Shown here: in pieces, positions 1-43,490 of the stretch
Position numbering within the stretch: the first letter of the stretch is position 1
Layout of the letters: each line of letters opens with the position of its first letter
Assembly: GCA_025362135.1 (NCBI GenBank)
Contig: JANYHZ010000118.1
Coordinates: forward strand, 1-43,490
DNA from: Betaproteobacteria bacterium
GTDB lineage: Bacteria > Pseudomonadota > Gammaproteobacteria > Burkholderiales > Usitatibacteraceae
Length of the DNA: 43,490 nucleotides
Direction: 5' to 3'
Notes under the pieces: generated by a model
What the model saw: only the letters and a program-made list of their open reading frames with translations
The model's database searches: none
What the model was told of the DNA's origin: nothing
Translations under genes and position numbers: made by a program

Positions 1-337
1 GAAAGCGGTCATTTCTTTTTCACAACCTGCATCATGCACGCGTCGGTAAAGATGACGTTGAAGCTGTGTAGGCACCATTTGTTCGCAATGGACACAAGTC
101 CGCAGCATCGGTTGCACGCCCCGATTTTCCAATGACTGCAAATCCGAGTTTGTATGACTGGTTTAGAGCGGCGGCTAAGTCGGCAGTGGGTCGAAAGCGG
201 TCAGTCGCGAGCGTAGCCAAAACGTAACGCCGGGCAAGTGCGGCGTAATTCTCCTGAGACTTCGCGTAACTTCGAATGCAAATTGGCGTGTGTTGCAAGA
301 GTCTGATTGAGAAAGAAAACTTACTTACGGCTGATTC
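1..337. other. Left edge, no recognisable gene
   Basis: I see no supportable coding region here. The 11-mer GAAAGCGGTCA occurs twice, at 1-11 and 193-203. The only long open frame, on the minus strand, reads through the tRNA fragment at 338-381 and gives the peptide pattern typical of antisense tRNA translation, so it is not a gene. If the tRNA fragment is an attachment-site scar, this stretch would be the end of an element lying mostly outside the window. That origin is inference. Confidence 0.4.
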
Positions 338-381
338 TTTTAATCCGTTGGTCGCAGGTTCGAATCCCGCACGGCCTACCA
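338..381 (+). pseudogene. 3' fragment of tRNA-Lys(UUU), possible att site
   Basis: The 44 nt from the anticodon loop (CTTTTAA, anticodon TTT) through variable loop, T-arm (loop TTCGAAT) and 3' acceptor strand to an encoded CCA (379-381) match a tRNA-Lys 3' half. The 5' half is absent: the 76 nt ending at 381 contain no AGGCCGT to pair with the acceptor strand ACGGCCT, and the bases before the anticodon loop do not pair with TCCGT. The T-stem has one A-C mismatch. A crossover in the anticodon loop that leaves only the 3' half is a classic result of tyrosine-integrase insertion into a tRNA gene. A decayed copy lies near 9535. Confidence 0.7.
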
Positions 382-390
382 GTATCATCA

Positions 391-419
391 AGGGCTCAGG
401 AGAAATTCTGGGCCCTTTT
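391..419 (+). terminator. Intrinsic terminator after the tRNA fragment
   Basis: AGGGCTCAG (391-399) pairs with CTGGGCCCT (408-416) over nine base pairs, including one G-T, with an 8-nt loop and a following T-run. It begins ten bases after the CCA, as expected for the original tRNA transcription unit, so it appears to have been carried along with the tRNA end. Confidence 0.75.
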
Positions 420-563
420 CATTTCTACCGAGCCAAACCGCAATTGGCCCTTGTCGAAATAGACTTCCGCCGCGATAATCTTCACACATTCGCCGCGCGA
501 GAAGGGTGCCGTACTACTTCAAAATTCGCTCGGTCATTCTCTAAACTTTTCTGGAGCGCCAAG

Positions 564-1046
564 TTGAAAAATAATAATTGGATCGGACTGTGCGTGTTTT
601 TTGGTGTGGCTACCTTTGGTGCCTCAGGTCTCAGTTACAGCGCAGAGATTGTCGGACTTGGAAACAAATGCCTCGACGTCAGCGGAGGCGAAAATGCCAA
701 CGGCACCAATGTCCAGATGTGGAAATGCGACGCTGGAAACGAGAACCAGAATTGGACTTTCGATGGCGGGAGAATTGTATGGACCGGCACCAAGAAATGC
801 CTGGATGTCAGCGGCGGCGACAAAGCCAACGGCACCCAAGTTCAAATTTGGCAATGCGAAGCTGGAAACGAGAATCAGCAGTGGACTCTCGATAACGGGA
901 AAATAGTGTGGACAGGCACAAAGAAGTGTCTTGATGTCAGCGGCGGCGGAACCACAAATGGCACGAAGGTCCAAATTTGGCAATGCCAGGCCGGAAACGA
1001 AAATCAGGCATGGACGATCAAGGGCCCGCGTACAAAGGCGAGGTGA
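564..1046 (+). CDS. Secreted ricin-type beta-trefoil lectin
   Basis: The product is a 160-residue protein made of a signal peptide and a single beta-trefoil. Residues 1-27 are a hydrophobic leader with likely cleavage after SYSA. The rest is three tandem 43-residue repeats starting near residues 35, 78 and 121 (DNA about 666, 795, 924), each carrying KCLDVSGG, NGT-x-VQ-x-W-x-C and AGNENQ-x-W. These are Ricin_B_lectin signatures including the Q-x-W motif. No catalytic domain is attached, so a secreted carbohydrate-binding role is likely, but the ligand is unknown. I chose TTG at 564 because GGAG at 553-556 sits seven bases upstream and the leader starts there; the frame stays open farther upstream only through the tRNA fragment. 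Confidence 0.8.
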   Translation: MKNNNWIGLCVFFGVATFGASGLSYSAEIVGLGNKCLDVSGGENANGTNVQMWKCDAGNENQNWTFDGGRIVWTGTKKCLDVSGGDKANGTQVQIWQCEAGNENQQWTLDNGKIVWTGTKKCLDVSGGGTTNGTKVQIWQCQAGNENQAWTIKGPRTKAR

Positions 1047-1410
1047 CGCACGAGTAAGTTGTGTTGACGGGGTTATCGTCAACCTGACAAATAGCACCTG
1101 TCGAAAGAACGCAACGTTAAAACAAATGGGCGTACTTCGCGTAGCGTTCAACTATAACGCGCCACTTCCAGCCGCCTAATTCCGTTCCTCGATCATAACG
1201 TCAGGAAACAAGTGATGGAATAAGTACTTGGGCTCGTCACACGATGTTCAAGATTGACGATCCTCAGTGATTGCAACCAAACCCTCGGCAGAATAAAAGA
1301 CGAGCTTGAACTCTCAGTGAAAAGTTGAAAACTCAAGCATTGGTGCGGTGTTACAACCGTAAACGCCTGAAACACCCCGCCAGCGCTAGCGTCTTACGAT
1401 TGTTTCTCGC
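1047..1410. other. Intergenic, hairpin and dispersed repeat
   Basis: No gene is supported. A perfect 7-bp hairpin, GTTGACG (1063-1069) with CGTCAAC (1077-1083), follows the lectin stop by 16 bases but has no T-run, so it is at best a weak transcript end. One copy of the dispersed palindrome occupies 1330-1395, just 3' of the minus-strand MFS gene. Confidence 0.5.
1330..1395 (-). repeat. Dispersed intergenic palindrome, copy 1
   Basis: The left arm (1330-1352, containing GCGGTGTT) and right arm (1371-1395, AACACCCCGCCAGCGCTAGC onward) are imperfect inverted repeats. The right arm read on the minus strand (AGCGCTGGCGGGGTGTT) matches the left arm of the copy at 27755 (AGCGCTGGCGCGGCGTT). It lies directly downstream of the stop of the MFS gene that ends at 1411, a 3' position shared by all five copies. 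Confidence 0.6.
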
Positions 1411-2673
1411 CTAATTATCGATTGTCTTTTTCGGTGACTCGGCCTCTTCGTGCGGCTTCACATGCCGGAACATAACCAGTAATAGCACGTCATAGACGAT
1501 CTTCAATGCGCCCGCCACGACCAGCGGCCAACCAAAAGTTGAGATGCCGAGCAAATAGCCGGAGATGAATGGCCCGACTGCCGAGGCAAGACTGCGCGGT
1601 ACTGACGTGAGACTGGCTGCGGCCGGACGTTCTGCGGGCGTGACCACCGACATCACGTAGGAACTGCGCGTCGGCACATCCATTTGCGACAGGGCGCTGC
1701 GAATAAACAGCAGTACGATCACCCAGTTGAGATCACCGATGAAGGGGATGAGTAGCAGGCAAAAATTTGCCGGCAGATGGGTGAACACCATCGTGTTGAC
1801 CAGCCCGATGCGACTGGCAATGCGCACCGCCACAAGATAGGAGAGTGCCGTCAGCAAGCCGGTCCAAAAAAATATCTGGCCCGCCGTCGCCAGCGATAAG
1901 CCGAAGCGCTGATACAGCCAAAGTGCGACCATGGACTGCACCACAAAGCCGCCGCCAAATGCATCCAGTGAGAACAGACCCGCCAGCAGATACACCGTTT
2001 TCTTCGACTTGCCGAGCGGTGCATTGGGCTGGGTTGGCGCAGCAGCCGATTTTTCCGCTCTCGGCAGTCCGCGATAGGCCAGTGCCGCAAGCAAGCCCAG
2101 CAACGCGTAAAGCAGGAACATCGCCTGGATTGATACCTTCGCTGAGAGCCCCAGCACCGTCGCGATGCCGCCCGGCAGCACCACGGCCAATGACCCCAGC
2201 GCTGCGAGGAGCGATCCGACCAGACTGTAACGAGCGAACATGGCGGTCCGGTTTTTGTCGGCCACCATCCGCGACATCACGGCATGTTCGAGCGGCAGAA
2301 AAACGCTGACGTCGCCGCTGGACGGATTGAGGGTGCCGACGAAAGCGATCAGGAGCAACGGCCAGAAATCGCTCACGGTGGCAAAGCCGAGGCCCGTGCC
2401 CGCCATTAGCACGGTTGCCATCAGCAGCAGCGCGCGATGCGAATACCGATAGGCATGCAAGCCCACCACCAAGGTCAGGATGCCCGAGCCCAACAGCGTT
2501 GCCGTCGCGATAATGCCAACCTCCATCGGACCGAAGCCGAGCTCAAGCAGATAGAGCGGCAGCAACAAGCTGACAAAGCCATCACCGAAAGCGCGAAGTC
2601 CTTTGGCGATCAGCAGCCGATTGACGTAGTTGGAATTCATGCGGGGCGGTTCAGTTGCACCGGGGACAAGCAT
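1411..2673 (-). CDS. MFS transporter
   Basis: This encodes an integral membrane protein of about 420 residues with roughly twelve hydrophobic segments and the layout of the major facilitator superfamily. The first helix region contains AKGLRAFGDGFVSLLLP, and a central hydrophilic loop (RGLPRAEKSAAAPTQPN) separates the two six-helix halves. The substrate cannot be told. The start at 2673 lies four bases after the stop of the gene upstream, suggesting translational coupling; the alternative ATG at 2640 (MNSNYVNRL) would give 409 residues and fits the usual N-terminus equally well. Neither start has a good ribosome-binding site. It forms a pair with the exported protein encoded at 2678-3301. Confidence 0.8.
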   Translation of the reverse strand: MLVPGATEPPRMNSNYVNRLLIAKGLRAFGDGFVSLLLPLYLLELGFGPMEVGIIATATLLGSGILTLVVGLHAYRYSHRALLLMATVLMAGTGLGFATVSDFWPLLLIAFVGTLNPSSGDVSVFLPLEHAVMSRMVADKNRTAMFARYSLVGSLLAALGSLAVVLPGGIATVLGLSAKVSIQAMFLLYALLGLLAALAYRGLPRAEKSAAAPTQPNAPLGKSKKTVYLLAGLFSLDAFGGGFVVQSMVALWLYQRFGLSLATAGQIFFWTGLLTALSYLVAVRIASRIGLVNTMVFTHLPANFCLLLIPFIGDLNWVIVLLFIRSALSQMDVPTRSSYVMSVVTPAERPAAASLTSVPRSLASAVGPFISGYLLGISTFGWPLVVAGALKIVYDVLLLVMFRHVKPHEEAESPKKTIDN

Positions 2674-2677
2674 GGCC

Positions 2678-3301
2678 TCAACGGGCGGATGCGCCGTAAC
2701 TGAAATCGTCAAAGGCGGTGACACTGTCCGCTTTTGTCCAGATGCCGACCGCGCCCGCGCGGGCAATGTGGGAATCCGTCACTTCAATGTAAGCCTTGCC
2801 ATCGAGCAGGACGCGAATGGTTGCGCCATGAAATTCGACGCGCAGCGTGTGCCACTCCTTTCCGGCGACGGGTGCGTCGACATACTTGATGGTTTTGCGG
2901 CGGCCTGCCTCGGTGTAATAGAGCGAGACATTGTTTTCCAACGCATTGCCGCGGGCGACGTAGTAATTGTCGCCGTCCTTCCAGCGCCATATCACACCGC
3001 CGACCTGGTCCTCCTTGCCTGCCAGCGGTTTGAATTTCACTTCGACGAAGCCGTCGCTGATCAGGGCGTCCTTCAGCACACACCACGGGTAGGTCCCACT
3101 GCCGCTTTGTTTCAGAACATTCGGGCTGCTCGGCGCGCTCGTATCGGCCTCGACAGTCCAGACCGGCTTGCCGGTGCCGGTCGCGCCCGCGATCCAGCCG
3201 GTCGGAAGCGCGCCCGGACGATCTTTATCGAAGTTTATTGTCTCGCCGTGCGCAGTGGCAGCGAGTGCAGCGAACGCAATGGCCATGATGATTCTCTCCA
3301 T
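2678..3301 (-). CDS. Exported LamG/3-keto-disaccharide hydrolase-like protein
   Basis: The 207-residue product has a short signal peptide (cleavage likely after ATAHG) followed by a single domain rich in beta-strands. Segments such as GGVIWRWKDGDNYYVARGNA, EWHTLRVEFHGATIRVLLDG and GAVGIWTKADSVTAFDDF resemble the concanavalin-like fold of DUF1080/3-keto-disaccharide hydrolase proteins. This points to a periplasmic or secreted sugar-binding or sugar-processing protein; activity is not proven. The start is supported by AGGAG seven bases upstream. The stop is four bases before the MFS start, so the two form a likely operon and the transporter may handle a related compound. Confidence 0.7.
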   Translation of the reverse strand: MERIIMAIAFAALAATAHGETINFDKDRPGALPTGWIAGATGTGKPVWTVEADTSAPSSPNVLKQSGSGTYPWCVLKDALISDGFVEVKFKPLAGKEDQVGGVIWRWKDGDNYYVARGNALENNVSLYYTEAGRRKTIKYVDAPVAGKEWHTLRVEFHGATIRVLLDGKAYIEVTDSHIARAGAVGIWTKADSVTAFDDFSYGASAR

Positions 3302-3700
3302 AATTGACTCCTATTGTGAACTGTCCAAGCTCTGGCAGACCGCTATAGGAGGGACCAGGCGAAATCCCGGGTTCATTTCCGACCTGGGCCACTACAGTCT
3401 CGACGGCCACAACTTAACCTATTTTTTTGTTATGCGGATGAGCGTCGCCACGCACACTGGCTAACTCCAGAGAATGGGGTTTCAGAATGAAGTTACATAA
3501 ATCCGGTACTGCAATGCCCGTCGTTTCAGGCGTGCTGTGTTCGGCTGGGCGAGGCAATACGCAGGCTGGCGCTATGTGCCTCACACGAACGCCATTCGAG
3601 AAGAATGAGCCACAAAAAAGAAATTCGATGGCCCTATTGCATTTTATAATGCGAATCATTATCATTTGCGTATAGAAGCGTCCATCTCTGAAAGAATCAC
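3302..3700. other. Divergent intergenic region with iron promoter
   Basis: This 399-bp region separates the minus-strand LamG-like gene from the plus-strand iron operon. The right end carries the Fur box and the likely -10 at 3645-3663. Short open frames here lack family resemblance and ribosome-binding sites, and I do not regard them as genes. Confidence 0.5.
3645..3663 (+). promoter_or_regulatory. Fur box overlapping the iron-operon promoter
   Basis: The 19 bp match the classical Fur consensus GATAATGATAATCATTATC at 16 positions, with the right half perfect (AATCATTATC). The first six bases, TATAAT (3645-3650), are a perfect -10 hexamer, so bound Fur would block polymerase. The site is 38 bases upstream of the cupredoxin start. 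Repression by Fe(II)-Fur is inferred from family knowledge. Confidence 0.85.
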
Positions 3701-4021
3701 ATGCGAAAGCTCACCGCTCTACTTGTTTGTACATTTTCAATAACGGCATTTGCTGCCGATATGGAAGTGAAGCTGGTTATCGAGAATCATCGTTTCCAGC
3801 CAGAAACGGTAAGTGTCCCCGTCGGCCAAAAGATCAAGCTGATCATAGAGAATCGCGATGCGACACCCGAAGAATTCGAGAGCCATCCGCTGAATCGCGA
3901 AAAGGTCATTCCGGCCAAATCCACCGCCACTGTCTATATCGGCCCATTAGCTGCCGGCAGTTATCCGTTTGTGGGCGAATTTAATGAAAAGACGGCCAAA
4001 GGCGTCATCGTTGCGAAATAG
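3701..4021 (+). CDS. Periplasmic cupredoxin-like protein of the FTR1 operon
   Basis: The 106-residue protein has a signal peptide (residues 1-18, cleavage after AFA) and a cupredoxin_1-type domain. VENHRFQPETVSVPVGQKI-like strands are followed by EEFESHPLNREKVIPAKS, the pattern seen in EfeO N-terminal domains and in FTR1-associated cupredoxins. In such systems the protein is thought to assist iron handling in the periplasm before transport by FTR1. It is the first gene of a Fur-controlled operon, 11 bases upstream of the permease gene. The start has a weak GAAAG at a suitable distance. The exact metal bound is not known. Confidence 0.8.
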   Translation: MRKLTALLVCTFSITAFAADMEVKLVIENHRFQPETVSVPVGQKIKLIIENRDATPEEFESHPLNREKVIPAKSTATVYIGPLAAGSYPFVGEFNEKTAKGVIVAK

Positions 4022-4032
4022 GAGACACAACC

Positions 4033-4872
4033 ATGTTTGGCACTTCACTGATTGTATTTCGCGAGGTACTTGAAGCTGCAATGATCATTGGAATCATTGC
4101 CGCAGCAACCCAAGGTATTCCGACGCGCGGGCGGTGGCTGGTTGGCGGGACATTACTCGGACTCGCGGGCTCGGCGCTTGTTGCGGCGAGCATGGAGGTC
4201 ATCGCGCAATTTGCCGATGGTGTCGGCCAGGAAGTTTTCAATGCCTCAATTCTTGGGGTAGCAGTACTAATGCTCGCCTGGCACAGCATATGGATGGCCA
4301 GTCGTGGTCGAGAGATCGCAACCGAAGCGCGGTTGATCGGAAGCGCCATACGCGGCGGACAAAAAAATCTTTCCATGCTGCTTGTCGTTATTGCCATCGC
4401 GGTGCTTCGCGAGGGAGCAGAGACCGTATTGTTTCTCTATGGTGTTGCCGTTTCCGGATCCTCCACTTTTTTGGAAATGATAACCGGCGGTGCACTGGGG
4501 CTTGCGGGCGGTGTGGCCGTGGGTGTAACGCTATATCTTGGACTTTTGCGAATCCCGGTACGCTGGTTTTTCACGGTGATTTCCGCGTTGGTGCTTTTGC
4601 TCGCTGCCGGAATGGCCGCACAAGCAGCCCGGTTCCTGGTGCAAGCCGATCTTTTGCCAAGCCTGAAATCGCCGCTGTGGGACGTTTCTGGCGTGCTGCC
4701 AAATGAATCCGCAGTTGGCGCCGTTTTGCACGGGCTCGTTGGCTACGATGCGCATCCGGCTGGCATTCAAGTTGTGTTTTATGTCACCGTTGCCGTTGTG
4801 ATCGCAGCATGTATGCGGCTAGCAAACCAAAAACAATCTGTATTCAAATCTCAACTTCAAGTCACCACATGA
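4033..4872 (+). CDS. FTR1-family iron permease
   Basis: This 279-residue inner-membrane protein has about seven transmembrane segments and both hallmark R-E-x-x-E motifs, REVLE at residues 10-14 and REGAE at 126-130, which bind iron during transport in the FTR1/EfeU family. GGAG precedes the ATG at the normal distance. It sits between the cupredoxin gene and an outer-membrane barrel gene whose ATG overlaps this stop as ATGA (4869-4872), so the three are translationally linked. The Fur box upstream supports induction by iron limitation. No ferroxidase or peroxidase partner such as EfeB is present in the window. Confidence 0.92.
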   Translation: MFGTSLIVFREVLEAAMIIGIIAAATQGIPTRGRWLVGGTLLGLAGSALVAASMEVIAQFADGVGQEVFNASILGVAVLMLAWHSIWMASRGREIATEARLIGSAIRGGQKNLSMLLVVIAIAVLREGAETVLFLYGVAVSGSSTFLEMITGGALGLAGGVAVGVTLYLGLLRIPVRWFFTVISALVLLLAAGMAAQAARFLVQADLLPSLKSPLWDVSGVLPNESAVGAVLHGLVGYDAHPAGIQVVFYVTVAVVIAACMRLANQKQSVFKSQLQVTT

Positions 4873-5615
4873 AGAAACAGATCCTGTCCTTCCTTACCGC
4901 CGCGTGCGCGATTTCCACTTCCGTTTGGGCTGATCCCGCTGACTATGTAAAAGTCCCGTCCGTTGAATTCGGCGAACGCGAGCTGGAACTAAAATACGGC
5001 ACAAGCAAGTTGACGGACGGCGAAGGGCGCATTTCTGCGGGCACGTTTGGCTTGGGCTATGGCGTCACGCCGAACTGGTTTACCGAGGTCTATGTCAAAT
5101 ACCAAAAGACACCTGACGAGCGCACACGATTTGACGCCATCGAATGGGAAAACAAATTCCTGCTTACCGAAACAGGCAAGTACCCGATTGACCTTGGCGT
5201 GTTTGTCGAACTGGAGGTACCTCGCGACCGCAGGGAGGGATTTGAATTCCGATTCGGCCCGCTCCTCCAAACCGATTTTGGCCGCATCCAACTCAACTCC
5301 AACTTCTTTCTAAAACGGCAGGTTCGCGTTGGTGCCAACAGTGACCCGCAGGTAACGGAATTTCACTATCAATTACAGGCCAAGTATCGGCTCATGCGGG
5401 AATTCGAATTTGGCGTTCAGGCATTCGGTGAGCTTGGAAAATGGAACCATTGGGATTCGAGCGATAAGCAAAATCATCGAATCGGCCCTGCCATCTTTGG
5501 GAAATTTCCAACTGGAGGGAAGGAAGCGATTAGATACGATTTTGCCTGGCTAATCGGTGCCAGCAGGGTTGCTCCGGATTCGACAATTCGCCTTCAACTA
5601 GAATATGAATTTTGA
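4869..5615 (+). CDS. Putative outer-membrane beta-barrel of the iron operon
   Basis: The 248-residue protein has a clear signal peptide (MKKQ start, cleavage after SVWA). The rest is built of alternating amphipathic strands, many ending in aromatic residues (GYGVTPNWFTEVYVKYQK, FHYQLQAKYRLM) and finishing with LQLEYEF, a C-terminal Phe as in outer-membrane barrels. I do not recognise a characterised family. The four-base start/stop overlap with the FTR1 gene indicates co-translation, so a role in passing iron or a small iron complex across the outer membrane is plausible. That role is inference from context only. Confidence 0.65.
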   Translation: MKKQILSFLTAACAISTSVWADPADYVKVPSVEFGERELELKYGTSKLTDGEGRISAGTFGLGYGVTPNWFTEVYVKYQKTPDERTRFDAIEWENKFLLTETGKYPIDLGVFVELEVPRDRREGFEFRFGPLLQTDFGRIQLNSNFFLKRQVRVGANSDPQVTEFHYQLQAKYRLMREFEFGVQAFGELGKWNHWDSSDKQNHRIGPAIFGKFPTGGKEAIRYDFAWLIGASRVAPDSTIRLQLEYEF

Positions 5616-5692
5616 TTGGCAACGGATCATGCTTTGTCGGTTGACGAGTTTCAGCCACCTGCGAACATACGAAAAAACGTTGCCCCTCAATC

Positions 5693-5719
5693 ACCATAAA
5701 TCATAGTGATCAGTATGGT
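5693..5719. promoter_or_regulatory. Nested palindrome upstream of antitoxin gene
   Basis: ACCATA (5693-5698) and TATGGT (5714-5719) form an inverted repeat that almost shares its centre with an inner one, ATCA (5700-5703) and TGAT (5707-5710). It ends 18 bases before the Phd-like start. A possible promoter, TTGCCC (5680-5685) and CATAGT (5702-5707) with a 16-bp spacer, overlaps it. Phd/YefM proteins commonly repress their own promoters through such palindromes, so this is a candidate operator. Confidence 0.5.
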
Positions 5720-5737
5720 CATTGCAACGAGAACACT

Positions 5738-5926
5738 ATGATTGCTGAAACTGGCGCGGTCAACTTCAGACAGAATCTGGGCGAAATGCTCAACCAACTG
5801 CAGTATCGGCACGACAGCGTGGTAATCAACAAAGACGGCAAGCCCGTGGCCGCGCTGGTTGGCGCCCGCTTGTTTGAACGTATTCGCTTCACAGTCGCTC
5901 GTGCGAGGGCGACTCGATCAAAGTGA
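5738..5926 (+). CDS. Phd/YefM-family antitoxin, apparently solitary
   Basis: The 62-residue protein matches the N-terminal DNA-binding part of Phd/YefM antitoxins: an A-x-x-NFRQNLGEMLNQLQ segment (compare the NFSELL pattern of the family), then DSVVINKDGKPVAALV, the conserved signature. The C-terminal, toxin-binding part is short and basic. No toxin gene (RelE, Doc, PIN or similar) is adjacent; the next gene is parA, 100 bases downstream. It may be an orphan antitoxin or a repressor reused to control parA. The palindrome at 5693-5719 would suit autoregulation. Confidence 0.75.
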   Translation: MIAETGAVNFRQNLGEMLNQLQYRHDSVVINKDGKPVAALVGARLFERIRFTVARARATRSK

Positions 5927-6026
5927 GGGTGACAGACAGTTACTGAGCTCTCAAGATACGAGCGCAAAACCCACAATCCCCCGATATGCCAAAATGCAAA
6001 GCGACAATTTCCGCAACGGAGGCGAT

Positions 6027-6854
6027 ATGAAACGGGTTGTGTTCAATCAAAAAGGCGGCGTCGGCAAGTCCACCATCACCTGCAATCTGGCGGCCATCAG
6101 CGCCGCTCGAGGCAAGCGCACGCTGGTGATCGACCTTGATCCGCAGGGTAACTCGACCCAATACCTGCTTGGCGCGGGTGCTTCCGAACCGGGACCGACG
6201 TTGGCGGATATGTTCGAGCAGATGTTGCACTTCAAGCTGGTGATGAAAAAGACCGGGGAGTTTGTCCGGGAAACGCCGTTTGAGAATTTAAGCGTGCTGG
6301 CTTCGCATCCTTCGCTGGGAGAACTCGCCGGAAAATTGGAATCGCGCCACAAGATCTACAAATTGCGCGAGGCGCTTGATGAGGTGACGGACGAATATGA
6401 CGCAATCTACATCGATACGCCACCGGCGTTGAATTTTTTGACGCTCTCGGCGTTGATCGCAGCCGACACCTGCCTGATTCCATTCGACTGCGACGACTTC
6501 GCGCGCCGTGCGCTGTACACGCTGATTGAGAATGTCGCTGAAATCCGCGCGGATCACAACGCCGATCTGGCCATCGAGGGCATCGTAATCAATCAGTTCC
6601 AACCGCGCGCCAACCTGCCGCAAAAAATTGTAAACGAACTGATCGAAGAGGGCCTTCCGGTCCTTGCCGCTTGCCTGTCCTCATCCGTCAAAGTGAAGGA
6701 ATCGCACGAACAGGCATTGCCCTTGATCCACTTGGTGCCGAATCACAAGCTGACGCTGGAATACGAGGCGCTTTACAAAGAACTGGAACGGGCAATGCGA
6801 AAATCCAAAAGCGGCTCGACTGGCGGTAGCCGTAAGCGTTGGGTGCCGGTCTGA
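6027..6854 (+). CDS. ParA-family partition ATPase
   Basis: The 275-residue ATPase begins MKRVVFNQKGGVGKST, giving a deviant Walker A (KGGVGKST, residues 9-16). It continues with LVIDLDPQGNST (Walker A') and IYIDTPPALN (Walker B). The start is fixed by GGAGG four bases upstream. Such proteins move DNA or other cargo by dynamic binding to the nucleoid. No parB or parS-like repeat is seen beside it; the only neighbour on the left is the Phd-like gene. The C-terminus is basic (RKSKSGSTGGSRKRW). It could be a remnant of a plasmid or island maintenance module, or an orphan ParA for cargo positioning. Confidence 0.85.
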   Translation: MKRVVFNQKGGVGKSTITCNLAAISAARGKRTLVIDLDPQGNSTQYLLGAGASEPGPTLADMFEQMLHFKLVMKKTGEFVRETPFENLSVLASHPSLGELAGKLESRHKIYKLREALDEVTDEYDAIYIDTPPALNFLTLSALIAADTCLIPFDCDDFARRALYTLIENVAEIRADHNADLAIEGIVINQFQPRANLPQKIVNELIEEGLPVLAACLSSSVKVKESHEQALPLIHLVPNHKLTLEYEALYKELERAMRKSKSGSTGGSRKRWVPV

Positions 6855-7000
6855 TATTTATTTTGATTGCTTCCGATGTCCGGGAAACTTCCGCATTTGA
6901 AGCTGGTGCGCACTATCAAGCATGCGAGTCCTCCCGGTAGCATAATAACCTGAGCGTGATGCATCCGACCCGCGAGTGACACTGTGAGGAGCGCATAACC

Positions 7001-9517
7001 ATGTTGCCCAAGCCAGATATCGCCAACCCTCACAACGGGCACGAAACGACAAACGCGGGCGCGCGCGATCAGTCGCGCTTCGATAACGAACTCATCGAGG
7101 CAATTGGCAATCCCGTTTACGCCAAGGATCGCGAAGGCAGATTCATCTGTGTCAACCGCGCCTGGGAGCAGTTCTACGGAATCAGTCGCGAAGACTGTGT
7201 CGGCAAGACCGTGCATGAGGTTTTTCCAAAAGACGCTGCCGACGCGCACGCCGTGCAGGACGCGGCATTGCTCGCCGGTTCCGGCCCACGCGTATACGCG
7301 CTGCAAGTGCGAGGTGGCGACGGCGAAATGCACGATACCGTCCATTACAAATCGGTTTTCAGCCACACCGACGGCACGCCCGCAGGTGTCATCGGCAACC
7401 TTACTGACGTAACTTCGCTTAAACGCACCGAGGCAAAGCTCGCGAACACGCGCGAGCGACTGCATTTTGCATTGCAGGGATCGGGGCTTGCCCTGTGGGA
7501 CGCAAACTTTCAAAGCGATGAAGTGTATTTCAGTGCGGAGTGGGCGCAGATGCTCGGCTTTCCGCCGGAGGAAACGGCGATAGACACCAAAGCGCTGATC
7601 GCACGCGTCCATCCCGATGACCGCGAGCGTACCGGTAAGGCGATCAACGATGTGATCAGGGGTACCAGGTCAACCTACCGGGAAGAGCATCGATTGGCAA
7701 CGCAATCGGGCGACTGGAAATGGGTTGAAAGCCGCGGCATGGTTGTGGAACGCGACGCACAAGGCACCGCCGTCCGAATGACCGGCACCAATGCCGACAT
7801 TACCGAGCGCAAGACTGGTGAAACCTCGTTGCGCGCCAGCGAATCGCAGCTACGGCTGGTGATCGAAAACGTCCCGGCGTTGATTGCCTATCTTGACGTG
7901 GACCGGCGCTATCGTTTCGTCAACAAGCGTTACGCCGAATTCTTCGGCTACTCGCCGGAGGAGATCATCGGCAAGAGTGGCATCGAGGTGATCGGCGAAC
8001 ACGCTTACCGTGAGTATGTCGGGTACTTCGACGAGGTCATGGCAGGCAAGCCCGTCTGGTATCAGCGCCAGGTGACGTTGAAAAACGGTGAAAGTGGTCA
8101 CATTGAAGTCGCTTTGGTGCCCCATATTGCCGATGACGGCCAGGTGATCGGGGCGTATGTGCTCTCGCGCGATATCACCAAAAGTGTTGACGCCGAGGAA
8201 CGCATCCGCCACATGGCGCGGCACGATGCCCTGACTGACCTGCTGAACCGGCGCGAATTTGAACAGCGGCTGCTGCACGTATTGCTGGATTCGCAGGAAA
8301 ATGGTAACGAACTGATTTACTTGAACATAGACCAACTCAAGATCGTCAATGACAGTTGCGGCCACGCGGCGGGCGACGAATTGCTGCGCCAGGTCGCTGC
8401 GGTCCTTCGCGATACCATCGCGGCCGACGATCTACTGGCGCGCCTGGGTAGCGATGAGTTTGGCGTGCTGCACAAGGACACGGCACCGGAGTCGGCGCGC
8501 GAGCTGGCGGAAGCACTTCGTCAGGCAACACAGGCGCTGCGGTTTGCGTGGCAGAACCGTTCATTTCCGGTCAGCATCAGCATCGGCGTGGTACTGCTCG
8601 CGGGCCAGAGTGTCGATGAACTGCTGACCATGGGCGACGCCGCGTGCCGTATTGCCAAAAACCAGGGCCGCAACCGCATCCATGTTTACCATCGCACTGA
8701 CGGCGAACTCGCCTTGCGGCGTAACCAGATCGAATGGCGTTCGCGCATACTCGACGCGCTGGAGCGCAACCGCTTCCAGCTCTACTGGCAGCCTATCGCG
8801 TCGCTTCGTACGCCCGTCCTGATGATCGAGCATTACGAAGTGCTGTTGCGCATGCTGGACGAGAGCAATGATCCGATTGCACCCATGGCGTTCATTCCCA
8901 CCGCCGAACATTTCGACCTGATGCCGGCGATAGACCGATGGGTGGTGTCAGCAGCGCTGGCAGCGCATTCGCCGCTGGGCACAGGGCACGAGTGGCCGCG
9001 CGAATCGATTCTCGCCATCAACCTGTCCGGCGATACGCTGGGGGACAAGTCTTTCCCCGCGTTCGTGCGCGGCGAGCTTGAACGCTTCCACGTCAATCCC
9101 CGGTCGCTCTGCTTCGAGATTACCGAGACCGCCGCAATTTCAGATATCGCCAGCGCCAGAAGTTTTATCAAGGAGTTCAAAAACATCGGCTGCCAGTTTT
9201 CGCTCGACGATTTCGGCAGCGGCATGAGTTCGTTCGGCTACCTGCGCAATCTGCCGGTGGATTATTTGAAGATCGACGGCAGCTTTATTCGCAACATCTG
9301 CCGCGATTCGATTGACCTCGCCATGGTTGAATCGATCAACCATATCGGCCACATCATGGGCAAACAGACGATCGCCGAATTTGTCGAAGACGATCCCACC
9401 ATCGCCCTGCTTAGAAAAATCGGCGTGGATTGCGCGCAAGGTTACGGCATTGGCGAACCGAAACCGATGCACGCCGCACCTGTGCCGACCGCATCGGCAG
9501 CAGGCTTACGGCCTTAG
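7001..9517 (+). CDS. PAS-PAS-PAS-GGDEF-EAL cyclic-di-GMP protein
   Basis: The 838-residue protein has no evident membrane segment. Three PAS domains cover about residues 25-140, 150-270 (RVHPDDRE, PAS_3 type) and 275-400. A GGDEF domain starts near 405 (RHDALTDLLNR) and has the signature changed to GSDEF at about 483, with no R-x-x-D inhibitory site before it. The EAL domain (about 585-830) has EVL at about 613 in place of EAL and keeps ITETAA, LDDFGSG (about 736), YLKIDG and AEFVE. This favours an active c-di-GMP phosphodiesterase with an uncertain, possibly regulatory, cyclase domain. GAGGAG precedes the ATG. It stands alone downstream of parA. Confidence 0.9.
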   Translation: MLPKPDIANPHNGHETTNAGARDQSRFDNELIEAIGNPVYAKDREGRFICVNRAWEQFYGISREDCVGKTVHEVFPKDAADAHAVQDAALLAGSGPRVYALQVRGGDGEMHDTVHYKSVFSHTDGTPAGVIGNLTDVTSLKRTEAKLANTRERLHFALQGSGLALWDANFQSDEVYFSAEWAQMLGFPPEETAIDTKALIARVHPDDRERTGKAINDVIRGTRSTYREEHRLATQSGDWKWVESRGMVVERDAQGTAVRMTGTNADITERKTGETSLRASESQLRLVIENVPALIAYLDVDRRYRFVNKRYAEFFGYSPEEIIGKSGIEVIGEHAYREYVGYFDEVMAGKPVWYQRQVTLKNGESGHIEVALVPHIADDGQVIGAYVLSRDITKSVDAEERIRHMARHDALTDLLNRREFEQRLLHVLLDSQENGNELIYLNIDQLKIVNDSCGHAAGDELLRQVAAVLRDTIAADDLLARLGSDEFGVLHKDTAPESARELAEALRQATQALRFAWQNRSFPVSISIGVVLLAGQSVDELLTMGDAACRIAKNQGRNRIHVYHRTDGELALRRNQIEWRSRILDALERNRFQLYWQPIASLRTPVLMIEHYEVLLRMLDESNDPIAPMAFIPTAEHFDLMPAIDRWVVSAALAAHSPLGTGHEWPRESILAINLSGDTLGDKSFPAFVRGELERFHVNPRSLCFEITETAAISDIASARSFIKEFKNIGCQFSLDDFGSGMSSFGYLRNLPVDYLKIDGSFIRNICRDSIDLAMVESINHIGHIMGKQTIAEFVEDDPTIALLRKIGVDCAQGYGIGEPKPMHAAPVPTASAAGLRP

Positions 9518-9601
9518 GCTCCATCCCTTCGGCACGAATTCAGCACAACTTACCCGTATCATCAAGAGGTCGGGAAGAACGCTGAGTCCCTTTTATTTTC
9601 C
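9512..9601 (+). repeat. Decayed second copy of tRNA-Lys end plus terminator
   Basis: Aligned without gaps at an offset of 9,174 nt, this stretch resembles 338-427. CGAAT (T-loop) and scattered T-arm/acceptor bases match, GTATCATCAAG (9556-9566) is identical over 11 bases to 382-392, and about two thirds of the following terminator bases match, ending in CCCTTTT. Many differences are transitions. The terminator stem is reduced to GGGA/TCCC. It separates the EAL protein gene from the next MFS gene, so it may mark the right end of an old 9.2-kb insertion. Confidence 0.55.
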
Positions 9602-9616
9602 GGTTGCACAGATCAA

Positions 9617-10825
9617 TTGAGCACGTCCTTCAGCACCCTGCGCCGCATACCTCCCGCCATCTGGGCGCTCGGCTTCGTCAGTCTGCTGATGGATGTTTCT
9701 TCGGAACTGATCCACAGCCTATTACCCGTGTTTATGGTCACGTCGCTCGGCGCGAGTATGTTCGCTGTGGGATTAATCGAGGGTGTAGCGGAAGCCACTG
9801 CGCTGATCGTAAAAGTATTCTCGGGCGCGTTGAGTGACTACTGGGGCAAACGTAAGCCACTCGCGGTGATGGGTTATGGGCTCGGCGCAGTTTCCAAACC
9901 GCTGTTCGCGCTGGCCACATCGGTGGATTTTGTCGTCGCGGCCCGCTTGCTGGATCGCGTCGGCAAGGGCATCCGTGGCGCACCGCGCGATGCGTTGGTG
10001 GCGGACATCGCGTCGCCGGCGCTGCGCGGTGCCGCGTTTGGCCTGCGCCAATCGCTCGACACCGTGGGTGCGTTTCTCGGCCCGCTGCTCGCCATGGGGC
10101 TGATGGTTTTGTGGGCCAATGATTTCCGCGCTGTGTTCTGGGTGGCGGTGATCCCTGCTTTTCTGGCGGTGGGCCTGCTCTTCTTCGGTGTGCAGGAGCC
10201 GGAAAAACCGCAAGGCGCCAAACGCGTCAATCCCATCCGGCGCGAAAATTTGCGGCGCTTGCGCAAAGCCTACTGGTGGGTTGTGGCCATCGGCGGCGTT
10301 TTCACACTGGCGCGATTCAGCGAGGCGTTTCTCGTGTTGCGCGCCCATGAGGGGGGGTTGCCGGTCGCATTTACGCCGCTGGTGCTCGTCGGCATGAATG
10401 TCGTGTACGCGGTGAGCGCGTATCCGTTCGGCAAGCTCTCCGATTCGATGAGCCACACACGGCTGCTTGCGTTCGGTCTCGTCGTGCTCATCGCAGCCGA
10501 CGCCGCCCTCGCGTACAGCAATCATTGGGCCTGGATGAGTGTCGGCATTGTGCTCTGGGGTTTGCATTTGGGATTGACGCAAGGGCTGCTTGCCACCATG
10601 GTCGCCGACACCGCACCGGACGATTTGCGCGGCACGGCGTATGGATTTTTCAATCTGGTGAGCGGGGTAGCGCTGCTGGTTGCCAGCGGATTGGCGGGCC
10701 TCATCTGGGACCGGTTGGGTGCGTCATTCACGTTTCTCGCGGGCACGCTATTCTGTGTCGTCGCGCTGGGCATGATTGCTGCGGCACCAGGCATTTCCCA
10801 CAGTAACGCAAAACAAAATACGTAG
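9617..10825 (+). CDS. MFS transporter
   Basis: The 402-residue protein has about twelve hydrophobic helices, an MFS signature after helix 2 (SGALSDYWGKRKPLAVMGYG) and a hydrophilic mid-loop (QEPEKPQGAKRVNPIRRE) between the two halves. It resembles drug/small-molecule efflux carriers of MFS_1, but the substrate is unknown. The start is TTG at 9617, chosen because translation from there gives a normal cytoplasmic N-terminus; there is no clear ribosome-binding site. The transcript runs toward the convergent czcA gene, and a copy of the dispersed palindrome separates the two stops. Confidence 0.8.
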   Translation: MSTSFSTLRRIPPAIWALGFVSLLMDVSSELIHSLLPVFMVTSLGASMFAVGLIEGVAEATALIVKVFSGALSDYWGKRKPLAVMGYGLGAVSKPLFALATSVDFVVAARLLDRVGKGIRGAPRDALVADIASPALRGAAFGLRQSLDTVGAFLGPLLAMGLMVLWANDFRAVFWVAVIPAFLAVGLLFFGVQEPEKPQGAKRVNPIRRENLRRLRKAYWWVVAIGGVFTLARFSEAFLVLRAHEGGLPVAFTPLVLVGMNVVYAVSAYPFGKLSDSMSHTRLLAFGLVVLIAADAALAYSNHWAWMSVGIVLWGLHLGLTQGLLATMVADTAPDDLRGTAYGFFNLVSGVALLVASGLAGLIWDRLGASFTFLAGTLFCVVALGMIAAAPGISHSNAKQNT

Positions 10826-10827
10826 AT

Positions 10828-10887
10828 CGCCATTCTGCGGGCCTGGTGGCGGCATTTGTGTCCGCAAGGCCCGCCGATGCTGATGTT
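10828..10887 (+). repeat. Dispersed intergenic palindrome, copy 2
   Basis: GCGGGCC (10837-10843) pairs perfectly with GGCCCGC (10868-10874), and inside the loop GCGG (10849-10852) pairs with CCGC (10862-10865). The core TGGCGGCATTT (10847-10857) followed by GGCCCGCC, ATGCT and GTTT is shared with the copies at 23906 and 37549. It lies between the convergent stops of the MFS gene and czcA, where a two-way terminator would be expected. Confidence 0.7.
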
Positions 10888-10892
10888 TGGTG

Positions 10893-13800
10893 CTACGTTG
10901 CGCCAGAAGACGCAAGTGGCTCGCGGGCGAAGAACGCACGATAGAGCGTCGGCAACACGAACATCGTAAGCAAGGTCGCCGAGACCAATCCGCCAATAAC
11001 CACGACTGCGAGCGGTCGCTGCGTCTCCGCGCCAATGGCATGCGAAAGCGCCATCGGCAGTAAACCAAACATCGCCAGCAGCGCGGTCATCAGCACCGTC
11101 CTCATCCTGACGATCGAGCCCTGCATCACGACCTGCTCAATCGGCATCCCGGAATCGCGCAACTGATTGAAATAAGTCACCATCACCACGCCATTGAGCA
11201 CCGCTTGCCCAAACAGGGCAATGAAACCAATCGCGGCAGAGACCGACAGTGGAATATCCAGTATCAGCAACGCCAGAATGCCGCCGATCAATGCGAACGG
11301 AATATTGGCGATGATGAGCGTTGCGCATTTGACGGATTGAAACGCGTCAAATAATAAAATGAAAATCAGCAGGATGGACAAGGGCACGATCCATGAAAGC
11401 CGCTTCATGGCACGTTCCTGATTTTCAAATTCGCCGGACCACGACACCTCGTCGCCTTCGCCCAGCTCTCCGAGTTCTTCTACGCGCGCCTTCATGTCCT
11501 TGACCACACTACCCATGTCGCGATCGCGAATGAACACGCCAATGGAGACCACGCGCCGACCGTTCTCCCTCGCAATGTTCATGGCCCCGGAAACGGATTT
11601 GAAGCGGGCCAGTTGCGAAAGCGGAACCTGCGCGCCATTGGGACTCGCGATCAGCAGATTAGGCAGGTTTGACAATGCGCGTTCGCTGCCCTTGAGGCGA
11701 ACGACCACGCTAAAATGTTTCTCACCCTCCCACAGCTCCGATGTTGCCTTGCCGGCTACCGCCGTTTCGATCAGGTCCTGAACGTCGCCGATATTGATCC
11801 CGTATCGCGCGGCGGCCGCACGATCTATGTCCAGCACATATTGCGGCAGCGATCCGGCACGATCAATGAAAGCACGGGTGACGCCCGGCACAGTCTGGAT
11901 TCGCCCCAGAATGCGCGTTGCGTTGGCGGTGAGGCGATCAAGATCGTCACCACGTACTTTGATGACGATCTGCCCGTCTATCTGTGAAATCGACTCGAGA
12001 ACATTGTCGCGGATGGGCTGAGAGAACGAAGGTTCCACACCAGGCAACGTGGACACAGCCTCATCCATCTCACGGATGAGATCTTCCTTTTTCTTGCCGG
12101 ACCGCCATTCGCTTTCCGGCGCCAGCTCCACGTAAATTTCCATCGCATTGAATATTTTCGGATCGGTTCCGTCATCCGGACGGCCCACTTTCGATATGGC
12201 CGTCCGTACTTCGGGCACGCCCCTCAATTTTTGTCGAATCACTCGTGCCTGCTCCTGCGCTTCCGCCGGCGAGACCGAGGGCGGCAGGAATACGTTGACC
12301 CAGATAGACCCTTCGTTCAACTCCGGCAGAAACTCACTGCCAAGCTGCGTCCCGGCAAGCAGACTCAACGCGAGGGCGGCGACCGCAACACCAATAACGG
12401 TACGGGGACGCCCGATAGCCCAGCGAAGCTTGGGCTCGTACCAGCTCTTCAACCATGCAACCAGTCGATTGTCACCGTGCGCAATGTCTTTTTTGAGGAA
12501 TATATATGTCAGCAGCGGTACCAGCGTCAGTGAAAGAATGAGTGAACCCACCAACGCTGAAGTCACTGTCCAGGCCATCGGCGAGAAAATTCGCCCCTCG
12601 TGCCGTTGCAATGTAAAGATGGGAATGTGTGCGGCGATGATGATGATCATCGAAAATAACGTCGGGCGGCCCACCTCGACAGTGGCATCGAGGACGGTCT
12701 TCAGACGAGTATTTTTATCCGCCAAACTGGATCCTTTCAACTCCGCTAGTTTGCGAACAATGTTTTCCACTACAATCACCGCGCCATCGACGATAATGCC
12801 GAAGTCCATTGCGCCGAGCGACAGCAGATTGGCCGGTATACCGACCAACGTAAGTCCGGTGAACGTGGCCAGCAACGCCAGCGGAATAATTGCCGCGACG
12901 ATCAACGCCGCACGCAGATTGCCCAGAAACAAAAACAGAATCAGCGTCACCAGCAGCGCGCCTTCGATCAGATTGGTAAACACGGTTCTCAGTGTCTTGG
13001 CGATCAACCAGGACCGGTCATAGTACGGAATGATCGCCACCCCTTTTGGCAGCACCGCACTGTTGATGTAGGCGATTTTCTCCTTGATGCCAGCGAGCAC
13101 CAGGGAGGGGTTCTCGCCTTTGCGCATCACGACAATGCCATTGACGATATCGTCTACATCGTCCTGACCAACCAGACCTTGCGGGGGCGCACCGGCAATC
13201 CGAACATCCGCAACGTCGCGAACCAGAATCGGCGTGCCTTTGTTTTCGGCAACCACGACCTGGCTTATATCGGTCGACGTTTTGAAACTGCCCAAACTGC
13301 GTACCAGGTATTGCTGGCGTCCCTGTGTGACGCCGCCGCCGCCAGCGTTGGAATTTGCGCGCTGCAAGGCCGTGAACAACTGATTGAGCGTGAGCTTGTA
13401 GTCGCGCAATTTCGAGAGGTTGGGATTTACCTCGTACTGCTTGATGGAGCCGCCCATCGTGACCACATCCGCCACACCCTGCACCTGGCGCAATTGCTTT
13501 TCCACCACCCAGTCCTGCAACGTTCTCAGTTCCTGCGGGGATTGGCCTTCACCACGCAATCGAAAACGAAAGATTTCACCAATGGCCGTGGAGAGTGGTG
13601 CCAGTTGGGGTTCAACACCGGGTGGCAAGTCGATGCCACGCAGACGTTCCAGCACTTGTGCGCGTACGACCTGATCGTTGGGTTTGTCGTTGAACGTGAG
13701 GATAATGTATGACAGTCCGAACTGGGTGTGGGAGAACAGCCGCACCATATTCGGCGTTGATGACAAACTCGTCTCGATGGGAATCGTAACCTGCCGTTCC

Positions 13801-13979
13801 ACCTCTTCAGCCGCACGTCCAGGATAAAGTGCAATCACATTGACCTGGGTGTCTGAAACATCCGGGAATGCTTCCACTGGCAAATTGCGGAACGCAAGGA
13901 TGCCTGCGGCAATGAATGCGATCGTACCCAGCAGCACGAATAGCGGCTGTCGAAGCGAATACTCAATGAGCCGACGCAT
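10893..13979 (-). CDS. czcA: CzcA-type heavy-metal RND efflux pump
   Basis: This 1,028-residue inner-membrane pump is full length for the heavy-metal-efflux RND family. It starts MRRLIEYSLRQPLFVLL with the first helix, followed by a large periplasmic loop containing FPDVSDTQVNV. In helix IV it has the motif DFGIIVDGAVIVVEN, whose two Asp and one Glu match the proton-relay residues of CzcA and which is typical of pumps for divalent cations (Co, Zn, Cd) rather than CusA-type Cu(I)/Ag(I) pumps. It is the last gene of a three-gene operon; its ATG follows the CzcB stop by two bases. The exact metal is inferred and not certain. Confidence 0.9.
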   Translation of the reverse strand: MRRLIEYSLRQPLFVLLGTIAFIAAGILAFRNLPVEAFPDVSDTQVNVIALYPGRAAEEVERQVTIPIETSLSSTPNMVRLFSHTQFGLSYIILTFNDKPNDQVVRAQVLERLRGIDLPPGVEPQLAPLSTAIGEIFRFRLRGEGQSPQELRTLQDWVVEKQLRQVQGVADVVTMGGSIKQYEVNPNLSKLRDYKLTLNQLFTALQRANSNAGGGGVTQGRQQYLVRSLGSFKTSTDISQVVVAENKGTPILVRDVADVRIAGAPPQGLVGQDDVDDIVNGIVVMRKGENPSLVLAGIKEKIAYINSAVLPKGVAIIPYYDRSWLIAKTLRTVFTNLIEGALLVTLILFLFLGNLRAALIVAAIIPLALLATFTGLTLVGIPANLLSLGAMDFGIIVDGAVIVVENIVRKLAELKGSSLADKNTRLKTVLDATVEVGRPTLFSMIIIIAAHIPIFTLQRHEGRIFSPMAWTVTSALVGSLILSLTLVPLLTYIFLKKDIAHGDNRLVAWLKSWYEPKLRWAIGRPRTVIGVAVAALALSLLAGTQLGSEFLPELNEGSIWVNVFLPPSVSPAEAQEQARVIRQKLRGVPEVRTAISKVGRPDDGTDPKIFNAMEIYVELAPESEWRSGKKKEDLIREMDEAVSTLPGVEPSFSQPIRDNVLESISQIDGQIVIKVRGDDLDRLTANATRILGRIQTVPGVTRAFIDRAGSLPQYVLDIDRAAAARYGINIGDVQDLIETAVAGKATSELWEGEKHFSVVVRLKGSERALSNLPNLLIASPNGAQVPLSQLARFKSVSGAMNIARENGRRVVSIGVFIRDRDMGSVVKDMKARVEELGELGEGDEVSWSGEFENQERAMKRLSWIVPLSILLIFILLFDAFQSVKCATLIIANIPFALIGGILALLILDIPLSVSAAIGFIALFGQAVLNGVVMVTYFNQLRDSGMPIEQVVMQGSIVRMRTVLMTALLAMFGLLPMALSHAIGAETQRPLAVVVIGGLVSATLLTMFVLPTLYRAFFAREPLASSGAT

Positions 13980-13981
13980 GG

Positions 13982-15157
13982 CTATTTCCGGGTTCCCACC
14001 GCCGTTGCTTCGGCCGCATCCGCTTTGGTGCCGGCCCCGACCAGCATTTGCTGCAAATAGAGTGTGCCGGTGACAACCACTTCATCACCCTCAGTCAATC
14101 CTGCGAGCACCGGCAAGGCATCACCATAAGAAGGCCCTACGCGCACGCTCCGGCGGGTAAAAGAACCTGCTGCAGTTTTAACGAAAACGAAGCGTCGCAG
14201 CCCGTCGAGAAACACCGCCTTCTCAGCGACCATCGGGCTTTCGCCCCTGGGAAGGACGATGCGCGCGGAAACAAACATCTCCGCTTTCAGGCGACGATCC
14301 GTATTGGCGACTGTTCCTCGCAGTTTCAAGGTGCGCGCCACAGGGTCGATGAAATCTGCAACCTGGCGCAATTCGCCTGCAAACGTGTCGTCGGGATATT
14401 GGCTGGTATTCAAGACAAGCGCTGTGCCCGGCTTCAGATTTTTCAGATCGGCCTCATTTCCATCGAGCTGTACCCAAAGTCTGGTCGGGTCTGTCACGAC
14501 GAATTGTGGTGTTAAGGGCTGATCAGCACGCAGTTCCTGTCCCGGATTTATGTTTCTTTCCACCACGACACCGGCAATGGGACTCTTAAGTGCGAATCGT
14601 TGATCAACATTGTTGGTGCCGCCGAACAAAGATACGCGGGCAGACGCGCGCCGGAATTCCGCATCCGCACTCTGCATGTCCGCCTCGGCTTGTTGCAAAT
14701 CCTTTCCGGCGGCGACGCCCGCCATCGCAAGTTCTTTTACGCGGGTTAACTGTGCAGTTTTGGTAGCAAGGTCTGCTTGCGCTTTGCGAGTATCCGCCTG
14801 AGCCTGACCAAAATCGGGGGATGCTAATTCTGCCAGCGCCCGCCCAGCCTCGACGCGGAGACCGACATCGGCAAGTACGCGAGTCACCCGGCCCGTAAAC
14901 GGCGTGAACATGCGTACTGTACGATCTTCATCCCAAACGAGGCGTCCGGGCAACTGCAGCTCCCGCGCCCACGGGGCCGCCACCTTGACGCTCTGGATAT
15001 TTTTCAGCTGCGGACTATCTGCGGAAAACACGATCGTGTTGCCAGTGACTTTTGGGCCGCTGTCTGGCACGGCCTCCCGGTTTTTCTCACATGCAGAAAA
15101 ACAAAAAGCGATGGTGACGCAAGAAATAGTAAAAGCTTTTTTATGGGTTGGTTTCAT
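13982..15157 (-). CDS. czcB: CzcB-type periplasmic adaptor (membrane fusion protein)
   Basis: The 391-residue adaptor joins the RND pump to the outer-membrane channel. A lipobox-like CFSAC after a hydrophobic stretch suggests a lipid-anchored N-terminus. GRLVWDEDRTVRMFTPFTGR begins the beta-barrel/lipoyl part. A coiled-coil hairpin rich in Ala, Gln and Lys follows (QAQADTRKAQADLATKTAQL), then the second lipoyl half (LKSPIAGVVVERNINPGQ). The start is ATG at 15157, 16 bases after the CzcC stop; no strong ribosome-binding site is visible. An upstream extension is open but lacks a signal sequence. It lacks the His-rich N-terminal part of some CzcB proteins. Confidence 0.87.
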   Translation of the reverse strand: MKPTHKKAFTISCVTIAFCFSACEKNREAVPDSGPKVTGNTIVFSADSPQLKNIQSVKVAAPWARELQLPGRLVWDEDRTVRMFTPFTGRVTRVLADVGLRVEAGRALAELASPDFGQAQADTRKAQADLATKTAQLTRVKELAMAGVAAGKDLQQAEADMQSADAEFRRASARVSLFGGTNNVDQRFALKSPIAGVVVERNINPGQELRADQPLTPQFVVTDPTRLWVQLDGNEADLKNLKPGTALVLNTSQYPDDTFAGELRQVADFIDPVARTLKLRGTVANTDRRLKAEMFVSARIVLPRGESPMVAEKAVFLDGLRRFVFVKTAAGSFTRRSVRVGPSYGDALPVLAGLTEGDEVVVTGTLYLQQMLVGAGTKADAAEATAVGTRK

Positions 15158-15173
15158 TGCATTCGATCTGAAT

Positions 15174-16448
15174 TCATTTGTCGGCGCCCGACGGAAGCTG
15201 CAAACGCATCGCAGATAGCGCCTTCGCAAAATCACTTTTTGCTGTCACTGCGTCCTGCTGAATCTGTCGTAGCGTCCGGCGCGCATCAAGCAGATCAAGC
15301 AGGCCTGTTGCTCCCTTGACATAGGCGAACTCTGCCGCCGCGCTGACTCTTTCGGCCTCGGGCAGCAGGAGGGTCTCAAGGCGCTTGAGGCGTTCCCCAC
15401 TCGACTGGAAATCGTTCGCTGCACGCATCACCTCCACTCGGGCCATCGCCCGTGTGCGATCAGCTTGGTCGCGAGACTGTTCCAGCTCTGCGGCGGCTCG
15501 AAGCAATTCGCCTTCGTACGCATGGGAGGCAAAAAGCGGAAAGCCGACGCTAAATCCCCAAGTGTTGTTGGGGGCTGCGTCGCCAACGGTCGGGTAGTGC
15601 TCGAATTGCACACCTACAGTGATATCGCGCTTACCCAGCGAACGTGCGACCTCAAGGGCCGATTCGGCCGCGACAACGCGCGCCGCCGAAGCCCGTATAT
15701 CGGCGCGGTTCTCCCATTGTGTTCCCGAGCCGACTATTTTTACGGAGAATTCGCTGGTGCGAGGCCACGCATCGGCGCAAGAAAGGATCTCAGCGTCCTG
15801 GTTGCGACCAATCAATACACCCAGTGCCAATTGGGACTTCCGGCGCTCGCCAAGCGCCGTACGTGCATCATTCTCGCTCCGCAGCGCATCGACGCGCAAC
15901 TTGGAAACGTCGGCGGCGGCGATGTCGCCGACTTTCAGTCGTTTTTCTGCTGCAACGGTCGCCTCGCGCGACAGTTGGGCAGTGGCCTCGGTGAGCCGTT
16001 CCCGCTCAAACGCCAGTTTCAGATCCCAATAGGCTTGGTGCAGTTGTATGAGTCCGGCGCGCTCGGCATCTTCGGCATCAAGCCGCGCCGCCGCCAGACG
16101 CGCTTCGGCGGTTTGCGTCCGGTGCTCGCGTTTGTTGCCACGTTCGACAAGCTGCTCCAGCCGCAAAACAGAATCCGCATTTTTGCTGCGCAACCCTCCG
16201 CTGCCCAAGCCCGCGCGAGGCGACAAATAGGTCGAGCCCAATGAAAAGTTCGGATTTTCGCGTCGATCTGCGGTGCTAACATCCGCGGCGGCAGCATTGA
16301 TGGCATGTTTAGCGAGCTTCAGATCGATGTTGGCTTCGCGCCATAGCAACTCAGTGCGCGCAAGCGTCAGCGGCTCGGCGCTGACTGCGGGGGACAGGAA
16401 CGCCAGGCAAAGAGTAACGGTAAAGAATAGTTGGGCGACGTGCGGCAT
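15174..16448 (-). CDS. czcC: CzcC-type outer-membrane efflux channel
   Basis: The 424-residue TolC-family protein has a signal peptide (MPHVAQLFF start, cleavage after AVSA) and two repeated OEP halves of long amphipathic helices. LTLARTELLWREANIDLKLA opens the first and DITVGVQFEHYP lies in the second. It would form the outer-membrane exit duct of the CzcCBA complex. ATG at 16448 was chosen because the leader begins there; a TTG at 16484 is in frame but would add a charged extension before the signal peptide. It is the first gene of the operon. No adjacent metal regulator is present, although a two-component system lies 5 kb away. Confidence 0.88.
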   Translation of the reverse strand: MPHVAQLFFTVTLCLAFLSPAVSAEPLTLARTELLWREANIDLKLAKHAINAAAADVSTADRRENPNFSLGSTYLSPRAGLGSGGLRSKNADSVLRLEQLVERGNKREHRTQTAEARLAAARLDAEDAERAGLIQLHQAYWDLKLAFERERLTEATAQLSREATVAAEKRLKVGDIAAADVSKLRVDALRSENDARTALGERRKSQLALGVLIGRNQDAEILSCADAWPRTSEFSVKIVGSGTQWENRADIRASAARVVAAESALEVARSLGKRDITVGVQFEHYPTVGDAAPNNTWGFSVGFPLFASHAYEGELLRAAAELEQSRDQADRTRAMARVEVMRAANDFQSSGERLKRLETLLLPEAERVSAAAEFAYVKGATGLLDLLDARRTLRQIQQDAVTAKSDFAKALSAMRLQLPSGADK

Positions 16449-16774
16449 GGCGCGACTTTGTGAATGTGCGCGGATTATCCTCAATCAAGCTGACCTGTCA
16501 CTGACCAGAAAAAATAACAGCCAAAATGGTTCGTCCATTGAGCAAGACGTCCAATCGGGGGAAAACCCTTAAAGCCACTGCGCCAGCTCAACTGACCATG
16601 GTTTTGTATAGTGTAGACTGAAGAAACTCGTCGTGTTGTGGGGCAGCATTACACGCCGAGAATTGATCCTGAATTTTGGGAAGGCAAATTGCGCTCACCG
16701 AGGTCGAGTCCATCAACCAATGCCCGGCCGGCAATTGAGGATAAAACGGCGATCAAAAATCGGATCTTTCAATT
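16449..16774. other. Divergent intergenic region, czcC / mipA
   Basis: This 326-bp spacer holds the promoters of the czcCBA operon (leftward) and of the MipA/OmpV gene (rightward). I could not identify a convincing -35/-10 pair with proper spacing, a MerR-type 19-bp spacer element or a strong palindrome. Short open frames here look non-coding. Confidence 0.4.
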
Positions 16775-17533
16775 GTGAAAATACACGTTGTCATATTTGC
16801 GGTGGTTTACGCGTTATTTTCTGCTTCTCAGGCAATGGCCGAACCGCAGGCCGGCTGGAGTGGAACCGCCACGTTGGGCCCTGTCGTTTTTCCTAAATAT
16901 GTGGGCGGCAAAGGTACTGAAGTCTGGCCACTTCCCATTCTCTCGGTCAATTACGACGAAACGTTTTATGTGGAGATCCAGCGCGTGGGCGTCTATCTGC
17001 TGGCCAGCGATGACAAGAAAATGGGACTCGGACTGGCGGTCGAGCCACGCTTTGGGTTTTCCGCCAAAGACGGACGACTGCTGCAGGGTATGACCAAACG
17101 CCGGCACAGCATCGAGGGTGGGCCAACCTTTGACCTGGACTTCGACGTGATCGCCTTCAGTGTCGCCTATTTCGGCGATCTCAACCGGTCGAGTCGTGGC
17201 AGCTCGATACGCACCTCGCTGTATAAGCCGTTGGTAAAAGATGATCGCTGGGAAGTCGGGACGCTGCTGGCATTCGATGCCATGAACAGCCGGCTCGCGA
17301 ATTATTTTTTCGGTGTCCGGCCCTCGGAAGCTACCGCATCGCGCTCCGAATACCAGCCTGGCAAGGGAATCAGTACATCGGTCGGGCTCAATGGCACATA
17401 CAAGCTGGATAAACAACATGCGCTGATGTTTGGCGCAATCGCAACACGTCTTCCCGGCGCCGTTGCCGCCAGCCCCATCGTGGAAAGACGACAAGCGACA
17501 ACATGGTATGTCGGCTATGGCTGGAGTCTCTAG
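16775..17533 (+). CDS. MipA/OmpV-family outer-membrane protein
   Basis: The 252-residue protein has a signal peptide (residues 1-22, cleavage after AMA) followed by a barrel-like sequence with MipA/OmpV features: TLGPVVFPKYVGGKGTEVWP near the N-terminus, NYFFGVRPSEATASRSEYQP in the C-terminal third and YVGYGWSL at the end. Members scaffold cell-wall enzymes or act as porins, and some respond to antibiotics or metals. The start is GTG at 16775, in frame with the leader, with only a poor ribosome-binding site. It is divergent from czcC, and its stop overlaps the convergent PAS protein gene by four bases. Confidence 0.83.
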   Translation: MKIHVVIFAVVYALFSASQAMAEPQAGWSGTATLGPVVFPKYVGGKGTEVWPLPILSVNYDETFYVEIQRVGVYLLASDDKKMGLGLAVEPRFGFSAKDGRLLQGMTKRRHSIEGGPTFDLDFDVIAFSVAYFGDLNRSSRGSSIRTSLYKPLVKDDRWEVGTLLAFDAMNSRLANYFFGVRPSEATASRSEYQPGKGISTSVGLNGTYKLDKQHALMFGAIATRLPGAVAASPIVERRQATTWYVGYGWSL

Positions 17534-18348
17534 GGCGTTCCGATGCGTGGCGATGGTTTGAGCAGGAGCGCAAAAACGTGTTTGTGTGCAGTCAGTGTCA
17601 GCGTGCGAAATACGCATTCAATTTCCGTAAATCTGCCCCCTTCAGCAGACAGGCGAAAACGCACATCGCGGCTTTCGCGCTTGCCGCTTATCACCGTGGC
17701 AATTTCATCCTCGACCCGCAGCCGGTCGTCCCCATGGACTATCAACAGCCAGTTCTCTTCTTTGCCTTCGACTGATTGGCCGGTGATGTCCGTCAGCAGG
17801 GAAAGGGGAAAGACCTTGTTGTCCTGATTGACCAAAAGCAGTGCCCGATCCAGATTCAAAAAGATGTCGCTAACCTGGCGAAGGGCCCGGGTCGATTGTC
17901 GCTGCTGGTGAAGACGGTGATTGTCGAGCCTGAGCAATGAGCGGTAGCGGGACTCGGAAACAGCCAACATGAGACGGGTCGAACAACGCACACGTTGCAG
18001 ATATTCAAAACCGGCAATACCCAGCAGGCCCGTCACAAAATAGTTCAGGCTCAGCACGACGTCGAACTTGCTGATGGGCGACACCTCGCCATATGGCGCC
18101 ACAAAAAAGAACAAACCAACCACCCACCCGACCAGCAGGCATGTCAACGCTGGCACATAGCCATAGAGATTTGACACCAGCAATGCGCCAAACAGAAAGA
18201 ATTGAACCGAGAGGTAAGACTCCAGTGCACTATGCAGCGCTGTGCGCAATGCGAGGGCACCAAAAAATATCATCGCCGTATTGAAGATCCGCTCGCGCAG
18301 AGGAGCGTCGACCCATTGATGTGCGTTTTTGAGTAAGATGGTTTGCAT
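17530..18348 (-). CDS. Four-TM membrane protein with PAS-like tail, no output domain
   Basis: The 272-residue protein has four hydrophobic segments in its first 115 residues, resembling the KdpD-type DUF4118 membrane unit (LFFFVAPYGEVSPISKFDVV). A coiled linker follows (SESRYRSLLRLDNHRLHQQR), then a PAS-like domain (LNLDRALLLVNQDNKVFPLS to the end). No kinase, GGDEF or other effector domain follows, so it may signal through a partner. The proposed ATG at 18348 overlaps the divergent hydrolase ATG within CATG; other in-frame ATGs at 18384 and 18273 are possible, and none has a clear ribosome-binding site. The function is unknown. Confidence 0.65.
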   Translation of the reverse strand: MQTILLKNAHQWVDAPLRERIFNTAMIFFGALALRTALHSALESYLSVQFFLFGALLVSNLYGYVPALTCLLVGWVVGLFFFVAPYGEVSPISKFDVVLSLNYFVTGLLGIAGFEYLQRVRCSTRLMLAVSESRYRSLLRLDNHRLHQQRQSTRALRQVSDIFLNLDRALLLVNQDNKVFPLSLLTDITGQSVEGKEENWLLIVHGDDRLRVEDEIATVISGKRESRDVRFRLSAEGGRFTEIECVFRTLTLTAHKHVFALLLKPSPRIGTP

Positions 18349-19225
18349 GAATGAAAGTGGGACAACAAATTCGATTAAACCCAATCAAAACGCGGTGCTG
18401 CTGATCCATGGTTTGGCTGGCAGCAGTCTGGAAGTCGCGCGTTTGGGTCAAATCCTACAGCAGTCAGGTCTGGCGGTGCAGATGCCAAATATTCCGGGAT
18501 TTGCTTATGGTACGCCACTGTCGGGCTGGCGAAGCTGGGTGCGTGAAGTGCGCATGCACCTGCAGACGATGAGGGCCCAGTACGCGACAGTATCGATGGT
18601 CGGCATCTCGATGGGTGCCACGCTGTGCATGGAAGTCGCCACTCACGAGGACGTCACTGCACTGGTGTTGCTTGCACCCGGACTTGCCTACGATGGCTGG
18701 GCCGTCCCGTGGTATCGATTCATGCTGCCAATTGGACGATATCTGCCGTTTCGCAATATGTACCGTTATGTCGAGGCTGAGCCGTTTGGCGTGAAGAATC
18801 TGACGATGCGCGCCGCCGTCAAAAAAATGCTCGAAGATCGCCACGAATCGGAAGTCGGTGGTGAGTCGATTTCGTTCAACCAGCTCGCCCAAGGCGATGA
18901 ACTGATCGCCCATGTGCGCAAGCGCCTGGACCTTATCAGTGACCCTTTGCTGATCATGCAGGCCGCGGACGACGAATCGGTACATCCCCGCAATGCCCAA
19001 TATGTCTATGATCGCGTCAGCTCTGCTGATAAGGAACTGATCCTGTTGGGTGATTGCTACCATATGATTACGGTCGACAATGAGCGCGACACGGTTTTCT
19101 ACGAGACCGAAATGTTTATCAAGCGCAGCGTCAATGCCAAACTGGGTCACGCGATATTTGACGTTCCCCAGCAAGCCACACGCAGTCTGGACCGCCTGGC
19201 GAAATGGGCGCGCGCGCGAAACTAG
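18347..19225 (+). CDS. Alpha/beta hydrolase, carboxylesterase-like
   Basis: The 292-residue soluble hydrolase resembles Est30/YvaK-type carboxylesterases. It has the oxyanion-hole region AVLLIHGLAGSS, a nucleophile elbow GISMG with Ser88, an acidic residue in AADDESVHP (about 208-209) and His239 in DCYHMIT, giving a complete triad. The long C-terminal tail after the His helix is less usual. ATG at 18338 is an alternative start. It lies beside a ketoacyl synthase and an acyl carrier protein gene on the opposite strand, so an acyl ester, thioester or lactone product of that pair is a reasonable substrate guess. Confidence 0.78.
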   Translation: MNESGTTNSIKPNQNAVLLIHGLAGSSLEVARLGQILQQSGLAVQMPNIPGFAYGTPLSGWRSWVREVRMHLQTMRAQYATVSMVGISMGATLCMEVATHEDVTALVLLAPGLAYDGWAVPWYRFMLPIGRYLPFRNMYRYVEAEPFGVKNLTMRAAVKKMLEDRHESEVGGESISFNQLAQGDELIAHVRKRLDLISDPLLIMQAADDESVHPRNAQYVYDRVSSADKELILLGDCYHMITVDNERDTVFYETEMFIKRSVNAKLGHAIFDVPQQATRSLDRLAKWARARN

Positions 19226-19258
19226 GTACTAACGCAGCGCCGGGGCGACAGTATTGCA

Positions 19259-20488
19259 TCAGATACGCGACGCAATCAAAACTGCGTTGCTGCCTCCGAA
19301 TGCAAACGAGTTCGACATCACGTGATTAAGTTGTACGCCTTCGCGCGCATGGTTGGCAACATAATCGAGGGTACATTCCGGATCCGGCTGATCAAGGTGC
19401 ATGGTCGGCGGAATAAAGCCGTGCTGCAAGGCAAGCAATGCCGCGATGAATTCCACTGCGCCCGTGGCGCCCATGACATGGCCGTGCATCGATTTTGTCG
19501 ACGTCACCGGAACGCGGTGCGCGTGTTCACCGAACACAGCCTTGATTGCGTTTGTTTCAATTACATCGCCGGCGATGGTGGCGGTGCCGTGCGCATTGAT
19601 ATAGCTGATCGCGTCCGACGCCAACTCAGCGTCACTTAAGGCAGCTCGCATAGTGGCGGCCTGTCCGGTCGCATCCGGTTTGGTCAGGTGCGTTGCGTCA
19701 GTGCGACAGCCATAACCTGAAACCACACCGATAATATTGGCACCGCGTTGCTGCGCGTGTTCCAGTTCTTCCAGCACCAGCATCGCTGCGCCCTCGGCCA
19801 GCACCAGGCCGGTCCGGGCTTTGTCGAAGGGTTTGCAGGATGCGGCAGGATTTGCCGCATCGGGCAAAGCCAGTGTCCTCAAAGCGTCCCAAGCCTTCAA
19901 CATTCCAGGCACCAATAGGGCTTCCGTGCCACCCGCGATGACAGTGTCAGCGTAACCGTGCCTGATTGCACGGTACGCCTCACCGATGGCAATCGCAGAC
20001 GAAGAACAAGCCGCGGAATAGGTCAGTACGGGACCGTGACAACCATGCGTCATCGCAACGTGTGCGGCGGCAGCATTGTTCATCGCCTGCACCACAGTAA
20101 GCGGCTTTATACGTGCTGCGCCACGCAGAAAAAGCTCTTCATACGCCGCTTCCATCGCACTGACACCACCTATTCCGGTACCCACATAAACGCCGGCATT
20201 CGCCAAGTCGAGCGCGTTATCGGCCTTGTTGGCGCTGTGCACTGCCTGTTGCGCCGCAACGAGCGCAAACAGGCTCACGCGGTCAAGCCCGGGAACTCTC
20301 GTCGGCGGCAGATGCTCGGCAAAATTGATATCCACTTGACCCGCAACGTGCATCGGGAAGGGTTGCGTATTTTCCCGGTTAATTGCCCGGATGCCGGATT
20401 TGCCACTGTGCAGACTTGCCAGAAATTCATCGATGCCAGTGCCAATCGGCGAGACAACGCCCAGCCCGGTAATACAGACTCTTCGCAT
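19259..20488 (-). CDS. Beta-ketoacyl-ACP synthase (FabF-like, KAS II type)
   Basis: The 409-residue condensing enzyme has an intact Cys-His-His centre: Cys161 in YSAACSSS, His300 in NAHGTAT and His337 in STKSMHGHVMGA with Lys332. It opens with RRVCITGLGVVSPIG and ends with SFAFGGSNAVL, as in FabF. The catalytic Cys rules out a chain-length-factor. The gene is one base downstream of the ACP stop (TAG-G-ATG), so the two are coupled and the ACP is its likely partner. With no other fab genes around, this looks like a dedicated acyl-chain elongation module and not the main fatty-acid synthase; product unknown. Confidence 0.88.
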   Translation of the reverse strand: MRRVCITGLGVVSPIGTGIDEFLASLHSGKSGIRAINRENTQPFPMHVAGQVDINFAEHLPPTRVPGLDRVSLFALVAAQQAVHSANKADNALDLANAGVYVGTGIGGVSAMEAAYEELFLRGAARIKPLTVVQAMNNAAAAHVAMTHGCHGPVLTYSAACSSSAIAIGEAYRAIRHGYADTVIAGGTEALLVPGMLKAWDALRTLALPDAANPAASCKPFDKARTGLVLAEGAAMLVLEELEHAQQRGANIIGVVSGYGCRTDATHLTKPDATGQAATMRAALSDAELASDAISYINAHGTATIAGDVIETNAIKAVFGEHAHRVPVTSTKSMHGHVMGATGAVEFIAALLALQHGFIPPTMHLDQPDPECTLDYVANHAREGVQLNHVMSNSFAFGGSNAVLIASRI

Positions 20489-20489
20489 C

Positions 20490-20741
20490 CTATGCAGCGC
20501 TTTCTTTAACGGCAATCGCTTTGTCGATTTCTTTGAAAACGTCGGCTAGTGTCTTCAATGGCTCGCGCGACTCGGCGAGACTGATGCCGTATTTGTCTTC
20601 CATTTCAAAAAGAAACTCGATCATGGAGAGGGAGTCAATGTTGAGCGACTCCATGGTCGCGTCAGGTTGCAGCTGTTCAATCGGAACGCCAAAATGCGCT
20701 GAAATTACCGCGCAAATTTCTTGTTGCATGCTTTGGTCCAT
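20490..20741 (-). CDS. Acyl carrier protein
   Basis: The 83-residue acidic protein has the ACP fold pattern and the phosphopantetheine-attachment motif DSLSMIEFLFEMEDKYGI (Ser after Asp). The surrounding sequence differs from typical AcpP, which supports a specialised ACP. It is upstream of and coupled to the ketoacyl synthase gene, and divergent from the DUF2147 gene 160 bases away. AAGG upstream of the ATG is a rather distant ribosome-binding site; an internal ATG (MQQEIC) is another possible start. Confidence 0.88.
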   Translation of the reverse strand: MDQSMQQEICAVISAHFGVPIEQLQPDATMESLNIDSLSMIEFLFEMEDKYGISLAESREPLKTLADVFKEIDKAIAVKESAA

Positions 20742-20901
20742 AGTCTTTCGCCTTGTTACCTTTCAAAGAGTCACAATTCCTGATGCTGTATTGCGCACGG
20801 CACGTTATGCGAATGCGTCTTGAATGCCGACGTTCAAGGTATTATTTTACGCCTCACTCGCAAGCCGATTTGCGTTATCGAATCCGTGTAGTATTTCTCT
20901 C

Positions 20902-21405
20902 ATGCGACCATTCTTTTTTGCAAGAATATACATTTCAGTAGCGCTGTCCACGCTGCTGATTTGTGTTGCGCCGGGACTCGCAGCGAATACCACTGACACA
21001 CAGGACAAGCTGGTCGGCTTGTGGTCCCAGGTAGATGAAAAGACCGGCAAGGTGCAGGCGCTGGTTCGTATTGTGGAAATTGCCCCGGAGCAATATGAAG
21101 GATTCATCGAAAAAATCTTCATAGCGCCTGGCGACGATCCGAATCCGCGCTGTGAGGATTGCAAGGGCACCCGCAGGAATCAACCCGTACTTGGCATGCG
21201 CATCATTACGGGCCTCAAACGCGCCAGCAGCAAGGGCGAACTCTATCACCACGGTGAAATTCTTGATCCGGACTCCGGTGACACATATAGACTGAAAATC
21301 ACACTACTTGATTCGGGAAAGAAACTTGACGTGCGAGGTTTCGTCGGCATCGCTCTATTCGGAAGGTCCCAGATATGGCTCAGGGAGTCAAACCAAACCA
21401 AATGA
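20902..21405 (+). CDS. DUF2147 exported protein
   Basis: The 167-residue protein has a signal peptide (about residues 1-27, cleavage after GLAA) and a DUF2147 domain: GLWSQVDEKTGKVQALVRI near the start, the pair CEDCKG in the middle and FGRSQIWLRE near the end. Structures of this family have a lipocalin-like beta fold; the role is unknown. Its position next to the ACP/ketoacyl-synthase pair suggests a lipid-related envelope task. ATG at 20902 was chosen for the leader; an upstream in-frame ATG at 20824 would place an extra hydrophobic segment in front. It may be co-transcribed with the response regulator 72 bases downstream. Confidence 0.8.
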   Translation: MRPFFFARIYISVALSTLLICVAPGLAANTTDTQDKLVGLWSQVDEKTGKVQALVRIVEIAPEQYEGFIEKIFIAPGDDPNPRCEDCKGTRRNQPVLGMRIITGLKRASSKGELYHHGEILDPDSGDTYRLKITLLDSGKKLDVRGFVGIALFGRSQIWLRESNQTK

Positions 21406-21477
21406 CGAATGCACACACCAGAATCGTGCCATTTCATTGATGCGTCACTGACAACACTACTGAAAACGCAGATTTAC

Positions 21478-22152
21478 ATGCGACTCCTTCTGGTTGAAGA
21501 CAACATTCCGCTGGCCGACGCGTTGGCACGTGCGCTCAGGCAATCCGGCTATGTTGTCGACATCGCCCGCACCGGCAAGGAGGCCGATGATTGGCTCGGG
21601 TCGCAGCAATATGAACTCATCATTCTTGATCTTGGTCTGCCCGATGGCGATGGTGCCAACGTGCTGCGCCGGTGCCGTGCCCGCAAACAAAAAACGCCGG
21701 TACTGGTTCTATCAGCGAGGGAAGCCGTTGACGAGCGGGTGCGCTTACTCAACCTCGGCGCGGACGACTATCTGGTGAAGTCCGGCGCAATCGAGGAATT
21801 GGAAGCCCGCGTGCGGGCTTTGATTCGTCGTAGCCAGGGAATTACCGAGCCGGAAATCAATCTGGGCAAACTGCGGCTGGATCTGAACGGGCAACGCGCC
21901 TTCGTCGGCACGGTAGCCCTTGATCTGAACGCACGCGAGTGGTCTGCGCTGGCCTATCTGGCAGCACGCTGCGGCAGAATCGTGCCCAAGGAACAACTTA
22001 TGGATGCGTTGTATGGCTGGAACGAGCCCAACTCAGTCAACGCTGTCGAAAAAGTGATCTCACGCTTACGCAGCAAGTTGATGGAAGCCGGTGTCACCGT
22101 GCGGTCCATCCGTGGGCTCGGCTATTCGGTGGAAGTGATCGATGGCTCGTAG
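21478..22152 (+). CDS. OmpR-family response regulator
   Basis: The 224-residue regulator has a receiver domain (acidic E7-D8, phospho-acceptor Asp51 in LILDLGLPDGDG, Lys101) and a C-terminal winged helix (REWSALAYLAARCGRIVPKE to SIRGLGYSVEV). The usual Lys-Pro after the last strand is Lys-Ser here (DYLVKSGAIEE), an unusual change in the receiver. It is coupled to its kinase by an 11-base overlap (22142-22152). Its targets may include the neighbouring envelope or lipid genes; this is inference. Confidence 0.9.
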   Translation: MRLLLVEDNIPLADALARALRQSGYVVDIARTGKEADDWLGSQQYELIILDLGLPDGDGANVLRRCRARKQKTPVLVLSAREAVDERVRLLNLGADDYLVKSGAIEELEARVRALIRRSQGITEPEINLGKLRLDLNGQRAFVGTVALDLNAREWSALAYLAARCGRIVPKEQLMDALYGWNEPNSVNAVEKVISRLRSKLMEAGVTVRSIRGLGYSVEVIDGS

Positions 22153-23497
22153 TCTTGCCCGACAGCTCTTGATCTGGCTATTGCCGACGGCGTTAGCCCT
22201 GGTCGCCATCGGTGGTGTGATTGCGTACGAGATCGCCCATCGCGCCGCCACACTCGCGTATGATCGCGCGCTTCTCGATGCGGCTCAATCTGTGGCGGCC
22301 CAGGTGCGGCACGTCAATGGACATATTGATTTACAACTGTCACTGAGCACCGAGCAGGTATTGCTGTTCGATAATTATGACCGTGTGTTCTACGAGGTTA
22401 TCGGCTCCAACGGAGTAATGATCGCCGGGACATCGGGTTTGCCGAAAGCTTCCGGGGCCTCGCGTGATGAGCCTTCACACTACTATGACGCGGAGTTTTC
22501 CGGCCTGGGCGTACGCGCAGCGTCGCTGGTTGCAGAACGGGACGGGGCCAGCTTTACCGTCATCGTGGTCGAAACTCTGGTCAAGCGCGACAAACTCATT
22601 CGCGAAATTCTGCTGGCGATGTTGCTGCCTGAATTCCTGCTCGTCATCATGACCATACTGGTGATGCGCTACGCCATTCGCTACGGTCTCGGTGGCATCG
22701 GTCTGGTACGGGAAGAATTGGTCAAGCGCTCGCAAGCCGACATGCGCCCGATTCCGCTCAATAGCGTGCCGCTGGAATTGCGTCCGCTCATTAGTGACAC
22801 CAACGATTTGCTGGAGCGCCTCGCATCTTCGCTGGAACGGCACCGGCATCTCGTTGCCGATGCATCGCATCAATTGCGTACCCCGATCGCCGCGTTGCGC
22901 ACAGAGGCCGAATCGGCATTGCGCGCGGACGATCCCCATGATGCGCTGGTACGCATCGTCACGAGTGCGCGCCAACTGTCTCGCCTGTCACATAGCGTGT
23001 TGATGTTGAGTCGCCTTGAATCCCGACCCTTGCAGCATCCGCAGCAAGTCGATCTGCAGCGTCTCATCAGCAGCGCGGCTGAACGCTGGCTGCCCTATGC
23101 GCTTGAACGCGATATCGACCTCGGATTCGCCTTGGCGGCGGCTCTCACACAGGGTGAACCGGTGTGGCTCGAAGAGATGGTCAACAATCTGGTTGACAAT
23201 GCGCTCCGTTACACGCCGCAGCACGGCACGGTGACAGTGAAGTGCGGCCACGATCATGACAACGCCTGGCTGTCGGTCGAGGACAGCGGCCCGGGTATTC
23301 CGAAGGCTGAGCGCGAACGCGTCTTTGAACGTTTTTACCGCTCCCATCCTGAGCAGGGCGATGGCAGTGGACTTGGACTGGCGATTGTCAGGGAAGTGGT
23401 GAATACCCATCGGGCGCGCATCGAGGTGACAGATAGCGTGGAACTCGGTGGAGCACTCGTTCGCGTGGTTTTTTTGTCGCAAGTTGTCCGCACTTAA
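22142..23497 (+). CDS. Sensor histidine kinase (TctE/QseC-like)
   Basis: The 451-residue membrane kinase has transmembrane segments at about residues 8-32 and 157-176 enclosing a periplasmic domain of the TctE N-terminal type. The H-box ADASHQLRTPIAAL carries His243. The ATPase domain has N-box EEMVNNLVDNALRY, G1-box SVEDSGPGIP and G2-box GDGSGLGLAIV. It autophosphorylates in response to an unknown periplasmic cue and would pass phosphate to the regulator encoded just upstream. The start overlaps the regulator's end, as in many such pairs. Confidence 0.92.
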   Translation: MARSLARQLLIWLLPTALALVAIGGVIAYEIAHRAATLAYDRALLDAAQSVAAQVRHVNGHIDLQLSLSTEQVLLFDNYDRVFYEVIGSNGVMIAGTSGLPKASGASRDEPSHYYDAEFSGLGVRAASLVAERDGASFTVIVVETLVKRDKLIREILLAMLLPEFLLVIMTILVMRYAIRYGLGGIGLVREELVKRSQADMRPIPLNSVPLELRPLISDTNDLLERLASSLERHRHLVADASHQLRTPIAALRTEAESALRADDPHDALVRIVTSARQLSRLSHSVLMLSRLESRPLQHPQQVDLQRLISSAAERWLPYALERDIDLGFALAAALTQGEPVWLEEMVNNLVDNALRYTPQHGTVTVKCGHDHDNAWLSVEDSGPGIPKAERERVFERFYRSHPEQGDGSGLGLAIVREVVNTHRARIEVTDSVELGGALVRVVFLSQVVRT

Positions 23498-23585
23498 GTC
23501 GCGTGGGGCCTCCACGCTCAGATACCGCCATTTGAATTTTTCATGTCGCGGCTTCAAACATCCTAAACCAATCAAGGAGCAGAAA

Positions 23586-23897
23586 ATGTCAGCTAGAGTC
23601 ATCGCGTTGTACAACGCGCCCACGGATACAGAAGCATTCGACAAATATTACTTTGCCAATCATGTGCAGCTTGCCAAAAAACTTCCTGGCCTCAAGCGCT
23701 ACGAAGTGAGCATCGGCAGAGTTGCGGATATGACTGGGGCATCGCCGTACTATTTGGCCGCAACGCTCACGTTCAACTCTCTGCACGACGTTCAATCAGC
23801 GCTGGCGTCGGCCGAGGGAGTTGCCACGGCGACCGATTTGCAGAATTTTGCGTCCGGCGGCGTCAGCCTGCTCATCTTTGAATCAAAGGAGATTTAA
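23586..23897 (+). CDS. EthD-domain protein
   Basis: The 103-residue protein fits the small dimeric alpha+beta-barrel EthD family: RVIALYNAPTDTEAFDKYYF at the start, HVQLAKKLPGLKRYEVS next, and a conserved strand-helix pattern ending LIFESKEI. EthD-type proteins take part in ether or aromatic degradation, but many have unknown roles. The start is well supported by AAGGAG eight bases upstream. It stands alone, 89 bases after the kinase gene, and is followed by a copy of the dispersed palindrome. Confidence 0.8.
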   Translation: MSARVIALYNAPTDTEAFDKYYFANHVQLAKKLPGLKRYEVSIGRVADMTGASPYYLAATLTFNSLHDVQSALASAEGVATATDLQNFASGGVSLLIFESKEI

Positions 23898-23905
23898 ACG
23901 CAAAA

Positions 23906-23966
23906 CGCCATTTGGCGGGCGCGTTGGCGGCATTTCGGCCGGTGGGCCTTGCCTGTGCTGGTGTTT
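23906..23966 (+). repeat. Dispersed intergenic palindrome, copy 3
   Basis: It contains the shared core TGGCGGCATTT (23925-23935), followed by GGCC-TT-GCC, GTGCT and GTGTTT. The arms are more degenerate than in the copies at 10828 and 37549 but the order and spacing of the blocks is the same. It sits nine bases after the EthD stop. Confidence 0.6.
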
Positions 23967-24009
23967 GCCAAGACGGCGGGCGGCGCAGGTGTAGCGCACC
24001 TGCGGGCTG

Positions 24010-25131
24010 TCACGCCTCCTGCATCAACTTCCAATACTGATATTTCAACGTCGCCGCACACCCGAAGATCATCGCGGCAAGCGCAAAAAATGCGCCTGCC
24101 GCCAACGTAGACAAGCCACTCACCCCTTGGCCAATCGTGCAGCCCATCGCGGTGACGCCACCCGCACCCATCAGCACCGCACCGATAATGTGGTTGCCTG
24201 TGTCTTCGATGCTCGCAAAGCCTTCCCAGCGAAAACGTTTGGTCATCAGCGAGTGAGCCAACGAGCCCAAAATCATGCCCAGCGTGGTGGCAATACCGAA
24301 CGTGACGACGAGTGATTTATCACTCCACAACATCAGCAGTTCCAGGCTGTAGCCATAAGGCGCGACGAACGTGAGTGATTCTGCGGCCCGGCTATTGGTG
24401 CCGAAAAACATCATCTCCAGCGTTTCGGCGTTTTCGCCGAAACCGATGTGCGCGGTGATGTACCAGCCTGAGACGACCGCGAGGCCATAGCCAAGCCCGC
24501 CCAGCCATGCGTCCAGACTTACACGAAAATCGCGGCTCATCAGGACAAAAATCAGCATCGGCCCGGCGATGAGGCACGCCAGAACAATCTGCGCGGTTTT
24601 TTTTGTTGTGTTTAACAGTGGCCCCAGCAGTGCGCCCAGCTCTTGGGTGGCGATACCGTGTTGGGAAACATCGATGGCGACCGCATCGAGCGTGTTGATA
24701 CGCCATACACCGAACAAGCCTTTCATTGTCATGTAGGCAGCTATCGCGAGAAACGCAAAAACCACAATCGATTTCAGATTGCCGCCGCCGATGCGAACCA
24801 GCGTGCGGCTCCCGCAACCGCTTGCCAGGGTCATTCCAACGCCGAACATCAATCCGCCGACAACGTAGGAAAGCCAGGTGATGCTGGGGCGTGTGTAGAA
24901 CGCTTTGGAAAGATCGATCAGGTCAGCCGCATAGAGCCCCTGCGCACCGAGAATTGCAATCGCCATCGCCAAAACCCACATCCGCATGCGGGTGAAGTCG
25001 TTCATGTTGACGATATCGGATACCGCGCCGAGCGTACAAAACTGGGTTCGTGCGGAGATCGCGCCGAGGATGAAAGCGACGATAAATCCGAGCCAGGCGA
25101 CGACATGAGCGAGATTGGTGGTGCTGTTCAT
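24010..25131 (-). CDS. YeeE/YedE-family sulfur-compound transporter
   Basis: The 373-residue inner-membrane protein has about nine hydrophobic helices and the conserved cysteine motifs of the family: FCTLGAVSD near residue 32, LASGCGSRTL near 105 and GCTIGQGVSG near 335. Studied relatives (TsuA) import thiosulfate through these cysteines. The start at 25131 leads directly into the first helix; its ribosome-binding site is poor. No TusA-like gene is adjacent. With fccAB elsewhere in the window it fits a sulfur-oxidising or sulfur-scavenging lifestyle. Confidence 0.87.
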   Translation of the reverse strand: MNSTTNLAHVVAWLGFIVAFILGAISARTQFCTLGAVSDIVNMNDFTRMRMWVLAMAIAILGAQGLYAADLIDLSKAFYTRPSITWLSYVVGGLMFGVGMTLASGCGSRTLVRIGGGNLKSIVVFAFLAIAAYMTMKGLFGVWRINTLDAVAIDVSQHGIATQELGALLGPLLNTTKKTAQIVLACLIAGPMLIFVLMSRDFRVSLDAWLGGLGYGLAVVSGWYITAHIGFGENAETLEMMFFGTNSRAAESLTFVAPYGYSLELLMLWSDKSLVVTFGIATTLGMILGSLAHSLMTKRFRWEGFASIEDTGNHIIGAVLMGAGGVTAMGCTIGQGVSGLSTLAAGAFFALAAMIFGCAATLKYQYWKLMQEA

Positions 25132-25186
25132 AGGGGTTGTACCTGATGCGAAACGAGTGCTGCCAGAGAATTGCCGCTGCGCAAAG

Positions 25187-25286
25187 TGCCCTCTACCGGC
25201 CTTCGGCCACCCTCTCCCGTAAACGGGCGGGGGATCAGGTTTTACTCCCCTCGCCCGTTTACGGGAGAGGCGTGGGAGAGAGGGCA
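25187..25286. repeat. 100-bp nested palindromic element
   Basis: A perfect 19-bp inverted repeat, CCTCTCCCGTAAACGGGCG (25211-25229) with its complement (25252-25270), encloses a loop in which GGGGA and TCCCC can also pair. Outside it TGCCCTCT (25187-25194) pairs with AGAGGGCA (25279-25286), and the left flank holds a small GGCCTTCGGCC hairpin. It looks like one of the widely scattered palindromic miniature elements of proteobacterial genomes. It lies between the starts/stops of yeeE-like and queC. Confidence 0.8.
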
Positions 25287-25385
25287 GCTATCGCGTCGGC
25301 AGATTTGGAGCCTCCATTTTACCGTCGCCCCTTCTGCAATAAAAACAGCGACGGCTAATACTTGAAAGCAGAACAGAATAACGAA

Positions 25386-26075
25386 TCAGGCGTAGCGAGT
25401 CGGGTCGGCGAGACCCGCCTCAACAAAGCCGTCCTTGCGCAAACGGCACGAATCACACACGCCACAAGCGCGGCCATCGACGTCGGCCTGATAGCACGAC
25501 ACCGTCAACGCATAGTCGACACCCAACCGCGTGCCTTCAACCACGATGTCGGCCTTGTTCATGTGAATGATCGGGGTGTGAATGACCAGTTCCGCACCCT
25601 CCACGCCCGCCCGGGTGGCCAGGCGCGCCATGGTTTGGTACGCGGCAATATATTCCGGTCGACAATCAGGGTAGCCCGAATAATCCACTGCGTTCATGCC
25701 GGCGAAAATATTTGGTGCGCCCAACGTTTCGGCCCACGCGAGGGCGAGCGACAGGAAAATCGTGTTCCGCGCAGGGACATAGGTAATCGGGATGCCGGTC
25801 GTGGGAGAGGTCGGCACGTCAATATCTTTATCGGTCAACGCGGAGCCGCCCCAGCCGGTGAGATCGAGCTTGATCACACGGTGCTCCTTCGCGCGAAGCG
25901 ACTGCGCGACACGAGCCGCCGCTTGCAATTCCGAGCGATGTCGCTGTCCATAGTCGAACGACAATGCGTAGGTTTCAAAGCCTTGCTCGTGCGCCATCGC
26001 CAGCACGGTCGCGGAATCGAGCCCGCCGGAAAGCAGAACGACTGCGCGGAGCGTATTCGCTTGCCGGGTTTTCAT
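25386..26075 (-). CDS. queC: 7-cyano-7-deazaguanine synthase QueC
   Basis: The 229-residue ATP-dependent enzyme converts 7-carboxy-7-deazaguanine and ammonia to preQ0 in queuosine synthesis. It shows the PP-loop SGGLDSA near the N-terminus, [11 protein letters not shown], and the zinc-binding C-terminal [21 protein letters not shown] at 26075 overlaps the queE stop as ATGA, which decides the start over an in-frame ATG seven codons upstream. It is the last gene of the long minus-strand run. Confidence 0.95.
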
Positions 26076-26707
26076 ACGCCCCGCTTCTCGCCCCAAATAA
26101 TTTTGTGCAATTGGATTTGCATGCGCACCCGCAAGCCGTCGCGCAGAATCCAGGTCGCAAGCTGTTCGTAGCGCACTTCATTGAAGGCCGGCGAAAATAG
26201 TACCGGTGCAAGGCTGGCGAGTTTTTTTTCTTCGAGTAAAGCAACTGCCCAGCCGTAGTCGGCTTCGGAGGTGATGACGAATTTTATTTCGTCATCGCGC
26301 GTTAACAAAGGCAAATTTTCCCATCGATTCTTGTCAACTTCACCCGAGCCTGGCGTCTTGATGTCAACAATGCGGGATACACGAGGATCGACCGCAGAAA
26401 TATCGATCGCGCCACTCGTTTCCAACGATACCGAATAGCCGAGGTCACAGAGTTTCGCAAGTAGTGTGAGGCAATTTTTTTGTGCCAGCGGCTCGCCACC
26501 GGTTACACAAACGGTTTTCGTCTTATGCTGCGCAACTTCTGCAATGACGTCGTCGATGGTGCGCGTTTTGCCGTCGTGGAAGGCATAGGCGGTATCGCAA
26601 TAGTCGCAGCGCAGTGGACATCCTGTCAGACGGATGAACACCGTTGGCAGCCCAACACGACTCGATTCACCTTGCAGCGAAAAGAAAATCTCATTGATGC
26701 GCAGCAT
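26072..26707 (-). CDS. queE: 7-carboxy-7-deazaguanine synthase QueE
   Basis: The 211-residue radical-SAM enzyme makes 7-carboxy-7-deazaguanine. The cluster-binding motif is [12 protein letters not shown] (C-x3-C-x2-C), preceded by [20 protein letters not shown] and followed by CVTGGEPL, typical of QueE. ATG at 26707 begins [14 protein letters not shown], the normal family start, with no strong ribosome-binding site. It is 101 bases downstream of cpoB and overlaps queC by four bases. I looked for a preQ1 riboswitch in the spacer and saw none. Confidence 0.94.
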
Positions 26708-26808
26708 ATTCACACGTACGCTGGCCGGGGTGGCTCTCTTCCCTTCGGCTTTGCGGATCGTCGCAGCAGGAATCCTGGTCAGCGTGCTCACGGCTTTACT
26801 TGGAAGGC

Positions 26809-27651
26809 TTAGCGTCTCACTGCAAGGAGACGGGTTCTCGCCTTGGTGGCGGCTTCCGAAGCGGGATACTTGGCGATGACGTCTTCGAGCGCGTTGCGCG
26901 CGGAACCGTTGTCGCCAATTTCAAGGTAAATGCTGGCCATCGCAAGAAGCGCGTCGGGTGCTTTGGCGGAATCGGGGAACTGTCTGAGCAACGCATCCTG
27001 AGCGCCGCGCGCGTTCGCGTAATCCCTGAGATTGAAATAGCTGATGCCCATCCAGTAGTGCGCATTTGAGACGAGCTGGCCGTTTGGGTAGTCCTTGATA
27101 AACGTTTGAAACGCGCGAATCGCCGCTGCATAATCGCCGCGCTTGAACGCGTTTGAACCGACATCATAGACGGCGTCTTCTTTCGCGCGCGACGCCGCGA
27201 TCTGCGATGCGGTCGCAGGCGGGGACGACGATGCAACGGCAGGCGCAGCTGCGGACGACGATGATGCGCCAGCCGATGCATCTGCGGGGACGCCTTCGAG
27301 CTTCCGTAGCCGCGTATCGATATCGAGATAAAAATCGCGCTGGCGCTTGGTAAGCTGCTCGTCCAGATTGGACATCACCTCGACCTGTCCGCGCAATTTG
27401 GCAATCTCGGCGTTCAACTGGTCAATCTGGTTCAACAACTGAATGATGCCGAGGTTCTTGATCGAATCCTCGATCTTTTGCACCCGGGCTTCGCTGTCGC
27501 GGTTCTGCTGCTCAATTTGTGCGCGCAGGTTTCTGATGTCGCGGCGCGCCTCTTCATCGTCAAAGAGGCTGGCCGTCGCGTTCAGGCTGAACGCTGCAAG
27601 TGAGATCAGGAGCGCGGCACGCAGAAAGTGAAATGGTTTACGGGAGGGCAT
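26809..27651 (-). CDS. cpoB: Tol-Pal accessory protein CpoB (YbgF)
   Basis: The 280-residue periplasmic protein has a signal peptide (cleavage near TASA/SLF), an N-terminal coiled coil (RNLRAQIEQQNRDSEARVQK) for trimerisation, an Ala/Ser/Pro-rich linker (about residues 125-160) and C-terminal TPR repeats (YDVGSNAFKRGDYAAAIRAF and following). CpoB coordinates the Tol system with peptidoglycan synthesis during division. The start has GGGAGGG just upstream (27642-27648 is inside the first codons), and the MPSRKPF leader supports it. A dispersed palindrome separates it from pal. Confidence 0.92.
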   Translation of the reverse strand: MPSRKPFHFLRAALLISLAAFSLNATASLFDDEEARRDIRNLRAQIEQQNRDSEARVQKIEDSIKNLGIIQLLNQIDQLNAEIAKLRGQVEVMSNLDEQLTKRQRDFYLDIDTRLRKLEGVPADASAGASSSSAAAPAVASSSPPATASQIAASRAKEDAVYDVGSNAFKRGDYAAAIRAFQTFIKDYPNGQLVSNAHYWMGISYFNLRDYANARGAQDALLRQFPDSAKAPDALLAMASIYLEIGDNGSARNALEDVIAKYPASEAATKARTRLLAVRR

Positions 27652-27754
27652 ATTTCGGTTTGTTCTTGCAAGTAGAAAGTGGAATTGTCTACACGATGAC
27701 GATGAGCATGGCCAAAAAAATGGCTCCCGCAGTGTCCAAGGAAATGAGTTCAAA

Positions 27755-27810
27755 GTCTAGCGCTGGCGCGGCGTTACGGAGATATATACTCCAAATGCCG
27801 CGCCAAGTAA
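27755..27810 (+). repeat. Dispersed intergenic palindrome, copy 4
   Basis: TGGCGCGGC (27764-27772) pairs perfectly with GCCGCGCCA (27797-27805). Within the loop GGAG (27778-27781) pairs with CTCC (27789-27792). The left flank TCTAGCGCTGGCG closely matches the left arm at 37549 (CTCTAGTGCTGGCG). It lies between pal and cpoB, 3' of pal on the minus strand, and could reduce read-through or protect the upstream mRNA. Confidence 0.65.
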
Positions 27811-27824
27811 CGATCTACGTATAT

Positions 27825-28367
27825 TTACTCGCCGTCGTAAACAATTTCCACGCGGCGATTCTGCGCCCAGGACGCTTCGTCGTGACCGCTGGCTTTGGGC
27901 TTGTCTTCACCAAAGCTGATTGTCTCCATACGCTCATTTCCGACGCCCAAAACGGATGTCGCCTTGCGCACGGAATTTGAACGGCGCTGGCCGAGGGCCA
28001 TGTTGTATTCGCGTGAGCCGCGCTCGTCGGCGTGCCCTTCAAGCCGCACTTTACGATTGCGGTTCTGCGCGAGATAGCTGGCGTGGGCCTGAATCAAAGA
28101 GGCGAATTCCGGCTTGACCGCATCGGTGTCGTAGTCAAAATAAATCACCCGTTTCGAGAGAACGTTGTTTGGATCCTTCAGCGGATCCAGCCTGCCTTGT
28201 GTGCCCGTAACGGGCGTCGTTTGGGTGGTACCGGTTGTCGGTGCGCCAGTGGTGCCCGTTCCGGTTGCGGGCGTGCGATCCTCAACCTTGGTCGTCGCCA
28301 CAGGGTCTTTGCTCGCGCACGCGGCAAGCAACATCATCATTCCAACTCCGATCAACGCATTTTTCAT
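27825..28367 (-). CDS. pal: Peptidoglycan-associated lipoprotein Pal
   Basis: The 180-residue outer-membrane lipoprotein has a lipobox LLAAC at residues 13-17, a Thr/Gly/Pro-rich linker (about 30-58) and an OmpA-like peptidoglycan-binding domain with VIYFDYDTDAVKPEF, LEGHADERGSREYN and QNRRVEIVY. It ties the outer membrane to peptidoglycan and binds TolB. GGAG lies upstream of the ATG. It follows tolB by 80 bases on the same strand. Confidence 0.96.
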   Translation of the reverse strand: MKNALIGVGMMMLLAACASKDPVATTKVEDRTPATGTGTTGAPTTGTTQTTPVTGTQGRLDPLKDPNNVLSKRVIYFDYDTDAVKPEFASLIQAHASYLAQNRNRKVRLEGHADERGSREYNMALGQRRSNSVRKATSVLGVGNERMETISFGEDKPKASGHDEASWAQNRRVEIVYDGE

Positions 28368-28447
28368 GTTTTTCTCCAGATAATTGACGGGTACGTTCTA
28401 CAAACACGGACTAGTTTATGCCTATTTTTGCCCTGCGATGGTTTGTC

Positions 28448-29770
28448 TCACCGCGCGCCAGACGAACCGAAGGGACCCCACGCGGGTTCGCGCACGTCGC
28501 CGATCTGTGAGGAAAGTTTCAGTTTGAAGCGACCGTCGGCCGAGACCGCGCCCAACTTGCCTCGGCCACCCGATTTATCCTCGTACAAAATCGTGCGTCC
28601 ATTCGGTGAGAAGCTGGGACTGTCGTCGAGCGGACCCTCGGTGAGAATCGTGCGCTGGCCAGTCGCGAGTTCAAGGGTGGCAATGCGAAGCTTCCCGCCT
28701 TCGCGGTTGACAAAGGCGACCAATTTACCGTCAGGGCTCAGACGCGGCGTGGTGTTGTAGGTGCCTTCAAATGTCAACCGCTTTGGCTCCCCGCCTGTCA
28801 CCGGCACACGATACAACTGCGGGCCGCCTGAACGGTCCGAGAAGAAGATGATGTCCTTTCCGTCAGGCGTAAATGTTGCGCCGGAGTCGATGGCATTGCT
28901 TTGCATGAGCCGCGTTGCGTCCCCTCCGTTGGCCGGGACAATATAAATTTGCGAGATATCGTCCTTCGACAGCGAAACTGCGAGTCTGCTGCCATCCGGT
29001 GACCAGCTTGGCGCAGTGTTGTCACCGCGAAAACTCGCAACCACTTTGCGTTGACCGGTGACGAGATCCTGGACGATCACGGTCGATTTGCGGCTTTCAA
29101 AGGAAACGTACGCGATCTTGTTTCCATCGGGCGACCATTTTGGTGCGCCGATCGGTTCCAGCGAGGACAACACCGCCTGCGGATTAAAACCATCGGCATC
29201 CGCGACTTGCAATTCAAAACGCGGCCCGCGCTTGAGCACATAGGCGATGCGCGTCGAAAACACGCCTTTTTCACCGATCAGCTTTTCGTAAATCTCATCC
29301 GAAATCTTGTGTGCCGTAGCGCGCAACTGCGACGCACTCACGGTGTACGAGGTGGTCGCCAGTTGATTTTGTTTGGCAACGTCAAACAGGCGGAAATTTA
29401 CCTCAAAGCGTCCATCTGCGAGCGGTTTGATGGCACCGATCACCAGCGCCTCGGTGCTGCGACTGGACCAATCGACGAAATTTACCTCGGACGGCTCGGT
29501 TGGCAAATTGCTGATGCCTGCCGTGTTGACGATGCGAAACATGCCTGAATTTGCGAGATTGCTGGCGATCAGGGGCGTAATGTTTTGCGGGGCGTTGGCC
29601 TCGAGGGCAAATGGCGCAATTGCGATCGGCACCTGGCGACCCGAACTGGTCTCCACGTTAATCGTCAGTTGGGCGCGTGCTGCGGATGCGGCGAGCAACA
29701 GGCCGAAAGTCAGGGTCGCGAAATTGCAGAGTTTTTTGCTTTGATCGGGCATGCGTTGGGTTGTGGCCAT
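28448..29770 (-). CDS. tolB: Tol-Pal translocation protein TolB
   Basis: The 440-residue periplasmic protein has a signal peptide (cleavage after ARA) and an N-terminal domain, followed by a six-bladed beta-propeller. Repeated units such as PKWSPDGNKIAYVSFESRKS, APSWSPDGSRLAVSL and TPRLSPDGKLVAFVNREGG are the WD-like blades. TolB bridges Pal and TolA. The start at 29770 is 16 bases after the tolA stop, with no clear ribosome-binding site; an ATG six codons downstream is an alternative. Confidence 0.96.
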   Translation of the reverse strand: MATTQRMPDQSKKLCNFATLTFGLLLAASAARAQLTINVETSSGRQVPIAIAPFALEANAPQNITPLIASNLANSGMFRIVNTAGISNLPTEPSEVNFVDWSSRSTEALVIGAIKPLADGRFEVNFRLFDVAKQNQLATTSYTVSASQLRATAHKISDEIYEKLIGEKGVFSTRIAYVLKRGPRFELQVADADGFNPQAVLSSLEPIGAPKWSPDGNKIAYVSFESRKSTVIVQDLVTGQRKVVASFRGDNTAPSWSPDGSRLAVSLSKDDISQIYIVPANGGDATRLMQSNAIDSGATFTPDGKDIIFFSDRSGGPQLYRVPVTGGEPKRLTFEGTYNTTPRLSPDGKLVAFVNREGGKLRIATLELATGQRTILTEGPLDDSPSFSPNGRTILYEDKSGGRGKLGAVSADGRFKLKLSSQIGDVREPAWGPFGSSGAR

Positions 29771-29786
29771 GGATGAGTAATCAATT

Positions 29787-30611
29787 CTATCGTTCGTGTC
29801 GAATGTTCAAGTTAAGTTCACGCCGCCCGCCAAAAAGCTCCGCATTTTCCGGCTGGGGCCAATTGCGAATGCCGTTGATGGCTCGCTGTACAGCATCATC
29901 ATAGACTTTATCGCCGGACGGCTTCACCACTTCTGCGTCCAAAATAACGCCATTCACCAGCAGCCGCAAGCGCACCGATACCTCCGGTCGACCCGTGACT
30001 GAATCGGGAATATTTGCCCGATCCCGAATCAGCCTGGCAATCTTGTTTGCATAATCCGCCTGCGCTGCATTCCGCGCCGTCGCTGCAGCAGCCTCTTTTG
30101 ACGCCAGTTCCGCACGCGCCCGATCCTCAACAATTTTTTGCGCAGCCTTCAGTTTTAGTTCGTCCTCTTTGCGCTTCTTTTCAACCTCGGCCAACTTTTG
30201 TTTTTCTTTCAGCGCTTTTTCTTCCCGCAACAGTTTTTCACGTTCGGCTTTTTCCAGCTTTTCACGTTTCGCCTGTAGCTGAATATCAGCCTGGCTAGGT
30301 TGTGCGGGCACCTTTTCTATCTTTGGCTCTACTTTGGGCTCGACGACCGGCGGTTCGGGTCTTACAACTTCCGGTTCCGGAACCGGTGTGGGCACGAGTT
30401 CAAGCAGGTTCCGCGCGGGCGGCAATTGGTCCCAGAGCTCAGCGATAGCCGGGTCAGGAAGTTTCACGCGCCAGGAAACGCCGAATACGATCAACGCAAA
30501 AAAGGCGCTATGCACAATAACAGCGAGCAGTGCCGCAGGCCACCTGCCTGGCTCGGTGCGCGCCAGCAACGGCGAACGGCGGTGATTTGAAATGGGTGGC
30601 GGATAGGTCAT
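29787..30611 (-). CDS. tolA: Tol-Pal envelope protein TolA
   Basis: The 274-residue protein has one N-terminal membrane anchor (about residues 25-47), a Pro/Glu stretch, a long Lys/Glu/Ala-rich helical domain (KREKLEKAEREKLLREEKAL and onward) and a C-terminal TonB/TolA-type domain (PEVSVRLRLLVNGVILDAEV). It spans the periplasm and couples TolQR energy to TolB-Pal. It is shorter than the E. coli protein (421 residues), mainly in the helix. Its ATG is one base after the tolR stop. Confidence 0.94.
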   Translation of the reverse strand: MTYPPPISNHRRSPLLARTEPGRWPAALLAVIVHSAFFALIVFGVSWRVKLPDPAIAELWDQLPPARNLLELVPTPVPEPEVVRPEPPVVEPKVEPKIEKVPAQPSQADIQLQAKREKLEKAEREKLLREEKALKEKQKLAEVEKKRKEDELKLKAAQKIVEDRARAELASKEAAAATARNAAQADYANKIARLIRDRANIPDSVTGRPEVSVRLRLLVNGVILDAEVVKPSGDKVYDDAVQRAINGIRNWPQPENAELFGGRRELNLNIRHER

Positions 30612-30612
30612 G

Positions 30613-31023
30613 CTATTTGTCTGGTTTTACCAGTAACCCGACCCGCTTGATCTTGCCTCCCTGCAAGGCATCCATGACGTGCAACACGTCTTCATATTTC
30701 AGATTCCTGTCTGCGTTAATCACGACAGCCTGATTGGGATGCTTCGCCTGTATTGTTTTTACAGCCTGCAACAATTGCTCACGCGTTACCGACTGCTCCT
30801 GTCCGCCCTGCTGGCGATCCACCAGCGATATACTGCCGTCCCGCTTGATGCGAACTTCAAGAGGTGCGACGGTCGGATTCAGGGCCTGTCCAACGCTTGG
30901 CAAATCGATTTGTCCGGGCTGAATCGCCGGTGCGACGACCATGAAGATGATGAGCAGCACCAGCATCACATCGATATAGGGGACGACGTTGATCTCTGCC
31001 ATGGCGCGACGGCGACGGCGCAT
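30613..31023 (-). CDS. tolR: Tol-Pal proton-channel protein TolR
   Basis: The 136-residue ExbD/TolR protein has a basic N-terminus (MRRRRRAMAEINVVPYIDVM), one transmembrane helix with the proton-carrying Asp in PYIDVMLVLLIIFMV, and a periplasmic domain ending VGLLVKPDK. With TolQ it forms the proton-driven motor. The gene is two bases from the tolQ stop. Confidence 0.95.
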   Translation of the reverse strand: MRRRRRAMAEINVVPYIDVMLVLLIIFMVVAPAIQPGQIDLPSVGQALNPTVAPLEVRIKRDGSISLVDRQQGGQEQSVTREQLLQAVKTIQAKHPNQAVVINADRNLKYEDVLHVMDALQGGKIKRVGLLVKPDK

Positions 31024-31025
31024 GA

Positions 31026-31709
31026 TCAGTGAACCGCCTGACGTTGCAGGATATTGGTGAATTCTTCCATGAAGCTTTCGTAACGATTGGCCAGGCGATC
31101 AATTTCGGCTGTATATTTGTTATAGGCAATCACTGCGGGAATCGCGGCGAACAGTCCGATGGCCGTTGCAATAAGCGCTTCGGCCATGCCCGGTGCCACC
31201 TGCGCCAGCGTTGCCTGCGCCATGTTGGTCAGGCTGCGGAATGAATTCATGATTCCCCACACTGTTCCGAACAGGCCGATATACGGACTGACCGAGCCAA
31301 CGGTCGCCAGAAAAGACAGATGCGATTCGAGGTAATCGAGCTCCCGCTGGAAAGTAGCCTTCATCGCACGACGGGTGCCATCCATCAACGCGCCAATGTC
31401 GGAGCCGCTGCGGCTTTTGAGCTTCAGATATTCCTTGAAGCCCGCTTCGAAAATTTTCTCCATACCGGCCGGCTCGTACTGTCCGGAGCTGGCCCGCTGG
31501 TACAGGCCAACGAGGTCGGTGCCGCCCCAGAATTCACGCTCGAATTCCTCGGCCTGCGACTTGGCGCTACGCACCGAGAACATTTTGACGAAGATGTACC
31601 ACCACGACATCATCGACGCGAGAATGAGAATCCCCATGACAATTTTGACAATGATCGATGCATGCGCGATGAGCGACAAAATCGCCATGTCATTTGAAAG
31701 GTTCAGCAC
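31026..31709 (-). CDS. tolQ: Tol-Pal proton-channel protein TolQ
   Basis: The 227-residue ExbB/TolQ protein has three membrane helices, the second and third near SFLATVGSVSPYIGLFGTVW and ALIATAIGLFAAIPAVIAYN. I chose GTG at 31709 because GGAGG sits five bases upstream and the start overlaps the ybgC stop by seven bases, implying coupling. An ATG at 31688 is in frame but has no ribosome-binding site. Confidence 0.95.
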   Translation of the reverse strand: MLNLSNDMAILSLIAHASIIVKIVMGILILASMMSWWYIFVKMFSVRSAKSQAEEFEREFWGGTDLVGLYQRASSGQYEPAGMEKIFEAGFKEYLKLKSRSGSDIGALMDGTRRAMKATFQRELDYLESHLSFLATVGSVSPYIGLFGTVWGIMNSFRSLTNMAQATLAQVAPGMAEALIATAIGLFAAIPAVIAYNKYTAEIDRLANRYESFMEEFTNILQRQAVH

Positions 31710-32146
31710 GACGCCTCCATTTTCTTTCTCACATCCGTAGGAATCTCGACCGGTTTGAAGGATTCCGACGCCACTGTCGCCACCGTTATGCGGGCTCTTA
31801 CCAGAATGTCTTCGCCGCGCCGGATTTCCTGATGAAACGTCACGCGCACCCGGCCCAGATTTTCAATTGCCACGCTGATGTTGATCGCATCGTCGAGTTT
31901 GGCGGGTTTAACGAATTCCACCGCTATTTCGCTGACGACGAACAACATTTTGTATTTACGCTCAAGATCACTATTGGTAAAACCCAGATAGCGAAGCCAT
32001 TCGGTGCGGGCGCGCTCGAAAAATTTTATATACTGCGCGTGATACACCACACCGCCGGCGTCGGTATCTTCAAAATAGACGCGCTGCGGAAAATCGAAAG
32101 TGAATAGCGGCGTTTGCTGCGCGTCTTTCAGGGAGAGCTTCGCCAC
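31703..32146 (-). CDS. ybgC: Tol-associated acyl-CoA thioesterase YbgC
   Basis: The 147-residue hot-dog-fold thioesterase has the active-site motif YFEDTDAGGVVYHAQYIKFF with the catalytic Asp, and the usual strand FVVSEIAVEFVKPAKLDD. It hydrolyses acyl-CoA or acyl-ACP and is found at the head of tol-pal operons. The start is GTG whose G is the last base of the ruvB stop TAG (32146), so the two genes overlap by one base. The tolQ start lies within its last codons. Confidence 0.94.
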   Translation of the reverse strand: MAKLSLKDAQQTPLFTFDFPQRVYFEDTDAGGVVYHAQYIKFFERARTEWLRYLGFTNSDLERKYKMLFVVSEIAVEFVKPAKLDDAINISVAIENLGRVRVTFHQEIRRGEDILVRARITVATVASESFKPVEIPTDVRKKMEASC

Positions 32147-33180
32147 TAGAACAACTCCGGCACTGAATTGCTGGTGGCGGGTGCGGCGAGCCCAAAATGT
32201 TGGAATGTGAGCAAGGTCGCCATGCGGCCTCGTGGTGTGCGTTGCAGATAACCTTGCTGGATGAGGTAAGGTTCAAGCACATCTTCGATCGTGTCCCGCT
32301 CTTCTCCGATTGCGGCGGCGAGATTCTCGACACCGACCGGTCCGCCGGCGAATTTCTCGACAATACATCGCAGCAATTTACGGTCCATCATGTCCAACCC
32401 AACGTGATCGACATCCAGCATTTTCAAAGCAGCGTCCGCAACGGGCTTATCGACAAAGCCTTCCGCCTTGACTTGCGCGAAGTCTCGCACGCGGCGCAGC
32501 AATCGGTTGGCAATACGCGGCGTCCCCCTGGAGCGCAATGCAATTTCCCCGGCTCCATCATCATTCACTGGCACGTTCAATAATTTTGCCGATCGCGTTA
32601 CGATCAGTTTCAATTCGGCCGGCGAATAAAATTCCAGTCGCGCAACGATGCCGAAGCGATCCCGCAGCGGGTTGGTCAGCATACCGGCACGAGTGGTGGC
32701 GCCAACCAGCGTGAACGGTGGCAGATCGAGTTTCACCGAACGCGCCGCAGGACCTTCCCCGATCATGATGTCGATCTGGTAATCCTCCAACGCGGGATAA
32801 AGAATTTCCTCGACCACCGGATTCAGGCGATGAATCTCGTCGATAAACAACACATCGTTTGGTTCCAGGTTGGTCAGCATCGCGGCCAGATCGCCGGCGC
32901 GCTCCAGCACGGGACCGGACGTGTGTTTAAGATTCACCCCCATCTCGCGGGCAATGATATGCGCCAGCGTGGTCTTTCCAAGTCCTGGTGGCCCGAACAG
33001 GAGGGTGTGATCCAGCGGCTCTTTGCGGCTGCGCGCAGCTTCAATGAAAATGGAAAGCTGATCGCGGATTTTTTGCTGACCCACATATTCCTGCAGCAGC
33101 TTGGGGCGCAGCGCCCGCTCCTGTGCTTCTTCGTGCACGGAGGCCTTGCCACCTGAGATAAGTCGGTCCTCTTCGATCAT
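32146..33180 (-). CDS. ruvB: Holliday-junction helicase RuvB
   Basis: The 344-residue AAA+ motor of branch migration is full length. It has Walker [13 protein letters not shown], Walker [12 protein letters not shown], sensor [19 protein letters not shown] and a C-terminal winged helix ([17 protein letters not shown]). The ATG follows ruvA by 22 bases. It works with RuvA and RuvC in recombination repair. Confidence 0.97.
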
Positions 33181-33202
33181 GTGTACATTTTACGTGACGG
33201 AT

Positions 33203-33787
33203 TCACGCTTTTGAGAGCGACTTCAACGCATGTCGAATGCCCTCTGACACTGAGGCGTCTTTGGGCAGTTGTTTAATGGCATAGTGCGCCTCCTTCTCGT
33301 TGTAGCCGAGCGAAATGAGCGCATTCAAAACATCTGCCGCAGATGATGGCTTGACAGTTTCGCCACCCACCGTGATACGCACATCAACTTTGAGTTTATC
33401 TTTTAGTTCCAGCAGCAGGCGTTCTGCGGTTTTCTTGCCGATACCAGGCACTTTGGTCAGGCGACCGCTTTCCTGCATTGCCACCGCTTCCGCGAGGTCG
33501 TTGACGCTCATGCCGGACAGCACAGCCAATCCAACTTTGGGGCCGACACCACTCACTTTGAGGAGCTGTTTGAACGTGGCGCGTTCGGACTCTGTTGCGA
33601 AACCGTAAAGCAAATGCGCATCTTCGCGGACAATTAACTGTGTGAACAGCGAGATTTTTTCACCGATCTTTGGCAAGTTGTAAAAGGTACTCATGGGTAC
33701 GTCGACTTCGTAGCCGACTCCGCCTACGTCGAGCAGTACCTGTGGGGGATTTTTTTCGAGCAACAGGCCTGATAGGCGGCCGATCAT
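33203..33787 (-). CDS. ruvA: Holliday-junction binding protein RuvA
   Basis: The 194-residue protein starts [20 protein letters not shown] (OB-fold), then has the helix-hairpin-helix motifs [15 protein letters not shown] and [16 protein letters not shown], and the C-terminal RuvB-binding helices ([20 protein letters not shown]). It tetramerises on junctions. AAGGA lies eight bases upstream of the ATG. A 109-bp spacer separates it from ruvC. Confidence 0.97.
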
Positions 33788-33825
33788 TTTTTTTCCTTCG
33801 CGGCGTCTCGGCGATACGCCTTCTG

Positions 33826-33890
33826 CGCACGCACCCCCATCCCAACCTTGCCCTGCGGAGCGGGGGAAGGAGGCAACAAGCGATCAGCGG
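33826..33890. repeat. Fragment of C-rich palindromic repeat in ruvC-ruvA spacer
   Basis: The spacer contains ACCCCCATCCCAACCTTGCC, CGGAGCGGGGGAAGGAGG and short pairing blocks reminiscent of the scattered cytosine-rich miniature repeats of proteobacterial genomes. The pairing is imperfect, so this appears to be a decayed copy. It explains the unusually wide gap in an otherwise tight operon. Confidence 0.45.
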
Positions 33891-33896
33891 TGGGAT

Positions 33897-34415
33897 TCAT
33901 TTCACCAACCTCCCGCCCTTGACCCGATAGCCGCGCGTGCTCATCCCGCCAAGCGTGCCGCCATGCGCGTGGCAAATGGCGCAGGCCAACGCATCGGCAG
34001 CGTCCGCGCTCGGATAACCCGGCAATTTCAGCAATCGCTTTACCATTTCCTGCACCTGTTCTTTCGTCGCGTGGCCATTGCCGACCACCGCTTGTTTCAC
34101 CTGAAGTGCAGTGTATTCGGAAACCGGCAAATTCTGTGCGACCGCCGCACAGATCGCCGCGCCGCGCGCCTGGCCTAGCAAGAGTGTTGATTGTGGATTT
34201 ACGTTGACAAATACTTTTTCGACCGCGACTTCACCGGGAACGTACCGCGAGATGACTTCTTGTACTGAATTCAAGATATTCTTCAGCCGATCCGGCAATT
34301 CACCGGTCGGCGTTTTAATGCAGCCACTGCTGATATAGGTCAGCGTGGAACCGGCTTTTTCGATCACACCGTAGCCAGTGACGCGCAAACCCGGATCAAG
34401 GCCGAGAATCTTCAT
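33897..34415 (-). CDS. ruvC: Holliday-junction resolvase RuvC
   Basis: The 172-residue nuclease has the catalytic acidic residues in LGLDPG (Asp7), the Glu of VAVEKVFVN, and the C-terminal [11 protein letters not shown] pair. It cleaves junctions symmetrically. ATG at 34415 begins [10 protein letters not shown] as usual and overlaps the stop of the upstream acetyltransferase gene by four bases (ATGA). An upstream in-frame ATG at 34439 is less likely. Confidence 0.97.
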
Positions 34416-34984
34416 TCGAACAACATCGCGTACATACACGAATCGCGCAGACCGCCATAGGGGTCACGCATATTCTGGCGAAGAACCCCCTCAAGTTCGA
34501 ATCCGCATCGCTCGGCGACGCGTCTGCTTTTGCCATTGCGCGGATCGCTGCAAATTTCCAATCGTTTGGCACCGAGTTGCTGTTTTGAAAACAAGATGAG
34601 TGCATTCACAGCTTCGGTGCAATAGCCCCGATTGGCCATCGAGGTTCTTATCCAGTAACCGATTTCAAATTTTGGAACTTCCCAATTGATGGTGTGGAAT
34701 CCACCTTTGCCAATTAGCGCTCCGGAGCGCTTATCGAGCCACTGAAAGTCGAGCATCTCGCGCGTGGCCCATTTAGATTGGGCCATTTGGTGAAACGCTT
34801 CGGAGCTTTCGAGTTTGGGCTCGGGGTGAACCCATGGCATCCAGGGTGCAAGTTCATCGAACGATTCGAGCACCGCAGCAAATGCTTGCGGTCCATCGCC
34901 GACCCGCGCGGCTCGCAACATCATGCGCTCGGTCTCGATTTGTTCTGGAATTGCCAGCAATCGCGCCTGTGCCAGCGCATCCAT
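34412..34984 (-). CDS. GNAT N-acetyltransferase (RimJ/RimL-like)
   Basis: The 190-residue protein matches ribosomal-protein-type GNAT enzymes: [15 protein letters not shown] at the start, [20 protein letters not shown] (acetyl-CoA loop R-x-x-G-x-C/G) and [22 protein letters not shown] near the end. The substrate is unknown. ATG at 34984 is supported by GGAG and overlaps the stop of the preceding mini-ORF as TGATG. Its presence between yebC and ruvC is unusual for this operon and suggests an inserted pair together with the ybjQ remnant. Confidence 0.85.
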
Positions 34985-35127
34985 CAAATGTCTCCGGTCA
35001 CCGCCGCTGTACCCGAAACCGCAGATACGAGCTGCACCTTCGCACTCGCCTCACCCGTGACCAATCGCAAATAGCGCACGAACCGTCCGCCTTCGATATT
35101 GGACGTGGTCGTAATCAGGGGGGACAT
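34984..35127 (-). pseudogene. YbjQ-like (UPF0145) mini-ORF with internal deletion
   Basis: A 47-codon open frame starts right after the yebC stop (ATG at 35127) and ends at TGA 34986-34984. Residues 4-27 (LITTTSNIEG through VTGEA) resemble the N-terminus of YbjQ, and residues about 33-43 (LVSAVSGTAAV) resemble its C-terminus; the family's central 55-60 residues are missing. The join is in frame. The usual YbjQ length is about 105. Its start and stop are both coupled to neighbours, so it may still be translated. I treat it as an internally deleted relic; a functional miniature is possible. Confidence 0.6.
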
Positions 35128-35856
35128 TTACGCCTCATCGATGACTGCTGACGTGTATACATCCTGCACGTCATCGAGCGACTCGAGCGCGTCGAGCAGC
35201 TTCTGCATCTTCAGGGCGTCGTCACCGGTCAATACAGCTTCATTGGTCGCCTTCATCGTCACCTCGCCAAACTCTGCCTTGAATCCGGCTTTCTCCAACG
35301 CCGCTTTCACCGCCGTAAATTCGTACGGCCCGGTGATGACTTCAATTGAGCCGTCCACGTTGCCAACCACGTCCTCGGCAGCGGCTTCCAATGCCGCCTC
35401 CATGAGTTTTTCTTCATTGGTGCCCGGTGCGAACAACAGCGTGCCGCAATGCTTGAACAGGAACGCGACCGAACCATCCGTTCCCATATTGCCACCAAAC
35501 TTTGAGAACGCGTGACGCACTTCGGCCACAGTACGAACGCGATTGTCGGTCATGCAGTCGACCATCACTGCCGCACCCGCGATGCCATAACCTTCGTAGC
35601 GGATCTCCTCGTAATTCACTCCTTCGAGTTCACCGGCACCGCGCTTGATGGCGCGTTCAACGGTGTCTTTGGGCATGTTGTTTTCAAAGGCCTTGTCCAT
35701 CGCCAGACGCAAGCGTGGATTGGCACCCGATTCGCCGCCGCCCAACCGGGACGCGACGGTAATTTCCTTGATGAGCCGGGTAAAAACTTTGCCGCGCTTG
35801 GCATCCTGGCGCCCTTTGCGATGCTGGATATTTGCCCATTTGCTGTGTCCTGCCAT
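35128..35856 (-). CDS. yebC: YebC/PmpR-family regulator
   Basis: The 242-residue protein has the canonical start [20 protein letters not shown] and the family segments [30 protein letters not shown] and DGSVAFLF. Members act as translation or transcription regulators (TACO1 relatives that aid difficult peptide-bond formation). GGAAGG lies upstream of the ATG at 35856. It heads the minus-strand run that continues through ruv and tol to queC. Confidence 0.95.
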
Positions 35857-36013
35857 ATTGCCTTCCCACCAAATTTCAATGCCTAATGTTAACATTCACT
35901 CACGTTCCCGCCGCATTGCCTTCTCAATTTCCGGTCTATGCTGGAAGCTCTGTTCTTCGGGAAGCGCAAGTTAATGACACAAGTTTTACGCCCAAAAAAT
36001 AACAGGGGGAACT

Positions 36014-36592
36014 ATGGCAAAAAGAGTACCCGGTGAACGCCGCAAGGAGATTTTGCAGACGCTCGCGCATATGCTGGAAAATCCAAAAGGCGAAAAAATC
36101 ACCACGGCCCTGCTCGCGTCCAAGCTCGATGTATCCGAGGCTGCACTGTATCGCCACTTTGCGAGCAAGGCGCAGATGTTCGAGGGACTGATTGAATTCA
36201 TTGAGGAGACGGTATTTTCGCTCGTCAACAAGATCCAGAGCGAGGAAACCAACGGGATGAAGCAGGTCGAGGCAACGGTCTCGATGCTACTTAGCTTCGC
36301 ACAGAAAAACCAGGGCATGACGCGGGTATTGATCGGCGATGCCCTGGTGAATGAAGACGAGCGCCTTCAAGTGCGCATGAATCAACTCCACGACCGGCTC
36401 GAAGCAAGCCTGCGCCAAAGTGCGCGTACCGCGGCGGGCGATGGCGCGTTGCACAGTTCGCTCGATGCAAATGCTTATGCGAACGCGGTGATGGCGTTTG
36501 TCGTGGGACGCTGGCACCAATTCGCCAAGTCCGGTTTCAAACGGGCACCACTGGAAAATTTCGCACAAAGCTGGAGCGTGTTCGCCGGATAA
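36014..36592 (+). CDS. slmA: Nucleoid occlusion factor SlmA (TetR family)
   Basis: The 192-residue protein matches SlmA: RRKEILQTLAHMLENPKGEK, then the helix-turn-helix ALLASKLDVSEAALYRHFAS and the C-terminal GRWHQFAKSGFKRAPLENF. SlmA binds DNA sites and blocks FtsZ over the nucleoid. GGGGGA lies upstream of the ATG. It is divergent from yebC and begins a small rightward operon. Confidence 0.93.
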   Translation: MAKRVPGERRKEILQTLAHMLENPKGEKITTALLASKLDVSEAALYRHFASKAQMFEGLIEFIEETVFSLVNKIQSEETNGMKQVEATVSMLLSFAQKNQGMTRVLIGDALVNEDERLQVRMNQLHDRLEASLRQSARTAAGDGALHSSLDANAYANAVMAFVVGRWHQFAKSGFKRAPLENFAQSWSVFAG

Positions 36593-36607
36593 ATGGAGAG
36601 TGCAGCC

Positions 36608-36958
36608 GTGACAAAGCACAATTTGGTGCCGGTCGATGCGCAGCTCGCCGCTTACAACGCGCACGATGTCGACGCTTTTATGGTCTGCTACACGCCGGAT
36701 TGTGTGATTGAAGACGGCGTGGGGGAACGACTAATGACCGGTCACGCGCAAATGCGCCCGCGCTATGCCGCGCTGTTCGCGAGCTCTCCGAATTTGCACT
36801 GCGAAATTGCGTCCCGTATCTGCATTGGTGACTACGTCATCGACGAAGAGCGCATTACGGGTCGTGTGCCTGACCTTCGTCACGCGGTCGTGATCTATCG
36901 CGTCGACAAGACGTCGGGACTGATTTCGCACGTTCGTTTCCTGCGCGAAACTGACTGA
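36608..36958 (+). CDS. SnoaL/NTF2-like protein
   Basis: The 116-residue protein has the cone-shaped NTF2-like fold pattern: VDAQLAAYNAHDVDAFMVCY, YTPDCVIEDGVGE, then GHAQMRPRYAALFASSP and alternate strands to the end. Such proteins are steroid-isomerase-like enzymes or binding proteins of unknown role. GTG at 36608 has GGAGAG seven bases upstream; an ATG at 36593, directly after the slmA stop, is in frame but has no ribosome-binding site. Either way it is coupled to slmA. Confidence 0.8.
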   Translation: MTKHNLVPVDAQLAAYNAHDVDAFMVCYTPDCVIEDGVGERLMTGHAQMRPRYAALFASSPNLHCEIASRICIGDYVIDEERITGRVPDLRHAVVIYRVDKTSGLISHVRFLRETD

Positions 36959-36968
36959 AATTTTCGGC

Positions 36969-37556
36969 GTGGCTGCGTTAACACTATCCACGAAACGGCT
37001 GGTTGTTACGCTGCCGCGCGAGGACCATGCCGCCGCTATGCTCGATTTTGTCGAACGCAATCGCGAACACCTGAAACCGTGGAATCCGCCAGTGCCGGAA
37101 GGCTTGTATACGCGAGCACATTGGCAGGACGTAGTGAAAAATTGTGCGGTTGCGTTCGATGCGGGGCGCGCAGTACGCTTATGGATAGCGCCGCTTGAAT
37201 ACCCTGACTGCATCATCGGCAGCATCGGCTACTCACAAATTGCACGCGGTCCATTTTGCTCTTGCGTGCTGGGCTACCAGATTGATTCGGAAAGCGAAGG
37301 ACGTGGCTTGATGCGCGAAGCATTGCAGGCCACCAATCAATATATGTTCGAGCAACAGAAACTACACCGCATCGCCGCCAACTATCGACCTGAAAATGTG
37401 CGTAGTGGCCGCTTGCTTGCGAGCCTCGGATTTCGCATTGAAGGATTCGCCAGGGACTATTTGTTTATCGACGGGGCGTGGCGGGACCATATCCTCACTT
37501 CGATCACAAATGATGTGTTCAATACGGGTTGGCTGCGTGAAACGCCAAAACTCTAG
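36969..37556 (+). CDS. RimJ-like N-acetyltransferase
   Basis: The 195-residue GNAT protein resembles RimJ, which acetylates ribosomal protein S5: STKRLVVTLPREDHAAAMLD at the start, SIGYSQIARGPFCSCVLGYQ, then ESEGRGLMREALQATNQYMF and HRIAANYRPENVRSGRLLAS. The start is GTG at 36969, ten bases after the previous stop. The TAG stop (37554-37556) lies within the left arm of the palindrome at 37549, so the hairpin begins in the coding end. Confidence 0.87.
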   Translation: MAALTLSTKRLVVTLPREDHAAAMLDFVERNREHLKPWNPPVPEGLYTRAHWQDVVKNCAVAFDAGRAVRLWIAPLEYPDCIIGSIGYSQIARGPFCSCVLGYQIDSESEGRGLMREALQATNQYMFEQQKLHRIAANYRPENVRSGRLLASLGFRIEGFARDYLFIDGAWRDHILTSITNDVFNTGWLRETPKL

Positions 37557-37612
37557 TGCTGGCGAGGCTTCTGGCGGCATTTTTGCTTGTGAGGCCCGCC
37601 AGTGCTAGAGTT
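37549..37612 (+). repeat. Dispersed intergenic palindrome, copy 5 (best arms)
   Basis: AACTCTAG-TG-CTGGCG (37549-37564) pairs with CGCCAG-TG-CTAGAGTT (37597-37612) apart from the two-base TG/TG internal loop. Skipping one A, GGCTTC then pairs with GAGGCC, giving a stem of about 20 bp. The loop contains the shared core TGGCGGCATTT (37572-37582). It starts within the stop region of the RimJ-like gene and lies between its 3' end and that of the convergent fccB, as expected for a two-way transcript end. Confidence 0.8.
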
Positions 37613-37641
37613 TCCCATAATTTCTGAACGGCACGCGAGAC

Positions 37642-38919
37642 TTAAGCCAGCGCATCCGCCCAAATGTTTTTCGCCCACGTCATCGCATACTGCCCCTCCA
37701 GCTCGCTGGCTTGCGCAGACACACCACCTGAACCCGGCACCGCTTTCATTGTTTTTGCGACTTCGTCGTACTTGTGTACCGACGCAACGTGGACGACTTT
37801 GTCGGCCGACACAAAGCTGTAGCAAGTGTTGGTCAATGTCGGGCTGGGGTTGGGAGCCTCGCCTGTTAACAACGCAACGACCGCCGCCGCGCAGGCTTTG
37901 CCATGTCCGTTGGCCATGTGGCCCGATTTAGGCATCGCAGGCGCGATCTGCAGTGCATCGCCCAACAAGTGCACGCCGGGTACGTTTTTGGCCTCATAGG
38001 TGATCCAGTTGACCTCGCACCAGCGTTTGTTCGCGGTGATGAACGAGTCCGCAATCCCGCCGGCCTTCATCGGTGGTAGCACGTTCAGCACGTCAGCCTT
38101 TACATCGCCGAACTCAAGTTTGGCGGTGTTGTTGGCCACATCCACATCCATCAATTTGGAACTGCCACGATATTCGACCATGCCCGCATACATCTCGGCC
38201 CAGGCTTTTTTGAACAGCCCCGGTTTGGACGTGACGTCCATGTTGGCGTCGAGAATGAGCACTTTCGATTTTGGCTTGGCCTGTTTGAAATACGCAGCAA
38301 CCTGGCAGGCGCGCTCATACGGGCCCGGCGGACAGCGATATGGCGCTTCTGGAATGGAGATCGCAAATATCCCGCCATCCTTCATCGCTTCGAGCTGTTT
38401 ACGCAGCGCAACGGTCTGCGCGCCCGCTTTCCATGCATGCAGGATTTTTTCCTGGGCCAACGCATTGTTCAATGCCGGCACCATGTCGAACATAAAATCG
38501 ACACCCGGTGAGAGTATCGCGCGGTCAAATGCGAACGCGTCACCATTCGCCATTCGCACCATTTTCTTTTCAACATCGACAGCGGTTGCTTCGCCCCGCA
38601 CTACTCTTACCCCGTATTTTTTTTGCAACACATCGTAGCTGACGGTGATGTCCTGCATCGTCTTCGAGCCACCCAATACCAGATTTGAAATTGGGCACGA
38701 GATAAATTCGGCATTGCGCTCAATGAGCGTCACATCGATATTCGGGGCCCACATCCTGATGTACTTGGCAGCGGTTGCACCGCCGTAGCCGCCACCCACG
38801 ATCACGACTTTTGGACCACTGCCACCACCGACGGATGCACAGCCGGAAATGGCGGAAGCTCCCACCACTGCGGTTGTTGCGCCGGACGCTTGCAAGAATG
38901 CTCTCCGATTGATGCTCAT
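37642..38919 (-). CDS. fccB: Sulfide dehydrogenase flavoprotein subunit FccB
   Basis: The 425-residue flavoprotein begins with a Tat signal (NRRAFLQ) that also contains a lipobox-like ISGC (Cys27). It has the FAD site VVIVGGGYGGATAAKYI, the Cys of FISCPISN (Cys75, equivalent to the covalent FAD-linking Cys of FccB) and the two redox-active cysteines in YRCPPGPYERA (Cys196) and LTNTCYS (Cys366). It oxidises sulfide and passes electrons to the cytochrome encoded upstream. AGGAG precedes the ATG. All key cysteines are present, so activity is likely. Confidence 0.92.
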   Translation of the reverse strand: MSINRRAFLQASGATTAVVGASAISGCASVGGGSGPKVVIVGGGYGGATAAKYIRMWAPNIDVTLIERNAEFISCPISNLVLGGSKTMQDITVSYDVLQKKYGVRVVRGEATAVDVEKKMVRMANGDAFAFDRAILSPGVDFMFDMVPALNNALAQEKILHAWKAGAQTVALRKQLEAMKDGGIFAISIPEAPYRCPPGPYERACQVAAYFKQAKPKSKVLILDANMDVTSKPGLFKKAWAEMYAGMVEYRGSSKLMDVDVANNTAKLEFGDVKADVLNVLPPMKAGGIADSFITANKRWCEVNWITYEAKNVPGVHLLGDALQIAPAMPKSGHMANGHGKACAAAVVALLTGEAPNPSPTLTNTCYSFVSADKVVHVASVHKYDEVAKTMKAVPGSGGVSAQASELEGQYAMTWAKNIWADALA

Positions 38920-38946
38920 GATTTTCTCCTCAATTTGTCCGCACAA

Positions 38947-39342
38947 CTATTTCTTTTGCGCCGCAAAGAAATCGGCGATGGCCGCACTTTCTGCATCGGA
39001 ATATCCCTTGGCGATCTGGTGCATGACGGTCGCCTCGCGTTTGCCCTCCTTGAACGCCTTCAGCTGATTCAGGAAATACTCCTTATTCATTCCGGCTAAA
39101 CCCGGAATCGCGCCGCCGGCGCTATTGCCGTTGGTACCGTGGCAGGCTGCGCAGTTTGCCGCGAGCGCTCGTGCGCCGAGTGGCGTGAGATTGGCTGCAG
39201 CGAAGGGGATTGGCGCTGGCGGCGCTGCCACAGGCGTGGCAGGCGGGACCGTTTGCGCGATGGACGAAAGACCGAACGCGGTCAGTACAAGTGTCGCCGC
39301 GAGCAATCCCAGACCTATTGATTGGCGCAATTTTGCTTTCAT
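38947..39342 (-). CDS. Monoheme cytochrome c, FccA-like subunit
   Basis: The 131-residue protein has a signal peptide (MKAKLRQ start, cleavage near AQT), a Pro/Ala-rich linker and one class-I heme site CAACH, with a likely Met ligand in ATVMHQIAKGY. The single heme differs from the diheme cytochrome of some flavocytochromes. It is 27 bases upstream of fccB, so the two form the fccAB operon and the cytochrome is the electron acceptor of the flavoprotein. GGAG supports the ATG at 39342. Confidence 0.88.
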   Translation of the reverse strand: MKAKLRQSIGLGLLAATLVLTAFGLSSIAQTVPPATPVAAPPAPIPFAAANLTPLGARALAANCAACHGTNGNSAGGAIPGLAGMNKEYFLNQLKAFKEGKREATVMHQIAKGYSDAESAAIADFFAAQKK

Positions 39343-39446
39343 GTAAATCTCCTCGTGACCATTAAGCGATTTCTCGCTGACCCTCGTTACCCTGTGGAGA
39401 GGATAACGCAAGTCACCGCGAATTGCTCGCCGTGGGGCGCAATGCG

Positions 39447-39477
39447 GAAAAAAGGCCACGTTGGGGAAACGTGGCCT
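39447..39477 (-). terminator. Intrinsic terminator downstream of clpA
   Basis: AGGCCACGTT (39453-39462) pairs perfectly over 10 bp with AACGTGGCCT (39468-39477), and on the minus strand the hairpin is followed by a T-run (six A on the plus strand, 39448-39453). It lies 33 bases after the clpA stop and before the fccAB promoter region. Confidence 0.88.
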
Positions 39478-39509
39478 GCTTCCAGCTATCGATGAAGCTA
39501 AGAAAGCGA

Positions 39510-41777
39510 TCAGGATTCCTGCGTCGCCGCTTCTTTTTCCTGGCTGATATCGAGCATCACCTTGCCATCGGTATCGACATCGATGGTGACCTTGCCGCCG
39601 TTGGCCAGACGCCCAAACAGCAGTTCATCGGCGAGCGCCCGACGGATCGTATCCTGGATGAGGCGCGCCATTGGCCGCGCACCCATCAGTGGATCGAAGC
39701 CATTCTTGGCGAGATATTTCTTCAGCGCTTCGGTATAGGTCACATCGACCTTTTTCTCTGTGAGCTGTGCTTCCAGTTGCATCAGGAACTTGTCAACCAC
39801 TTGCAGGATGATCTTTTCGTCGAGCGGTGCAAATGAAATAGTCGCGTCCAGGCGATTGCGAAACTCGGGCGTGAACATACGCTTGATCTCGGCCAGCTCG
39901 TCGCCTGGCCGTCTGTCGTTGGTGAAGCCGATGGAAGACTTGGACAACTCCGACGCTCCCGCGTTGGTCGTCATCACGATCACGACGTTGCGGAAATCGG
40001 CTTTGCGACCGTTATTGTCCGTGAGCGTGCCATGGTCCATCACCTGCAAAAGAACGTTGAAAATATCCGGGTGCGCCTTTTCAATTTCATCGAGCAGCAG
40101 CACTGAATACGGGTGTTTGCTGATGGCCTCAGTCATCAAGCCGCCCTGATCAAAGCCCACATAGCCAGGAGGCGCGCCGATCAAACGCGACACCGCGTGC
40201 CGTTCCATGTACTCGGACATATCGAACCGGATGAGCTCGACACCAAGGATGAAGGCCAATTGCTTTGCAACTTCGGTTTTTCCCACGCCGGTGGGGCCGG
40301 AGAACAGGAACGAGCCTATCGGCTTGGCCGAATTGCCGATACCGGAACGCGCCATTTTTATTGCCGACGCGAGCGCATCGATCGCCTTGTCCTGGCCAAA
40401 CACCACGGACCTCAGATCCCGGTCAAGCGTTTTCAACGCACTGCGGTCGTCACTGGAAACATTGCGCGCAGGAATACGCGCGATCTTGGCAACGATCTCC
40501 TCGATCTCGGGTTTGCCGATGGTCTTTTTCTGTTTCGATTTTGGCGCGATGCGCTGCGCAGCACCTGCTTCATCAATGACATCGATTGCCTTGTCCGGCA
40601 GATGGCGGTCATTGATGTACTTTGCAGAAAGTTCGGCCGCCGTGGTGAGAGCAGTCGAGGTGTATTTCACGCCGTGATGGGACTCAAAACGCGATTTCAG
40701 GCCTTTCAGAATCTCGATGGTTTCGGCAATGGAAGGCTCGGTGACGTCGATCTTCTGAAAACGTCGGGCCAACGCGTGATCTTTCTCGAACACGCCGCGG
40801 TATTCCGTGTAGGTGGTCGCGCCGATGCACTTGAGCTGTCCGGACGACAGCGCGGGCTTGAGCAAATTGGATGCGTCGAGCGTGCCGCCAGAGGCGGAAC
40901 CGGCACCGATCAGCGTGTGAATCTCATCGATGAACAAAATCGCGTTGGGATTTTCCATCAATTGTTTCAGTACAGCCTTCAAGCGCTGTTCGAAATCGCC
41001 GCGATATTTTGTGCCAGCAAGCAGGGAACCCATATCAAGCGAATAGACCTGCGCCTTGGCGAGGATATCCGGGATCTGGCCATCTACGACGCGCTTGGCG
41101 AGCCCTTCGGCGATGGCGGTTTTGCCGACACCGGCCTCGCCGACCAGCAAGGGGTTATTCTTGCGGCGACGGCAGAGGATCTGGATTACGCGCTCCACTT
41201 CATTTTCGCGGCCGATCAGCGGATCGATTTTGCCATCGATAGCCATCTGGTTAAGATTCAGCGTAAAGCTTTCCAGGGCTCCGCCGGGTTCTGCGCCTTC
41301 CCCGCCTTCAGCTTCAGGTTCATCCTTCTGGCCCCCGGCTGGTGTCGCCTTTGAAATGCCATGCGAAATAAAATTGACGACATCCAGGCGTGATACGCCT
41401 TGCTGATGAAGAAAATACACCGCATGCGAGTCTTTTTCACCGTAAATAGCCACCAGCACATTCGCACCGGTCACCTCTTTTTTTCCAGACGACTGAACGT
41501 GCAGGATGGCGCGCTGAATAACCCGCTGAAAACCCAACGTGGGCTGGGTATTGACCTCACCATCACCGGCGACGATGGGCGTGTGCTGTTCGATGAATTC
41601 TGAGAGCGCTTTTTTCAGTTCGTCGATTTTGGCCGCGCACGCTTTCAGCACTTCCTGTGCAGATGGATTCTCCAGAAGGGCGAGCAACAAATGCTCGACT
41701 GTGATGAACTCGTGGCGCTTTTGCCTGGCTTCGACAAATGCCATATGGAGGCTGACTTCGAGTTCTTGCGCGATCAT
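39510..41777 (-). CDS. clpA: ClpA ATPase subunit of ClpAP protease
   Basis: The 755-residue unfoldase has an N-terminal double Clp_N domain ([20 protein letters not shown]), AAA module 1 with Walker [13 protein letters not shown] and AAA module 2 with [12 protein letters not shown]. The spacer module after AAA-1 is short, as in ClpA and not ClpB. A C-terminal D2-small domain ends it. It unfolds substrates for ClpP, using the N-degron adaptor ClpS. The gene is 104 bases downstream of clpS on the same strand. AAAGG precedes the ATG at 41777. Confidence 0.97.
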
Positions 41778-41881
41778 GATGTACCTTTCAAGAGTGCAAC
41801 CAGACAAACTACTTACAGCTTACTACCACTTATCGATATCAACGCAATGGACATTCAATCGAACTACGTTGCCGTGCGAAA

Positions 41882-42205
41882 TCAGATTTCTTCCATGCCG
41901 CAGCGCAACGGATGCTGGTGTTGCCGCGCATAGTCGACGACCTGCTCCATTTTCATGGTCGCCACATCTCGCGGGTAGACACCGCAGACGCCCCGCCCTT
42001 CAGTATGGACTTTGAGCATAATCTGCGTGGCGCGTTCATAGGTGTGGGCAAAAACCTGCTGCAAAGCCTCGATCACAAATTCCATCGGCGTGTAATCGTC
42101 GTTGTACATCACCACCTGCCACATGGAGGGTGGCTTGGTCTTTGCCGGTGTTTCCTGCAGCAATGTGTCGCCAGGTCCGGAGGGTTTTGGTTGTTTTGTC
42201 GCCAT
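41882..42205 (-). CDS. clpS: ClpS adaptor of ClpAP
   Basis: The 107-residue adaptor carries the N-degron pocket motif [20 protein letters not shown] and the helix [20 protein letters not shown], followed by the conserved end. It delivers N-end-rule substrates to ClpA. ATG at 42205 gives a normal-length N-terminal tail; the farther upstream ATG at 42256 would reach into the promoter. It is divergent from the cold-shock gene. Confidence 0.94.
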
Positions 42206-42231
42206 GTTGGGAACGGATGGAGGTGCAACTA

Positions 42232-42260
42232 ATAATAGGGGCAGCGGCCACGACATTCAA
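42232..42260 (-). promoter_or_regulatory. Sigma70-type promoter for clpS-clpA
   Basis: On the minus strand TTGAAT (42260-42255) and TATTAT (42237-42232) are separated by exactly 17 bp. The -35 matches four and the -10 five of six consensus bases. Expected transcription start is near 42225, giving a leader of about 20 nt before the clpS ATG at 42205. Confidence 0.6.
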
Positions 42261-42355
42261 GTCCTGCATCGGCCGACCGGTTTGCGCCAACGTGGCCTAC
42301 AACCGCCCGGATTTGCGCGCTTACAACCGTTGGACGCAAAAAACTCGCCAAACTA

Positions 42356-42384
42356 TTGACTTGGCTGAATATAGCCGGTAAAAG
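42356..42384 (+). promoter_or_regulatory. Sigma70-type promoter for the cold-shock gene
   Basis: TTGACT (42356-42361) and TAAAAG (42379-42384) are 17 bp apart. The spacer contains the inverted repeat GGCT-gaatat-AGCC (42363-42376). Expected start is near 42391, leaving an untranslated leader of about 108 nt, a length common for cold-shock mRNAs. It is about 95 bp from, and divergent to, the clpS promoter. Confidence 0.6.
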
Positions 42385-42457
42385 GCAGTTGGAGTTTGGC
42401 TTCAGGTTTACTGCATTTGCCTTGGCGGTTGCGGGCCTTGATAGCAAAACGATTCCG

Positions 42458-42478
42458 GGGTTCTCCAACCCGATTTTT
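42458..42478 (+). promoter_or_regulatory. Terminator-like hairpin in the cold-shock leader
   Basis: GGGTT (42458-42462) pairs with AACCC (42467-42471) across a four-base loop and is followed by ATTTTT. It ends about 20 bases before the start codon at 42499. The short stem makes strong termination doubtful; it could be a temperature-sensitive element or attenuator. Confidence 0.4.
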
Positions 42479-42498
42479 CGTAAAAGGATGCAATTGCA

Positions 42499-42702
42499 AT
42501 GGCAACTGGAACAGTAAAATGGTTTAACGACGCCAAAGGTTTTGGCTTCATCACACCCGATGACGGCAGCGAAGATCTGTTCGCGCACTTCTCGGCGATC
42601 CAAATGAATGGTTTTAAGACCCTCAAAGAAGGCCAAAAAGTCAGCTTTGAAGTCACGCAAGGCCCTAAAGGCAAACAAGCTTCAAATATCGGCAACCCGT
42701 AA
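42499..42702 (+). CDS. Cold-shock domain protein (CspA family)
   Basis: The 67-residue protein is a complete cold-shock domain: [20 protein letters not shown] with RNP1-type KGFGFI, then DLFAHFSAI (RNP2) and [17 protein letters not shown]. It binds single-stranded RNA and DNA and melts mRNA structure. AAAGGATG lies at suitable distance upstream. It has its own promoter, leader and terminator. Confidence 0.95.
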
Positions 42703-42720
42703 GCACTTCGGTTACCGTGA

Positions 42721-42757
42721 AAGCCCCTTGTAGCGCAGGCTGCGAGGGGCTTTTGCT
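42721..42757 (+). terminator. Intrinsic terminator after the cold-shock gene
   Basis: AAGCCCCTTGTAGC (42721-42734) pairs with GCTGCGAGGGGCTT (42739-42752) over 14 bp with two G-T pairs and a four-base loop, then a T-rich run. It separates the cold-shock gene from the pseudouridine synthase gene. Confidence 0.9.
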
Positions 42758-42765
42758 TTATTCGT

Positions 42766-43344
42766 ATGCTGATCCAATTTAATAAACCTTACGGCGTGAT
42801 TTGTCAGTTCAGCCCGTCCGGCGACAAGCCGACACTGAAAAATTTCATTGCCGTTCCCAATATTTATCCGGCAGGCAGGCTCGATACCGATAGCGAAGGA
42901 CTGCTGCTGCTCACCGACGACGGGCGCTTGCAGGCCAGCATTGCCGATCCTCGACACAAATTGCCGAAAACCTACTGGGTGCAGATTGAGGGTGCGCCTG
43001 CCGAGACCGATCTCCAGCCGTTGCGTGCGGGTCTTGAACTGGGCGATTTTGTCGCTCGCCCGGCCACGGTAAGCATCCTGCCGAAACCGCCACAACTGTG
43101 GGAACGCCTCCCACCAGTGCGGGTTCGACTGCACGTTCCGACATCGTGGTTGGAGATTACCATCGCCGAGGGGAAAAACCGCCAAGTGCGTCGGATGACA
43201 GCCAAAGTCGGACTTCCTACGCTGCGCTTGATTCGGGTCGCTGTGGGCGACTGGTCACTGGGCGACCTGGCACCGGGAGAATGGCGTCAGGTTCCTTCAT
43301 CACCAATTGCACTGCAACGCATCATCGCGCGCAAGAAAACCTGA
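42766..43344 (+). CDS. rluE: RsuA/RluE-type pseudouridine synthase
   Basis: The 192-residue synthase has the catalytic motif PAGRLDTDSEGLLLLTDDG with the nucleophilic Asp, preceded by LIQFNKPYGVICQFS and followed by ITIAEGKNRQVRRMTAKVGL, typical of the RsuA/RluE group. It lacks an N-terminal S4 domain, as RluE does, so 23S rRNA (position 2457 in E. coli) is the likely target. The symbol is based on this architecture and not on an alignment. Its start lies 13 bases after the terminator, and GAGGGG of that stem may serve as ribosome-binding site. Confidence 0.85.
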   Translation: MLIQFNKPYGVICQFSPSGDKPTLKNFIAVPNIYPAGRLDTDSEGLLLLTDDGRLQASIADPRHKLPKTYWVQIEGAPAETDLQPLRAGLELGDFVARPATVSILPKPPQLWERLPPVRVRLHVPTSWLEITIAEGKNRQVRRMTAKVGLPTLRLIRVAVGDWSLGDLAPGEWRQVPSSPIALQRIIARKKT

Positions 43345-43490
43345 AAAGTTAACGAATTGCGACGTGTCGCTAAGCACAAACTGGAGTACTGGAGTATTTT
43401 CCAATCCAGGTATGAGCCTGAAGCGGTAGAAATCAGGGTGACTAGAAATTCAGGTTGATCTGGTTAAGAAGCGGCGAGTGTAACCGTTTT
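43345..43490. other. Right edge, no recognisable gene
   Basis: The last 146 bases after the pseudouridine synthase show no supportable coding region, strong hairpin or known repeat. A short direct duplication, CTGGAGTA-CTGGAGTA (43381-43396), is visible. Confidence 0.4.

Follow-up and report, generated by a model that had tools for sequence, protein, structure and literature searches.

A worn tRNA-Lys end likely marks the far side of an old island behind a newer insertion in an uncultured Burkholderiales genome

Results

Genes and features of the locus

The window analysed here is one whole contig of 43,490 nucleotides from a fragmented MAG (G000; 3.26 Mb, 292 contigs, 86% complete). Its left part carries a displaced tRNA-Lys(UUU) half with its terminator (copy A), a block of genes, and a second, worn tRNA-Lys end (copy B), followed by the MFS transporter gene that anchors the comparison with relatives (Table 1).

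Table 1 Features in the left part of the window, with the evidence for each
Feature	Position	Strand	Evidence or remark
End arm of newer insertion, immediately left of the tRNA fragment	284..336	+	Aligns with the DNA that precedes, on the left, the displaced tRNA-Lys halves of G002 (L035) and G007 (L038)
Copy A: displaced 3' half of tRNA-Lys(UUU), anticodon loop to CCA, newer junction	337..381	+	45 nt identical to the intact tRNA-Lys(UUU) of G001
Intact tRNA terminator hairpin, then T tract	390..417	+	-19.3 kcal/mol, z -5.12
Ricin-type beta-trefoil lectin gene, between terminator and integrase fossil	504..1046	+	PF14200, 5.5e-39; start uncertain
Integrase fossil	1129..1259	-	tblastn, DNA similarity, shuffles
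MFS gene inside the block	1411-2766		Neighbour gene at 2678-3301
Cupredoxin, FTR1 iron permease and outer-membrane genes (cargo)	3701..5615	+	Pfam
Phd/YefM-type antitoxin ORF (cargo)	5738..5926	+	PF02604, 2.2e-8
ParA-like ATPase (cargo)	5859..6854	+	PF13614, 1.2e-39; start uncertain
PAS-GGDEF-EAL protein (cargo)	7001..9517	+	Pfam
Copy B: decayed tRNA-Lys 3' end with ruined terminator, probable older junction	9535..9601	+	47/67 to copy A; G005 has a near-intact copy in synteny (L032:12863-12929)
MFS transporter gene adjoining copy B on its right, anchor of comparison	9617..10825	+	Same place: 86% aa (G005), 89% aa (G010)

The original prediction listed a lectin, an iron operon, an antitoxin, ParA and a c-di-GMP protein between the two tRNA ends. 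Pfam bears out every gene on that list, from which the MFS gene inside the block, its neighbour and the integrase fossil were missing. The neighbour has a weak 3-keto-disaccharide hydrolase match, and the pair (1445-3301) recurs in this genome, with 76% identity, at C30:1506-3368. No toxin partner for the antitoxin was found among the ORFs scanned, nor any intact integrase among the block ORFs scanned with Pfam. Stretches homologous to the iron genes occur on other contigs in G005, G010 and G011, and the complete genome G002 has no match, at most nine candidates having been scored per genome.

When 428-9520 was searched in 31 genomes (13 of the genus, the window genome included), at least 29 gave some match among the best nine candidates per genome, and within the same candidates the matches were mostly short or fell on ParA, GGDEF-EAL and transporter genes located elsewhere. 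Among the matches listed, G010 alone has pieces of the cargo at the tRNA-Lys site; G001 and G032 are represented there by an integrase stretch only.

Match between the two tRNA ends

Aligned without gaps on the same strand of the window, at an offset of 9174, positions 361-427 are identical to 9535-9601 at 47 of 67 bases. The similarity spans the final ~20 bases of tRNA-Lys(UUU) (15/21 identical), a spacer (10/10), the stem-loop of a terminator that is ruined in copy B (16/26) and its tail (6/10). The sequence GTATCATCAAG, identical in both copies, is spacer after the tRNA end and not tRNA proper. Of the 20 differences, 15 are transitions, a bias already noted in the original prediction, and the K2P distance between the copies is 0.41.

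The runner-up match to the left copy on either strand of the window reaches 34/67. The left copy was also shuffled 1000 times by dinucleotides; the best scores of these shuffles in the window had a mean of 33.2 and a maximum of 40, and none attained the observed 47. In a BLAST search of the whole assembly, copy B was the sole other match of the left copy at E ≤ 0.001 (E 3.9e-4). The second worn copy that had been proposed at this offset is thus confirmed, and it also passes the shuffled control named beforehand as its check. Its proposed extent was 9512-9601; the two copies are homologous only from about 9535 on.

Copy A has a strong terminator, and that of copy B (-7.4, z 0.31) folds no better than its own shuffles. 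In the window, ARAGORN called no full tRNA, Rfam gave no match at gathering thresholds, and a third tRNA end was looked for and not found. Copy B is a worn copy of the tRNA-Lys end, and we consider it likely that it forms the outer boundary of an old insertion.

The newer insertion at the left edge

The insertion-end arm left of copy A is common to the window genome, G002 and G007. This likeness of the left edge to the junction arms of the other two genomes indicates that the window starts within such an insertion. Positions 337-423 are 97% identical with G005 and 98% with G010. Searches of the 86%-complete assembly, in which the window contig starts inside the newer insertion, gave no intact tRNA-Lys(UUU); thus, this insertion is seen by its right end only. 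The single full-length tRNA match in the assembly (C231) was rejected as tRNA-Lys(UUU), as it is tRNA-Met. More broadly, window 300-440 is matched in 58 of 61 genomes, and some of these matches are other tRNA genes, e.g., tRNA-Arg.

An integrase fossil and its relatives

A 49-nt stretch of the window (1130-1178) is 86% identical to a sequence that lies beside the tRNA-Lys genes of G001. In G001, the matched stretch encodes the C-terminal region of a tyrosine integrase that is intact (PF00589, 1.3e-29; phrog_1, 2.4e-62) and adjoins a tRNA-Lys(CUU) gene, with the UUU gene beyond the CUU gene. By tblastn at relaxed settings, residues 298-319 of this integrase are found at window 1194-1129 and residues 291-303 at 1259-1221 (E 2.85e-4). 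The two pieces are in order, with a 6-residue overlap in the query, and make up a short, interrupted C-terminal remnant with the tyrosine motif and one stop, 748 bp from copy A. The better piece scores 32.3 bits, which none of 200 shuffled windows reached, by a small margin (maximum 30.4). Pfam gave no match for the 23-residue fossil peptide.

An integrase 69% identical to that of G001 stands beside tRNA-Lys(UUU) in G032, and G002 has a truncated piece, 52% identical, beside its own tRNA-Lys(UUU). In G007, the 4.4 kb surrounding the intact tRNA-Lys gave no match to the G001 integrase. The two intact integrase genes examined, those of G001 and G032, both stop inside the tRNA terminator hairpin; therefore, the element carries a terminator. 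The terminator is duplicated along with the tRNA end because the element brings the two together.

The tRNA-Lys site in related genomes

G005 has an intact tRNA-Lys (L032:10585-10660) with its terminator and, 2.2 kb further on, a second 3' end that also has a terminator (~12859-12929). This second copy directly precedes the counterpart of the window MFS gene at 9617..10825, has 3 differences in 62 from the intact tRNA-Lys and terminator of its own genome, and is far less worn than copy B. The G005 block holds a glycosyltransferase and an acetyltransferase instead of the window cargo.

In G010, a truncated tRNA-Lys with its terminator is followed by ParA, a GGDEF-EAL tail and the MFS gene. ParA is 84% identical in amino acids to that of the window and there too lies between the tRNA end and the MFS gene; of the PAS-GGDEF-EAL protein the tail alone survives at the counterpart place (95% aa identity over the tail). 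Copy B was not found between the EAL tail and the MFS gene of G010, and the truncation of the EAL gene makes its loss there by deletion likely. An HTH/HipA-type toxin-antitoxin pair (L033 255-2386) sits left of the displaced tRNA-Lys half of G010, inside the newer insertion.

These two genomes bear on the proposal that relatives would lack 338-9556, and on its converse, that finding the block in relatives without a tRNA-like sequence would speak against an island. Where the site is assembled, G005 lacks the block and G010 has part of it, namely ParA and the EAL tail, without copy B; the adverse pattern is thus present in part.

The complete genome G002 has ~12.1 kb between its intact tRNA-Lys and a displaced 3' half with terminator, including AbiEi/AbiEii-type genes and transposases. 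G009 provides the empty site, in that the genes after the G002 displaced half directly follow tRNA-Lys. For the block of the window itself, the genomes compared gave no empty tRNA-Lys/MFS site. In both G005 and G002, the displaced fragment is oriented as the intact gene. The intact tRNA-Lys(UUU) (L175 1434-1509, C103) and the displaced half (L038 427-560, C30) of G007 are on different contigs, and the terminators behind them are unlike; if the two contigs are the two sides of a single insertion, the terminator that came with the element was a different one. In all, 5 of the 13 genus genomes (G000, G002, G005, G007 and G010) show displaced tRNA-Lys ends at such a site, several others being under-assembled there.

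At the DNA level, the MFS gene right of copy B was unmatched in 6 of the 13 genus genomes and matched over 45-150 bases only in 3 more. The idea that this gene is a general neighbour of tRNA-Lys was rejected: ARAGORN called a tRNA-Lys in 0 of 80 MFS loci, which were taken from genome_contigs and of which many are cut short by contig ends. Four tRNA-like genes were called in three of these loci, and the sole match to copy A was on G010's own contig.

The tRNA-Lys gene lies beside a sulphur-transport/TolB/RuvB region in G001, G003, G011, G012 and G054 (another family), and downstream of a nucleoside transporter in G002, G005, G007 and G009. That region (24010-33180 in the window) has no tRNA in the window or in G005; the tRNA-Lys copy of G005 faces it from the other side, which we read as a rearrangement around tRNA-Lys. 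The gene may have moved from one of these two locations to the other within the genus. Elsewhere, G012 (L041 9203-9590) has intact tRNA-Lys(UUU) and tRNA-Lys(CUU) genes and then two further CUU-like 3' ends, ~140-165 bases apart with GC-rich spacers, i.e., very small tandem units. A REP-like repeat of ~30 bases, often in close inverted pairs, has many copies across the genus, with sites in G005 (L032 10453-10489) and on contigs of G000, G001, G008 and G012.

Arm-like repeats and the crossover point

Just past the terminator, G002 has paired exact 9-bp repeats 11 bases apart, and G003 has the same pair, one exact and one with a mismatch. At the right junctions of G002 and G007 the repeat occurs once, as an exact copy 113-114 bases left of the core, and it was not found at the empty G009 site. 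G001 has a different repeat pair with the same spacing. We infer that these repeats are integrase arm sites. The window lacks the G002 repeat, also when one mismatch is allowed, and this counts against reading the block as an island. In 20 kb of G005, the sole match of the G001 arm-like repeat (≤1 mismatch) lies 13 bases right of its counterpart of copy B.

The match to the tRNA is clear from the T loop on in copy B and the G005 copy, and from the anticodon loop in copy A and the junctions of G002, G007 and G010; two integrase types may therefore have used this tRNA-Lys gene. Likewise, the insertion that left copy B and the one that carried the fossil may differ in crossover point. In the 24 bases before the core, copy B agrees with the tRNA at 7 and the G005 copy at 10; the two agree with each other at 13, a value reached by 39 of 20000 single-base shuffles. 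These counts may still be compatible with decay of a longer core.

Discussion

We regard tandem accretion at tRNA-Lys, with a decayed CIME-like island behind a newer insertion, as the likely history of this locus. The original prediction had suggested an older insertion beside a newer one at the same tRNA, and this is the best fit to the syntenic G005 copy, the integrase fossil, the shared arm and the G002/G009 pair. According to this history, the integrase of the old island would have inserted it inside the tRNA-Lys(UUU) gene. The island would have brought its own tRNA 3' end and terminator, restoring the gene on the left, and the displaced end and terminator would have been left at the far side as the right-hand attachment scar, copy B. 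This spare tRNA end, under no selection, would then have decayed, and the island would have lost its integrase down to the fossil and retained cargo such as ParA and the GGDEF-EAL gene. Later, a second element would have entered the restored gene at the anticodon loop, giving copy A at 337-423. We further infer that the events came in this order, that the fossil and copy B stem from one insertion, and that copy B was the chromosomal end from the outset, as opposed to the end of an even older island.

The content of the block has turned over, with ParA and the EAL tail in G010 vs the glycosyltransferase and acetyltransferase in G005. That ParA and the EAL tail are common to the window genome and G010 at this place suggests that this part of the block probably predates the split of the two. 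Half the fourfold-site distance of the MFS gene is 0.36 between these genomes (0.49 between the window genome and G005), and the distance between copies B and A, measured over 67 bases, is in rough agreement with such an age of the island. The G005 copy is much fresher, so that a single shared old event is insufficient without conversion or a second insertion; the fresh copy would be the product of either a later separate insertion or conversion.

Two alternatives are variants of tandem accretion rather than departures from it. In one, the duplications of the window genome and G005 are separate events caused by related elements at the same tRNA gene. We give this an even chance. The two G005 copies have CATGA, the window copies CATCA (a single base), the G005 copies differ from each other at just 3 of 62 positions and the block contents differ; the 13/24 agreement left of the core fits shared descent instead, but related elements could share an arm. 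The other variant, towards which we are rather more sceptical, posits three or more layers, with the MFS gene right of copy B being cargo of an older island and copy B an internal junction of the array. It draws on the patchy DNA matches of the MFS gene in the genus, on the tRNA-Lys-end match confined to G010's locus among the 80, and on the arm-like repeat match beside the G005 copy. Against it, a third tRNA end is missing from the window, and the arm-like match is a single 10-mer with a mismatch that has no equivalent at that place in the window.

Explanations other than tandem accretion fare worse. If the tRNA end and terminator had simply been duplicated without an integrative element, the presence of the terminator in both copies, and not just a short tRNA core, would be accounted for, but the integrase fossil, the shared insertion arm, the filled and empty pair of sites and the integrase genes overlapping the terminator would not, and we hold this to be very improbable. 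Chance similarity, for which one could cite a match of 70% over 67 bases, is rejected with near certainty, as 0/1000 shuffles reach that match and a near-intact copy is syntenic in G005.

Within tandem accretion, we put forward tentatively, and with some doubt, that each insertion swaps the working tRNA-Lys terminator for an element-borne one, which would be the 3' end of the integrase gene. The integrase genes of G001 and G032, which end in the hairpin, and the unlike terminators of G007 speak for such a swap. The copies within one genome are alike in G005 (59/62) and G002 (40/44). A rule that they are always kept alike is contradicted by G007, if its contigs are the ends of one insertion, and the idea that the element always carries a host-matched terminator was dropped, as the two G007 terminators are unlike. 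Among the titles listed in literature searches, none deals with exactly this matter of terminators in tRNA attachment repeats, and we do not claim that it is unreported.

Several known systems resemble the proposed arrangement. In the portions of the Islander paper drawn on here, tRNA islands are found by a tDNA and a displaced fragment, crossovers are classed as anticodon loop (A) or T-loop/junction (J), and tandem arrays are described, 125 of them of two or more (PMC4383910). The window shares with those islands the displaced tRNA 3' fragment in the same orientation, both crossover classes and the proposed tandem array; unlike them, as far as those portions describe, the duplicated unit here includes the terminator (PMC4383910). 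The integrase filter of Islander would be expected to reject the window island, its integrase being a fossil. The cited section of a review on CIMEs describes integration, decay to an element without integration genes, and then accretion, when another element enters that gene (PMC5704250). The same three steps are proposed for the window, where, unlike the case in that section, one att site is badly decayed (PMC5704250). The block may be a CIME, in that its integrase is a fossil and both ends are present, but the right end differs at 20/67 bases. The ssrA arrays of Dehalococcoides, in the cited part of their description, have many displaced ends downstream of one gene and some islands without integration genes (PMC3146451). 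They share with the window the T-loop insertion point, and differ in having a serine recombinase and the tmRNA gene where the window has a tyrosine integrase and tRNA-Lys (PMC3146451). The locus is thus a new, well-preserved example of a known way of genome growth and not a new mechanism.

Worn scars of this kind would escape searches that require an integrase gene between the tRNA and its fragment. G001 and G032 add two cases in which integrase gene and tRNA terminator overlap, a terminator thereby being part of the island end; if the proposed swap is true, island arrivals would rewrite tRNA-Lys termination. With its fresh end, worn end and integrase fossil, the locus would preserve a layered and roughly datable record of insertion at one tRNA gene of an uncultured member of the Burkholderiales.
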